Shown here one piece after another: positions 1 through 64,000 of a DNA stretch of 64,000 nt. Position numbers and translations under genes: made by a program. The DNA is from Phallus indusiatus (Eukaryota > Basidiomycota > Agaricomycetes > Phallales > Phallaceae): NCBI GenBank assembly GCA_027605045.1, contig JAQFWX010000001.1:992001-1056000 (forward strand). Direction: 5' to 3'. Position 1 is the first letter of the stretch. The number at the start of each line of letters is the position of its first letter. The notes below the pieces were generated by a model. That model was not told the DNA's origin, ran no database searches, and worked only from the letters and a program-made list of their open reading frames with translations.

Positions 1-1232
1 ATATGTGTAAGAAGCACCCAATTCAGTTTGGCCATGGGAATAGTCAGGACAAGAGCCCAACATATGAGTGTCACAGTTAATAGAAGCGGTGCGATGATTG
101 ATATAAAGAGTAGCCAGAATGTCGCGGTCTGGAGTACGTGAATGACGGAAGTGGTCGCCGCGACGACAGAAGGGGGATTGGCAATGCCGTACGTTTTGCC
201 TGGTGTCCCAGAGAAAAGACCCGTTCGCTCGTTGGCGTACTCTGAATCTTGAGTTTGCAGACGTTGTGGGGTAATGGTAGAAAGAGTCGAGTGCGTTGTA
301 AGTGGGACGCGAGGGTCGGATTCGGTCGTCTCGGCATTAGATTCAGGTAAGGAAGCGTTTCCTCTTATAGTGTCTGACGAAGGGCTTGTTGCGTTTTGTG
401 GAAGAGTAGCGTCGGGATGAGAGTCATCGTTGGTTACTTTGACTTCCAGCTTCTCCTCGACATCACCTTCCAGATAGGCACCAAAGGGCCACCAGATGTA
501 CCACGATAGTCCCAAGATAAGCTTGCTATAGGTATTTCCTCCGAATGATACAATCCATAAAACAACAGAAACAAGAAAGAAGATAATTGCCAACCACCAT
601 CCGAAAAATATCGCCCAGAAGACATTGCCTGGGATGAAATGCCGATCAATGGTAGCCTTTGGAACGGAATGCAGCCCCGCCTCCGCATCGCGAGTGACGG
701 TCCGAGACTTTTTGTACAGCGCAGGTTTCCAGATGGGCAATCCGAATGGATGTTCGTCATTGATAAGCAACTGACGAGCGCGGACCGTCAAGGGATCCTC
801 CTCGCTGAATTCGCGCTCCCGGAGCTCGGGGTCGTCTTCGTCATCGTTGTTGACCGCACCGGACGCATTCGGAGTATCGTCGTCGTCGTCGTCGTCATCT
901 TCGTCGTCATTATCTCGACCAGATCCATTCTTGCTACTTTCATCGTCAGCGACCCTGCTTACGGTGGACACACTGGTGCTCCGACCCGGCCTGGATGTTG
1001 TGCGTGGATATCTGGGACCTGACGTGCTCATCCTTCGAATTGGAGGAGATGTCGGTCTATAGGGTGCAGGGGATGTTGGAAAATAACTCGTACCCTGATG
1101 ATGGTGGGCAGGAGCCTCAGAGAAGGTACGGCGCATTCCTGGGACGCTGGGACCCGGTGTAGGTGTTGAGGCGACTGAAAATGCGCCGTCATCGTCTGAC
1201 ATGTTCGGCGGCGACGGAATGTTCGTGGCCAT
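1..1232 (-). CDS. VNX1: VNX1-like vacuolar cation/H+ exchanger, 5' part (runs off the window start)
   Basis: An open frame without introns or stops reads from the ATG at 1232 to the window edge, about 410 codons. After roughly 100 low-complexity Ser/Pro-rich residues comes an Asp/Glu tract coded by a GAC-type repeat (near 880-910). Next is the block HPFGLPIWKPALYKKSR, then a hydrophobic segment with WAIFFGWWLAIIFFLVSVV and GLSWYIWWPFGAYLEGD, a linker, and another membrane segment ending LTIPMAKLNWVLL. This order (YccF/DUF307-like segments ahead of the exchanger domain) is characteristic of the fungal VNX1 group of the Ca2+/H+ exchanger superfamily, low-affinity vacuolar Na+(K+)/H+ antiporters. 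The Na_Ca_ex domains themselves lie outside the window, so the assignment rests on the N-terminal region. The substrate is inferred from the family. Confidence 0.8.
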   Translation of the reverse strand, partial: MATNIPSPPNMSDDDGAFSVASTPTPGPSVPGMRRTFSEAPAHHHQGTSYFPTSPAPYRPTSPPIRRMSTSGPRYPRTTSRPGRSTSVSTVSRVADDESSKNGSGRDNDDEDDDDDDDDTPNASGAVNNDDEDDPELREREFSEEDPLTVRARQLLINDEHPFGLPIWKPALYKKSRTVTRDAEAGLHSVPKATIDRHFIPGNVFWAIFFGWWLAIIFFLVSVVLWIVSFGGNTYSKLILGLSWYIWWPFGAYLEGDVEEKLEVKVTNDDSHPDATLPQNATSPSSDTIRGNASLPESNAETTESDPRVPLTTHSTLSTITPQRLQTQDSEYANERTGLFSGTPGKTYGIANPPSVVAATTSVIHVLQTATFWLLFISIIAPLLLTVTLICWALVLTIPMAKLNWVLLTH

Positions 1233-1643
1233 GACCGGGTTTTATATAAGTGCGAATGCGAAAGTCAGAAAAAAAGAGTGAATTGAAAATGAGCGAGTTT
1301 TAGGAGCAAATTTACTTCCGCGGCCTTTATCTGGCGTCTTCGAGTCAAGTTCAGGCTGCGCTGATTCTGCGCAAAGGTCACGTCATTTACTCAGCTAAGC
1401 CAGAAGACATTGTTTCAATATTTGGTCAGATTACAATTAGTAGATGAATACATGGAATTCTTTGGTTTTAATTGCTATTGTGATACAGAATTGCTTGCTT
1501 CGTTTGAAAGTTGAATTTCAGTGCAGGGAGTTGAATCCACTCTTGCCACAGCTCTAAAAATGCAGTCCATTTTGAAATCTAATAAAGAACCTTCTCTTTC
1601 GGCCATTTCAATTGAGGTCCAACCTATGATCAAAGGAATTGAG
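1233..1643. other. Intergenic: VNX1 promoter and ADO1 3' region
   Basis: Both flanking genes are on the minus strand. The stretch holds the upstream region of the exchanger gene and the 3' flank of adenosine kinase. It is AT-rich near 1420-1500. No ORF, repeat or RNA gene was recognised. Confidence 0.5.
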
Positions 1644-2986
1644 TCAGTTAATTTTGGGTATAGCACAGAATCCTACTTGAGTGATACACATGGCCCCCAA
1701 TTTCTGTGCGACTTTGACAGCCTCTTCAAGCGACTTTCCCGATGCTAATGCTGCAACAAATCCACCAGCAAACATATCACCGGCTCCATTGGTATCAACA
1801 ATTTGATCATCGGGAACCTTATCTACAGGAAACAGCTGTCGAGGCTATTAGCAGAGTACAGGAAACCCAACGAGACATCCCTACCTTGGGGTTCTCAACG
1901 TCGTCCGAAGAGACAACCACGGTAGCTTCAGCACCGTTGGTGATAACAACAATCCTAGGTCTTGATGGGTTAGTCTTGGTCGAGCTGGCGATAGCTTGGG
2001 CGACTGCGGAAAGATTCTTAGGATCTGGTAATCCCTGAGCACTGGCATATGCCTCTGCTTCAGCTTCATTTCCGAATACGATATCGCAGTATGGCAAAAT
2101 GGCGTCTAGCTGAGCTTTGAAGAATTGGGGGATAAAAGGTGCAGAAAGATTGATGGCGAAAACCTAGACTTGAACATGAGACAAAGGAAGGTCTAAACAA
2201 GAAACGTCGTGGTCACTTTGCTAGCGAGAGACGCTTTCTTGGCTACTTCCGTAGCACTTTCTGAACCGTGAGTCAAGAAGTAACCTTCACAATAGAAGTA
2301 CTTGGCGTTGTCAATGTATGATGCAATTTCGGGTGTAGAGAGATGGTCAATGCTGAACTTTTCCGCCGAACGTAATGTCGTCACCAAAGATCTGCAAGAT
2401 TGATTTGCACATGATCGACTGATAATGACAGTAAATGCGAACGAACCTATGATGCCCAGTGATAATGACAGCGCAAGCCCCAGTTTTTTCGCCTTTAAGC
2501 ACGTAATAAGCACTTTTCAAACCTTCCTTGTCGTTGGCTGCCTTCAGCTGAGCAGCGAGCGCATCGTCGCCCACGGCACCAGTATAGACAACGGAGTTTG
2601 GAGGCAGAGCATACTACATATCATTAAGCTACTTCAAAGGAAAGATTAAAAGATTAAAGTAGACATACAGCTGCAGCACGAGCAGTATTCTGGGCCGCCC
2701 CGCCGGCGACGTAGGCGACGGCATAATTCGCCGTAATCTCGTCGTAGCTTCAAGGAATGTCATGACCCGAGTTAGGCGATTCCTACTGATTAGAACATAC
2801 ATTGGCGCGTGAGACTCTTCAGCCAGGATAGCATCGTTAGCCTTGAGATTGTATTTCTTTAGTAGTTCCTCGCCATTGGTAACCTTGCAGAACGGATAAG
2901 ACAAAGGGATAGATCAGTTCGGTCCAATAACGCACTTGAATGTCTAGTAGAGGATTTCCTATAACGAAAAGAGAGTAGCTTGCCAT
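1644..2986 (-). CDS. ADO1: Adenosine kinase
   Basis: PfkB-family kinase that phosphorylates adenosine to AMP with ATP; in fungi it keeps the S-adenosylmethionine cycle running by removing adenosine. The start ATG at 2986 begins MASYSLFVIGNPLLDIQ, the usual N-terminus. Introns of 50-70 nt interrupt the gene. Exons carry AGGAAQNTARAA, GDDALAAQLKAAN and FGNEAEAEAYAS. The C-terminal exon has the PfkB signature DTNGAGDMFAGGFVAAL, with the catalytic Asp in NGAGD, and the protein ends near AMCITQVGFCAIPKIN with TGA at 1644. About 345 residues, normal for the family. It is transcribed divergently from EFL1. Confidence 0.93.
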
Positions 2987-3384
2987 CGCTAAGTGTTTGC
3001 AGAGAATGGATATAAGGGAAAGAGGGGGGGTTTAAAGTGGGCGGAGTTCAATGTCCGAACTTCAGTCACTTCAGTGTCTCGGTGGTTCTCAATTACAATT
3101 ATAATGGCATGGAGAAACTTTCTTGAAGGAATTTGATAAATCGACGTAACAACGGTATTTTTAACTCTTAAAAATTTTGGGCTGACCCAAGCCAGTATGT
3201 CCAAAAGCTTCAGACCCAATCCTCGTCGTTGCTCCACATGTACACTCGGAGCAATAATATAATAATACCAATCTTATAACTCTCTCATCAGGAGCTCAGT
3301 CCTGCCAATTTCCAATCACTTTACATTCCCGGTTCGTTCAAGTCCGGCGATTCGAGATTATGTAAACCGGCCGCTTTCCTCATT
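2987..3384. promoter_or_regulatory. Bidirectional promoter between ADO1 and EFL1
   Basis: A 398-bp head-to-head intergenic region separates adenosine kinase (minus) from EFL1 (plus). It contains a G-run (3023-3030) and AT-rich stretches. No specific factor site was identified. The role is inferred from gene orientation. Confidence 0.5.
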
Positions 3385-6300
3385 ATGACTTCGATGGCGG
3401 AACCGTCAAGAGCAGAAGATGTTCGAGTTATCCAGACAATCGGGCATGTGGACCACGGAAAGACAACATTCGTGGACTCATTACTCGCTGCCAATAACAT
3501 TATCTCTACGAGAATGGCTGGTAAAATACGATATATGGACAGCCGGGAAGATGAGCAGGAGCGTGGAATAACTATGGAGAGTAGTGCTGTGTCGTTGGCC
3601 TTCAAAGTTATGGAAAGAAGTAAAGAAGGAGGTAAGACACGCTCTTATTGCATTTAGAGGTATCCTCAACCAGATCGTAGAGCCTCGTCCCCGAAATTAT
3701 GCCATAAACCTAGTCGACACGCCTGGTCATGTTGATTTCTCCAGCGAAGTGTCTATCGCATCTCGACTTTGCGATGGCGCCCTGGTTCTAGTGGACGTCG
3801 TGGAAGGCGTCTGCACTCAGGTTTGTGTCCCAGATCTCTGCGTATTATGTCTTTGACTTCGAGCAAAGCCCTAGACAATCGCCGTGTTACGTCAAGCATG
3901 GCAAGACCGTCTCAAGCCCATTCTAGTGATCAACAAATTCGATAGGTTAATCACCGAGCTTAAACTTTCACCACTTGAAGCATATCACCATCTGAGTCAA
4001 CTTATCGAGCAAGTAAATGCCGTTATGGGTAGCTTTTTTGCTGGTGAACGTATGGAAGACGATCTTCGGTGGCGTGAAGAGCGCGAGCGTAGACTGGCCG
4101 AGCGCAGCCAACAAACAGCCGATGAAATAGCTTCTCAAGCCGCGTCGGATTCCATCGCAGATGATTTTCAAGAGAAGGACGACGAAGACATCTATTTCGC
4201 ACCTGAAAGGGGGAATGTTATTTTTGCATCTGCGATAGACGGATGGGGCTTTCGTATCGGGAAATTTGCGCAGCTGTTCGCGAAAAAACTGGGCATGAAA
4301 GAGGCTAACTTGCGGAAAGTCTTGTGGGGTGACTTTTACCTAGACCCAAAGACGAAACGGGTCATAACGTATAAACACTTAAAAGGCCGCAATCTCAAAC
4401 CGTTATTCGTTCAATTCGTTTTGGAGAACGTTTGGGCCGCTTATGACGGCATAATCCTCAACCCGTAAGTTGCTTCTCATATGGCTTATGGACAACATAT
4501 AAACAATTTCCAGTAATCCAGAAAAAGTAAACAAAATAATAGCCGCTTTAGACTTAAAAATTGCCCCTCGAGACCTGAAAACAAGAGACCCTAAACATCT
4601 CTTGTCCACCATATTCTCGCAGTGGCTGTCACTATCAACTTGTACGATCCAAGCAGTCATAGACGTAGTTCCCCCTCCATCCGTTGCCCAACGCACACGA
4701 ATCCCAAAGATGATTTACCCGGACTTACATGAAGATACAACCCCACCTAAAAATCGCATGGAGACATATTTATGGAACTGTGATGCCAGTGATGACGCTT
4801 TCGTGGTCGCCTATGTTAGCAAAATGTTTGCAATTCCTACAAAAGAGCTCCCGGATAACAAACCAAAAGGACTGACAGCGGAGGAATTGCGAAGACGAGG
4901 GCGGGAATTACGAGAGAACAAGAATTCCGAGGGGGCTGATTCCCAGATTGGAGAAGTTATTGAATTACCGGCTGAGCAACCCGCAGCTCCGGCAGAACCT
5001 ATCGTCGACGCCAAAGTGGAAGCAGAAGAGACGTTATTAGGCTTTGCTCGACTCTATTCTGGCACGATTCACGTCAACAGTCATATTCATTGTGTATTAC
5101 CCAAATACAACAATTCACTCCCACCGACGCATCCCAAAAATACTCGATACATCTTTACAACTCAAGTCCGGAATTTGTATATCATGATGGGTAGAGAGTT
5201 GCGTCCCGCTGAAAAAGTTACCGCAGGAAACATTTTTGCTATTGCTGGACTTGAAGGCAAAGTATGGCGCAGTGCTACTATTTGTGCTCCTGGGGGTTTA
5301 GAAGGTGCTGCGACATTAAGTGATGACAGTGCGGAACATATACTCAATCTTGGTGCTCTACATCGACAAGTGAGTTATAATTGACGTTATTTTAGACGCA
5401 CAATTGACTTTGATTTATTCAAGGCCCTTCCTATCGTTCGGGTTGCATTAGAAACAGTCCACACCGGTGAGTTTGAGTTTTTGATTACGTCTCTACATTT
5501 GTTCTTATGAATTATGCAGCGGATATGCCTAAATTAGTAAAAGGGTTGCGCTTACTGAGTCAAAGTGACCCTTGTGTAGAAACATTCCAACAACAAACTG
5601 GCGAACATGTCATTTTGACCGCTGGTGAACTTCATCTCGAGGTATAGTGTTTTATTTGCCGTTCTATCGTGTCAACCTGACAAGCTTACCCAGAGATGTA
5701 TAAAAGACCTCCGAGAACGATTTGCCAAAGTTGAGATTCAAGCTTCCAACCCTATAGTTCCATTCAGAGAGACAGCAATTCATGCACCTGGTCTGTCATT
5801 CTCCTTTTAATCGTCTCGCTTCAAGTTTCGATTTCTGTTCAGACCTCCCACCTCCCAAGGCAGGTGCAAACTATCCTCGCGGGACAATATTAGGCACTGC
5901 CGTTCAAGGCGTAGTAAAGTTTACACTACGCGCAATACCTCTGCCTAGCGAAATAATCGAGTTCCTACAAGCCAATGTATCAATCATCAAAAAGCTTGGC
6001 GAACTATCCGGATCGCACGACCCGCAACGGCATCAACAGCTGGCGAGCAGTGTTGGTGAAATTATTAGCTCCGAAACGACTGCTCGAGAAGCCGAAGAAG
6101 TAGGAGAAGACGAGTCATTCGAGGCTGTTAATGCGCTGTCCGGAGAAGTTCAACGAAAACCTACCGTCAAGCTGCAGGATTTTTGGCCAGCCCTTGCAAA
6201 ACTGTTTGATGCCGCTGGTCAGGATTGGAAAAATACTGCTGATAAAGTATGGTCTTTTGGTCCATATCATTATGGGCCGAACATTCTTTTGGACCGACGG

Positions 6301-7277
6301 GCTGGACCAACTAACTCGTGCGTCATCAATACTCTCCGTTACATGTTTTATTGATTTGATATGATTTTAAGCTTGCGAGATCATACAAGAAGACCCTCGG
6401 ATAACAGAGTTCTTCGAGATTTTGATGATAGTATCGAAACAGGATTTCAACTTGCAACGTTTCAAGGGCCTTTATGTGCAGAACCTGTCATAGGGATGGC
6501 ATTCGTTCTTCAAGATCTTACAGTTGGAGAGTCAGATGATGAAATTCGTAGGTAACATCCACCAGACTAGACTTCACAATCTCTAAACCAGGCGACTTTC
6601 GCATATTAGCAAACTCTCGAATAGCTGGCTCGTTGATTACTGCGGCCAAAGAAGCTTGTAGAAATGGAATGCTGGACTGGTCTCCTCGGCTAATGTTGGC
6701 TATGTATTCTTGTGACATTCAGGCATCAAGTAAGCCGGGGTTTAATCCTTCTGAATGCCGGGTGTTAGTAATAACTAAACATTTGCAGCGGAGGTTTTGG
6801 GTAAAGTTTATGGGACCGTGACTAAGCGCCGCGGGAGAATAACAGCAGAAGAAATCAAAGAGGGAACGAGCTACTTTACGGTTAAAGCTATGTTGCCAGT
6901 AGTTGAAAGTTTCGGTTTCTCACATGGTTCGCCATTGCATAATTCTGCTCTTATAGTAAATTTTTTTGACATCAATCGTAGACATTCGAATACGCACTTC
7001 TGGTGCAGCCAGTCCACAACTGATATTCAGCGGGTATGTTTTACATCATTTCATTTTAGCATTGGTTTATATCTGACTCAATTGCAGATATGAGATGTAT
7101 GATCAGGATCCTTATTGGGTTCCTACAACAGAAGAAGAATTAGAGGACCTGGGTGAAAAGGCTGATAGGGAAAACATTGCTAGAGCGTATATGAATACCG
7201 TCCGTGAACGCAAGGGTATGTTCGTTGAGAAGAAGATCGTTCAGTTTGCAGAAAAACAAAGAACCCTGAAACGCTAA
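3385..7277 (+). CDS. RIA1: Ribosome-maturation GTPase EFL1/RIA1 (EF-2-like)
   Basis: Cytoplasmic EF-2-like GTPase that works with Sdo1/SBDS to release Tif6/eIF6 from pre-60S subunits. Exon 1 (ATG 3385) has the G1 motif GHVDHGKT followed by [21 protein letters not shown], diagnostic for EFL1. Exon 2 has G3 ([12 protein letters not shown]); exon 3 has G4 (VINKFDRL) and the acidic Efl1-type insertion with many Glu/Arg (about 4060-4200). Later exons carry domain II ([17 protein letters not shown]), ELHLE (end of domain III), a charged linker, and the domain IV/V exons with [13 protein letters not shown] and LPVVESFGF. The last exon ends in [12 protein letters not shown]. About ten introns split the gene. 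No frameshift was seen. It converges on the SET gene with about 100 bp between stops. Confidence 0.93.
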
Positions 7278-7380
7278 TGGATGTATACAAATATATATAT
7301 ATATATTCCAGATTATATAAATCAATGGAACCCAGGAACAAGAAAACAGGAAATTGTGCAATGCGGACAACGTAAATCAA

Positions 7381-8969
7381 TCAACTTTCCAGGGAACCGA
7401 CGTTCATTCGGTCGCTTCTTGTGCCCCAATTTGGATTACGTCGTGGATTCTCGACAACAGTACGCATATTTGCTGCTTCAATACTGTCTTGACCCAATTC
7501 ATAACCAAACCATTCTTCCGCCAAAAGCGCCCATTGTTTGGCCGCGTTCTCACTATTATTTCCAACTTTAAAGGACGATCAAACCAATGTTTCAAGTGTT
7601 ACTCACTCTGAATGAGCCATCGCTATTAGAGCGGCGTCGGAAGCCCATTGACCTCGCCTATAAACCTTGTTCAGTACTAGCTATAGCAAGAAATAAAAGT
7701 AATACGTACTCGCTCCGATACCCTTCTTCTTCACCTATTTTCCATATGGAGCGAACGACATCCACAGCCTCTCTTCCGGAAATTGCATTCGATCCCCAGG
7801 AAGATAGAACCTGACGAAGCCTTGTTATCTCTTGTAGCCGGTTATCTGAAGCTAACGACTTGGCTTTGGGAAGCGAGCACACTTGGCAAGTACAATGGAA
7901 TTTATAGTGATCCAATAGATGCTCCCTGGATAAGGTAGAATCATTATCAACTATTCTGAAGGTTGAAACGGAAAGATTCCTTACCGACGTTGATCGCGAG
8001 GCTTTTTTGTGTCAAAGTAAGCGGTGAGAATTTCCTGAAATTGCATGCATATGTCAAGTGTCAAGTGTCAAAATCACCACAGATGTAATGACCAACCTCT
8101 TCTTTCGAGATGTTTCTTAAAGCATGAACCACTACATGTCAACTCTCAGATAACTCTCGTACAATTTCCGGATGAATGAGAAACAAACGATACCCAAAAT
8201 ATTCTCTCCCTGTCTATATGAATAAACAGCATTGAATGCGGAGGAACAACCGTGATTCAGACGAGCAGTTCGGGGGAACAGACCCACCCGGTTTGGTCCA
8301 GCCGCAATTCCGTTGGTTTGGATTATAGAAATGGGTAATAGATCTTGTGAAACGTTGGGATCTCCGTGAGACAGATTGAAAAATTCGTATCGTTGGTCTA
8401 TTGACAACGCTGATAATACTCCATCGACGTATCCGATGGGATCCTGGTCCACTTTCTACAATTGAGCTGTCGGGAATACTCTATGTTTGAGAAGAAAACC
8501 CACGTTTTTGGGGTATTATAAATAGTGGTTTTTCCGTTATAATCCGCTCGCCTTGCTATAATAAGTTTGAAGATCGTCAGTGGAGCATTGATTAATAACA
8601 TCGAGTAAGACCCACCTCGATATGTCTTGAAGCCACCACACCCTTGCCTTTACCAGGAATGTCGATTACTTGGAATGGTATGATGTCATCGTGAACGGAC
8701 TTCATATCGGATTGAAAGTATCTTGTAAGTATAGTAATAATTATAATCATAATTATACGAAATGCAGCTGTTTGCATGGGACTTCTGTATTTTGAACTGC
8801 TTGGGCTTGCTAGCGGTGTTGTTGTTGGAGCATTGTCCTGGGTCGGCTAGAGCAAGAAAATGTGAGCGAAAAAGATATTTTCGATAATTGGAACAAAAAA
8901 TACATTCGGTTGTTCACGTTTTGTAGCAGCAGGCTTTTCAGCCTTCCTCTTTTTTAGTTTGCCAGACAT
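7381..8969 (-). CDS. SET-domain protein (putative lysine methyltransferase)
   Basis: The start was set at 8969 because MSGKLKKRKAEKPAATKRE joins in phase, through a 57-nt intron, to a Ser/Thr/Pro-rich stretch and then FQVIDIPGKGKGVVASRHIEVG, the opening strand pattern of SET domains. Later exons hold the catalytic-core motif RLNHGCSSAFNAVYSYR (NH-C motif), then EILTAYFDTKKPRDQRR, the usual end of SET in small fungal SET proteins. The post-SET-like cysteine cluster FHCTCQVCSLP follows, then a helical C-terminal region ending MNVGSLES. These proteins transfer methyl groups from SAM to lysine; the substrate cannot be told. It is head-to-head with YAE1 and tail-to-tail with EFL1. Confidence 0.85.
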
Positions 8970-9097
8970 GAGACTTGGAGAACAACCTTGACCGTGGGTC
9001 CGAAAATCAAAAGTGTGTGACATGACATCGTGACACCAATCACTGCTTCCTACTAAAACCAAACTAAAACTTGCCTAAAAACAAAACAACATAAATC
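8970..9097. promoter_or_regulatory. Short bidirectional promoter, SET gene / YAE1
   Basis: Only 128 bp separate the two divergent start codons. The region next to the YAE1 start is A-rich. Shared regulation is an inference from spacing alone. Confidence 0.5.
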
Positions 9098-9701
9098 ATG
9101 GTTGACGATGAGGATATCTGGGGGAAAACAGATGATATTCATAATCAAGAGTGGAACAAGTTGGATAATGATTTTACAAACGTAAGTTGAAAGTGCATTT
9201 TCTTCTCCGCGGAAAATTTTTTAGCGAAAACTGTCTTAGGCAGGGTACCGGGAAGGCATAACCGCTGGCAAAGAAAATTCGCTTCAGGAAGGGTTTGATG
9301 AAGGTTTTGCGACTGTTGGCGTGCCTTTGGGACGTGGTGTGGGAAAATTACGGGGCATCGCGAGTGCCTGTATCGCTCTCCTGACGTTGTCCGGTCAATC
9401 TGCAGCCTATCCTCCATTAACAGAATTGCAAAATATTCTTCAGTGTCTTAATCAGCTACGCTTCAAGGACCTTGTGTCTCCCGATCTGCAGGCTGAAGAT
9501 CATATGAAGGAGCACTTGCAGTCTGACGAAACCTTATCCACAACGGCAGGCGAAGAAGAACACGACAAGGCTATTAATACTCTAGAAGATTGTAAAACTC
9601 GCCTGCAGCGAGTCGTGGATAAGCTTGGGTTACAATCAATAATTTCGCGAATTACACTGTCACAAGGTTCATCCGAATTCGATCCCAAGGTTATTATGTA
9701 G
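9098..9701 (+). CDS. YAE1: YAE1-like protein (Fe-S targeting adaptor / deca-GX3 motif)
   Basis: Two exons join in phase: 9098-9181 (28 codons, MVDDEDIWGKTDDIHNQEW) and 9240-9701. The second begins AGYREGITAGKENSLQEGF and continues DEGFATVGVPLGRGVGKLRG, showing the G-x3 periodicity (deca-GX3) that defines the Yae1/Lto1 family. In yeast, Yae1 with Lto1 recruits the cytosolic Fe-S assembly machinery to the ABC protein Rli1. The predicted length of 181 residues suits the family. The remaining C-terminal half is Gln/Glu-rich and helical. It shares a 128-bp promoter with the SET gene. Confidence 0.88.
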
Positions 9702-10737
9702 CTTTTCTGACTCGTGAGTGGTTTGCTGCCTGGCGAGTATTCTCATCGAATCATATATTCTTGTAGTGCCGTGAAACCTTAATAAGGTTTCTTAATTAAG
9801 TTCGGCGGTGAAATGCGCTAAGAATTGCTGGAGCCTATAGAAGCATGAGCCTCACGGAAACCATATTGCTTTAGCCGCAACCTTCTTACTGAACTACGAT
9901 CGCATCTCACAATTTTATCTGGGTGCAAACAACTTGCTTAATTTATCCCTTTCTGTGATAAAGTTTGAGGACTTGATCACAGAACTGCTTCGCGGACTAG
10001 GGATCTCGTCAAAGGTGGCAAACGGTCCGGTTATTTACTATTTCCTTTACATCACATCTCATTGCTTCGTACGTAATATATTTTGGTGTCAAGTTGTATC
10101 AGAAGCCGCAAGATCTTTGTTACGAGATGATATAGTGAAAGCCACCTAATGTCGGAATTCTGGTTTGGAGCTTCGAGATGCCGTGACTTGGGCTGAGCTC
10201 TTGTCGCATCATCTTTTCTATATTACGAGAGACCCAACCAGTGCTGTTTGTTTTGGGGGCTAGGATTAGTGTATAATTGGTCAATCGTAGATCTTGCTTT
10301 TTTAGGTCTTCAATGCCAACACAAACGGATTCCAGAGCGAGATCAAGGGCGATTAGTGAGAATTAGGTGACAATGGTATTTCATCCATTTTTGGCTATCA
10401 TTGAAAATTTGAAAGCTGAAATTATGGAAATCCCACGCCGTGCTGTTTACTTATGCTAAAACGGTATATTATCTTGACTGTCCCTAAGTAACTTCTCACG
10501 TTTATTTTTGAACTCCTCAAAGTGGTTTTTTTTTTACGTTCTAAATTGCGTCAATGTTTGCTTAAACTTACTCAAATTTCGCTTACTATCTCGCAGGAGT
10601 TATTTAATGGTCCAGCCGTGCAATCGTCCAGACGTCCAAGACTCTCACGCACGATAGGCGCCAACACGAGTCGTCACAAACCGTCACACCGCAAAACTCG
10701 ACTAATTGCTCTAACTAGCTCCAGCCTCATCCCCAAG
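9702..10737. other. Intergenic, no gene recognised
   Basis: About 1 kb separates YAE1 and the DPB3-like gene. A 71-codon ORF at 9934-10149 has no recognisable motif and was not called. A pyrimidine-rich stretch and T-run (10,519-10,540) lie upstream of the DPB3-like gene. Confidence 0.4.
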
Positions 10738-11546
10738 ATGGAGGAAAGCCAGAATCAAGAAGAGACCCAAACACAGATTGCAGATACCTCAGCGAAAACC
10801 AAATTTAAAGGACAAACCAAAATACCTCCACTCGCTGATAGGGTGCCTGGCAAATCGCTTCTACCAACCGCAAGAGTTCAACGAATAATGAAAGCTGATA
10901 AGGTAATTATAAAAATCTTACTTTCTAAAACAATAATTATAACTGATCAATGACAGGAGTTATCCACCTGTAACAGGGAGGCCGTGTTCTTGATCTCAGT
11001 CGCCACCGTAAGAAAAGGTTTTTTCCCTCGAAAGCTTTTCATATTTCTGAGTACGGTCTAGGAGGAATTTATAAAAAGACTTGGAAGGGCAGCCCAACAA
11101 CAGGCTGTCAGAGAAAAAAGAAGCACAGTTCAACGAAAAGACCTCGGTAGGCGATGTTCTGAAAGCCATGTATAAGATAAGAATCTAAGCGAAATTTACA
11201 AGCCACTGCTGCGCGCCGAGGGGAAGAATTTGCATTTCTAGAAGGTGAGTATATTACGATTTGATTATATCTCCCGGAAAACACTGAAAAATGCGTTCTT
11301 TTAGAACTGCTGTCTATTAATGTGTCAGCGGCACCACCAGCTCCGGCGACAAAGCGCAAACCAAAAACAAACGCTAATCCTGGGACGAATATTAAAGATG
11401 TTCTATCAAAAGTTGCATCTAATGAACAAAATATTGAGGGAAACTCTGGTTCGATATCCGGTTTTCAGCGGGGCGCCCAAGTTGAAAATACTCACGACAG
11501 TGGCAGGCAAGATGTCGAACAAGAAGAATCAATGAGCACATCCTGA
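10738..11546 (+). CDS. DPB3: DNA polymerase epsilon small subunit-like histone-fold protein (Dpb3/POLE4)
   Basis: The acidic N-terminus MEESQNQEETQTQ leads into the histone-fold opening PGKSLLPTARVQRIMKADK. Three short exons follow: NREAVFLISVAT, EEFIKRLGRAAQQQA, and REKRSTVQRKDL followed by RRGEEFAFLEELL. This is the CBFD/NF-YB/HMF histone fold of the Dpb3/POLE4/CHRAC group, which pairs with a Dpb4-type partner in polymerase epsilon and chromatin-remodelling complexes. The C-terminal tail is Lys/Ser-rich and ends SMSTS. The join after RKDL (around 11,146-11,190) is unclear: the obvious GT donor leaves phase 1, while the next exon fits phase 0 or an upstream AG at about 11,180. Convergent with the HIT gene, 63 bp apart. 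Confidence 0.82.
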
Positions 11547-11609
11547 TATTTCTAAATTTCTCTTTCTCTCACTATACTACCGTTTTGAAGATATTGTATA
11601 GTTTGCTTA

Positions 11610-12332
11610 TTATAATTTGCTCCTGATCAATTGACACAGTTCATGGCCTTCTTCATCATCTAGTTCCCCGTGTTTCCGTGCACAAAATTCTTTTCGATGG
11701 ATCTGGGGATTCGTCAGCGGAATCACAGGTGCTACCGCGTGGTCCGGATTATCAAATACTGGAGCAGGAACGATGTGATAGTGAACCTATTGACAAGCGA
11801 TTAGAATCGGGAAGGGCACTTGAGAAAAAAAAGAGCCACATGGGGAATCGATTGGGCGTACTCTTGGTTGCAAACAACATTCAACGCAGTATTGCCCAGC
11901 GCTGTCGGCGATTTAGTCAGATTTCGCAGACTTCAAGCACAATCGTCATAAGAATGTACCATTCGTTAGCGCGTTTGCAACTTTGGAAACCGCGGCACCC
12001 ATGGCACTGGCCACGTCTGGCGGAAGTTCAGAAACACGTTTGCAATGAATTTTGGACACAACTAGCGTGTGACCCTGGCGTATTGGGAGAATATCTGTAA
12101 GTGAATTTCAGAGATTTATTTTTGCAATTAGAGTGCAATATTCCCAGTATTACTTCCCTAAAAAAGCCAGGACGTGTTCATCCTCATAGATTTTGAAAGA
12201 TGGTACCACGTTTTGCACTATCCGGCAGAAGATACAGGATTCAACACCTGGAGTTGCCGTGTTGCCATGATCACTCTTCCAGCTTGGTGCTATTTCCCTA
12301 GTTGTGTGGGATTTAATAAAGTGAGAAGTCAT
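11610..12332 (-). CDS. HIT-family (histidine triad) hydrolase, HINT/Fhit-like
   Basis: Exon 1 carries ESCIFCRIVQNVVPSFKIYEDEHVLAFL, interrupted here only by the list: CIFC, IVQNVVPSFKIYED, EHVLAFL. Exon 2 has ILPIRQGHTLVVSKIHC and RVSELPPDVASAMGAAV. Exon 3 has TALGNTALNVVCNQEYAQS. An intron splits the catalytic triad between QSIPH and VHYHIVPAPVFDN, restoring HVHYHIV (HxHxH). The protein ends ELCQLIRSKL with TAA at 11,610. Such proteins hydrolyse nucleoside phosphoramidates or dinucleoside polyphosphates. The start at 12,332 (MTSHFIKSH) is preferred over an in-frame ATG at 12,434. The exon 1-2 junction lacks a GT donor in the phase needed to make FLDILPIR (see findings). Confidence 0.8.
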
Positions 12333-12782
12333 GTGGAACTGTGAAAGATATATCGGTTTTAAGTGGTCGCGGATAAGTTGACGTTCACAAATCAAATCAA
12401 GAAACGAGACTAGCGTCAGAACTGAGAACTCCACTGGGATCTGGCGCGCAAGAGTGTGTTATCACGTGCTTGCCTTTTTGGAGCACAATGGGCGTGACTG
12501 GAAGCAAAATGTTTCTTCCAAAGGAAAAAAAATTTGAAAAAAAAACTACGAACATCTACAATCAATACATATTCAATAGTCTTAAGAAATAAATATTTTG
12601 ACAACGATGTGGAAGGTTCTCTGGTATATTTGACTCGAGCTACACGTGATTTGCGCCTCTGCCAGCGAACCGTTCATGAGCAAATAGCGACCGCTCGTCC
12701 AGGGAACAGCGATTGGACCGGAGGCCAGCTAAAATCGCTCAATGAGCATTTTTGACAATTTAACCGGGAAATTAATAATTTT
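12333..12782. other. Intergenic between HIT and F-box-like genes
   Basis: An A-rich stretch (12,522-12,545) lies upstream of the HIT gene. ORFs on both strands here lack recognisable motifs. Confidence 0.4.
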
Positions 12783-13685
12783 TCAACGGTGCTCACCAAC
12801 CGAAACGCCTGAAGTTTTGTTGTGATCCCCAGTGATCGCTCTGAGGGAATTCCAGTCCATTCCATGATCCTTCCATAGCTTATGCTGCTCCTCTTTTCCG
12901 ATAACTTTAGGAATAAGAACGATCCGACTATCCTTGAGCTTGTTCAATTCAGCCATTAATCTTGACTGTTCTAGTGAAAAAGAAGCTTCGGATTGCCCAG
13001 AATTCGCGAACATCTGCCAAGGTAAAACGAGCAGGCGAACCAGGGTTCGCGATGGTAACAGCGCGTTGATCGTTCGGAGTATGTACGCCATACTGGCATT
13101 CATTGCATATGAAATCGCCATGTGTGTCAGGCTGGGTAATTGAGAAATTTTCTGAGCCACATCGGGGTGTATTTGCCCGTTCAGTAAGTAGAGATGCGTC
13201 ACATTGCTTAGCATGACGGTCGGAACGCTGCAGAAAATCATCGCGGATGTGACCATGAAAACGAATCTAGGCCGACAACTGAGTGAATCGGTTGTCTCTG
13301 ATAGACAAGCTTGATCGAGACACAAATCATTGACGTGACTACAAGTAGCCAAAATGCTCGCAATCATCCGTTTGAGATTCCGATTGTTTGGTAGAGCTGA
13401 AACCGGATGAGATTGTGGTGCTATACAAAGCCGGCGCACGTGTTTTTTGAAGAACGATGCAGGTCGTTTTGTGACAACGTATGCAAAGGAAGCAATTTGC
13501 TCTGGGGTGGATAACACGACGGTGTGGTATATTTGCGATTCTACAACGGGTTGGACCCAGGAACAGACGTGAGATAATTTGAGGGCAGTGGCCATATCGC
13601 CCTGAGAGCCCACTGCTTCAAATATTTGAAGTATGAGCTCGGGTTGTAATTGACGGAATTGAGGGGAAAGGATGTCCTTAGCCAT
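12783..13685 (-). CDS. F-box-like domain protein
   Basis: A single open frame of 300 codons starts MAKDILSPQFRQLQPELILQ and continues IFEAVGSQGDMATALKLSHV, then CSWVQPVVESQIYHTVVL. This is the F-box-like opening of the large, fast-evolving family of Agaricomycete F-box proteins (L/P-x-E-L-I-x-x-I-F, then a helix with LSxVCSW). The rest has alternating hydrophobic segments (SNVTHLYLLNGQI, QLPSLTHMAISYA) that could form leucine-rich-repeat-like units. Probable SCF ubiquitin-ligase adaptor; substrate unknown. The final codons SVG-GTGAGC look like a splice donor, so the true C-terminus may lie in a further exon beyond 12,783. Confidence 0.65.
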   Translation of the reverse strand: MAKDILSPQFRQLQPELILQIFEAVGSQGDMATALKLSHVCSWVQPVVESQIYHTVVLSTPEQIASFAYVVTKRPASFFKKHVRRLCIAPQSHPVSALPNNRNLKRMIASILATCSHVNDLCLDQACLSETTDSLSCRPRFVFMVTSAMIFCSVPTVMLSNVTHLYLLNGQIHPDVAQKISQLPSLTHMAISYAMNASMAYILRTINALLPSRTLVRLLVLPWQMFANSGQSEASFSLEQSRLMAELNKLKDSRIVLIPKVIGKEEQHKLWKDHGMDWNSLRAITGDHNKTSGVSVGEHR

Positions 13686-16259
13686 GGAGATTGTGTGAAA
13701 GCAATAGCGATTACAGGACTGGGGAAACAGCGATTGGAGCGACCGTGGATCAATCCAAAGAATAGTGCTCGCTTTATATACTGGGATCCGTTCGGTTCTA
13801 GTGAATCAAAAATGCAAGTAAGCTATGTGGAATTTTATAATTAGTCATAAATCAATATAAAAAACCTGCTGCCTAATTCATACCTCCATCGATGCAAGGT
13901 TCGGTTCGGGTGTGTTCTGCCGCTTCTTTCTCCTCTCCACGAATCAATACATACGTATCTCTTAGCTCTATCTCAAAAACGCTCGCGTTATCCATTGAAA
14001 CGAGTAACGGCGGAGCTTGATTGGCAAGGAAGCAAAAAAAATTTGAAAAGGGAATGATTTTGGGACGATCCGCAAAATTTCGGCGCGTGAAAAATTGATA
14101 AGATGCAAGATTACCCGAAAACGAACGGACTAGCGGGAGCTGGGCTGAAAATGTGTGTGAATTGTAAACGATCTTTTCCTTCCAAAGTAGTACTAGACTA
14201 GTACCAGATAGTAAGGGTCCGCCGCTCCGAGTATTACAGGGCATGGGATGTACAGCGTCTCCGAATGGAAGTGATGACGGAGAGAATTGATTGATAATAT
14301 ATTGTTACCATTGATATTGTTTTGTTTTTGCTTTTTGAATCGCTATTTGTTCTCGTTATAGTAAACTCAGCGCTGTATATTAGGAGTAATAAACAGGTGC
14401 CGAGTGAATCGTTGAATGGCGTTGGAGGAATATAAATAACCTTGGAAGAGTTAGATTTTGCAGCAGTGGAATACGCACAGTCTGTTCTAAAAGTCACAGA
14501 GAGAACTTGGTTCAGAATGATGGCGAACTTTGATCAGCTTCAACGTACGATAAATCATCGATGATGGTGATTAGCACGTTTTTTTTTCGTATCCCCACGC
14601 CGCGTGCGATGCGGGCAAACAAGCCACAACTGAATTTTCGGCAAAGCTGAAATTAAACCTTAACGGCTTCTTTACAGTGATATTCATACATACAAAGATA
14701 ATGACCTTGAAAGATAATTTTTAGGAGTAGAAAGGGCTTACGGTGTGGCAAACGGCACTCAAGGCGTCGTTCGCGGAGATGAATTACTGACATGTGGCCT
14801 TTTCTTTTCTTAAGAATTTTGAAATATTACTGAGTCGATAATGAACGCAACCTGAATTCGCATGGTCGCTTCCGAGTCGTATGCTTAAAACAGGAGATTG
14901 AAGCAGCGAATCCACGAGATCACATGCACTACATAGTGAATATACCTTGCATTTCGACACTAGGATGTGTCGTGTTTTGTAATGAGTGGTTTGATTAACG
15001 CCTGAAGTTGAGGCCGAAACCGAAATGAAAGAGACGCAAAGTGCGATAGAAGGTTTAGAAGTCAAGTGATGCAGTTACTAGTACTCGGCATCACCCGGAG
15101 GTCTTAGACGGCGCAGGCAATGCCTCTAAATGCCCTCCGTTTATTCAGTTGCACTGCCACAATATGTTCGTTTGGGAATATAAAAATATTTCCAGAGCTC
15201 GGAATATGTAGTCAGTCCTATTGGCGGAAATTCCGGCGATAAATGCAGCTTTTCAGTCATGTGTAACTTTCAATTTGAATTTCGCCTAAATTCCCCCCAA
15301 AGTATTTTTGTTTGTAAGATTTTTATATAACGCCAAAGGAACATTGCACACCACTATCCACAGGAGAAAAAAAGAAGGATCTGGTACTCTAGTTTAATCC
15401 TGACAACTCTGTGTTCATCCCTGTTCATCCGGAGGTGGCGATATTCCGTTCAAGCTTCTATCAACAAACAAATGTAAATAGTTGGAAGATCTGACACTTA
15501 GTTTGATAGTTCACATTTTGAATCGTAGTAATAACTTACTGATCTATCATCTACTAATTACGTCTCCGATTCCCTCGATGATTGTGGATGGTGCCTACCT
15601 GAACTTGGTCAGACTCTGCGCAGTTGCTTTCAGGTTGGTCTGACACTAACGCGATCACCGCAAGTCACAGGAAATTAAACGGAACCGATCGCCAAATATG
15701 TGTCGTTAATTTGACTTTTTTGCATTAGTCTTTGCAAAGAGAGAATTCCTAAACCATATCACAGCACGACACAAAAAGTGATAGTATACAAAGCGGAATC
15801 GCGACCATCGGACTTGGTCCGTTCCAGTGCATTAATCGTTGGTGGTGACTTGTCGTCGTCATTACAGCATCCTGCAAGCAGCAGAACGTATCAGACATGA
15901 TTAGGAATGGCAAAATGGGGACGTAGTCGTCAACAGATCAAAATCTGTCGATTTTGGGATGCCAAACCGGACTCCTAAGACGTCCGAAATACCTCCGAAA
16001 CGGCTTCCGACGTCCGAGTCAAGACTCAGCACATCTGCGCATAATTTAGGTGGAATGTATGTGTCGCTGAGGAAGAGCTGTTCACGGTTTAGTCATGCAT
16101 GTCACAGACGTCACAAGTGCATACGTCAGCAATTAGTCTTAGTAATGATCTTGTTCTATACTGTTCGAGGAGCACCAAGAACAACGCTGACGCGTCGACA
16201 AGTATAATAAGTCAGATACAACTCTGAGCTGATTTGTGCCACTTCCTCACCTACTCGCC
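13686..16259. other. Long intergenic stretch, nothing recognised
   Basis: About 2.6 kb lacks convincing genes. A minus-strand ORF at 13,873-14,244 (123 codons) and another at 14,234-14,497 show no known motif. Simple A/T runs occur at 14,030 and 14,580. Other short ORFs up to 16,207 are not supported by splice or coding signals that I can see. Confidence 0.4.
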
Positions 16260-17430
16260 ATGTCTAATATTGACTCCTCTGTGAATTCTCATATGCTGTA
16301 TGTCGGACAGCAATGTCACTCATCTCAATGCTACTTGGTCGATTTCTTGCCCTTCAAATGCGATCATTGTCACCATTCATATTGTGCCGAACATTATAAC
16401 CCCGAGGCCCATGCTTGCGAGAAGTTTGATGCATCAAAACATAACAGGGTAGCACCCTCTTGTGAGTTTAACTCCCCCGTGACATATCCCAGGTTAATTT
16501 CTCATCTCTCATTCACAGGTCCACTTTGTGATACACCAATAGCTATACCCCCAAATGAGGACCCTAACCTTCGAATGGAACGGCATATTGAAACGGATTG
16601 TCCAGTTGCCACGGGGCGCAAGGCGAAAACGAGCAGTGTTCCAATCTGTGCAAAGTCCCATTGCGGAAAGAAGCTGTTTGCCCCCATCAAGTGTCAGGTT
16701 AGTAATTGAGTGTCTCAAATTTATGAAATTTATGTGCCATTAATACAAATTTAGGACTGTAATCAACAATTTTGTCCTACACATCGGCATGCGTCTTCAC
16801 ATGATTGCAGCAAATCACCTACGCAAGCCACGTCCTCTACAACTATGCAGGCCCTGGCAAAAGCCAAATCGGCTGTTTCATCTTCCCTATCATCGACAAA
16901 CCCCGTATCATCTACCTTGAACAAAGCAATGAAAGCCGCTCAAGCAACAACCTCACCTCGTGCACCTCCGCCGACAGCAGCAACAACAACGCCAGCGGTG
17001 AAAACAAGCCTGGGATCATCGTTCAAAACTGACCGGTGCGATCCATTTCTTTCTTCACCAGTTAATATACGAATACCCACCAGTTCTCTTTCACCTATCC
17101 CTTCACCTACTGACACCCCTGCATCGCCTCCCTCACCTCGCTGTAAACCTCTTCATTCAATATTGACCACGTCATGGGTGCCACGATCAATGTTTGGTAC
17201 TGCTTAATCAAATTAAAAGACGTGCGAAGGCGGAACAAGAATCACAAGTACGTGCAATGAGGGAACGTGCTAAGAAAGGTGTGCGTATCTTTCTCTCTTC
17301 TTTCTCCGATTTCGGGCACGGTTTCAATGGAAATTGTTTTTAGCTTCTCTCTGATAAAGAGAAGGTCCAATTAACCGAATTGGAGGCCGCTATTGCTAAT
17401 CGCAAGAACGATCAGTGTTTATTGATGTAG
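16260..17430 (+). CDS. AN1-type zinc-finger protein with two zinc fingers (Cuz1-like), CaaX-like C-terminus
   Basis: Begins MSNIDSSVNSHMLYVGQQC. The first AN1 finger is C-x4-C (QQCHSSQC), FLPFKCDHCHHSYCAEHY, EAHAC. The second is ICAKSHCGKKLFAPIKCQ, then, after an intron, DCNQQFCPTHRHASSHDC. A long Ser/Thr/Ala/Pro linker follows. An intron of about 183 nt (17,038-17,220) joins FKTDR in phase to RAKAEQESQVRAMRERAKK; the last exon is LLSDKEKVQLTELEAAI to the end, with TAG at 17,428-17,430. Double-AN1 proteins such as yeast Cuz1 link p97/Cdc48 to the proteasome under stress. The terminal four residues are CLLM, a good CaaX prenylation box. Confidence 0.82.
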
Positions 17431-18011
17431 CTTCGTTATTTATCATACATATATCTATATATCCCTAACTTTTGTATACTTCTACGGAATTTTCATATTG
17501 GAATTTATCGCGTTCTTTATCATATAGAGTCACTAGACCCTTCGCTTGCCTGCTTCGAGCTCGAAGGAAGAGTGTTGTCTCCTGGCACCTAAGCCATTAT
17601 TGTCAGTTTTTCATGTCTACAAACTTCGTTCAGCCAACTTTTATTACTTGAGGAAATAATCTTGACGTAATTTTCACAATAGTCACTATTCGGTTTATTC
17701 GGTTAATACTCTTCGGTGGCAAGGTTTTGTCAGATGACCTTTTGCGATCCTTCGGTCATACCTATCTTCCAAAAAAGTTCTCTACTTGATATAATCAATT
17801 TAGCCCAAAACATGTCATTGAAAAAAAAGCATTTTGAGCGTGTGATCACAAAAATGATGTTACAACACGGCGAGGGCCTCAAAGTTCAAACGCTGGTGGT
17901 AATGTGAACAGTCGTAGGTTGCGAGCATGCACAGCCAGCGGAGGACTGGGTGCAATAAACCCAGCTTATGGTGACGTATAATAAACTGCAATTTTCTTTT
18001 GAATCTGCGTT
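17431..18011. other. Intergenic, convergent 3' flanks of AN1 gene and HIS1
   Basis: AT-rich (TATATCTATATAT near 17,450). No gene was recognised. A 63-codon ORF at 17,716-17,907 is unsupported. Confidence 0.4.
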
Positions 18012-19359
18012 CTAGACTCTACAATTGTCTAGGCGAATAATCAGAACGTCTTTAGCTCCTATTTCCACTAGCTGATCCATGATATCGGCTGCTTTTTTCT
18101 TTTCAACCATACTACTGACAGCTACCCATCCGTTGTTATCTAAAGGTGAAATTGTTGGTGCTCTACGACCCGGTGTAATAGCCGTGGCTTGGTGCAGGAG
18201 TTCCCTAGTAATGTTGTATTGACATAGCACATATCTACATAGCAAATACGTATTAGCACGAGCGTCAGAAGAGCAAAGATAAAAAGAGGGCCTACTTGGT
18301 GCTAGCGACGACGCCGGCTATACGACTTGTGATACGTTCAATCAGTGGTTCCAAGTCCGAATGCTTCCGTTTCGTAGACTTAATTAGCACAGCTTCAGTT
18401 TCCAAGAGCGTCCCGATTGCATGCAAGCCAGCTGCACGCATTGTATCGCCAGACTCTGGCACAGTAATTAATATCATGAACCTCTATTTTTAAACTTTAT
18501 TAACCGTACCAACAAGATCAACTAACAATCAATGTGATCAGTTCGTGAAACTTGAATGCAGCGACCGATCGGACATACCAATACCGTCAGCCAGACCAAG
18601 AGCACAAGCCGCTTCGACGCTCCCACCGACATATTGTATTTGTGTACGTTGTTCTTCGCCTAATTGCAATCTACCATCTAACTCCGAAAAGAACTTTTTT
18701 GCCACGGTTTCGAAAGACGTGACGACGCGTTTCCCAGCCAAGTCTTCTACAGTCCTGATCGATGAATGTTCCGGCACTTGAACCTTTTAATCGAGTCAGT
18801 ACATCTTTTTCGCGTTGAACCGTTATGAGCATACTTGTAATGAACACTTTCCGAAGCCAAGCCGCAAGACTTCCGTGACATGCTCAGACATTTCTGCCTC
18901 GAGAATGACATCGTGCCCAGTAATACCAAGATCTACATCTCCTTTCCCAACGTATGATGGGATATCGGAGGCAGGAAGAAAAATTCTACAAGCAAAGGTT
19001 ATTGATATAACTCCAAAATAAGGTAAAATAAACGACATACAACGCGATACGATGGTTCAACACTAGTGACAGGTCCAATCGGTTGGTCTTTCTGAACTGA
19101 ATATCAGCGCCTTCAAGGTGATCCAATTAGATATGATAAGGGAGAGAAGATATGAGAACGACAAGCCTGCAAGAAGCTCCAGTGTTTTCTCGTGTAATCG
19201 ACCTAAAAAGGTCTTTAGGAATTCATTTGGTTAAACAGGCTGTTCAATAGACCTTTCTTAGGAATAGCGAACAGAAGGCGACCCTCCATCGATTCCGTCA
19301 AGATATCTGAATACAACGTTACAGTGATATACACACAAATTTGATAGATCCTTACGCAT
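18012..19359 (-). CDS. HIS1: ATP phosphoribosyltransferase, first enzyme of histidine biosynthesis
   Basis: Condenses ATP with PRPP to start histidine synthesis. Exons give LTESMEGRLLFAIPKKGRLH, EKTLELLAG, ADIQFRKTNRLDLSLVLN, FLPASDIPSYVGKGDVDLG, ITGHDVILEAEMSEHVTEV, VPEHSSIRTVEDLAGKRVV, YVGGSVEAACALGLADGI and GDTMRAAGLHAIG. The regulatory C-terminal domain follows: TPGRRAPTISPLDNNGWVAV, SSMVEKKKAADIMDQL, ending IIRLDNCRV. The first coding exon is apparently only ATGC at 19,356-19,359, followed by an intron; a downstream in-frame ATG (MEGRLL) is an alternative start. The join LLAG-ADIQF uses a GC donor (see findings). Confidence 0.93.
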
Positions 19360-19604
19360 TGCGGAACGTTGCAGATGCAGCTAGTCTTCCACGAAACTCG
19401 CTGTGTGAACAAGTGTGAACTTGAAGCAACGACGGAGGGCTGGTAATGAGTCATGGCGTCGGAAAGCGCCAGCTTCTCGGATGACAAGAAGGCTATGACG
19501 TAACACCACAAAGCGACGCATAAGATGCTGTCCACTCAACCCCGCTACTTTTTCTATGTCGTTCTTAGAACTTCTCTATCGAAAAACTACACTGTATAAT
19601 TCAA

Positions 19605-20176
19605 ATGCCCTTTTTCAACGAAATATTTTACGTCTTAATCAATACACCATGCATTCCACCACCGAAGAAGGACAACCAGGACATTGAGTTGACAGAGCTG
19701 CAAAGACAAAATGACCATATCACTTCGAAGGTATTTCCTTTCCTTCTCTTCGTTTTCGAAGCTTTTAATTATTCTTGACATAATAGAATGACACAATCTT
19801 TTCTCTGGCTCTTGATGATTCAAGTGTTGACACAATGACCGTTCGGTCTACTGCTCTATCACAATATGTTTCGGTAAGTGCCAAAAAAAATCTCAACAGC
19901 GTTGTATTAACTGTATTAGAAGCTTTCAAAACGTTGGATTCAACTTTTACATAGCACAAGTCGCAATTGTTGACATGTTTATGGATGCCGGGCTTCTCTC
20001 GGATAAACTTCGCGCGTGCAGGGCTGCGCTTTGAAGATATTGATTGGATAATGCAAAAACTATACAAAGTGAACGCGAACGAACAAAGAACGAGGCCAAT
20101 CCACTCCAAACCGTCAGTCTTACCAAGGTCACAATTACCGCTCTCACCTTCAGCACCTTCAGACAACTACTATTAG
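19605..20176 (+). CDS. Small protein of unknown function, divergent from HIS1
   Basis: Three exons with good splice sites. Exon 1 ends IELTELQRQNDHITSK (donor GTATTT at 19,730). Exon 2 (19,791-19,874) reads NDTIFSLALDDSSVDTMTVR and STALSQYVS. Exon 3 starts HKSQLL and ends PSAPSDNYY. The exon 1-2 region looks like a short coiled-coil protein. The function was not recognised. In exon 3 the plausible peptide MFMDAGLLSDKLRACRAAL lies in a different frame from its flanks (19,968-20,031), suggesting paired indels. The start is uncertain: 19,605 is the ATG of the open frame, and an upstream ATG at 19,452 (MASESASFSDDKKAMT before a GT) could be a first exon. Confidence 0.45.
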
Positions 20177-20700
20177 TCCATGGAGATCCCAGCGACACCA
20201 ACATCTAGTATGCTATTGTAGCAGATATCATTAATTTTTCGATAATACCCCTCGTCTCTGTCGACCCTTATCTTACCCGCCCACTGAGGTGAACGCGCGC
20301 AGAAGGCCAGGCCCATGAGTCCATCAATCATACCGAAGCTGGGCGCTGGCGGCTTTGATCAACTTTGAGGTATGGTGAGTCACATCATTTGAAGCTCTGT
20401 ACACACCGTACTTATGTGCCTGTCAATCAATCGGTCATTTAATTATCGTTCGGAAGAGAGGCTCAGGCGGTATTGTACCGGTGCCAAAATACGGAAGATA
20501 AAGCTTGAAAACATGTGCACCAAATGTGACATTTCAAATTGATCGTGCGTCTCATCGGTCATTTATCAATTTTATGGCTCATGTTGATAGCGAAATACAT
20601 TTTCACTGGAAGATCTCAATAGTCACATCACGACTCTGCGATCGAAGGCTTCTATTTTCTAATCACGCTTCATATTTCAGCTCGTCAGCGATCAATCGAT
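20177..20700. other. Intergenic boundary between housekeeping block and accessory region
   Basis: No gene recognised. From here gene content changes to membrane/surface families and transposon remnants. Confidence 0.4.
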
Positions 20701-20800
20701 CATGCCCCCAAGTCATATTAAAGGATGGGTCAAAGATTTGCATGTAGACTATAGTCAATCCCACAAACTTTCAACATATACTAGTATTTCGGTTCAAAAA

Positions 20801-22475
20801 ATGAACAGCACAAATAATACTGTAGCTGTAGCTGGGAACATCCTTATCGATTTTGAAGTCTATCAGCAGTATGTTCTGATTTTATGTCGACATTACAACT
20901 TACCGTAGTTCATAATTATGGAAACAGCTATGTTTATACCTCGCTTGTCCTCAGCACAACAGGTAAGCGATCATACACCTCAAATAAAAGAGTCTCACAG
21001 GGCCGGCAGTGCTTTGTCTTTATGCTACTTTGATAAAATACTCCCAAGAAATAGAGTATATATGGTCTAAGCCATTCAGCTTGCCCTCACTGATGTACAT
21101 TATCACACGATATGGAACCATAATTAGTCAGGGAGTCACTGTTGCCCTGAATTCTATTCCGGTGAGCGTGTAATGATACCATTACTTGCAAGCCCTCATT
21201 GTCGTTAAACCTGATTTTACTGAAGTCGGGTCCAGGAAGGTGAGATATCCTGATACATACTTGCAGTAATCTTGACTGAAATATAATTCTGAGGACTTGC
21301 AATATACTCACTGATATAGAAGACACTGTCGCCTTTTTGACATATGTATGCGTTCAAGGTCTGCGTTCCATCGATATCGGGGGAGAGCATTTACATAGTG
21401 TTTGCACTAGGCTTATTGGTCATTCGAGCATATTCGATATGCCAAGGAAATAAAATTCTCGTTTCAGCTTTAGGTTTTATCTATTTTTCTTATTGCAGTT
21501 TGAGTTTGTATGGTAAGAACCTGTCAATCATAGAGCTTAAAAGACACGTCTCATTTCTCATTTGGTAGATGTAATAGCATTCCCTGGATGTAATACAGGG
21601 TATGTGGTTCTTGTAAAAACTCAATTCGGTTAGACAACTTACCTGAACTGTTAAGGCTAAATGTTCCCGAAATCGTTGGTATGTCAACGTTTCATACTCT
21701 TCTAGATTTGCACGTAATGATAGGTAAACTAGTTACAATCAATTTTACCATTGATATTATGGCCATTTCAACGGATATGCTTATATTTGGCATTTGCATG
21801 TGGAATGTCTGGGGCACATGGAGACTTAAACGTAGAGTTCAAAGTACCGGTTGTAGTCTCATTTCCGTGCTTCTTGCACAAAGTAAGCCTGAGCGACTTA
21901 TGCCGATAAACGCTACTGAGATATTCACAGGTATATTAAGATGCTGGTAGGCACTTGATTTATCGTAATCACCTCACATTCATTGGCATGGATTCGCCAG
22001 CTTTGTTGTTGCTATTACTTTTGCTGATGGGCTCATTACCTGGGTGAGCTTTTTTGATCGTTTTTCAACGTTGGCAATGATGAAAAACGCTTTTTTTATC
22101 CATCTTTGATGTAGTTTACAAACGTAAGTGCCTTCCTCTGCTATGATCGCACATACCATGTTCATTAAACTCGATTAGCCCGCCAACAGTTTTTTCGCAT
22201 CTGGTTTCAATCTTATCCAAAATGCGTGAGACTTATGTCCTACTCTTCATTAAGTTTACTAACCCATTTCAAGTCTATCAGCAACTCTAGTGGCTGATTT
22301 CACTCTTGATCTTCGTCACCTCAATTCGGCCAAAATTGAAGCCAGCCATATGTCTCTACCATCGCTTCGATTCTCGAATATGCTTCAACACGTACATCAG
22401 TCCTTTCTGGTTGAAATGGCGACTCCTGAGGGAAGAAATAGGGAGGTAGCGACAGAGTCAGATTATACTTGCTAG
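20801..22475 (+). CDS. DUF6533-type multi-pass membrane protein, copy 1 (pair V1)
   Basis: The start at ATG 20,801 (MNSTNNTVAVAGNILIDFEV) is the counterpart of the MNNNTVVPV start in the copy at 34.7 kb. After an intron, SYVYTSLVLSTTGPAVLCLY is followed by IEYIWSKPFSLPSLMYIITR and YGTIISQGV, which is the DUF6533 core (E-I-x-x-I-W-x-K-P). Further exons give transmembrane segments: VFALGLLVIRAYSICQGNK, ALGFIYFSYCSLSLYG, and IDIMAISTDMLIFGICMWNV. A cytoplasmic-looking tail DLRHLNSAKIEASHMSLPS ends DYTC. Family members are predicted seven-helix proteins of Agaricomycetes without known function. It lies tail to tail with surface gene 1. Confidence 0.7.
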
Positions 22476-22723
22476 GCAGTGAAAGCTAAAATCTTTTTCG
22501 CCTGTGGCGGTTTGGAGTTTTCTGACATACAACCGCTTTATCATCCATATTATATTCTACAATATTACAATCATTGATAATAGCTCAGAGAATGGTGTAA
22601 AGCGTAGTTTAATTATCAGATATTGAATACGTAAATATCGAAATATAATTTATGCACTGAGGAGCAGCTACGGCGGTGAATACATACATATATTGGAGGT
22701 ATTTCAACGAGAGGTCTCGCAGG

Positions 22724-23609
22724 CTTAGTGTTGGGTACAGTTCGGTTCGAAACCGTGGAAACCGGTTTGAAACTGGTTTGATGCGGTTCAGAACCGGTTT
22801 GAGAACTGAACTCAAACCAGGATTATCCAAATTACCGAACTGGTTTGGAACCGGTCAAACCAGTTTGAAACCGGTTTCACCAGAGCAGATGTAGCTAGAT
22901 TTCGTAGAATGAAAATAGCTTCCGAACTGTATAGTTCGGAGGCAGATCATCCACACACAAACATCATTGAACTTTCCTGTGCTTCAACATTGGCCTAAAG
23001 CTTGATGTCGGCCCAATCTCGCAAGCATTTGGTCTCTACCAATCAAACCAAATGAACTGTCGAAGAAGATGAATTACGTCTGTTTTTATCACACACAATC
23101 CACAATCCAATTAATATTTTTTTCTTCACAAGTCTTGAGAAGAACAGATACAACAGATACAACGGCCCGCGAAACAAAAAAAAAGGATGCAATTACTATG
23201 GGATAGGCAGCAAGGTCCTCTATTATACTAAGACAACACCAACTGAAACCGCGCTGCCGATACCGATACGAAGCGAAATAGGCTGTCATCGGATCATTTA
23301 TCAGCTTTACAGCTTCTTAAGATGGTGTATAGACGAGAGCGGGAGCAAAAACTATCTACAGAGGAGATGGCGAAACAGAGGGAGGAAAGATTGAAGATCA
23401 TTGGGGAGGCAGACTGGGCATGTGATCTTCCTGACGAAAAACCGCTTCAATTCCCAGAATTTTTGCTTGATTTATTGGATTAATTACTGATTATACAAGT
23501 GCCTATCTTTTCAGAGAATATAAACCGGGATAACCGGTTTGAAACTGGTCTCAAACCGAACTGGTATTAAACCGAACTGAACCTAAACTGAACTGTACCC
23601 AACACTACA
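22724..23609. mobile_element. Non-autonomous hAT-like element with inverted termini
   Basis: The left end reads CTTAGTGTTGGGTACAGTTC and the right end is its inverse (GTACCCAACACTACA). Flanking 8-mers are CTCGCAGG (22,716-22,723) and GTCGCAGG (23,610-23,617), an 8-bp target duplication with one mismatch, as expected for hAT transposons. Internally both ends carry many degenerate AACCGGTTTGAAAC-type repeats in both orientations. A 53-codon ORF near 23,322-23,483 (MVYRREREQKLSTEEMAKQR) has no transposase motif. The V2 duplicate at about 27,050-27,070 lacks the element. Confidence 0.75.
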
Positions 23610-23725
23610 GTCGCAGGAATGGGCAGTTCGGATAAATTCTGTTGCACCAATTGGCACAGCACTTTTTCGTGGACGCAGTGCAATAGATTGGGTGAATATG
23701 GGGAGGAGTTGGGGCGGGGCAGCGA

Positions 23726-25096
23726 TTATTCGCTGGATGTTTCAAAACTGGTTGTGTGAAACGAGACTGAATTGCTTGACAAAGAGGAGGTCGAATTGGA
23801 GAGTGAACTCATGCGTGACTGATTGGCAGAGGACGTTCCTTGACTTCCAGTAGCCTGATTCGATAGTGGGGAATAGGGTTCTGTGGTACTCAGCACACTA
23901 CCACCGTTTCTCCCGCGAGATCTAAGCCAGAAGAGCAAAACGACTATGGACGCTACTATACCCACAACGCCTCCCACAACGCCCCCAACGATGCTTCCTA
24001 TATGCGATGAACTTTTAGCGTCATGATTCAAAGGGTTCGGAGGTGATGTTGGAGTTCGACCTGTTCCTCCAATAACGTTTGTAGGCGAGGAATTTGTAGG
24101 AGTGAAGTTTGTAGGAGGAGGGTTTGTAGGAGTGGAGCTTATAGGAGTCAAGCCTGTGGAAGAAAAAGAACCATTTGTGACGATAAGATATTCGAACGTG
24201 AACGGACTTTGTCCTGGGCTTCCAGTATATTTAGCAGAAAGGACGTGACTTCCCATCTCGAGCATTGGCGTTGTAAAGATAAGTTGGTTGTGTGATGTAG
24301 TCGAAAATGATTGAGGTATTTTGAAAGGTGTGAAAGATTGTCCATCAACCGAGAATTTCCCCGAAGAAGCATTAGTCTGCGGCTCCGAAAAAGGAATATC
24401 CCCATACCAAGCCAGTTGAGTCCCTGAACCGTCGTTTAAAACTGAAAAATACAAAAGGAATTGAAAACTCCCATACCAATAAACGTCACATTAACAAGGC
24501 TGTCGGTATTAGTCGTTCCTTGTCGGATACCTACACTTTTCCATCCCGAAATAAAATCTACCCTTGGATCGGTGTTGGCGATAAGTAAGAATGAATTCTC
24601 CAATGATATATCTGGAGTAGGTGTGTATTCAAAGAAGTCCAGATAGAATGGCGTTCCTTGTGAGGTTACGTTTACGACGAGTTCATGCGCGCCATCTGTA
24701 AGACCTGTTTGGCTGCACATTGGTTGAATGTTTTGTTGATTGCCTGATAATGAATTCGGTATGACAGTTCCATCAACAACACATGTCCAAGAAGGATCCT
24801 CGACACTGTCGGAGATATTTACGAGATTCTTTGTGCCGACCACATTTATCGACGAACCTAGTTTCAAAAACCTTGAGGAAAAACTCTCATGCAATTAGAC
24901 CCAGCTCACGATGCTGACCATGAAATGGAAATATAAAACTGCCTGTTGTGGTAGTCTCGTGTAATGTCGGGGAAAACGGTGGACCATTAATTAAGTGTAC
25001 AAGACTATTGACGGTGGATGCATGGACGATGGACCAATCGCCGACGTATGTTATACTGTTATTATCGTTTCTGACACGAACAAAATCGTGAGACAT
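23726..25096 (-). CDS. Single-pass surface protein with two ectodomain halves, copy 1 (pair V1)
   Basis: Exon 1 (ATG 25,096) reads MSHDFVRVRNDNNSITYVGD, WSIVHASTVN, then GSFIFPFHG. Exon 2 reads SSINVVGTKNLVNISDSVED, CSQTGLTDGAHELVVNVTSQ, FYLDFFEYTPTPDIS, NTDPRVDFISGW and VNVTFIG. Exon 3 continues GTQLAWYGDIPFSEPQTNA and the second half ending TFEYLIVTNGS. A Ser/Thr/Pro stalk, one transmembrane helix (IGSIVGGVVGGVVGIVASIV) and a Ser-rich cytoplasmic tail follow. The repeated G-x(n)-W-x-Y-G/HELVVNVT pattern suggests two galactose-binding-like beta sandwiches, seen in many Agaricomycete membrane proteins (inference). No cleavable signal peptide is apparent. Its C-terminus is shorter than in copy 2. 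Confidence 0.75.
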
Positions 25097-25249
25097 TCAT
25101 ATAAATCTGGGAGACAGAGGAATATGCGAAGTGTGTGTCTGAATTGGTAGGAGGAAGTGAAAGGATTTTGGATGGTATTGACTCTGGACGACTATGTAAA
25201 TATTTATGTGCTATGAAACATCCATATCAACCGAGAGCCCGCCGCGCAG

Positions 25250-25825
25250 CGATGGGTTGAGTTCGGTTCGGTTCGAAACCGGTTGGTACTTTCGGGCCCA
25301 TCGCGGTTTGGGTTCGGTTGAGCCCAACTCAGTCTGAAATCAGTTTCAAACTGATTTGGAACCAGTTTGACCGTTGTTTAAGTTTAGAAAGACGTAAGAA
25401 ATAGTTATGGAGTAAGATTGGGTAGTCCAGACTGAAAAGCCTAGATATGGTAATAAAAGGAATCGTAAGCACAAAAATTCTCAAGGTATTATGTATAACC
25501 TCTGAGACTGATTTTCATCTCAAAAACACTGAATAACTAGAAGCGCCTGGGGACGCAGATTCCCTTGCATCAGCTCTGTACTTAAATAGAGTGAGTTGGT
25601 CAACTATAACGATCACCAGCACTTACAAATACGCACAAACAACGTGCAGATGGATGCAAATTAAACGGGACGGACCGGGAAAGCCCCATCCAGCAAGGGA
25701 ACAAGGGAACCATTGGCTCTAATCAAACTGGTTCACTGTTTTGGAGGACCGCAGTCCGAGCTCCGACGGACCAAACCCAGACTGAACTCGTTTCCGCGGT
25801 TTTGAACCGAACTGTGCCTATCATT
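25250..25825. repeat. Degenerate element of GGTTCGG/AACCGG-type repeats
   Basis: The left part (25,255-25,375) has GGTTCGGTTCGAAACCGG and similar units. The right part (25,735-25,820) has inverted counterparts ending TTTTGAACCGAACTGTG. It resembles the ends of the hAT-like element at 22.7 kb but has no clear termini or target duplication. It lies between pair V1 and pair V2. Confidence 0.5.
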
Positions 25826-26348
25826 ACGTTACCAGCCGCTTGTTGGGTCGCGTATTGCTTCTGTAACCGATATAACTTTACCAGCTGCTCTGTCGCTGCA
25901 CAGGAGCCCTGTAAACGGGGTAGGAGCTAACAGGCTCTGGGTCGCGTATTCCTTCAGACCTAAGCTTGAACCTTCACCGGGTATCGCTTTACCAGCAAAA
26001 TTGTTTGCCAAGTTGCAGATTCTTCGTGTATCGTGTCTTTGTATGTTTATACATCAAGTTTGCCTCTGATTCTAGTAGACGTAATAACTGCCGCAATGGA
26101 GATCCGGGTGCATCTCAATGATGTGACCGATATTGGCTATAGATCTTCTACTGAGCTGGCAAAGCTGATGATAAATTGTTTAGCGTGTAGGATTGTTGCT
26201 CTTTTAATTCTCATTTGGGGGAAATAATCAGGAATGCTTTGGACTGTGAAAATGTGAACCCTAACGTCTGCAACTAATCAGTGACGTCTGGAAGTTTTAA
26301 AAATAGTGGGGGACGGATTCGTTTACCTTAGACTATCATTTCTCGTAG
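25826..26348. other. Sequence between pair V1 and V2, nothing recognised
   Basis: A 60-codon minus-strand ORF (25,829-26,011) and a 64-codon plus-strand ORF (26,033-26,227) are open but have no motif. CTTTACCAG/GCGTATT motifs recur within 25,845-26,000, so a small duplicated or captured fragment is possible. Confidence 0.3.
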
Positions 26349-26795
26349 TTTACAAAGGTAAATACTTTACCCTGTCCCGCGTATCATGTTAACTAGCTAA
26401 ACTCGATTAGCCCATCAACGAGCTCTCCGCACTTGGTTTCAATCTTATCCATAAAAGCCTATCCGAAGTAAACTGAGCCCCGGAGCCGGGAGAACCCTGG
26501 GAATGGTTGGAAAAGGTCGGACAACGTTGCCTGGCAGTTTACGCGTAAGATTTATTATGTCTCACTCTCCACTAAATTTACTTAATTCATTTCAAGTCTA
26601 TTATCACCAGAGTGGCTGATTTGACTGTTGATCTTCGTCACCTCAATTCAGCCAAAATTGACATACGTCTGTAAATTACCATCGCTTCGATTTTCGAATG
26701 TTTTACAACACGTACACCAGTCCTTCCTTGCAGAAATAGCCGCACCTGAAGAAAGGGACAATGAGGAGGGAGCGGCAGACTCGGAATATTAGCCG
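26349..26795 (+). pseudogene. Remnant of a DUF6533 gene (3' exons), pair V2
   Basis: The segment matches the last exons and introns of copy 1: GTAGTTTACAAA at 26,348 versus 22,113, CTCGATTAGCCCATCAACGA versus 22,168, and the tail VADLTVDLRHLNSAKID versus VADFTLDLRHLNSAKIE. Stops and indels interrupt the frame after SAKID, and an insertion separates two exons (26,455-26,550). The 5' exons are missing. It is therefore a truncated duplicate, still tail to tail with surface gene 2. Confidence 0.75.
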
Positions 26796-27016
26796 ATTAT
26801 CTGTAATATTTCCACAAATCATATCCGAGCTGACAGTGAAAGCTAAAGTTTTTCTCGCGTGTAGCGGCGATTGGGATTTTTCTGACAATAATGATAGTAC
26901 AAACGCTTCATAATCGAAATTTTATCTCATAAAACGTAGCTTAATTGTCAAATATCAGATTAGTACATCCAGAGAAGAGGATAGAAAAAAATTATAATCC
27001 ATGAACCGAGAAGCAG

Positions 27017-28488
27017 CTACGACGGTGAATATATTGGAGGTATCCCGCTGGGAGATCCCGCAGAAATGGGGAATGATAAACGAATTCCACTATCTTCATG
27101 TTGAACAGAAGTTGTGGTATTCGCCATTGCACCATTCAGCACAGCACCTTTTCGTGGACGCGAAGCAATCAATTGAGTATTGTGGGGAGGAAATGTTTCA
27201 AAATTGGTCGTATAAGATGGGACTGTATTGCTTGGCAAGGGGGCCGAATTAGAGAATAAATTCATGATCGGTTGATGAGCAGATGGAGTTCCTTGACTTC
27301 TAGTAGCCTGATTCGATAGTGGGGAATAGGGTTCTATGATGCTAAGTACACTATTTCTCCGGCGAGATCTAAGCCAGAAGAGCAAAATGATTATGAACGT
27401 TACTATACCCACAACGCCTCCCACAACGCCCCCAACGATGCTTCCTATATGCGATGAACTTGTAGCGTCATGATTCAAAGGGCTCGGAGGTGATGTTGAG
27501 TTTAGACCTGTAGGAATGGAACTTGTAGGAGTGGAGGCTGTGGAAGAAAAAGAACCGTTTGTGACGACAAGGTACTCGAAAGTGAACGGACTCTGTCCCA
27601 GGCTTCCAGTATATTTAGCGGAAAGGACGTGATTTCCCATTTCGAGCATTGGCGTTGTAAATATAAGTTGGTTGTGTGATAAAATCGAAGATGATTGTGG
27701 TATTTGGAAAGATATGAAAGATTGTCCATCAACCGAGAATTTTCCCGAAGAAGCATTAGTCTGCGGCTCCGAAAAAGGAATATCCCCATACCAAACAAGT
27801 TGAGTCCCTGAAACGTCATTTCATCAAACCGAAAAACCCAAAAGGAATTGAAAACTCCCATACCAATAAACGTCACATTGACAAGGCTGTCGGTATTAGT
27901 CGTTCCTTGTCGGAGACCTATGCCATTTTCCCATCCTGAAATAAAATCTACCCGCGGGTCGGTGTTGGCGATAAGTAAGAATGAATTCTCCAATGATATA
28001 TCTGGAGAAGGCGTGTATTCAAAGAAGTCCAGATAGAATGGCGTTCCTTGTGAGGTTACGTTTACGACGAGTTCATGGGCGCCATCTGCTGTAAGACCTG
28101 CTTGGCTGCACATGGACTGAATGTTTTGTTGATTGCCTGATAATGAATTCGGTAAGACAGTTCCATCAAGAATGCAGGTCCAAGAAGGATCCTCAACACT
28201 GTCGGAGATATTTACGAGATTCTTTGTGCCGATCACATTTATCGACGAACCTATTTTCAAAAAACCTTAGTGACATTTCTCATGCATTAAACTCAGCTCA
28301 CGATGCTGACCATGAAATGGAAATATAAAACTGCCTGTTGTGGTAGTGCTGTGTAGTGTTGGGGAAAATGGCGGGCCGTTAATTAAGTTTACAAGATTAT
28401 TGACGGTGGATGCCTGCGCAATGGACCAATCGCCGACGTATGTTATACTGTTATTATCGTTTCTGACACGAACTAAATCTTGAGACAT
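27017..28488 (-). CDS. Single-pass surface protein with two ectodomain halves, copy 2 (pair V2)
   Basis: Close paralogue of the 23.7-kb gene, same three-exon layout. Exon 1 starts MSQDLVRVRNDNNSITYVGD and ends FPFHG; exon 2 starts SSINVIGTKNLVNIS and ends VNVTFIG. Exon 3 runs from the GTQLVWYGDIPFSEP segment through TFEYLVVTNGSFSSTASTP, a stalk, the helix IGSIVGGVVGGVVGIVTFII and a longer cytoplasmic tail ending SPSGIPPIYSPS at 27,017. All joins are in phase and no stop interrupts it. The complete tail shows where the copy-1 tail was lost. Ligand and role are unknown. Confidence 0.78.
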
Positions 28489-29586
28489 TCATATAAATTT
28501 GGGAGGCGGAGGAATATGCGAAGTGTGTGTCTGAATTGGTAGGAGGGGATGAAAGAAATTTGGAAGGTATTAAGTTGCGAGGTCAATTGGGATATTCGGT
28601 CCTGATTCATGACGGCTGTGTATTTATGTACTATGAAACATCAATACCGTCCGGCCCCTTGTGGAATTCCGTATTATTCCTGCAGCGATGAAATGCCAGT
28701 TTTGATCAACCGCCAATTGCGCTTCTCTTATGCCGCTATTCCATATTGTAACTCCACTGGTCATTTCTTGGGAAAAATTCTGAGTTACTTGCACTGGAGC
28801 AATGGCCTTTGATATTATCAATCGTTAACAGGAGAAGCAACTTATACCATCTACCCGCCTAGCTCAGTTGCTTGCGGCAGCGACGGTTGCCACGTTACTG
28901 TCTGATAACGATCGCGCCAGCTATTTTATACAACAGTGAACTTTCAAATCAGGTACAACGTTCTTACTCACATCAGCATCGCTGCGGCGCGCTTCACTCA
29001 CCTCAGCCAATGGGTGCTCGATTGAGATGAGATGCATATATGCAGACAAATGGAAGATCAAGCGAAGTTCGGTGTGAATAAAAAGGAGTGCCTGTTAATA
29101 TATAATAATTGCTTTTGATTAGTGATTGTTTAGCCGCCAACATTTCAGAGGCTAATGGTGAATGTGAGCTTAAGTCCGCCTACTGTAGCGTTTGTCTGTC
29201 CCTTGCGTGGATTTGTGTTAGTACAGATCCCTCTTAATGCCCATTGTAACTACTTTACGTGCTTGCGCTTTTGGTTTTCTTATAAACCGTCAATGTTCCC
29301 ACTATTCTAACAGGTGATCAATCTCACATGATGTATGATGCATGAGCTGAATGTTTCAAATTGATGACCGGAACTGAGCTCAAATGTTTGGCAATTGGCG
29401 GCACCTGATTGTGAGATGTAACGGATATCCGTTATCGCGGGAAGATGTCATATTATGTTTGTAATGAAGGGATTTCTGGAATGAAATCAGACAATGGGAC
29501 GATATGAATGATCTTCTGATTATAAATTGAGACTTGGACCCTATTCATGTATATTTACATAACGCACTTCTTGCTGGTGAAGACGT
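28489..29586. other. Intergenic, nothing recognised
   Basis: About 1.1 kb upstream of surface gene 2 and downstream of the ligase. ORFs of about 65 codons overlap each other on both strands at 28,609-28,821 and are unsupported. Confidence 0.4.
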
Positions 29587-32068
29587 TCATAATTTGGCAC
29601 GATTCTGCAGATGTTGTTTCGCATAATCGTCTTCTAAAACTCTCCGAAGAACTTTGCCTAAACGTAAAAATTAAACTTCAAGGTACTTCAATAAAAGGAT
29701 CATTGCTTGCCGGTAGGATTTTTCGGAATCTAAGAATAGAATGAGCAACAACAGTGAGCAAAAAATAAAGCTCCTTATAATAGCAAAAAAGTACCTGATC
29801 AATAAACTGGATACCGGCTCTCAACCACTTATACCGACTGAGCCTCTCCCGTGTCCACTTTTCGATAACCTCGCGTACACGCGTCTCTCCCAGCTGTCGT
29901 CCTTTCTCACTCAAAACAATCCAGGCTCTCGGACTTTTTTCATCCTTAAACCGACTCGCACCAGCAGATCCTGAAAGTAAAACACCGACAACTGCCACAT
30001 CCTCAACTAATCCAGATGGTTCGGCGTGTATTGTGTCTTCAATTTCGGTTGGTGAGACCTGAAGCCCCGAGACTTTGAGAGTATCCTGTCGCAAGAATGT
30101 ATGTAAATACGGATAAGAGTCCAAATGGAGAGAAAATGTTTACCTTTGCGCGTTCTTTGAAGTAAAAATTACCACGAGTGTCCACGCTGAATATATCGCC
30201 CGTGCGAAGCCATCCCGTCGGTAGAAATGTTTCAGCGGTTGCTTTGGGGTCTCGCCAATATCCTTTTCAATTCAACAGTCAGTCGGGCTTAACCTTCCGC
30301 TATTAGATCTACAATCAAAGATTCACCTAGGGCGATGGTGCCGCCTTTCAGATACAGTTCCCCAGGTTCGTTCCATGTGCAATGTGTCCCGTCTGGACGG
30401 AGTATTAGTGCTTCGAGACCAGGGTATAAGATGCCTGATAACATCAATCAGGACTTGAATTATGAAGAGGAACCACTTGGGATAAGAGTATACCTGTTGA
30501 GACACTCTTCTGAGATCCGGCAGAGTCATCGGAATTTGTAGATGGTGGTCGCAGAAGTGCACCAGTGGTCTAAGGGAGAGAATTATTTAGCAAGGTAATG
30601 AAAAATTGGTACAATTCGTACCGTTTCTGAGAGTGCATATCCTGTTGTCAAGCTGAATCAGATATCATGTGAATATCAACTTGAGATCTCCTAACCTTCT
30701 GATAAAAGAGCATTCGGAAAGACGGTTTGTAAATTTTTTTCCATAGATTCTGAGAGATGCGCGGCCCCAAAGATTATTGTTGTAACGGATGATGTGTCTA
30801 TATTCTTATACTTTGGTGAAGTTAGTAAAGCGTGGATTATCGATGGCACGAAGGGAATAATGTTAATGCGATGACTACGACAGAGAGAAAAAGCGGGTAA
30901 GTACGTGTTCTGCCTCTGTTTCTAAGATATGAACGTACTTGCGGATTTGTTCAAGAGCGAGGTCCAGATCCCAACGTGGCATGATTATGAAACTGTCTCG
31001 GAATCTTGGAATGGACCTTAAAAAATAGCAAACCTTTTAGTATTTTGATGGAAAACGAGGACTGGGCTGCAACTATACCGTAGACAACTGAGATGCAAGG
31101 CATAGGTATGGTAGAAGGGCAAAAATGCTAGACTTGTAGATATTGGTTGCTCGGAGAGAGGTCGAACCTTATATATATCAATGTAAGCAATTACTCTTTC
31201 TAGCAAGAGCAAAGAACCCACTGCTTCTCCTGCCAGTTTTGCTATTGTGGCTTCAAATATGAACAATTGCTCAATGCTGTGGTGTAGGTTTTGATGAGAA
31301 ATCATTACGGCTATCAAGTGTATAAGTGAACAAAACCGCGAACAACTCCAAGAGTCACCATACCTTTCGGAGAACCAGTCGTTCCACTAGAAAAAATGAG
31401 GTAGGCAAGGGTATCAGACTGCACGGGTCGAATCGGCTCTTGAGGAATTTTTCTTGTCCGAACCAACTGGACCAAGCTTTGGAGTGATTGAAATCGTTTC
31501 ATGTTTTCTTGGTCGACATTTTTGAGGCACGAGTTGCCTTCAAATAAGATGATATTTTCATCCGGAAGTTTGAGTTCTGTGGCGGCAAGGCATAACCTCG
31601 AGAAATAATCTTTGTGAACCAGCACATGTGTTACGTCCGCCTTTTTCAGACAATAGGTTAATTCCCATTGAGTGGCGAAGGGCGACAAAGGCACAAATGG
31701 AACGGCAAGACCAATGAGAGCGTGCACAATTGTGATGTATTCCTTTAGGTGTTCTATAAATAACCATCCACAAAGATTAATATCGTTGAACAAACCATGC
31801 AATTGTCGCTCAGGATTCCGACTCGATGTTTGTGACCTTCCAGTTGTAGCCCTCCGCGATCTTTTGTCATACCTAGGGCGGTGACAGCATCGTACACGTC
31901 TCGCGCGAATTCTCGCACGGAGCGCCGTTGGTGGGTAATGACGTCGATGTGGATCGTGTAGTTCTCTGCCTCTGTTCGTCCTTCCAAAGGTCCGTCTGGA
32001 AATACAAGATGATGATAATTGGTCGCCGGGACAGCTGGAACAGGAGGAAACAGCGATTGCAGATGCAT
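29587..32068 (-). CDS. AMP-dependent acyl-CoA ligase, 4-coumarate-CoA-ligase-like, peroxisomal
   Basis: Activates a carboxylic acid as acyl-AMP and transfers it to CoA. The start is at 32,068 (MHLQSLFPPVPAVPATNYHH). Exons carry YITIVHALIGLAVPFVPLSP, the P-loop motif YLIFSSGTTGSPKGMV, the A5-type LAFLPFYHTYALHL, GELYLKGGTIALG, then GYWRDPKATAETFLPTGWLR, TGDIFSVDTRGNFYFKERAK and DTLKVSGLQVSPTEIE (A7-A8). The last exons give GIQFIDQ, IPKNPTG and KVLRRVLEDDYAKQHLQ, with the A10 lysine in PTGK. The protein ends RAKL, a PTS1 peroxisomal signal. The final intron uses a GC donor; reading through it gives a false stop after PTGKQ. Substrate uncertain: aromatic or medium-chain acid. Confidence 0.88.
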
Positions 32069-32837
32069 GGTAAACCGGTGGCGGTTGGGCGACGAGAAGG
32101 GAAGTGAGGGATGTATGGAGGCGTGTGACTCCGAGCGAATTCAATGAGAACGTGCCCTTCTTTTCGCGCTAGCACAATATATAAAGTAAAAAATCACATG
32201 CATTGTCTACGGGTTCAGGAATGTCAATTTTGAAGCGGAATGCCCGAGTACGGTCAGATGCTACTGAATGTTTCATGAAAGGTGCCTGGTGCCCAATGAA
32301 AACCCTTATAATCCAATTGTGCTATACCATATGACTTCTTATCTCACTTCCTATCTTCGTTAACGCGCTCTAGAAAGGCTGTGAAAGGTCTAGTGCTGGT
32401 GCTAGTGTTGGTATCCTGCTTACCGTGACGTGTGGAACCAGCTAAACCAAATAAATTTAAACTCTTGACGTTTGTGATTGTCAAAATCAATTCAGGTCCA
32501 TGTCTCGAACGTTTTACAAAAACACTCGATGGCAACGAAGCTGAGTAAACACATGCTCGAGTAATATAGCCGGAGAACCAGGAAGCAGTGTGAATGAAGA
32601 AAAAAAATTCGAAGACTCGCAGCAAACTCGCAGCTGCAATTCGTAAAGGCGCTTTGATTTGAAAACGCCTGAAAACGCCCAAGCGCAGTTTCGGCGCTTA
32701 TAACGGGCTAGACATTCCTTCGCGGAACCGCGATGTCAACTAAGGTGAGATCACGTACACTCGACGTATTCGGCTTCTGATTTGAAAATAGAATGACATT
32801 GAAGTATTCAATTGTCGTCTTTTGTGCATTGGTTATA
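32069..32837. other. Intergenic, ligase promoter side and left flank of the tandem array
   Basis: The minus-strand ORF at 32,344-32,682 has no recognisable domain. The segmental repeat begins abruptly at about 32,838. Confidence 0.4.
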
Positions 32838-33144
32838 TTTGGATGGCTTACAGAGCGTGCCTTTCTGGCTCTTGAAGCTTGAGCTTGAATCTTCATGCAC
32901 ACTTTCACTTATCGTAGAGTCTTTTTTTTTTCGTCTGGTCTAGTATTGATGGGATAAGGACCATCATCTCAAATGAGGATCTTAATACCGACGAGATACT
33001 CATCGATTCATCCATCAATGCATCACGCTTCCATGCAACGGCGTAGACGAGCTCAAGCCCACTGGGCTTATAACCAATAGCAACCATCCACTAAAATGGA
33101 GCTGCCTCAGAAAGCACCACGATTCTTATTAGGAAGAAAACGAA

Positions 33145-34348
33145 ATGTCTCGTAAGGTCGTCGTGAGCAACCAAGATAGTCGAATACGATATGAAGGAGA
33201 ATGGACTCCTACCAACTCATCGCTCTATTCGACACTGGTCTCCTCCGGACCATCGCCTCCTTTGGAGAGCGTTCTTCACGAAGCAACATCAAACAATAGC
33301 AGCTTTACCTTTGCATTCAACGGTAGGTCATTATCTCGTACGGATATGTAGTTGTATAATGATAGCTTTATTCCTAGGGACTTCAGTTGATGTACTCGGT
33401 CTGCTTGACAATAGTTCGCCGAGTCAAGTGGAAGTGCGATGCTCTATTGATGGTGCTTCTATTCATCTTACAACAACCCTGGAGGAAAACGATGCACCTC
33501 TATGCTCGTCTTCAATCCTTCCAAATGGTCCTCATGAGCTCGTCGTTAATGTTACCTCGACAAACACGCACTTCTTCCTGGATACCATACAATATGTGCC
33601 ATCAAACGATGCTCTGTTCGATAATGCCACAGTTATAATACCCAACACAGATCCTTCGATATCTTATAGTCCAGGTTGGTCACCGTCGAAGGGTCTCGTG
33701 GCGAACGTGACTAAAACCACCGGCGCTTTTGTCAATATATCTTTTATAGGAGATAGTATTGTCTGGTTCGGAGCTATCTTAACGTCGGAACCTCAGCATG
33801 CTGGCTCTCTAGCCCAATACTCTATGGATCACGGATCGATGTTCAATTTCACCCTCCCAAGTTCACCTCTAAATTCCTCAATTGATATTCAAAACGTTCC
33901 TTTCTTCGAGAGCGCCTTGGAACAAGGATCACATACGCTGTTTGTCCTTTATCTGGGAAACGAATCAATGACTCCTCTGACATTGAGCAATCTCGTGGTC
34001 ACAAATGGATCAGATCCAACAATTCCGTTCGGTTCAACCACATTAGCACCATTGCCTGCATTATCTTCCATTCCAATCACGCGAGACGATAATAATAGGC
34101 CAGGAAACACCGTCGGCACTGCGGTAGGAGCGGCGGTAGGAGCCACCGTAGTGTTGGGTTTAATCTTTGCTTTGTTGTTTATACACCGGCGGCGGTGGCT
34201 CAGAAGCAGGCGGGACGGGGAGAGAAGCAATGGTGGTAATGGAGTCAGGTATATCAACATAGAACCCTCTCCCATGCAGTCATCGCAGCTCGTTTCCCAG
34301 ACGGTCTCACCGTCTCCAAGAAATAGCCTTTACACTTGGCGTAGATAA
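33145..34348 (+). CDS. Single-pass surface protein, copy 3 (unit U1)
   Basis: Exon 1 (33,145-33,324) reads MSRKVVVSNQDSRIRYEGEW to FTFAFNG. A 55-nt intron follows; exon 2 reads TSVDVLGLLDNSSPSQVEVR, NGPHELVVNVTSTNTHFFLD, NTDPSISYSPGW, NISFIGDSIVWFG and continues in one frame to the end. A stalk, transmembrane helix (VGAAVGATVVLGLIFALLFI), an Arg-rich stop-transfer stretch (HRRRWLRSRRDGE) and a short tail ending LYTWRR follow. Same plan as copies 1-2 but clearly a different subfamily. Many N-x-S/T sites lie in the ectodomain. It is the only intact copy of the U-type gene in the window. Convergent with the DUF6533 gene, about 380 bp apart. Confidence 0.78.
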
Positions 34349-34729
34349 CTGTATTTATTATAAGTGAAAGGCAAATTAGATCTGATAGATGCTCTGTGTG
34401 TTAAGCATAATTTGAACAAAATCCTGGGACGTGCCAGGCCATGATACAAATGGTAACAAACCTTTGGTTCATAAAAGAGGGTGGCTTTTTCGAGAATTGT
34501 AAGTATGAACTTATGGTATATGGTTCATACGCCATTCAGATAAGCCGCTAGAACCTACTCGGAGTTGAACAGGAAATTTTCTTCAACAAAAAAATGAGAA
34601 TACATAGGCTTCCGTTACAACATCTGTCTTAAACAATCCAGCTCCCTAGAAGAAGCATATAAAAAACTACACTGAGCATATCCTTATGTTGCTATAGCCT
34701 TCCTTTATGCACCTTTAATAATCTGATCC

Positions 34730-36328
34730 CTAAACAGAGACTGGTGTGCCAAGTTGTTGAAGCGCTTTTCGGAACTGGGTGGTCCGTAATGATATAGATA
34801 TGGTACCTATTTGGGTTTGAGGGGAACTATACTGACGAAGTCGTAATAAATAATCGGTGATTAAAATGACCCAAAAACTGGAATGAAGATGAAACAATGG
34901 GTAAAACTTATAAATTAACGACTTTACGTATTTTGATAAAATTCCCCCACATCCTGATGGAACCTAAGGTTAATTGGATTGTCAATAGAAAAATTATGAA
35001 AATGCTCACTAATACATAGGATGCTATCCACGATTTATAATGGAAATGGGTAGCGATTAAAGGGACAACAATCGACGCCATAACGAAGCTTTAACCCGAG
35101 ATAGAAGTTAAGTAAGGCTGAAACATTTCATTGAATGCTCACAAGCATCTTAGTATACCTAAAATTTACTTATATGTGTCTTCAATTTATTATATAAAGT
35201 TCTCCATACGTACTTTCTGTCAAGACTAGTGAAACAAAATTATCGCCACCCTGAAAATTCAGTCCAGCTGTCCGCTTTGATTTCCATGTGCTCCAGACCT
35301 TCCACAAGCATATGCCTAATATAAAAGCATCTGTACACACGGCGATAATGAGAGCGATCGAACCATAACCTGCCATTTCTAAACACGGAATTTGAGCTGA
35401 CCCATGAAGTCTTAACGTACCACTAAAATTGTCTCAGTCGTTGAAAAATTAATATACAACAAGACATTCTCTTTACCTCCATAAATTGCTGAGATAATAG
35501 CAGCAGATAACCGATGGTTTTATGACTAAAGAGATATAAAATGGTCACTCTGGTCTCTAGTCAGATTTTCTCACCGTTATATAAATATAAAACCACTCCT
35601 GCTAAATAACCAAGGATTAAAGTCACTTTCAAAACTTTATTTTCTTGACATAATGGATACGCTGGAACAACCAACACGCCTAGTATAAGAAGTAAATGAT
35701 TGTCAAGACCATTCAAATGGCGACTCACCTTGAATGCCGATATACCATAGAACATAAAAAGAACCTTCTATATAAGAAAGAGTGATGATTGGCTCCCTGA
35801 TTGAACCTATGTTCAACTTTTCCGTTCGAATTTGTTCAGAGAATTCCCAGACTCACACATTCTTAAATAACATGAGCAATGTTTATCAATATTCAGCACT
35901 CTCTCAAAATTATATGTATATTCTTCGGCTTACTGGTTCTACCGGCAACTCAGTTAATAGTAAGAGTGCCTGATTAACCAAACCGCCGTATCTTGCAAAC
36001 AGGTAGAACAGAGAGGGAAGACGAAAGGGCTTTAACCATATGTGTTCTATTTCTCTTGAGATATTAAGGATACTACTATACGCCATCAATACTGAAAAAG
36101 GCGTTTTATTGAGCATATGCATATCAGTGAGAATTATCATAATTTTAAAGAATTGAGACCGTCTCACTGGCAGCACTGATAGACATCGCATAGTCGCAAC
36201 GGCTATGTCCCCGAATCACATGTATGTGAATGATGAATAGGATCGAAAGGGAGAGTGTATACATACAAAGTAGTACGGACCGGAGGGTCAAGGATGATCT
36301 GTACCGGGACAACGGTATTGTTGTTCAT
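34730..36328 (-). CDS. DUF6533-type multi-pass membrane protein, copy 2 (unit U1)
   Basis: Starts MNNNTVVPVQIILDPPVR at 36,328, followed by an intron at GTATGTATAC. Exons give SSILNISREIEHIWLKPFRL, PSLFYLFARYGGLVNQALLL, an AFK-GVLVVPAYPLCQEN join across an intron, VTLILGYLAGVVLYLYNG, and AGYGSIALIIAVCTDAFILG followed by ICLWKVWSTWKSKRTAGLNF. The last exon is SFWVILITDYLLRLRQYSSP to QQLGTPVSV, with TAG at 34,730. EIEHIWLKPF is the DUF6533 hallmark. Donors and acceptors agree with copies 1 and 3. Function unknown; the topology suggests a receptor- or channel-like protein. Confidence 0.72.
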
Positions 36329-38585
36329 CGATATTAATTAGCAATTCAGTGTGGCCGGTAGCGTTAGGTCAATTTAACTTGGCGGGAGACTATTAATTTA
36401 TATCATGACCTCCTTTGTGACGATACTGATGAGAAGGGAAAAATCATCTACCACTGTCATTCAGCTCGATCAGTTGAGACATCTGAGCATTTATATGTCT
36501 ATACCCTACAACTGGTTGATGGGTAAGCATAAGTATCCTCCCGATTACTTCTAATTGGAAATATACGTCATGGAAATTGAATAAATCCACCAAAAAAATG
36601 ATGATGGTTCGATTTACATGCAACAAGTTGAACTAGCATATGGGCGACAGGTTGAGCTAGATGATGAACTGAGTTAATTTGACTCGGTTTGGGATAAAAT
36701 TCTTACTTCATTTGCCACTTGCAAAGCATTCTTCTCGATATCCGTGGTTAGCATACTCGCATATTTCAGGGAGAAATAGGGGTAGTGTACTGTATCGAAA
36801 AATAAACTAAGCGCGAGCGGCGTCATTGACGGTCTCAAGGATCAGATCACGACAAAGCGACACGTTCGCAGCATGAAAAAGAAAGACACCATGAAACTAT
36901 TCGAAAAAAGGATCAATGTCAAGTAATCGGTAATCGTCTGGATCATTTTCGATATAATAACCGTTTCTTTAGTATGTAACTTTGTCGGACAAGCGGCCTG
37001 AGTCTACCTGAGATATTTTAGCCGAAAGCTACGCCTAGGAAACAGAGCCTTGTTTTTTTTCGGTTTGACGATGTTTTTGTCGGGACAAACGAAGGGTGTT
37101 GAGCTGAAGAGTATCAAGTTATATATATCCGTCATGTGGATGATGTGGCTGGGCGAACAGTCAATTTCAAAAGTTCAAGCTCCGATTGGGGACATACTCA
37201 CATCTCGTATTTCCGCCGTTGATTTCTATATCCAAGGCACTAGACCTCTTACGTCGAGATGGGTCAGAATACCAAGTGCTAGACACGAGGTATCCGCCCT
37301 GACATCCCATAAAAATCAAGTTTGGACATGGATAAACTTGCAGTTTTGGTTTGAACACCGCAGTCGACACTACGCCTTTGAAGCTGTCATCAAACCCTTA
37401 GGTACCGCTCAAATCTTATTTGGCTATCCATTCTCGAACAGACTATAAATTGGCTATAAGACATGCTTTGGGTGACGGGCGGCGTTTAGAGAAAGGATGC
37501 TCTAGAGCACAGTCTAACAAACCTGTATTTGGCATTCTTCCGTTCCGAATAGGCTTCGTAATCCATCGTAGGGTTCATTGTCGGGACAACTTCAACGCCA
37601 ATGACGGATTTTACACAACCCAGATAGGCACAAATACTCAGTCAGCTGAACCGGATCCACGCTAATAGTACGCGTAGCCTCGGAACCAGCCCTTGTTGAT
37701 TACGTCACCTCCCTTTTGGGACAACCACAAATGGGAGTTCCTCATAACAAGGCCTGGTCCGGACCTCTTTGGCACCCCAGGCAACACCCTGAATGTCACT
37801 TGTTCGGGGTCTTTCAGATTAGTAATACAGCTCTTTGGTTGTCTTTTGAAGGAAGCAACATGTATACAAATAACTTGGAACACTTTAAAATTAAATAACA
37901 TCTAGGCTTACTACCATTAGAACTCAATTTTCTCCATCAACAGTCAGAATTCAGAGGGCAAAGCAGGACAACTTTCAAACACACGATTTTCTCGCGTTGA
38001 TTACGTATTCCAGATTAGATTCCGCGACTTGCGATTACTACTTTTGCCTGGTGTGCAACTTATTTCTCCGGTCCTTTGCTTTGCGATTTTATACCCCAGA
38101 ACAAACTGATACATGTACCTCAAGAAGAAACGTTCTTTATTAACAGTAAATCTGTCCAACAATTGCTGAAAGCTAATTTAACGATGGCGCGAAACATTTA
38201 TTTACAGGAGACTACGGTGCTGAAGGTTCTACACGATGATTGGTCGGCGTTTTGTTCATCGTGGCCCAGCAACAAACGCAGCCAAATGGCTTTTGAATTT
38301 GCTGCCTTACATCTTTCTCTACTCGACGATCATGACAAGTTTATAATTCAACACATAGCGATGTGGGTGTTTGCACCTCGTGATGAAACCTCCCGGAATA
38401 TGGATATGATCTTAGGTTTGGGGCGAAGTATCTTCAGTTACCTATGTCTCGCACACTATCTCGGGATAACGCCCGATGATGCTTATCTACACCACAAAAA
38501 CAAACGAATCATACGCCCTAGAGTCTTGCACGAAGACGCCTGGAAGACAATTGAAGCCTGCGTGATGTACGAAAATCAACAGGAT

Positions 38586-38590
38586 TGGAC
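38586..38590. repeat. Target-site duplication TGGAC, left
   Basis: Exact 5-bp match to 47,763-47,767 on the other side of the retrotransposon; 5 bp is the usual Ty3/gypsy length. Confidence 0.95.
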
Positions 38591-38910
38591 TGTAACGCTT
38601 CGTTACTTTTTATAGTGTACCGCGTACGGTACACAAGTTTTATCACGCTGTAGTCCTCACACCAATATAACAGACCAAGGGTGCTGTATTATGATGGTGT
38701 AAAAACAAAATGCGCGTGCTGAATCAGCACGCGCGTAACTACTACTAATGTACAGTTATTACATAATGGCTCGCCGCGTCACGGCGAGCCAGAGGCGTTA
38801 AGCGCCTCTATTATTAGAAGTACTAATAGTAATTACTGCAGAGGGCGAAGCCCTCTGCATATGCCCAAGTGGCATATACTCAATCCACCGCATACGGTGG
38901 ATCCGTTACA
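38591..38910 (-). repeat. 3' LTR (320 bp)
   Basis: Bounded by TGTAACG and CGTTACA. Nearly the whole LTR folds into consecutive hairpins, for example GTGTACCGC/GCGGTACAC-like ends, GCGCGTGCTG/CAGCACGCGC, GGCTCGCCG/CGGCGAGCC, AGAGGCG/CGCCTCT, GCAGAGGGC/GCCCTCTGC and ATCCACCG/CGGTGGAT. It differs from the 5' LTR by one extra T at 38,598-38,600. Confidence 0.95.
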
Positions 38911-38930
38911 TCCTCCCCTTGTGACTTGGA
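38911..38930 (-). other. Polypurine tract of the retrotransposon
   Basis: Reading on the minus strand, AAGGGGAGGA lies directly before the 3' LTR, as expected for the plus-strand primer. Confidence 0.7.
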
Positions 38931-38972
38931 CTCCAAGTCATGGGATCGCGAAGAGGAGGCGTCTGACTGTAA

Positions 38973-40597
38973 TCAGTCAGAGGGATTGCTGTAGTCAATC
39001 TCCATGCTCTCCGAGGCACTCGGATGCGGCGCGTCAAGGTCCTCAGGGGGCCTTAACAATTCCTCGTCCGTCATCTGAATTGGGACGGACGGGGAGTAGA
39101 CCTTGTTAGGCTGGCCTGCCACGATGCTGGCAGGTGAAGCCGACGCATGGACGGCGGGGGCGGACGACTGAGTCGTACGCGCCTTTTGTTGGACGATCCA
39201 GTCCACGGCGCACGCGATAGTCATGCGCGATGCGATTGACATCTTCTCCATTGGCGTATCGTTGGAGAAGGGGCGCGATCACCTCAGTGACGCGTTTGTC
39301 GTCGCTCCATTGGCATGCATGGAGCGAATCACCTCCTCTATGGTAATGGAGGAGGGGGATTTGCACTCGAAGGAACGAGTGTAGCCTTCCATAAGCGTGG
39401 AAGGCAGGTGGGTGGAGGAATTACCCTTACCACCGAGAACTTCTTCCCACACAGTAAGTGCGGGGTCGAGGAGGCACTCAGCCGCCTTCTCGAGGAACTT
39501 GGCACGTACTTCACGAGTACGTGTGACTCGTTTGAGCCATGCGAACACCTCAACATCTTGAGGGTTTAATGATCCATCCGACATTAGTCGGATGTAAGGA
39601 GGACCTGGTTAGGGTCCGCATTCCAAGTATTGATTAAATACTTGATCTCGGGGTGTATGAGTTCTCCCGAGATAGACACCACCGATGGACGGTTGGCGGC
39701 AGCCTCCATAGCTTCAAGCTTGGCGGTCTTTCTCGCCAGGCGACGCTCCTTCATGGATCTGCGCCAGCGAGTCCATGCGTATGAAATACACATGTGAACC
39801 CCCCTGTCATCGGGGTACGTGAACACCGGGGGGTCGGTCCAAACCCGGGTTCCAATCTCGACGAACAATGGTTCGTCGAGGCTGCAGGTGTTATACCATG
39901 CAGTAGGATTGGGGGTGCCAGGCACCAGAGAGTGATCCCCACTAACAGTGGGGTCGAAGCCCTTGACGAAGAAGGGCCATGGGTCCCGGTTGGAGTCCCA
40001 TCCTGGCTTGGTCCGTGGATACGGACCAGAGGGTTTCCTTGGAGAAACCGGGGCAGCATCGCGAGAGCCCGATGCCTTGGTTGCATCAGCGTAGGTACGC
40101 TGAGGTTTGCGTTTGGTGGACGACGCGATGGAGGCGTCGTCATCATAGTCGTTATCATCGACTATGTCTTCCATGTCGTCGTCAGACGACATGTCGTTGA
40201 AAATATCAGGCAAAGGGGCTGCCTGGGATGGTTCAGGCGCTTTATCGGCCTGGTCTCTCGACCGCTTTTTGGAGGTCGATGGGGTAGTCGACGGGCCTGC
40301 CGTCGACGCTGAACGTTCAAGTTCAGCAATGCGAGCTTTCAGCTCGCAGATACGACGATTCGCATCGTCGAGGTGGTCTGTCAAGGACTTGACGTCCTTT
40401 TCAGCTTCTTCTAGACGTTCGTCTAGATGATAGTACTCCCTCCTTATGAAGGGAAAGGCCTTGTAGACGGCCTGCTTGACCATATCATGGTCAAGGATGA
40501 TTGCCCCGCTGCCAGCGGGGCCTGCCAGGTGACTGGCAAAGTCGTTGCACGCAGTGCAACTATCATTGTTATGATAGACGGATATGCATCCGTCCAT
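38973..40597 (-). CDS. Extra 3' ORF of the retrotransposon, coiled-coil protein of unknown function (frame-broken)
   Basis: It lies between the integrase and the 3' LTR in the same orientation. The first block (39,584-40,597) starts MDGCISVYHNNDSCTACNDF and has a heptad-like coiled coil (YYHLDERLEEAEKDVKSLTD, DDANRRICELKARIAELER), a basic stretch KKRSRDQADK and an acidic SSDDDMEDIVDDNDYDDD region. Its stop overlaps the next block's ATG (TAATG at 39,584). That block includes VEVFAWLKRVTRTREVRAKF, with a further shift to HANG..VTEVIAPLLQRYANGED and a last block ending SESMEIDYSNPSD. There is no signal peptide or membrane helix, so it is not envelope-like. About 550 residues in total if frames are joined. 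Confidence 0.6.
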
Positions 40598-40855
40598 CGC
40601 GTCTAAGGTCCATTCGGACCTTTGCAGGGCCAGTTGAGCCTCTGCTTTTTGAACCTACTAACAGGTTGCGGCGTAGGCGACCGCGAGCGTGATCGTTCGC
40701 GTTGCTTTCCTTGCTGTCAGGCATGGGGGTGTTGAGGGAGAAAAGACCGTGAACGGACTTTTGTTATATACTTGGGCGGCCTCATGGAGCGCCCAAGTGA
40801 AAATTACCTCACCGCGTAGCAGTGAAGTGCCAGTGGATCCCTGTGGGTGGGATCT

Positions 40856-42815
40856 TCAAGCAGATCCCCGAGTGGGATCTGGGCGCTTGTTGCTGGTCCG
40901 CGACTCTCCGTGATTGGATAGTCGTGGCAGCTGCCGAGGCTCGTTTACGCCTCGTAATTGCAAGTACTCGTCTAGAGCTTGCAAGTCCTTACAGTTACTG
41001 TAAGGTTCCCAAGTGGTATCCCCAAGGGTCCACTGGACTAGGAACTCGAGATCTTTCTCGCGAGTTCCACTCCAGCGATGAGCTAGGAGTTCCTCGACGT
41101 GCCATTCAGCATCGTCTGGCTGTCCAAAATCATACGCCGTGAGTGTATCGCGGCGTGGAAACCTCTCGTCGTCATTAGCGATGTGAGGTTTAATCAAATC
41201 CACGTGAAATACGGGATTTATGCGACGTTGCTTGAGCTCCTCAGAGAGCTCAAGTTTCACTGTGATATTGTCTTTAGCGGACAATATTTTGTATGGTCCC
41301 ACATAACGCGGGATCAACTTCTTAACTCTCCCCTTGGGGAGGTTGAGATTCCTCGTCGACAGATAGACGAGATCACCCTCTTTGTACTCCGGTGCATCGC
41401 GCCGTGAGTTGTTCGCGTAGTGAGCCTGTTTAACGCGATTGGCTATGATAGCGTCATGCGCTATCATGAGGTTCCACTTTGCCTGTTGGGCAAAGTGTTG
41501 AACACCTTTGAATTTGGTGTTCGTCTCAATTTTCCTTCCCAAACTGGGAAGATAGCCGTAATTGAGTTCAAACGGCGCGAAACCAGTGGTTTCGCTGGTG
41601 CTGCTATTAATAGCAAACTCCACCATTGGGATCCTTTCGGCCCAATCTTTTTGATCGTTCTGTATCACGGAACGAAGTATTTGGCCAATCGAGCGATTGG
41701 CTCGCTCGGTAGATCCATCCGTTTGCGGATGGAACGCCGTGGACATGAGCAATCGTGTCCCCATTAGGCGTTGCAGTTCCTGCCAGAACTTGGCAGTAAA
41801 TCGTGCATCCCTGTCACTCACGATTGAGTCAGGGACACCGTGGAGTCTTACGACTTCACTGAGGTATAACCAGGCTGTGCCCTTGGCGGTCAGCTTGGTG
41901 GTGGTTGGCATCAGACGAACCATAGAGGTCAGTCTGTCAATCACGACGAATAGGAAGTCGTGGCCGTTTGAAACGGGTAATGGACCGACGAAGTCCATTC
42001 CAATCGATTCCCAAGGTTTATTGGGGATCGGGAGTTGTTTTAACAGACCACTGGGGTGATTATTCTCCCTTTGTTGGTCTGGCACGCCCGCAGGATCTGC
42101 AGAACGTATCGATGTCTTCAATCATCGATTTCCACCAGTACGCTTGTCTAACGTACTGAGACGTTTTGTAACGTCCAAAGTGCCCAACAATTTGGTGGGC
42201 CTCACTGATTATAATCTCAGTGATCCTCCTCCCCTTGTAAAATGCGTTATGGGGGACGCATAATACATCGCGGAGGAACTGATTCTTGGTAAAGATCAGT
42301 TGATTTTTAATTCCAAACGCCTTGTGAGCGTTCGGGTTGGCAAGAACCAGCTTAAATACAGGGTCCTTGTGATAACCTTGCTGTATCAGCGAGGTAAATT
42401 CAGCAAAGCCCTCAATTTTGGCTTTAAGAAGCTTGCTGTCTTGCTCCGCACTTAGAGCAAGTATATCCTCATCGGATTGCGCTTCTGTAATATCAGAAGG
42501 TGTAGTATTTGAGGGACCTTCAACTCGAGGTTCCTCTCGTACTCGTGAACGTGTAATAACGTTCACTCTCACTTCATCCCTTCTTTCGATGGGAAGATGA
42601 TCCCCTTCGGGATCAAGTCTAACGTCAGCGTTGACGTATACCTCCGGAGGGTGAACCTCATCCGGAGTGTCCTCTTCGTAATAACGAGAGAGGCCATCGG
42701 CGACATTGTTAGTGACGCCCTTGACATGAATCGTCTCGTAGTCAAAACGAGACAGGTATTCATACCACCGTGCTTGACGCGGTGACATGCGAGGCTGGGT
42801 CTTGAAGTGGACCAT
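40856..42815 (-). CDS. Retrotransposon integrase with C-terminal chromodomain
   Basis: The upstream block (42,060-42,815) covers the end of RNase H (KTQPRMSPRQARWYEYLSRF, NNVADGLSRYY) and the integrase zinc finger (HQIVGHFGRYKTSQYVRQAY, then FCRSCG). After a one-base frame change near 42,065-42,120 the main block reads IGMDFVGPLPVSNGHDFLFV (first Asp), SDRDARFTAKFWQELQ (second Asp) and HPQTDGSTERANRS (Glu), the complete DDE core. GPYKILSAKDNITVKLEL and INPVFHVDLIKPH (GPY/F-like module) precede the chromodomain VEELLAHRWSGTREKDLEFL, VQWTLGDTTWEP. The chromodomain marks it as a chromovirus that may read histone marks for targeting. Confidence 0.92.
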
Positions 42816-43974
42816 GGCCTCGTTGTCCGTTACTAGGTGAATCTACGCCTAGTAGTTTGTCTTCCCACTTGAGGAAGGCTTGAGTACCGCGATGAGCTCA
42901 TGCTCATGGGTGCGGTAGTTGTATTGAGCAGGGGTGAACTTCTTCGAGAGAAACCCTGCTGGCCTACACGTTTGCCATGTAGGCCCTTGCCCATAATAGG
43001 CACCGACGCCACATTTAGAGCCGTCGGTTACGACCCAAATTGGATCTGGGTCGTCCACGTTAATAGGCTTCAAGATAGGAGCTTCGCGTGAGTGCTTTGA
43101 TTGAATCAAAGCACTTGTTCAACAACGGCGTCCATACGAACGGTCTGTTGTTGTACGTACACCCTGATAGTGGTGTAGTGTATGCGGCTACCCCTGGTAG
43201 GTATGCCGCAACGTATTGTACGAGGCCCAGAAATTTCTGGACATCGTTATACGTGCGTGGAGTTCTCCACTCACGTATTTTGTCCATCTTCTCGTGATCG
43301 GGATGGATGCCATCATCGTCGATGATGTGGCCTAAGCACTCCAGTCGCTTAGAGTACAAATCAACTTTACGACTACTTAGGTAAAGTTGTGCTTCTCGCA
43401 GACGCGAGAAGGCATTCTCTAGATGCTGCTGATGCAGATCTATTGTGTTTGAATAGACGAACACGTCGTCTATGTATGCATCCGTCGAACGACCGATGCA
43501 GTCCCTAAATATGTGAGTCATCAGACGTTGAAACGTCGATGGGGCATTACAGTCTCCTTGCTGCATGACATGGCTCTTGAAAGTGCCATAGATGGTGGCA
43601 AAGGTCGTCTTGTGGACGTCCTCTGGGACTATGCGTACTTGCTCGTACGCCTCAGTCAGATCAATTTTTGATCTGTATTTGTGTCTCGCCACGTTCTGGC
43701 GGATGGTTTCCTGGTCAGGGAAGGGCGTTACGTCCTTCTCTGTGTTTTCGTTCTGCAGGCGCAGATCGAACACGGTCCGTAGTGCTAGGACTACGGCTCG
43801 TTTCTGCAGGCAAAGCATAGGGATTGCCTGTGTAGCTACAGTTGGTTCCCACCAGCCTGCAGCTACGTATCGCTGAATCTTTTCAGCGAGTAGCGCTTTG
43901 AGCGCATCCGGACACCTGGGAAGGTGGTACCGGATCTTCTTATTGGGCTCAATAAGAGGAATCTGGTGATTCAC
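42816..43974 (-). CDS. Retrotransposon reverse transcriptase and RNase H
   Basis: RT block (43,060-43,974): VNHQIPLIEPNKKIRYHLPR, RTVFDLRLQNENTEKD, YRSKIDLTEAYEQVRIVPED, FATIYGTFKSHVMQQGDCNA, and the catalytic YIDDVFVYSN; then CLGHIIDDDGIHPDHEKMD and FLGLVQYVAAYLPGVA. The first catalytic Asp is in KIDLTEAYEQ. The RNase H block starts in another frame at about 43,095: PIWVVTDGSKCGVGAYYGQG, KKFTPAQYNYRTHEHELIAV, then VTDNEAMVHF after further shifts at 42,830-42,880. All catalytic acidic residues visible are present, so the only damage is the frame changes. Confidence 0.92.
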
Positions 43975-44681
43975 TTCCCGAAATGGGGAAGTCGGGAAGG
44001 GACAGGACCGAACAGGTCACTGTACTTGTTCTTCCAGTACTCGATGAGTGCTGGGATATTCTCTTCCGTCATCTCAGGGACGGAGGAGCTGGAATGTTGG
44101 GTGCTGGCTAGCACCATCGCTCCTGTTTCAGGAGCGTGTCCAATCACATGGTGATTGGTGTCAATCACCTCGCCGTCGCGGGTGATTGTACCTCTGCTGA
44201 AATCCAGGCAGATGTTGTAGCGTCTCAGGAATGGGACGCCAATGATCACATCATAGTGATCGATGTTGACGATGTCAAAGTACTCTTGGACATTGATACC
44301 TCCGAATTGGATTCGGGTGTACGTTCCATACTGGATGGAAGACTTGCTGCCCTTAACGGCCAGCTGCAGCACGACAGGTTTGTCGAGCTTGAAGGTTCTT
44401 GCCCCGGTGGCAAGAGAGAAATGAGGGGACATGATCATCCCCTGGCATCCACTGTCGACTAGGCAGTGGGCCAATTGGCCATTGACTGGCCAGAAACCCT
44501 CAATGGGTCTCGATGCGTTTCTGTCTCGTGTTGGGGCACGAGAGCTCACTCTAGCCGTATGGTCATAGAGTGGTTCCTTGCTCGTAGCGAGCGAGGACTC
44601 ATTGTCATCCAATGGCGATGACTTGTGGACCGCGAAGTGCAGTCTGCGCTCCTCATACTCGTCACCAATTGTGAGGAGCAT
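43971..44681 (-). CDS. Retrotransposon aspartic protease and pol N-terminus
   Basis: Contains AHCLVDSGCQGMIMSPHFSL with the active-site DSG and, downstream, YDVIIGVPFLRRYNICLDFS, the second conserved hydrophobic-G element of retropepsins. It ends ENIPALIEYWKNKYSDLFGP, RLPHFGK, where one missing base separates it from the RT start (HFGxVNHQIPL). Confidence 0.88.
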   Translation of the reverse strand: MLLTIGDEYEERRLHFAVHKSSPLDDNESSLATSKEPLYDHTARVSSRAPTRDRNASRPIEGFWPVNGQLAHCLVDSGCQGMIMSPHFSLATGARTFKLDKPVVLQLAVKGSKSSIQYGTYTRIQFGGINVQEYFDIVNIDHYDVIIGVPFLRRYNICLDFSRGTITRDGEVIDTNHHVIGHAPETGAMVLASTQHSSSSVPEMTEENIPALIEYWKNKYSDLFGPVPSRLPHFGK

Positions 44682-47358
44682 GTATACACTGGGACCATTG
44701 TCATCATCGTCCCATTGGTATTGGATGCCCTCGTCGTCCTCGACGGGGTCGTTGTGGGCTCGTCTTGGGCCACCTCTTCCTCCACAGCTTGTTCAGCTGT
44801 GGGGTCTTCCACGTTCTCCTGCGGGGCATCGTTCGATGTCTCGCCAGAGGTCTCTTCAACCTCTTCGATACGACCCACATTGGCTCGTACCTGTCTCAGT
44901 CTGGGGCACGCATTTCTGTAATGTCCCACCTGCCCACAGTTGAAACACGTGGGAGGGGTAGTGCTAGTGCGATTGTTCGTACTAGTTGGGGCAGTCCTAG
45001 CGGGCTGCGAGTTATGATTTCTCGAGCTTGATGAGCTCGAGGGGCGATTCCCCAATGGGGAATTGCCATTAGTTCGCGTCTCATGAGGACGCGCAGAGGG
45101 ACCTTGGTTCCTCTGGTTCAAGCGCATATTGTTTGAATGCGCTTGTCTGGCCAAGTTGGTGTGGCTGCTGCTGCTGCCACTACCACTACTGCCACTACTA
45201 CCCGTTGGACGGGTAGTGCTTCCTTGGGAGGCCGTTATCGACCTCCGCTTCTTGAAAGCCTCCTCTACTTGGATGGCGAGTGCAAGAAGTTCCTTAGCAG
45301 ACATCTGCTCAGGACTACCGCCTCTGAATGCTACTTCAGCGGCGAGGCTGTGGTTCAGCCCATCAAGGAACCTCCTCCTGAATGTATAATCATCAGGAGG
45401 GTGCGCTAGTCTGTTGGCTAGCGTGAGTAACGCACTCATGTATTCGTGTACAGAGTGCGATCCTTGCCGTTCGCGTTCGAACTGGATCGCCACCTCACTT
45501 CTCGAGTGGGGTGGGAGGAATCGTTCGTGTAGTCTCCGTAGCGGGGACTAGGGTCCACTCATGCATGGGACGAGTACCTCGTTCCACGTTCTGGGTGAAC
45601 CACTCTTGTGCCAACCCTTCTAGGCGCATGCCTAGAAAGGAGAGTTGCTCTGCTTGGCTGACTTCTCCAAGCAGGTGGTTTACGCGTAGCCAGCGTAACA
45701 GACCCGACACAAAGTTGTCGAAGTCCTCGGCTCTGGACGAGCCGCTATATGTGGGCGGGAGCCCTATCTTCGCTCCTGCTTTCGCAAGGGGCGAGTTGCC
45801 TGGCATCATATCCCTGTTTGCAATCAGGGCTTCTTGAACCATGGCTATGACGCCCTCAAGTACTGTCGTCGTTGAAAGGGTCAAACCTTTCAACACGTTC
45901 CTCATCGAACGGTGTGGCGCGGAGATCCTCGCCATACTGTGGTCGACGAGCGTATCCATCATATGGATCGATACGTGGTGCTTCTGCTGGGTTAGCAGAT
46001 GCTTGCCTCTGCCCATTGGGCTCGGCACTTTGCCTTGGCAGTTGTCTGCCAGGGGTGATGCTCTGTCGTCTGGACGACTTGAGCTTGTGGCTGGGTCTGG
46101 CGATGGGATCCTATCGCCAGTGATGGCATTATAGCCACCTTCAAGCACACGAGCATGGCGGACCGCGTTCATACGCGCGTCCTCGCGATGCGGATCCTAT
46201 CTTGGATGATCCGCATTTGCTGCTCGTTGGGAGTGTCAGTCTCGAGAGAGCCTGCTACAGCTTCCTCGAGCGCGTTAGTGGCCGTCTCCACAGCCCGTGC
46301 ATGCGTACGGATTGCTCTGTCGGAGAGTAGCCTTGCTATCCTCTGGTATTCGAGGGCAGCTTGGGCGACCACTTCAGCATCCTCTCGTGGGGTGCTCCAT
46401 TTCGCGACTGGTTCACCAGTCGCGTGGCTATCTCGGTATCGATATAGTCACCAACCGCGTCAGACTCGTGAGGCGGTTGTCTTGTGAAACGGTGCATTCG
46501 TCTCACTGTTTCTCTGCCAGCCTCTATTTCGGGGCCGGGGTTTCTAGGAGCTGTATATGCTGTAGCTCCTTGAGTAGGAGGTCTATCAGGACGCGTACTC
46601 GGTCCTGGGGTAACGTTCTGGGAACGTTGTCTGGTGCCTGTTGGTGCAGGCTCAGGGGATTGGGAATTACCAGCTGTCGCTGGTGACGGACTGGCATATG
46701 TCGGTCCCGTCGGTGTAGCAAACCTAGCTTGTGGGGCTGGGTTTGTGAATTGATAGGCAAGGCGACTCGTCGGCCCTGCTGGTCTAGGACGAGTAGATCC
46801 CGTACCTGGTGCAGGCGGGTCTACCGCTCTGCTTTTTCCTTTGTCAGAGCGTGCTCGTGCAGGCTCTGCTTCAGGAGACAAGTCTGTTGTCCTGACTTGG
46901 TCCCTGTCAAAGCCCGTGGTAACAGGCTCTGGCTCGGGGTTTTCAACTCCTGCGTTGACATTCTCGATTAATCGAGCTAGTCTCTGCAGTTCTGACGGGG
47001 ACATATTCCCGTTCCTCACGCCATCGAGTAACGATGCGTGAACAGCGTTCATCGTCTCGTCCCTTCGGATGGACCTGTCGCTCCTGACGCTAAGTCTGGA
47101 GCGACCAGATGCTACGGACTTTACGTCCTCATCTTCTTCATCAGCGAGTTGGGGCTGATGTTCCATCGTCTGCGACGCAGGACGAGTGGGATTTTGTGTT
47201 GATGCATCCACTCTCTCCCATGTGGATGACTCTCCTTCGAGGGTTCCTTCCCTAGACGGGTCGGGATTTTCGGTTTGCACTGGCCCGGGTGGGTCAGGCT
47301 GATTGGAATCAGGTGTACCACGATCTGGTGCACTCTGACTCCTGGTAGTAGGAGCCAT
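44546..47358 (-). CDS. Retrotransposon gag (four frame blocks)
   Basis: ATG at 47,358: MAPTTRSQSAPDRGTPDSNQ. The N-terminal block (46,336-47,358) is Pro/Ser/Arg-rich. A one-base change at about 46,370 gives VVAQAALEYQRIARLLSDRA (46,169-46,372), and another at 46,170 gives the capsid-like block (45,495-46,172) with SSRAEDFDNFVSGLLRWLRV and LEGLAQEWFTQNVERG. The last block (44,546-45,493) has HSVHEYMSALLTLANRLAHP, the zinc knuckle CFNCGQVGHYRNAC (CX2CX4HX4C) and an acidic tail, and shifts again near 44,740 into pol. Confidence 0.88.
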
Positions 47359-47443
47359 TGAATCCTCCTGTAATAGGAAGGGTTAATTTCGCTTGCTTAA
47401 TACAGCGGCGGGTTGTTTTTAACGCCTTTGGTGTTAAAAAAGA

Positions 47444-47762
47444 TGTAACGCTCGTTACTTTTTATAGTGTACCGCGTACGGTACACAAGTTTTATCACGC
47501 TGTAGTCCTCACACCAATATAACAGACCAAGGGTGCTGTATTATGATGGTGTAAAAACAAAATGCGCGTGCTGAATCAGCACGCGCGTAACTACTACTAA
47601 TGTACAGTTATTACATAATGGCTCGCCGCGTCACGGCGAGCCAGAGGCGTTAAGCGCCTCTATTATTAGAAGTACTAATAGTAATTACTGCAGAGGGCGA
47701 AGCCCTCTGCATATGCCCAAGTGGCATATACTCAATCCACCGCATACGGTGGATCCGTTACA
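47444..47762 (-). repeat. 5' LTR (319 bp)
   Basis: Same sequence as 38,591-38,910 except one missing T near its left end. Just inside it (47,400-47,443) lies an inverted repeat TTTTTAACGCC/GGTGTTAAAAA rather than an obvious tRNA-complementary primer site, so self-priming is possible (inference). Confidence 0.93.
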
Positions 47763-47767
47763 TGGAC
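47763..47767. repeat. Target-site duplication TGGAC, right
   Basis: Exact copy of 38,586-38,590. Confidence 0.95.
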
Positions 47768-48429
47768 ATTGTTCCGGTCGAATCACCGTGTCCTTGACAA
47801 AACATTGGAACTTCCCAAGCTACGAATTCTGAGAGAAACAAATGAAGTAAGTTCTCTTTTCATTTTTGTATTCAAATTTTATTTTACAACTTACTAGGAA
47901 AATTCTGATTCCACCGCAAGATGCTCGTCTTTAAATCCCAAACTTCTCTCCATGTCCCCCGGGCCGTCTTCTACTTCTAAGCCCACAACAGCGCAGTCTT
48001 CACGGTCGAGTTCAATAAAACCGTCGACAGCTCAATCTTCGAGGTCAAGCTCCGTTAATCCGGTAAGTAGTGCATTTGCTAAGTATCTAAATTTGTTATA
48101 ACTCTCAATCAGGATCCGATAAACCTCGTGGGCCATAATACCAGCGGAAGCCGTACGAAATATCCAGGTCGCCCCATCCCCAATGATGGCCGTGACGATA
48201 GCCAGGATAATGTAGATCTAGTCGATGATCTAAACATTCCTGTAGCTCAGAGACGAGCCAAAAGAAAGGCTGTTCTTAACCATGCATTTATTAAAAGCGG
48301 GCCCTAGTATTTTTTTATAGAAATTTCCAGATAAAATAATATATGTCTTACAATGTCCAATCACTCAATTTAAGTCCGGATTACTCGCCGTTAACAGTTC
48401 CATTCCAAAGCCGCACTTTACATAGGTTA

Positions 48430-48960
48430 TCGGGTTATTACCATTCTAAAGGTGTTATGTTTTAATCTAAATTATTGGGGTCGTGGGAGTAATTTATTAT
48501 GGTTCTATGGATAATTCCATAAATTTTCGTCTTTAAAATGAGCAAAACGCAGTTGTGGATGGGTATAAAATAAAAATTGGGACACTCCGGGACAGTGTTG
48601 GGATTATGAGCCGCCTTATTACTCTTCTAAAGGTGTCTTGCTTGAAGTACAATTTACTCGGTTCCGGGAATAATTTATTATGAATCTAAGAATTATTACA
48701 AGCTTTTTCGTCTTTAAAATGAGTAAAACGCAGATGTGGATGAGTATAAAATGAAAATTGAGACACTCCGGGACAGTGTCGGGATTATGAGCCGCCTTAT
48801 TACTCTTCTAAAGGCGTTTTGCCTTAAATACAATTTACTGAGTTTTGAGAATAATTTATTATGAATCTAGGGAAAATTACAAACTATTTAATCTTTAAAA
48901 TTAGTAGAACGCAGTTGTGGATGAGTAGAAAATGAAAGTTGTCCCCCTCCGGGACAGTGT
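48430..48960. repeat. Tandem repeat of about 182 bp, three copies
   Basis: TTATTAC(C/T)(A/C)TTCTAAAGG begins at about 48,434, 48,617 and 48,797, and ACTCCGGGACAGTGT occurs at about 48,583, 48,764 and 48,945. Each unit contains TCTTTAAAAT, AAAACGCAG and a near-palindromic ACACTCCGGGACAGTGT. The last unit runs into a region with further CGGGACA motifs (48,950-49,030). It sits at the right end of the 11.4-kb insertion and could be a subterminal transposon repeat. Confidence 0.75.
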
Positions 48961-49224
48961 CGGGGACAATCTGGGACACTGCCGGCAAAGATCCGACTCT
49001 GCGGGACACTTATGGTCAGTCGCGGGACGGTCACGGTTCGTCACACGACGTTATTATGGCATGCACCTTTTTTTTCCGTGGTTTGCCATGTGTAACTTGA
49101 GGTTGATTAGGTCCCCTGGATAGAAACTACATATACCGCAGGATTAGATGCTAGAATGTACCATGCTGTTGACCCTCAATACGAGGGTCAACGAAGGACA
49201 TTGCATCCATTTGAGTATGATTTA

Positions 49225-49614
49225 CAGCAGTTTGCATTACGTAAGTCCGGCACTCGTTTTGTCAAGATAATCGCTGAGACCTTGCGAACGCAATAGCTCG
49301 TCCAATTTTGAAGATTTTTACTTACTGTTTCTTTAGGATATGTTCAGATATATTATATCTAGTGCATAATGTACTTTACCAAGCTTATAAATGTGTATTG
49401 CAAAGTTTGACCTTTTCTCCCCAAAAAACAGCAATGGGGAAAACCTCAAAGTAACTCATAAAAATTGGATATTGCACTAGATACAGTATTTTTGGACATA
49501 TTTTGAAGAAACAGTAAGTTAAAAGTCTCAAAATTGCACGAGCTATCGCGTTCGCAAGGTTTCGACGATCGTATTGACAAAACGAGTGCCGGACTTACGT
49601 AATGCAAACTGCTG
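49225..49614. mobile_element. MITE with long terminal inverted repeats and TA target duplication
   Basis: A 390-bp element. Both ends start CAGCAGTTTGCATTACGTAA and GTCCGGCACTCGTTTTGTCAA, and imperfect complementarity extends about 140 bp inward, so almost the whole element is inverted repeat. Flanks are TA (49,223-49,224 and 49,615-49,616). U3 has the uninterrupted site at about 61,729-61,735 (GATTTAATGTTATCG). TA duplication and structure suggest a Tc1/mariner (Fot/pogo-like) derivative. Confidence 0.88.
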
Positions 49615-49680
49615 TAATGTTATCGAGCATGTTGCCTTCGCGTCAATCCTGATTTGTTCGAAACATCTTCGACCCTTTAC

Positions 49681-50328
49681 TAATGATTTGCCTGGCTCTG
49701 GCTCAGGCCAGGGCCAAGCCGGGGACAAGCCGTTTAAAGCCAGGGCCAAGCCAAGCTAAAGCCGCCTCAGGCCATGCTCACTGGCCTGGCTTTGGGATTG
49801 GTCAGGCCAGGGCCAAGCCGTCAGGCCACGGCATCTCGGCTGCTGCCCAGACGGCACGATCTTCACCTACAAGCTCATGTAGTAATAGGAAAATTTTTTT
49901 AAACAACTTTTCGAACACTTAACTATCACCACATATGCCTCCAAAAACCAAAGATATACCTGCTGCTCGTGTAGGAAGTACCCGCACTCGTATTCCCACT
50001 GCAAAATTAGCCGATCCCAATAATGCCAATAGGCGCTGGAAGATTTGGTGAAGGAGAAAAGGAGGATGAAGAGTTTTTTTCAGTGATTTTGAATGAAGGA
50101 GGAGGAGAATATTAGTATTGCAAAATATAAGTAATTAAAGTCACTGTGCTAGAATTTCTATACAGCGTGAATTTCTGATATGTGAGAGCCAAGGCCAAAG
50201 CCAAAGCCGGCCAGGCTAAGCCAGAGCCAGATTACTCTGGCCTGGCCCGAGATTTTGAGAGGCCAAAGACAGAGCAAGCCAGGCCAAAGCCGCTGGCTTC
50301 AGGCCAAGCCAAGGCCAGGAAATCATTA
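49681..50328. mobile_element. Non-autonomous hAT-like element with 8-bp duplication
   Basis: Ends TAATGATTTGCCTGGC and, inverted, TAATGATTTCCTGGCC. The 8-bp duplication CCCTTTAC is at 49,673-49,680 and 50,329-50,336. Subterminal regions are packed with GGCCTGGC/GCCAAGGC motifs in both orientations. Inside, at 49,935-50,051, a 38-codon ORF (MPPKTKDIPAARVGSTRTR...) followed by AAGGAGGATGAAGAG-type codons looks like the decayed N-terminus of a transposase. Confidence 0.85.
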
Positions 50329-50580
50329 CCCTTTACAGGATGAACCAGTATATGGTTATGTGTACGCGCTCGTCGGTATTAATATTCTGGGCAAGCGATT
50401 TTCCAGTTACGAGATACAGGATATATTACAAGAGAAGGCAGGGTTGAGAGCTAGTGGAGTGCCAAACATATGTATCTTGTATGTAATATCTCGCTGTGCC
50501 AGTCATCATTGACCGTTAGACCATCAGGTGTACCTATGCAGCAAGGATGGTTACGCTGACATCATTACACATAATGATAG

Positions 50581-51084
50581 TATGTTTGTCAATATATCTT
50601 TTATAGGAGATAGTATTGTCTGGTTCGGAGCTATCTTAGCATCGGAACCTCAGCATGCTGGCTCTCTAGCCCAATACTCTATTGATCACGGATCGATGAT
50701 CAATTTCGCCCTCCCAAGTTCACCTCTAAATTCCTCAATTGATATTCAAAACGTTCCTTTCTTCGAGAGCGCCTTGGAACAAGGATCACATACACTACTT
50801 GTCCTTTATCTGGGAAACGACTCAATGACTCCTAACATTGAGCAATCTCGTGGTCACAAATGGATCAGATCCAACAAATCCGTTCGGGTCAGCGACATTA
50901 GCACCATTGCCTGCATTATCTTCCATTCCAATCACGCGAAGCGATAATAGGCCAGGAAGTACCGTCGGCACTACCGTAGGAGCGGCGGTAGGAGCCATCG
51001 TAGTGTTGGCTTTTACCTTTACTCTTCTATTTATGCACCGGCGGCGGTGGCTCAGAAGCAGGCGGGACGGGACGGGGAGATGAG
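50581..51084 (+). pseudogene. Surface protein gene copy 4, 5'-truncated and frameshifted (unit U2)
   Basis: The homology to copy 3 starts abruptly in FVNISFIGDSIVWFG at about 50,585, fused to leader sequence ...CATAATGATAGTATG. Exon 1 and the first ectodomain half are gone. A 2-bp deletion (CTCCTAACATTG versus CTCCTCTGACATTG at 50,829) shifts the frame before the second-half end, and a GGGAC duplication near 51,070 shifts it again after the transmembrane helix (VGAIVVLAFTFTLLFMHRRR). Confidence 0.85.
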
Positions 51085-51836
51085 CAATGGTGGTAACGGA
51101 GCCAGGTATATCAACATAGAACCCTCTGCCATGCAGTCATCGCAGTTCGTTTCCAAGACGGTCTCACCATCCCTAGCCATAGGAAAGTAGCGACTGTCTA
51201 GCGAAAAAACGTGTCGCGCGCGTCGTATACCGTGAGTCGATATAGCGCGTTTCGGCACTTTCCATGCGTAGGAGCACATCACAACTAGTGTTGTCATTCA
51301 ATACAAAAGTAGCAATGTTTCTTTACCTCAGTCTCTGAGTAAACCGTTGTTGAACCACCTTCGACATACTCCGAGAAATAGGCTTTACATTTGACATAGA
51401 TAACTGTATTTATTATTATAATTGAAAGGCAAATTAAAACAGATAAATGCTCTGTACATTAAGCATATTTGAACAAAATCCTGGGGCGTGCCAGGCCATG
51501 ATATAAACCTTTGGTTTATATGTTTAAAAGAGGGTGGCTTTTTCGAGAATTGCAATTATGAACTTATGGTATGTGAAGAACGCAGTGATGTTATGGTTCA
51601 TATACGTTCATACGCCATCCAGATAGGCCGCTAGAACCTATTATACTCGGAGTTGGACAGGAAAGTTTCTTCGACAAAAGAATGAGAATATATAGGCTGC
51701 TATTACAACATATTTATTTCTTAAATAAACCAACTCCCTAGAAGAAGCATATAAATAAAAAAACCACATTGAGCATATCCTTATGTCCCCATAGCCTTCC
51801 TTTATAATTTTCCCAACACCTTTAATAATCAGACCT

Positions 51837-53404
51837 TTAAACAGAGACTGATGTACCAAGTTGTTGGAGTGCCTTCCGGAACTGGGTGGTCCGTAACGAT
51901 ATAGATATGGTACCTGTTTGGGTTTGAGGGGAACTATACTGACGAAGTCGTAATAAATAATCGGTGATTAAAATGACCCAAAAACTGGAATGAAGATGAA
52001 ATAATGGGTCTGGGGACTTAAAATTAATGACTTTACGTATTTTGAAAAGTACTTGCCGCATCCTGATGGAACTTAAGGTTAATTGGATTGTCAATTGAAA
52101 AATTTTATGGGAATACTCACTGCTACGTCGATAGCTAACCGCGTGATAGACACAGAGTTTAGAACTAACGGGACAAGAGTCGAGGCCATAACGAAGCTTT
52201 ATTCCAAGACTGAAGTTAAGCACGGTTAAAGCATTTCATTGAATACTCACAAGCATCGCACTATACCTAACGTTTACTGTATGTGTCTTCAGTCCCATTA
52301 TAAAGTTTCCCTATTACGTACTTTCTGTCAAGACCAGGGAAACAAAATTATTGCCACCCTGAAAATTTAATCCAGCTGTCCGCTTTGAGTTCCATGTGCT
52401 CCAAGCGTTCCACAAGCATATGCCTAATATAAAAGCATCTGTACACGTGGTGATAATGAGAGCGATCACACCATAGCCTAAGATCTTTGAGGACACGAAA
52501 TTTGAGCTGACCCGTGAGGTGTTGACGTACCGCTAGGACCGTCTCAGTCGTTGCAAAAATGAAACAAAAATGAAACAAAAAAAAACCCCTTTACCTCCAT
52601 ATGCCAAAACAACAACTAGATGATAACTGTATAACTGCGGGAGTCTAAGATGGTCACTTCTAATTTCCCGGTCGGAGTCTTCTTCACCGTTATATAAATT
52701 TAAAACCACCCCTGCTAAATAACCTAGGATTAGGGCCACTTGCAAGATTCTATTCCCTTGGCATAATGGATATGCTGGAACGATCAACACGCCTAATATA
52801 AGAAGTAAATAACTCCCAAATTCATTCAGTTAAATGGCCGCCCACCTTGGATGCCCATATACCATAGAAGATAAAAAGAACCTTCTATATAAGAGACAGT
52901 GATGTTTGTCGACCTGATTTGAGGTTCATTCGACTCTTCTGAATTTGTTCGAAAAATCACAAGACTCACAATTTCTAAAATAACATGAGCAATGCTCATC
53001 AAAATTTTCTGAATATACTCTTCTGCTTACTGATTGCATCGACACCTGGGTTAAAAGTGAGAGGGCCTGATTAACCAAACCGCCGTATCTTGCAGTCAGG
53101 TAAAACAGAGAAAGAAGACGAAATGGCTTTAACCATATGTGTTCTATTTCTCTTGAGATATTAAGGACACTACTATACACCATGAGTGCTGAAAGAGGCG
53201 TTTATTGGGCATAGCAGTGAGAATCATCATAATTTTCAAGAATCGAAACTGAGTTTTACCGGAAGCACTGATAACCAACGCATATTCAAAACGGCTTATG
53301 TCCCCAGATCATATGTATGTGAGTATTAGATGGAATCCAAGGAGAGAGTATACATACAAAGTAGTACTGAGAAGGTAAATCGGGACAACGGTGCCGTCGT
53401 TCAT
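51837..53404 (-). CDS. DUF6533-type multi-pass membrane protein, copy 3 (unit U2)
   Basis: Start at 53,404 (MNDGTVVPIYLL), the position matching copy 2. Exons give SSVLNISREIEHIWLKPFRL, LSLFYLTARYGGLVNQALSL, then VPAYPLCQGNRILQVALILG, YLAGVVLNLYNGEE, LGYGVIALIITTCTDAFILG, ICLWNAWSTWNSKRTAGLNF and the last exon SFWVILITDYLLRLRQYSSP to ALQQLGTSVSV (TAA at 51,837). No interrupting stop was found in the exons inspected, although its surface-protein partner is dead. Confidence 0.68.
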
Positions 53405-53834
53405 GGGCGTAATCAACAGTCCAATGTGACATAGGACATTAATGATTAGTTCAATTTAACCTTGTGCTATACTGAGATATATACCATCAGGTATATGAGC
53501 TCCTTTATGATGCGACATGGACGGAAGGAGGAAAAAATCTACTAGGGGTATTCAACTCAATCAGTTGAGACGAATCTGGGCATGTATATTTATGTCTACA
53601 CACTTCACAACTGTTTGATGGGGCGTTAAGTGCCGAATACCTCAAGTCTGAGATATACGTCATGGATATTGAATAAACCCACCAGAAAATGATGAGGGTT
53701 CCATCTACCCATGTCACGAGTTGACCGAGCATACGAATGTCTGGCGATAGGTTAAGCCAACTGAATCTGTTTTGGTGACATCCCGGCGCACTATGGGGCA
53801 AGAAGAAACTCAAGTCCTGAACATTCTCACTTCA

Positions 53835-54225
53835 TTGAGAAGGCGCCAAGCACGGCACCAATATCCTGCTGGGCGGGCTCCTTGTTCGGCGGATTCGGAC
53901 ACACTGGGTAAACAAGACTCTATTATGGTGATGGTATGAATGTCTGTAGTTACGTAATGGTAATGTAAATGAGAATATTGAGGGGGGAATGGAGGGAAAA
54001 TAAAACTGAAAGATGTGTGAACAATGAACAGAGAGTGTATGTATCAGGTGTTCGCGCGATGATGGTCGGTGGCAAGCCGCAAGAGCAGATGAAGCTGAGC
54101 GCCCGGCAGCTCACCTGGCGGTCTCCTGTTCCGCGTCCCGAGCTCAGCTTGACCCCCAACCACCACGGACACCACCTCGGGGAGCGAGACGAGGCAGGAT
54201 ATCATTTAGTGTTGTTCCAAGACTT
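53835..54225. other. U2-specific insert, partly GC-rich, of unknown origin
   Basis: U1 and U3 pass from CTCATTTCATT (60,421-60,435) directly into tail sequence. U2 has about 390 extra bp, with a markedly GC-rich core at 54,050-54,190 unlike its surroundings. On the minus strand CCGCCAG|GTGAGC is a perfect splice-donor context, and on the plus strand GAAGGCGCCAAGCACGGCAC precedes an ACACTGG|GTAAAC donor context. Captured exon fragments are possible; no protein was recognised. Confidence 0.5.
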
Positions 54226-55247
54226 CCAGTCCAGATCAAGTGGTGGAAAGGTCCTAATGGCGTACACCTCAAGATTCTCGATTCGCATAATTCAGGGAGA
54301 AATAGGGGTAGTGTACTGTTTCGAAAAAAAAAACTAAGTGCGTGCGGCGGCATTGTCGGTGTTAAGGATCAGATCACAGCATAAAACAAAAAGACCTGAA
54401 CTATCTGAACAAGGGGTCAATTCAATCAAATTAGATCGTTTGAATCATTCTTGATATATCAATTGTTTCTTTTGAGCAGCCGTTTTTAGTGGAAAGTCGC
54501 GCCGAGGAAACAGAGCCTTGTATTTCTTCGAGTTTGGCGATGTTTTGGGTCTGGAAGCGAAGGGTGTTGAGCTGAAAAGTATCAAGTTATGCACATTTCC
54601 ATCCGCCATGTGAATGGTGTGGCTGGCCAAATAGTTAAGTTCAAAATTCAAACTCCGACTTGGGACACACGCCTCCATCTCTCCCAGGGTCGCCGCTGAA
54701 GCCCACATCTCGCATTTTCGACATTGACTTCTATACCAATCATTCGCCACATCATTACCAAATATTCGGTGCATTACACCTCTTGTTAAGAAAACCTCAG
54801 ATACCAAATGCCTGACACGGACTATCCGCTCTGACATCCCAACAGAATCAAGGTTGCATAACGTTGGTTATGGGACAAACCTGCAGTTTTGGGTTTAACA
54901 CCGCAGTTGACATTACGCCCTCAGTTGTCATCAAACCTTAGGTACCGCTCAAATTTTATTTGGTTGTCCATTCTCGAACAGACTAATGTAATAAATTGAC
55001 TATAGAGCGTGGTTTGGGGTGACGTGCAGCGTTTAGAGAAGATATGCTCTAGAGCACCATCTGAAAACCTGTATTTGTCCATCCTTCCGTGCCGAATAGG
55101 CTGTGTAATCCACCGCAGGTTTCATTGTCGAGACAACTTTAACGCCAATGATGGATCTTACGCAACTCAGATAGGCACAATTACACAATCAGCTGAACCG
55201 GATACACACTAGTAGTATGCGGTACCTTTTTTTCCGTGGTTTGCCAT

Positions 55248-55600
55248 TGTGAGGGAGCGTAGCTCCCTACGCGTGTTTGCTTAGCGCTCGTCGGAGTCTA
55301 TTTTTACTCATCCTTTGTTCGCGTCCACTTCGTGGACACTCCTTTCTTTCGTCATTCCTATGCTGTTCCTTTATCTTTCCTTCCTTTATTCTCATTTCTT
55401 TATTTCTTCCTTTATGTTATGCTTCGTTTATTTGACTTAGTCTACCTGTATTTAACCCCTCCTCATTTTCATATAGATCATCGTTTTATCCTCCGGTTTT
55501 GAGGCATAGGCCTTTTCTTGAGATTTCTCGGTCACCCCTTTTGCGCGATTTTATCGATTCACTGACGTCTTTTGCTGTTAGCGCAGCACGCCGTCTTATA
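55248..55600. mobile_element. Probable solo LTR or LTR-like insertion
   Basis: 353 bp beginning TGTGAGGGAGCG, inserted in GGTTTGCCATGTGTAAC and flanked by CCAT (55,244-55,247; 55,601-55,604). U2 and U4 have the uninterrupted site. It contains hairpins AGGGAGC/GCTCCCT and GTCCAC/GTGGAC, a pyrimidine-rich core and TATTTAA. The 3' end (CTTATA) does not end in CA, so the type is uncertain. Confidence 0.55.
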
Positions 55601-56696
55601 CCATGTGTAACTTTAAAGGTTGATTAGGTCCCTTGGATAGAAGCTACATATACCGCAGGATTGGATGCTAGAATGTACCATGCTGTTGACCCTCAATACC
55701 AGGGTCAACGACAGACATTGCATCCATTTGAGTATGTTTTGATATTATCGAGCATGCTGCCTTCGCGTCAATCCTGATTTGTTCATAGACTTCGACCTTT
55801 ACCTGACAAGTCATGGGTCAGCCAAAGCGACTTGCGTTCTCACTAGGGGTGGCTTGGTTCGATGTGGGGCTGAAAACTTTTCACAAGGTTCAATATCGGC
55901 TGATAAATTCCCAGATAAATTTCGTTTTCACGGCATGATGAGCCCAACTCACTTCAGAGGATGGACAGTATAGGGCTATGTGTACGCGCTCGTCGGTATT
56001 CTGGGCAAGCGATTTTCCAGTTACGAGATACAGGATATGTTACAAGAGAAGTCAGGGGTGAGAGCTAGGGGGTGCCAAACATATGTATCTCGTTGTGCCA
56101 GTCATCATTGATTGTTAGACCGTCTCGTCCCGTCCAGGACCGTCAGGTGTATCTATGCAGCAAGGATGGCTACGCTGGCGTCATTGCACATAATGATAGT
56201 ATGTGTACATACGCAAAATCACGGTATAAATCATAAATCTCCACTATCAGGCCCTTTTATTTATCAGCTCAACTCGGTGCCTTTTCTTCAATGGAGCCTG
56301 CAAATGATCAGCAATTCACCTATAAGGATTTCAAGGATATTATATGACTATACAACGTGTGGCTCATTGTGACGATCTATGATCCCATAAACTGTTGAAG
56401 CATAAAAGCGGATGGCTTACAGAGCGTGCCTTTCCAGCTCTTGAAGCTTGAATCTTCATGCGCAATTTCACTTATAGTAGAGTCTTTTTTCGTTTCATCT
56501 AGTATTGACGGTATTAAGGATCATCATCTCGAATGAGGATCAATACCGACGAGAGATATTCATCGATTCATCCATCACGCTTCCATGCAACGGCATAGAC
56601 GAGCTCAAGGTCACTGGACTTATAATCAATAGCAATCATTCACCAAAATGGAGCTGCCTCAGACAGCACCACGATTCTTATTAAGAAGAAAACGAA

Positions 56697-57970
56697 ATAT
56701 CTCGTAAAGTCGTCGTGAGCAACCAAGATAAGTCAAATACGATATGAAGGAGAATGGATTCCTACCAACTCATCGCTCTATTCGACACTGGTCTCCTCGG
56801 GACCATCGCCTCCTTTGGAGAACATTCTTCACGAAGCAACATCAAACAATAGCAGTTTTACCTTTGCATTCAACGGTAGGTCATTATCTCGTACAAACAT
56901 GTAGTTGTAAAATGATACCTTTATTCCTAGGGACTTCAGTTGATGTATTCGGTCTGCTTGACAATAGTTCGCCGAGTCAAGTGGAAGTGTGATGCTCTAT
57001 TGATGGTGCTTCTATTCATCTTACAACAACCTTAGAGGAAAACGATGCACCTCTATGCTCGTCTCCAATCCTTCCAAATGGACCTCATGAACTCGTTGTT
57101 AATGTTACTTCGACAAACACGCACTTCTTGGATACCTTACAATATGCGCCATCAGACGATGCTCTGTTTGATAAAGCTACAGTTATTCAATTTCACCCTC
57201 CCAAGTTCACCTTTAAATACCTCGGTTGATATTCAAACGTTCCTTTCCTCGCGAGCGCCTTGGAACAAGGATCACATACGCTGCTTGTCCTTTATCCGAG
57301 AAACGAATCAATGACTACTCTAAAATTGAGCAATATCGTGGTCACAAATGCATCAGCTCTAACAAGTCCGTTCAACCCACCCATATTATCACCATTGCCC
57401 TTCCTTTCCAATCACGCGAGACGATAATAGGCCAGGAAGCACCGTCGGCACTGCGGTAGGTGCCATCGTAGTGTTGGCTTTTACCTTTGTTCTTCTGTTT
57501 ATACACCAGCGGCGGTGGCTCAGAAGCAGGCGGGACGGGGAGAGGAGCAATAGTGGTAACGGAGCCAGGTATATCAACATAAAACCCTCTCCCATACAAT
57601 CGTCGCAGTTCGTTTCCAAGGCGATCTCACCGTTGACGTCCAATCACCGGCACCCCTCTCAGATCCTATACACATCCTCTCGCAGCCGGACATGAGTCAA
57701 ACTTTCAGTCCAGTATTGCCGTCAAACGACCCAGTCTCGTTCAATCGTGATGAACATCTAATTAAACAGGTTAAGGATTCCACTCTCAACTCCCCCAAAT
57801 CAGTCCGATTCACCATGTTCCTTAACACCAAAAGATTCCACCCCAGCAGGCGAAACAGCTTCTGCCAGTGTTGTCATTCAACCCGAGATCAGCAGTGTTT
57901 CTCCACCCCAGCCTCTGAGTACAGCTGCTGTTGAACTACCTCCAGCGTATTCCAAGAAATAGCCTTTACA
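56697..57970 (+). pseudogene. Surface protein gene copy 5, decayed (unit U3)
   Basis: Aligned with copy 3. The start ATG is ATA (56,697), an extra base follows in AGATAAGTCAAATACG, and CGA is TGA after GTGGAAGTG (56,990). A deletion of roughly 200 bp joins AAAGCTACAGTTATT to CAATTTCACC (57,185), and several smaller indels occur. The transmembrane helix and a longer 3' tail (57,620-57,950) than in copy 3 remain recognisable, so the tail of copy 3 is secondarily shortened. Confidence 0.88.
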
Positions 57971-58425
57971 TTTTATGTATATAACTGTATTTATTACAAA
58001 TAAAAGGCAAATTAAAACTGATAGATGCACTGTGCGTTAGGCACATTTTAAACAAAATCCTGGGGCGTGCCGGGTCATGATAATATAAACCTTCGGTTCA
58101 AATATGTTTAAAAGAGGTTGACTTGTTCGAGAATTGCAATTATGAGCTTATGGTATGTAAATAATGCGGAGATATTGTGGTCCATACGCCATCCAGATAG
58201 AACCTGCTTGGAGTTGAACAGGAAAATTTCATAAATTGAAAAGTGAATGAGAATATAATCTATAGGCTGTCATTACAACATCTGTCTTAAGCAAACCAGC
58301 TCCCTAGAAGAAGCATATAAAAAACCACACTGAGCATATCCTTATGCTGTCATAGCCTTCCTTTATGATTGTTCCGGCACCCTTTAATAATCAGACCCCG
58401 AAATAGAGACTGATGTCCCAAGTTG

Positions 58426-59960
58426 TTAAAGCGCCTTCCGTAATTGAGTGGTCCGTAATGATATAGACATGGTACCCGTTTGGGTTCGAGGGGAACTATA
58501 CTGACGAAGTCGTAATAAATAATCGGTGATTAAAATGACCCAAAAACTGGAATGAAGATGAATCAATGGGCATTGATCTGATAAATTAATGACTTTACGT
58601 ATTTTGATAAATTTCCCCTCCCTCCTGATGGGACCTAAGGTTAATCGGATTGTCAATCGAGAAATACTATGAAAATGCTCACTGATACATAGGATGCTAC
58701 CCACGATTTATAACGGAAATGGGTAGCGATTAAAGGGACAACAATCGACGCCATAACGAAGCTTTAACCCGAGACAGAAGTTAAGCAAGGCTGAAACATT
58801 TCATTGAATGCTCACAAGCATCTCAGTATACCTAAAATTTACTTTTATGTGTCTTCAATTTTTTTGTATAAAGTTCTCCATACGTACTTTCTGTCAAGAC
58901 TAGTGAAACAAAGTTATTGCCACTCCGAAAATTCAGTCCAGCTGTCCGCTTTGATTTCCATGTGCTCCAGACTTTCCACAAGCATATGCCTAATATAAAA
59001 GCATCTGTACACACAGCGATAATGAGAGCGATCAAACCATAACCTGCTATTTCTGAGAACACAGAATTTGAGCTAACTCATGAAGTCTTAACGTACCACT
59101 AAAATTGTCTCAGTCGTTGAAAAATTAATATACAACAAGACATTCTCTTTACCTCCATAAATTGGTGAGATAATAACAGCAGGTAGACTGCGGTTTTATG
59201 ACTAAAGAGGCATAAGATGGTCACTCTGGTTCTCTAGTCAGATTTTTCCTCACCGTTATATAGATATAAAACCACTCCTGCTAAATAACCAAGGATTAAA
59301 GTCATTTTCAAAATTCTATTCCCTTGACATAATGGATAGGCTGGAACAACCAACACGCCTAATACATATAAGAATTGAATAACTGCCATGACCTTGAAAT
59401 GGCGACTCACCTTGAATGCCGATGTACCATAGAACATAAAAAGAACCTTCTATGTAAGAAAGAGTGATCATTGACTCCCTGATTGAACCAATGTTAAGCT
59501 TTTTGAATTTGTTTGGAGAATTCCAAGGCTCACCTATCCTTAATTAACTGAAATAACATGAGCAACGTTTATCAGGATTCAGCGTGCCCTCAAAATTATA
59601 TATATATTCTTCGGCTTACTGCTACCACCTGCAACTCAGTTATTAATAGGAGTGCTTGATTAACAAAACCGCCGTATCTTGCAAGCAGGTAGAACAGAGA
59701 GGGAAGACGAAAGGGCTTTAACCATATGTGTTCTATTTCTCTTGAGATATTAAGGACACTACTGTACACCATGAGTGCTGAAAAAGGCGGTTGAGCATAG
59801 TAGTGAGTATTATAATTATAAAGAATTGAGATAGTCCCACCGGAAGCACTGATAGACATCGCATAGTAGAAACGGCTTATGTCCCAAACCATATGTGAGT
59901 AGTAGATAAAATCCAAGGAGAGTATACATACAAAGTACTGAGAAGGAGATCGTATCCCAT
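58426..59960 (-). CDS. DUF6533-type multi-pass membrane protein, copy 4 (unit U3), shortened C-terminus
   Basis: Exons match copy 2: SSVLNISREIEHIWLKPFRL, PSLFYLLARYGGFVNQALLL, VPAYPLCQGNRILKMTLILG, IAGYGLIALIIAVCTDAFIL, GICLWKVWSTWKSKRTAGLN and SFWVILITDYLLRLRQYSSP. A CAA-to-TAA change after RKAL (58,426) removes the last nine or so residues (QQLGTSVS in the others). The start is probably MGYDLLLSTL at 59,960, because the MN-type N-terminus is altered. Possibly still functional, or early decay. Confidence 0.62.
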
Positions 59961-60633
59961 GGGTATAATCAAAATCCAATATAACATACGTGTAACATTA
60001 GTCCAATTTAACCTTGTGCTACAGTGAGATATATAATTGATACCATCAGGTATATGAGCTTCTTTATGACGCGACACCGATGGATTCGGAAAGAGGCAAT
60101 CACCTGCTAGTGTCATTACTCGATCAACTGAGACATCTGGGCATGTATATTTATCATGATGTCTACACTTCACGACTGTTCGATGGGGCGGTAAGCATAA
60201 GTATTCTACCGAATACTTCTAGTCTGAGATATAGGTCATGGATATTGAATAAACTCACCAGAGAGTGGCAGAAAATGATGAGGGTTGCATCTACCCATGT
60301 CACCAGTTGATTGAGCATACGAATGTCTGGCGACAGGTTAAGCTGGATGGTCAACTGAATAATTTGACTCCGTCTTAGTGACATCCGCACTATGGGGCAA
60401 GAAAAAGATCAAGTACTGAAAATTCTCATTTCATTTATCACTTACAATTTTTTCAAGCGGTGGTCCGGTGGAAAGGCCTTAATGATGTACACATCAAGCT
60501 TCTTGATATCTGCGGTAGACATACTCGCATATTTCAGGGAAAAATAGGGGTAGTGTACTGTGCCGAAAAAAAAAACGAAGTGCGTGCGGTGGCGTCGTCG
60601 TCGTCGTCGGTCTCAAGGATCAGATCACTTGAC

Positions 60634-60800
60634 TTAATGGGTTCGGTTCGGGTTGAAACAACGAAAACCGGTTTGGTCTGGGTTTGGTCCAATTTGAAAC
60701 TGGTTTGGGAACCGAACTCAAACTGCGATCCTCGAGAATAACGACCGTTTCCAAACCGTTTGAAACTGCCAGTGGTTTGAGTCCGTTTGACTAACACTAA
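60634..60800. repeat. Small degenerate GGTTCGG/AACCGG repeat patch
   Basis: Units such as GGGTTCGGTTCGGGTTG, AAAACCGGTTTGG and TTTGAAACTGG, with inverse CCGTTTCCAAACCG, resemble the subterminal repeats of the 22.7-kb hAT-like element. It lies in the non-coding tail of U3 and is absent from U1 and U2. Confidence 0.55.
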
Positions 60801-61575
60801 AGCCAATGAGATCGTTTGAATCATTTTTGATATATTAACCGTTTCTTTTGAGCAGACGTTTTAGCCGAAAGTCGCGCCGAGGAAAATGAGCCTGTTTTTC
60901 TTCGAGTTTGACAATGTTATGGTCGGGGAAAACGAAGTTTATTGAGCTAAGAAGTATCAGGTTATGCACATAACATTGCATATCAGCTTCCATCCGCCAT
61001 GTGGATGATGTCGTTGGGCGAACAGTTACTAGATACAGTCAAGTTTCAAGTTCAAAGTTCAAACTCCGACTCGGGACATACGCCGTTGGTTCCCTTGCAT
61101 GTAGCAAGGGCTCTAGTAGCCTCGAGACCAGGCTATGCCTCGCCCCACCCGCCACCTTCCAAAAGGAGCCACAAACCATCCGCCCTAACATCCCAAAAGA
61201 ATCAAGGTTGGTTATGGGACAAGCCACAAACCTGCAGTTTTGGGTTTAACACCGCAGTTGACATTATTACGCCCTCAGTTGTCATCAAATCCTTGGGTAC
61301 CGCTCAAATCTTATTTGGCTGTCCATTCTCGAACAGACTATTGTAATAAACTGGCCAAGAGCGGGATGTAGCGTTCAGAGAAGATACTCTGCTCTAGAGC
61401 ACAATCTGAACAACCTGTATTTGTCCATCCTTCCGTGCCGAATAGGCTGCGTAATCCTCTATAGGTTTCATTGTCGAGACAACTTCAACGTCAATGACGG
61501 ATCTTACACAGCACAGATAGGCACAATTACACAGTCAGCTGAACCGGATACACACTGGTAGTATGCGGTACCTTT

Positions 61576-62394
61576 TTTTTCCGTGGTTTGCCATGTGTAA
61601 CTTAGGGTTGATTACATCCCCTGGATAGAAGCTACAAACATCGCAGGATTAGTTACTAGAATGTACCGCGCTGTTGACCCTCAATACGAGGGTCAACGAC
61701 GGACATTGCATCCATTTGAGTATGATTTAATGTTATCGACCATGCTGCCTTCGCGTCAATCCTGATTTGTTCATAGACACCTTTACCTGACAAGCCATGA
61801 GTCAGCCAAAGCGACTTGCGTTATCACTAGGGGTGGCTTGGTTCGATGTGGGGTTAAAAACTTTTCGCAAGGCTAATATCGGCTGATAAAATCACCAGAT
61901 AAATTTCGTTTTCACGGCATAATGGGTCCAACCCACTTTACAGGATGAACCAGTATATGGTTATGTGTACGCGCTCGTCGGTATCAATATTCTGGACAGG
62001 CGATTCCAGTTACGAGATACAGGATATATTACAAGAGAAGCCAGGGTTGAGAGCTAGTGGAGTGCCAAACATATGTATCTTGTATGTGATATCTCGTTGT
62101 GCCAGTCATCATTGACTGTTAGACCGTCAGGTGTACCTATGCAGCAAGGATGATTACGCCGCGTCATTACACATAATAATAGTATGTGTACATATGCAAA
62201 ATCATGATACCAATTAAATCTAGACTATCAAGCCCTTTTGTTTATCAGCTCAGCTCGGTACCTTTTCTTGAATGGAACCTGCAAACGATCAGCAACTCCA
62301 CCTATAAGGACTTAGAGGATATTATAATGACTATGCAAAGTGTGTGGCTCATTTGCGACGATCTATGATCCCATAAACTGTTGAAGCATAAAAG
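61576..62394. repeat. Truncated segmental repeat unit U4
   Basis: Contains only the leader (GGTTTGCCATGTGTAACTTA to CCATAAACTGTTGAAGCATA) and stops at AAAAG (62,394), exactly where the U1/U3 surface-gene promoter segment GGATGGCTTACAGAG would begin. It has no gene of its own. Confidence 0.85.
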
Positions 62395-62552
62395 AGTTGT
62401 CCGAGGCTCTACAGGGTTTCAGGGGTTGTGGCATTTACCTTTTAATTAACTTCAATCTGGACCTGATACCCACCCGTTCCTGCAGGGTTGTCCGGGCCCA
62501 AGAAGGTGCACTCCGGCGTGATTCTAAAACGTTCACGACTGACCTAACTCAT

Positions 62553-62559
62553 TATAAAA
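62553..62559 (+). promoter_or_regulatory. TATA box of the lactonase-like gene
   Basis: TATAAAA lies 42 bp upstream of the ATG at 62,601, in sequence unique to this locus. Confidence 0.55.
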
Positions 62560-62600
62560 CAGCGACACTTTTGTGATACCCTACCAGCATCTGTTGAGTC

Positions 62601-64000
62601 ATGAAGATCAGCATCCCATTATTCTCGACTCTCCTCGTTGTCATTAGCCCCTTTCCACTCGCCGTTAATGCCCATCCTGCAGCTTATCAAGCTCCGAAGT
62701 CAAATATTGGTGGTGTCTATAGTACGTCTCCCGACGCGCACTATAGTATTGTTCCGAAACGGATTTATTATACATAGCCATGACCAATTCTCCGAATGAA
62801 AACTTCATTCTTACTAGCACAATTGGCGCAGATGGCAAGTTGACATTGCGCAATGCGGTACCTACTAGGGGAAACGGTATGTTTTACCAAGTACGTTCTT
62901 CCCTTTAACTTATTTTCAATAGGCGCGTCTGAAATCAACGCGACCTCCGACCCCTTACTTTCACAAGGGTCTTTGCAGGTTTCTGGAAATCGCTTGTATG
63001 CAGTCAATGTAAGTAACATTCTTCTTGCAAACATTTTCTTGAGATTATTTCTTAAATATCCAGCCTGGATCCGACACTATTTCTACATTCGCCATCAACC
63101 CACAAAACCCAGCCGAGCTTACGTTAGTTGGAGAACCGGTGAGCTCTGGGGGGGAATTTCCTATCTCCCTCGCCGTTTCTCCACGGACAGGAAACGTATG
63201 CGTTCTTAATGGTGGCCAAATAAACGGTATAAAGTATGTAGTTTCTTCACTCTCTTAAACGCGATTAACTGATATTTCGTTAGCTGCTACAAACCGGATG
63301 TTGCCCGTGGATTAATTGAAATTCCTGGAACAAAGCGTCTACTACATCTCGACGTAGCCACCCCTCCGGTTTTCCTTAACCACACGCCGTCACATGTCAT
63401 CTTCTCCGAAGATGGAAGCACAATCTACGTTAGCGTGAAAGGGGTTTCTCCTGGCACAGAGGGTGGTTTCATAGCGGCATGGTCTGTCGACTCCAACGGT
63501 GCCTTGTCCAGCAACTTCGTGAAATCCCAGTCTTCTACTCCGGGAGGTATTCTATTCGCTATAAAATTGATTCCAGGTACAGATTCGATCTTGGCGGCTA
63601 ATCCCCAGGCCGGAGGGTATGAGATCTACGACTATAAGACTCCCACTTCGGTAGCTACTAGCACGGGAGGTCTTGTTCCGAGACAACAGGCTATTTGCTG
63701 GCTTGGACTTAGTAGCCAAACAAATAATTTCTATTTGATCGTAAGTTTCACTTAAAGCGGCCTAGAGTGCGAGAGACGACTGAAGATAATCTGTCTTTAG
63801 GATTTAGCAGGTGGAGTTGTAACCGAACTCAGCGTGAATACTCAAAACCTACAAGGCACCATTGTTAGACAATATCCTCAAGGGCCAGACACCGACCTCG
63901 GCGATGTACAAATCGGAAGAGTTTCTGGGAAAGAGTAAGTTAAGCCATATACATACGTTGTTCATTAGCTAACAGTGTTTTCGCAACCTATAGCCACCTT
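62601..64000 (+). CDS. Secreted lactonase-like beta-propeller protein, 5' part (runs off the window end)
   Basis: A cleavable signal peptide MKISIPLFSTLLVVISPFPL-AVNA is followed by HPAAYQAPK. Exons then give GGVYTMTNSPNENFILTSTI, GSLQVSGNRLYAVN, PGSDTISTFAINPQNPAELT, LVGEPVSSGGEFPISLAVSP, RTGNVCVLNGG, HVIFSEDGSTIYVSVKGV, GGFIAAWSVDSNGALSSNF and DLAGGVVTELSVNTQNLQGT. The repeated S-x-D/G-x-x-L-Y-V pattern is that of seven-bladed propellers of the 3-carboxymuconate cyclase / lactonase group, common as secreted proteins in Agaricomycetes. At least five introns are visible. Catalysis is not demonstrated. The 3' end is outside the window. Confidence 0.75.

Follow-up and report, generated by a model that had tools for sequence, protein, structure and literature searches.

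The question raised by this locus is why a retrotransposon of the fungus Phallus indusiatus should be filled with short perfect hairpins from one end to the other. The element is located at 38,591-47,762 on the minus strand of the window (the whole stretch of DNA analysed, 64,000 nt). Its domain order on this strand (PF08284, PF00078, PF17921 and PF00665, thus protease, reverse transcriptase (RT) and integrase) is that of a Ty3/Gypsy chromovirus, and the element is referred to as a copy of family A. The 3' LTR (38,591-38,910, on the left in the window) and the 5' LTR (47,444-47,762, on the right), both on the minus strand, form a direct repeat and are identical except for one 1-nt indel near the left end (in window orientation). 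Additional chromovirus features are the LTR ends (TG..CA), a 5-bp target-site duplication (TGGAC, at 38,586-38,590 and 47,763-47,767) and a purine tract in front of the 3' LTR (AAGGGGAGGA, 38,911-38,920, minus strand). The tract was read from the sequence, and its role is one which we assume from general knowledge of LTR elements. Element limits, LTR ends and target-site duplication agree with the first-pass annotation of this DNA. When the region following the LTR was checked for a primer-binding site, complementarity to the LTR was at most 9 nt. The GC content of the element is 0.527, that of the host about 0.43.

All reading frames are on the minus strand. In the gag region, an N-terminal frame (46,336-47,358; 5.9 hairpins per kb) and a second frame (45,495-46,172; 13.3 per kb) are open reading frames devoid of a Pfam match, while the C-terminal frame (44,546-45,493) carries a zinc knuckle (PF00098, E 1.4e-5). 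These are followed by the aspartic protease (43,971-44,681; PF08284, E 1.1e-6; 19.8 hairpins per kb within 43,975-44,681) and RT (43,060-43,974; PF00078, E 2.2e-22; 15.3 per kb). The next frame (42,060-42,815) has an integrase zinc-binding domain (PF17921, E 9.8e-13). Its first part lacks a Pfam match and is presumably the end of RNase H, for which the Pfam profile search gave no match of its own in the element. The frame at 40,856-42,121 (15.8 hairpins per kb) codes for the integrase core, an SH3 and a chromodomain-like region (PF24626, E 2.3e-13). The matches to PF00665 (29.2 bits; curated cut-off 32.6) and, after the integrase, to chromodomain PF00385 (E 2e-5, 24.8 bits; curated cut-off 25.1) are just below threshold. 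An extra frame downstream of pol (39,584-40,597; 27.6 hairpins per kb) is coiled-coil-like, with weak Pfam coiled-coil matches below the cut-off.

A hairpin was defined as a perfect inverted repeat with a stem of at least 6 bp and a loop of 1-8 nt, and counts were compared to 500 dinucleotide shuffles. The element (38,591-47,762) contains 140 hairpins, about ten times the chance level (14.46 +- 3.76, maximum 32), and 56 stems of at least 8 bp (shuffles: 0.81, maximum 5). This confirms the hairpin excess, which had been claimed from the letters alone, as a real observation. The LTRs are also dense, as had been proposed (9 hairpins of at least 6 bp in 320 nt vs 0.78 in shuffles, with stems of up to 11 bp). 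Density peaks in the LTR and the extra frame and is low in N-terminal gag. The host flanks do not reach the level of the element: the left one is at chance (74 hairpins vs 70.9 +- 8.7, 1.0x), and the right one has a mild excess (48 vs 29.7 +- 5.7, 1.6x). A hairpin "nearly every 20-45 nt" was, however, too strong a description: centres are spaced by 66 nt on average (median 45.5, maximum 305), hairpins cover 28% of the bases, and a complete one falls within 37% of 45-nt windows. The longest perfect hairpin (43,091-43,115) has 12 bp and a 1-nt loop, and an 8-bp hairpin (43,453-43,473) spans the codons for I-D-D-V-F-V-Y in the RT active-site region. Eight of the nine hairpins quoted in the first-pass annotation were recovered exactly where it had placed them; the ninth, GCCAATC/GATTGGC, is at 41,684-41,701 rather than at 41,694-41,711. 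Family A loci of 3.9 kb, located on many contigs, each have 42-60 hairpins (30 of 30).

The hairpins are made by codon choice, as had been suggested. The copy A39 has an open gag-pol frame of 2,020 aa with 72 hairpins, and synonymous-codon shuffles of this frame are far below that value (11.4 +- 3.5). The corresponding frame of B32, from the sister family B, has 61 hairpins (11.1 in synonymous shuffles). Judged by the dinucleotide and the synonymous shuffles, the density is not explained by simple composition. Families A and B were compared over the 1,074 of 1,946 codons that could be aligned reliably. Amino-acid identity reaches 0.846 within A stems, compared to 0.779 elsewhere, so that the stems show no protein cost. 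Third positions differ at 0.624 in A stems and 0.567 outside, and first plus second positions at 0.107 and 0.146, respectively. In three of four arm sets, stem codons are less typical than those elsewhere. A preference of the stems for a codon register was not detectable.

Among the families tested, the trait is restricted to two sister Ty3/Gypsy chromovirus families, each of which is in effect one sequence type: A, represented in the window, and B (82% RT identity to A; 89 hairpins vs 11.7 expected). Both families reside in the same genome. The element resembles the Ty3/Gypsy chromoviruses of Agaricomycetes in domain order, chromodomain-like C-terminus, 5-bp target-site duplication and TG..CA LTRs, but those relatives in the same genome that were tested (at most 47% RT identity) are not densely set with hairpins. 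For the Gypsy and Copia units and loci tested outside A and B in this genome, counts are 0.6-2.2x chance. Two outcomes had been set beforehand as speaking against the tiling; what was found instead is that synonymous shuffles are far lower and that host DNA and other LTR families are without the density. A protein search returned 609 relatives over the cut-off, and the best-scoring among the 120 listed has 63% identity. Those listed at about 51-63% RT identity include relatives from Trametes pubescens, Sparassis crispa, Pisolithus microcarpus and Armillaria ostoyae. DNA relatives were not found in the viral contigs scanned, and genome contigs yielded one distant relative (L053, 38% identity, from a lichen cyanobiont assembly), with 14 hairpins vs 8.8 +- 2.9.

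The predicted folding of the RNA strand is strong. Three A copies have a predicted MFE excess (MFED) of 38.1-42.9%, and two B copies one of 15-16%, with an excess in 26 of 26 fragments of each copy; in both families, the RNA strand is slightly above the opposite strand. Three host stretches are at -2 to 2%, and some other LTR loci reach up to 13.6% without having dense hairpins. Predicted pairs spanning at most 25 nt account for 76% in A39 and for 40-46% in three controls. Values quoted for viruses are 7-9% (HCV), about 15% (SARS-CoV-2) and 23.4% (highest coronavirus), obtained with fragments and shuffles similar, not identical, to ours.

Stem and loop geometry has several regularities. In family B, the stem-ending hazard jumps at 6 bp (0.46 to 0.73); in family A, the jump comes at 8 bp (0.39 to 0.72), and beyond these lengths extension is near random. 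In A39, the cut-off is weaker (0.40 to 0.61). Short loops predominate. For the 6-bp stems of B, loops of 4-8 nt are about equally common, followed by a sharp drop. The outermost pair of B stems is A/T in 76 of 93 cases and in every codon phase, and longer B stems are lower in GC (rho -0.31, p 4e-5). A common stem sequence was not seen in A. An excess of A/T at the fifth pair of A 8-bp stems (29 of 36) was set aside, being weaker in A39. At the single mismatch of near-stems, G-U is not preferred to C-A (G-U:C-A of 6:22 in A, 8:16 in A39, 6:13 in B32 and 6:14 in B40; shuffles expect about 2:3). The same holds just outside stems and for stems intact in one A copy and broken in another (27:51, from comparisons that overlap). 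Once G-U pairs are allowed, the enrichment of 8-bp stems in B is 3.9x on the sense strand and 1.9x on the opposite strand; in A, the strands differ little (4.2x and 3.7x).

The majority of hairpins is not conserved between A and B. Family B retains 120 of the 242 stem pairs of A unchanged, which is about identity squared, and 6 of 31 A stems of at least 7 bp keep all or all but one pair. Between A39 and the window copy, third positions changed at 23 of 423 sites in stems (defined in either sequence) and at 90 of 1,576 other sites; because stems diverge as fast as other sites, there is no visible constraint on existing stems. A hand-computed deficit of changes in window-copy stems (63 sites vs about 91) vanished under the same definition. 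Between B32 and B36, stems have slightly fewer differences (31/561 vs 268/3,487 elsewhere, p 0.08). The paired changes that the first-pass annotation proposed to look for were found in part: where both partners of a stem pair differ between the window copy and two other A copies, the change is compensatory in all four cases (mean of slid controls 0.2, maximum 2), whereas covariation over 30 copies was not above slid controls (3 vs 2.0). Among 17 A copies, hairpins present and absent in the minority are at 14:22, 12:13 and 7:11 for stems of at least 6, 7 and 8 bp, compared to about 1:4.8, 1:3.6 and 1:5.2 under a neutral null. Private variants look near neutral, and stem-touching variants among 30 copies are not in excess (52 of 210 shared vs neutral 0.245). 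Variants could not be polarised reliably by family B: both polarities gave the same share of stem variants. Divergence from the sister family differs between the two arms no more than between random neighbours (A, 0.149-0.175 vs 0.179), which gives no sign of one arm having been rewritten to match the other. In A, 5' arms differ from B at 0.335 and 3' arms at 0.278 (30 stems); in B, the direction is reversed (0.229 and 0.263, 33 stems). N-terminal gag diverges faster than pol.

Several possible causes, RNA packaging and translation control among them, had been listed initially without a choice, and that interpretation is partly supported. In our reading, which we hold weakly as the best explanation (probability about 0.4), the lineage was selected for pervasive local self-pairing. 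The whole A/B sequence would have been remodelled, mainly at synonymous positions, into a string of about 20-nt local Watson-Crick hairpins, with selection in the replicating lineage favouring transcript self-pairing by whichever stems provide it. Minority-hairpin ratios above the neutral null, compensatory stem pairs and atypical stem codons count for this reading, as does the lower GC of longer B stems, because a stability target would give it. Further points in its favour are the hairpin excess over synonymous shuffles in A39 and B32, the proteins left unharmed by the stems, the folding excess with its short pair spans, the retention of A stem pairs in B at about the level set by identity, the sense-strand bias of G-U-containing stems in B, and the Argonaute, RdRP and RNase III domain matches in the genome. 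Counted against it are the lack of a clear G-U preference, the small strand difference of G-U-containing stems in A, stem divergence equal to that of other sites, flat covariation over 30 copies, near-neutral private variants, and other LTR loci that have a folding excess but no dense hairpins. Stability alone also does not predict the stem-length cut-offs, the sharp loop limit and the A/T outermost pairs of B. It is conceivable, if somewhat doubtful, that these reflect a base-pair-measuring process which rewrites the whole 9-kb element (at least 6 bp, 4-8-nt loop and A/T end in B; 8 bp in A), the ruler belonging to the element's replication machinery or to a protein that binds hairpins, and not to RNA stability. 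A hairpin-recognising step with a length ruler is unlikely: Gag, RT, integrase or a host factor would bind or process single-stranded hairpins of cDNA or RNA above a minimum length (6 bp in B, 8 bp in A), and selection would favour many such sites in the element. The hazard jumps, the even loops of 6-bp B stems, the A/T end in every codon phase and the unclear G-U preference fit such a step, but it has no candidate protein and no common stem sequence in A, the GC-length trade-off in B points to stability, the cut-off is weaker in A39, and each family is in effect a single sequence type.

A mutational drive is slightly less unlikely than such a step: reverse transcription of A/B would repeatedly switch template on the nascent strand and perfect imperfect palindromes, and purifying selection would leave mostly synonymous results. 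This would be consistent with a trait that spans LTRs, untranslated parts and reading frames in one RT clade among those tested and is densest in the LTR and the extra frame, with the predominance of short loops, and with stems that A copies conserve no better than other sites. Gains are relatively common among shared variants, fraying at the return point could give the A/T outermost pairs of B, and compensatory pairs could arise likewise. The slightly higher divergence of A 5' arms has the direction expected of minus-strand copying, but it is reversed in B, and the arm-by-arm footprint of the template switching suggested initially is not clear. Furthermore, stems show no surplus of changes at first and second codon positions, stem-touching variants do not exceed the neutral null, and fast-diverging N-terminal gag has a low hairpin density. 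Quasipalindrome-associated template switching, known as a process of single hot spots, would similarly turn short-loop near-palindromes into hairpins; here, the whole element is affected. That hairpins are landing sites for the integration of LTR elements is very improbable: one locus (L009) carries a 396-bp insert at the loop of a 7-bp hairpin, but of the 11 inserts that A copies contain in the data, a single one is within 5 nt of a hairpin centre, and this idea was rejected. A statistical, assembly or compositional artefact has a negligible chance. The elevated GC content could hint at one, but the excess survives composition-preserving and synonymous shuffles, recurs at every A locus counted, and is not at such a level in other families of the same assembly.

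For selection of self-pairing, the closest known system is GORS, described for RNA viruses. The likeness lies in a folding-energy excess along the whole sequence, in many short stem-loops within coding constraint, and in pairings poorly conserved between relatives, as between A and B (PMC3950689). GORS, however, concerns positive-strand RNA virus genomes, while the element is a fungal LTR retrotransposon known from its DNA sequence and predicted folding; its MFED (38-43%) is above the highest coronavirus value quoted, and its stems are mostly Watson-Crick, with a length cut-off and no clear leaning towards G-U. The element may work like GORS by analogy, but it is not classed as a member because it is an LTR retrotransposon. 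Maize genes and transposable elements carry miRNA-like secondary structures linked to small RNAs; local hairpins in transposable elements are the shared trait, but those are pre-miRNA-like folds, treated as a possible liability (PMC10760457), while the tiling here consists of perfect stems no longer than 12 bp. Hairpin tiling of a retrotransposon, or of a complete gag-pol, was not found in the literature searched, in line with the first-pass annotation.

That the hairpins matter in the RNA, were brought about by selection and benefit the element by shielding it is our inference. Self-pairing would close the RNA to pairing guided by small RNAs or with antisense transcripts, while perfect stems that do not exceed 12 bp stay short for Dicer. 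Resistance to RNAi is a possible cause of the hairpins, since Argonaute, RdRP and RNase III domain matches were found in the genome. If the reading as selected self-pairing is true, none of the values compared here shows a coding sequence with pervasive local self-pairing as extreme as in this element; it would have evolved in a single clade, and one of the two sister families in this genome would have it far more strongly than the other. If RT is the cause, a mutational process would be writing palindromes into genes. If self-pairing was selected, these families would be a natural system for asking whether it guards transposons against RNAi. The old question of why certain RNA genomes fold along their whole length would then become testable in a fungus whose own genome holds relatives lacking the trait.

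The LTR retrotransposon at 38,591-47,762 lies on the minus strand. Its LTRs (about 320 nt, with TG..CA ends) differ from each other by one 1-nt indel, a purine tract precedes the 3' LTR, and a TGGAC duplication flanks the element on both sides. Pfam matches were obtained for a zinc knuckle, an aspartic protease, reverse transcriptase (RT), an integrase zinc-binding domain and SH3; the integrase core match is below the cut-off and the chromodomain match just below it. Based on this domain set, we assign the element to the Ty3/Gypsy chromoviruses. The window copy is broken into several frames, while another copy of the same family (family A) contains a 2,020-aa open frame.

The first-pass annotation described this element as tiled with short perfect hairpins. 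The element contains 140 perfect inverted repeats (stem 6 bp or more, loop 1-8 nt), compared to 14.46 ± 3.76 (maximum 32) in 500 dinucleotide-preserving shuffles. For stems of 8 bp or more, the counts are 56 versus 0.81 ± 0.90 (maximum 5), and for 10 bp or more, 9 versus 0.05 (maximum 2). Eight of the nine quoted hairpin positions are exact, and the remaining one is displaced by 10 nt. Hairpins cover 28% of the element; a spacing of one per 20-45 nt is somewhat overstated, as hairpin centres are 66 nt apart on average. The left flank (38.6 kb) shows no excess (74 versus 70.9 expected), and the right flank (47763-64000, 16.2 kb) a mild one (48 versus 29.7 ± 5.7). The host DNA has a small group of three hairpins (stems of 8, 10 and 8 bp) at 22796-22940. 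Beside the element, at 48435-48977, a 181-nt unit occurs three times in tandem (100, 81 and 71% identity).

Hairpin density per kb is 28 in the LTR, 16.3 in the 3' untranslated part, 13-20 in the protease, RT and integrase frames, 5.9, 13.3 and 9.9 in the gag frames and 4.1 in the RNase H part. Among coding parts it is highest (27.6) in an extra frame after pol (39584-40597, minus strand). This frame has coiled-coil-like sequence; its counterpart in A39, another A copy, is a second long frame (599 aa), and copies of the sister family B likewise have frames downstream of pol.

An RT search of the genome returned at least 132 places, fragments included. All 30 A loci of 3.9 kb have 42-60 hairpins. 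When units of one LTR plus the internal part are compared, A has 131 hairpins versus 14.0 expected (z 28.5) and B has 89 versus 11.7 (z 24.9). For the further families C and D, the values are 7 versus 11.0 (C33), 16 versus 11.8 (C34), 28 versus 13.0 (C37, z 3.8) and 22 versus 11.6 (D35, z 3.0). Across eleven more loci (four Copia, two C, five D), density is 1.3-4.1 hairpins per kb (z -0.6 to 2.6). L036, a B copy of greater divergence, has 44 hairpins in a locus of 9.7 kb that may in part consist of other DNA. For a relative from a lichen assembly, the count is 14 versus 8.8 ± 2.9. Thus, among the loci tested, dense hairpins are private to A and B, with some relatives weakly in excess. The lichen contig (L053), which encodes a related Gypsy RT, is filed under Rhizonema sp. 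PD38 (a lichen cyanobacterium assembly) and is probably fungal contamination. Seven A copies (L009, L012, L020, L023, L024, L030 and L038) carry inserts (390-397 bp) whose short overlaps resemble target duplications. Judging from the ends of the L009 insert (start TGTCAGGG, end CCCTAACA), A copies have probably received insertions from one or more other LTR families.

The proposal that hairpins arise through codon choice was borne out: the A39 frame has 72 hairpins versus a mean of 11.4 ± 3.5 in 40 synonymous-codon shuffles. The same test on other open frames gave 54 versus 8.6 (A31), 47 versus 8.4 (A38), 61 versus 11.1 ± 3.2 (B32), 32 versus 6.6 (B40) and 23 versus 4.9 (B36). Results for C are 5 versus 10.1 (C33), 16 versus 10.8 (C34), 25 versus 12.3 ± 3.2 (C37) and, for two frames of C41, 9 versus 8.5 and 6 versus 3.0; two D35 frames have 1 versus 3.0 and 7 versus 4.1. 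Between A39 and B32 (1,074 of 1,946 aligned codons kept after a local identity filter), amino-acid identity is 0.846 over the 149 codons in A stems and 0.779 over the 793 codons elsewhere. The difference at first and second codon positions is 0.107 in A stems versus 0.146 outside, and at third positions 0.624 versus 0.567.

Individual stems are poorly retained. A and B are 70% identical over the 3.6 kb compared. A stems of 7 bp or more comprise 242 pairs. In B, 120 of these are identical (the same share as identity squared), 13 have become a different Watson-Crick pair through changes on both sides, and 109 no longer pair; at most one pair is lost in 6 of the 31 stems. In the other direction, 126 of 220 B pairs are unchanged in A (0.57, slightly over 0.49), and stem columns coincide above chance (91 versus 57). 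Most stems thus arose or turned over separately in A and B, and a minority is shared. Covariation among the 30 A copies shows no excess over slid controls (3 versus 2.0). Between the window copy and two other A copies, all four double changes are compensatory (slid controls: mean 0.2, maximum 2). Stems defined in either sequence diverge like the rest (third positions: 23/423 versus 90/1,576 outside). In 17 of the 30 A copies, private variants have hairpin gain:loss ratios close to neutral (5:12, 3:8 and 2:4). Shared variants have relatively more gains (14:22, 12:13 and 7:11 versus about 1:4.8, 1:3.6 and 1:5.2 in a null of transitions only); only sites with at least 12 usable copies were counted, and minority presence of a hairpin is a mere proxy for gain.

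Three A copies have a predicted folding excess on the RNA strand (350-nt fragments, eight dinucleotide shuffles each) of 41.3, 38.1 and 42.9%, and two B copies of 15.7 and 15.1%. The excess is 2.5, 6.2 and 10.0% in C, 6.1% in D35 and -2.2, -0.3 and 2.0% in host DNA. Eight other LTR loci in stored orientation reach 3.6-13.6%, so that B is just slightly above their top. Predicted pairs are mostly local: those spanning 25 nt or less make up 76% in A39 and 65% in B32, versus 41% in C33, 40% in host DNA and 46% in a shuffled sequence. Two results point to RNA as the target. The opposite strand has a lower predicted excess (A: 33.0, 31.7 and 31.4%; B: 12.0 and 12.2%), and B stems of 8 bp or more including G-U are enriched 3.9-fold on the sense strand versus 1.9-fold on the other (A: 4.2 versus 3.7). 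If sense RNA is the target, G-U should be tolerated. Mismatches within near-stems show no G-U preference (G-U:C-A, A 6:22, expected 2.28:3.42; A39 8:16, expected 2.43:3.27; B32 6:13, expected 1.87:3.00; B40 6:14, expected 1.90:3.02), and mismatches flanking stems are in line with composition. Where a stem is broken between A copies, C-A is more frequent than G-U on the sense strand (51 versus 27, overlapping comparisons summed), which suggests a strand-asymmetric mutation process.

We tentatively favor selection for self-pairing as the cause of the tiling (probability about 0.4). It would cover codon choice, the absence of a protein cost, free turnover of stems and the spread over the LTRs. 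Alternatively, palindrome correction by the reverse transcriptase may have written the hairpins, which would account for the limitation to one RT clade, the short loops and the unconstrained stems; one arm should, however, then be rewritten, and no such footprint is seen apart from a slight excess in the 5' arms of A, which has the opposite direction in B. We consider this origin rather unlikely.

Most puzzling are the features of stem shape, which point to a threshold. B has 67, 58, 16 and 5 stems of exactly 5, 6, 7 and 8 bp (shuffled: 25.8, 6.5, 1.4 and 0.4), and stems terminate with a probability of 0.48 at 4 bp and 0.46 at 5 bp, followed by 0.73 and 0.76, approximately as for random extension. 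In A, this probability rises at 8 bp (0.39 to 0.72; 0.40 to 0.61 in A39). Loops of 4-8 nt are nearly equally frequent in 6-bp B stems (11, 9, 12, 13 and 10), and longer ones drop to 5, 2, 1 and 1. An A/T pair closes the outer end of 76 of the 93 B stems with at least 6 bp, across every codon phase; 5-bp B stems lack this excess. GC is traded for length in B stems (rho -0.31), which is not seen in A stems. Selection by a step that recognizes hairpins would account for the stem-length cut-off, and we rate it slightly less probable still than palindrome correction.

The tiling is a property of a known kind, similar to the pervasive genome-wide folding (GORS) of RNA viruses. It occurs here in an element of a different class, with a larger effect size and a stem-length cut-off; PMC7642675 gives folding-energy excesses (MFED) of 7-9% (7.5-10.7) for HCV, 15% for SARS-CoV-2 and 23.4% for the highest coronavirus. 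The best-matching titles and abstract openings, a coverage mostly without subscription papers, contain no report of such tiling in an LTR retrotransposon. The genome has domain matches to Argonaute, RdRP and RNase III, and it is therefore possible that the hairpins shield the element from RNAi.
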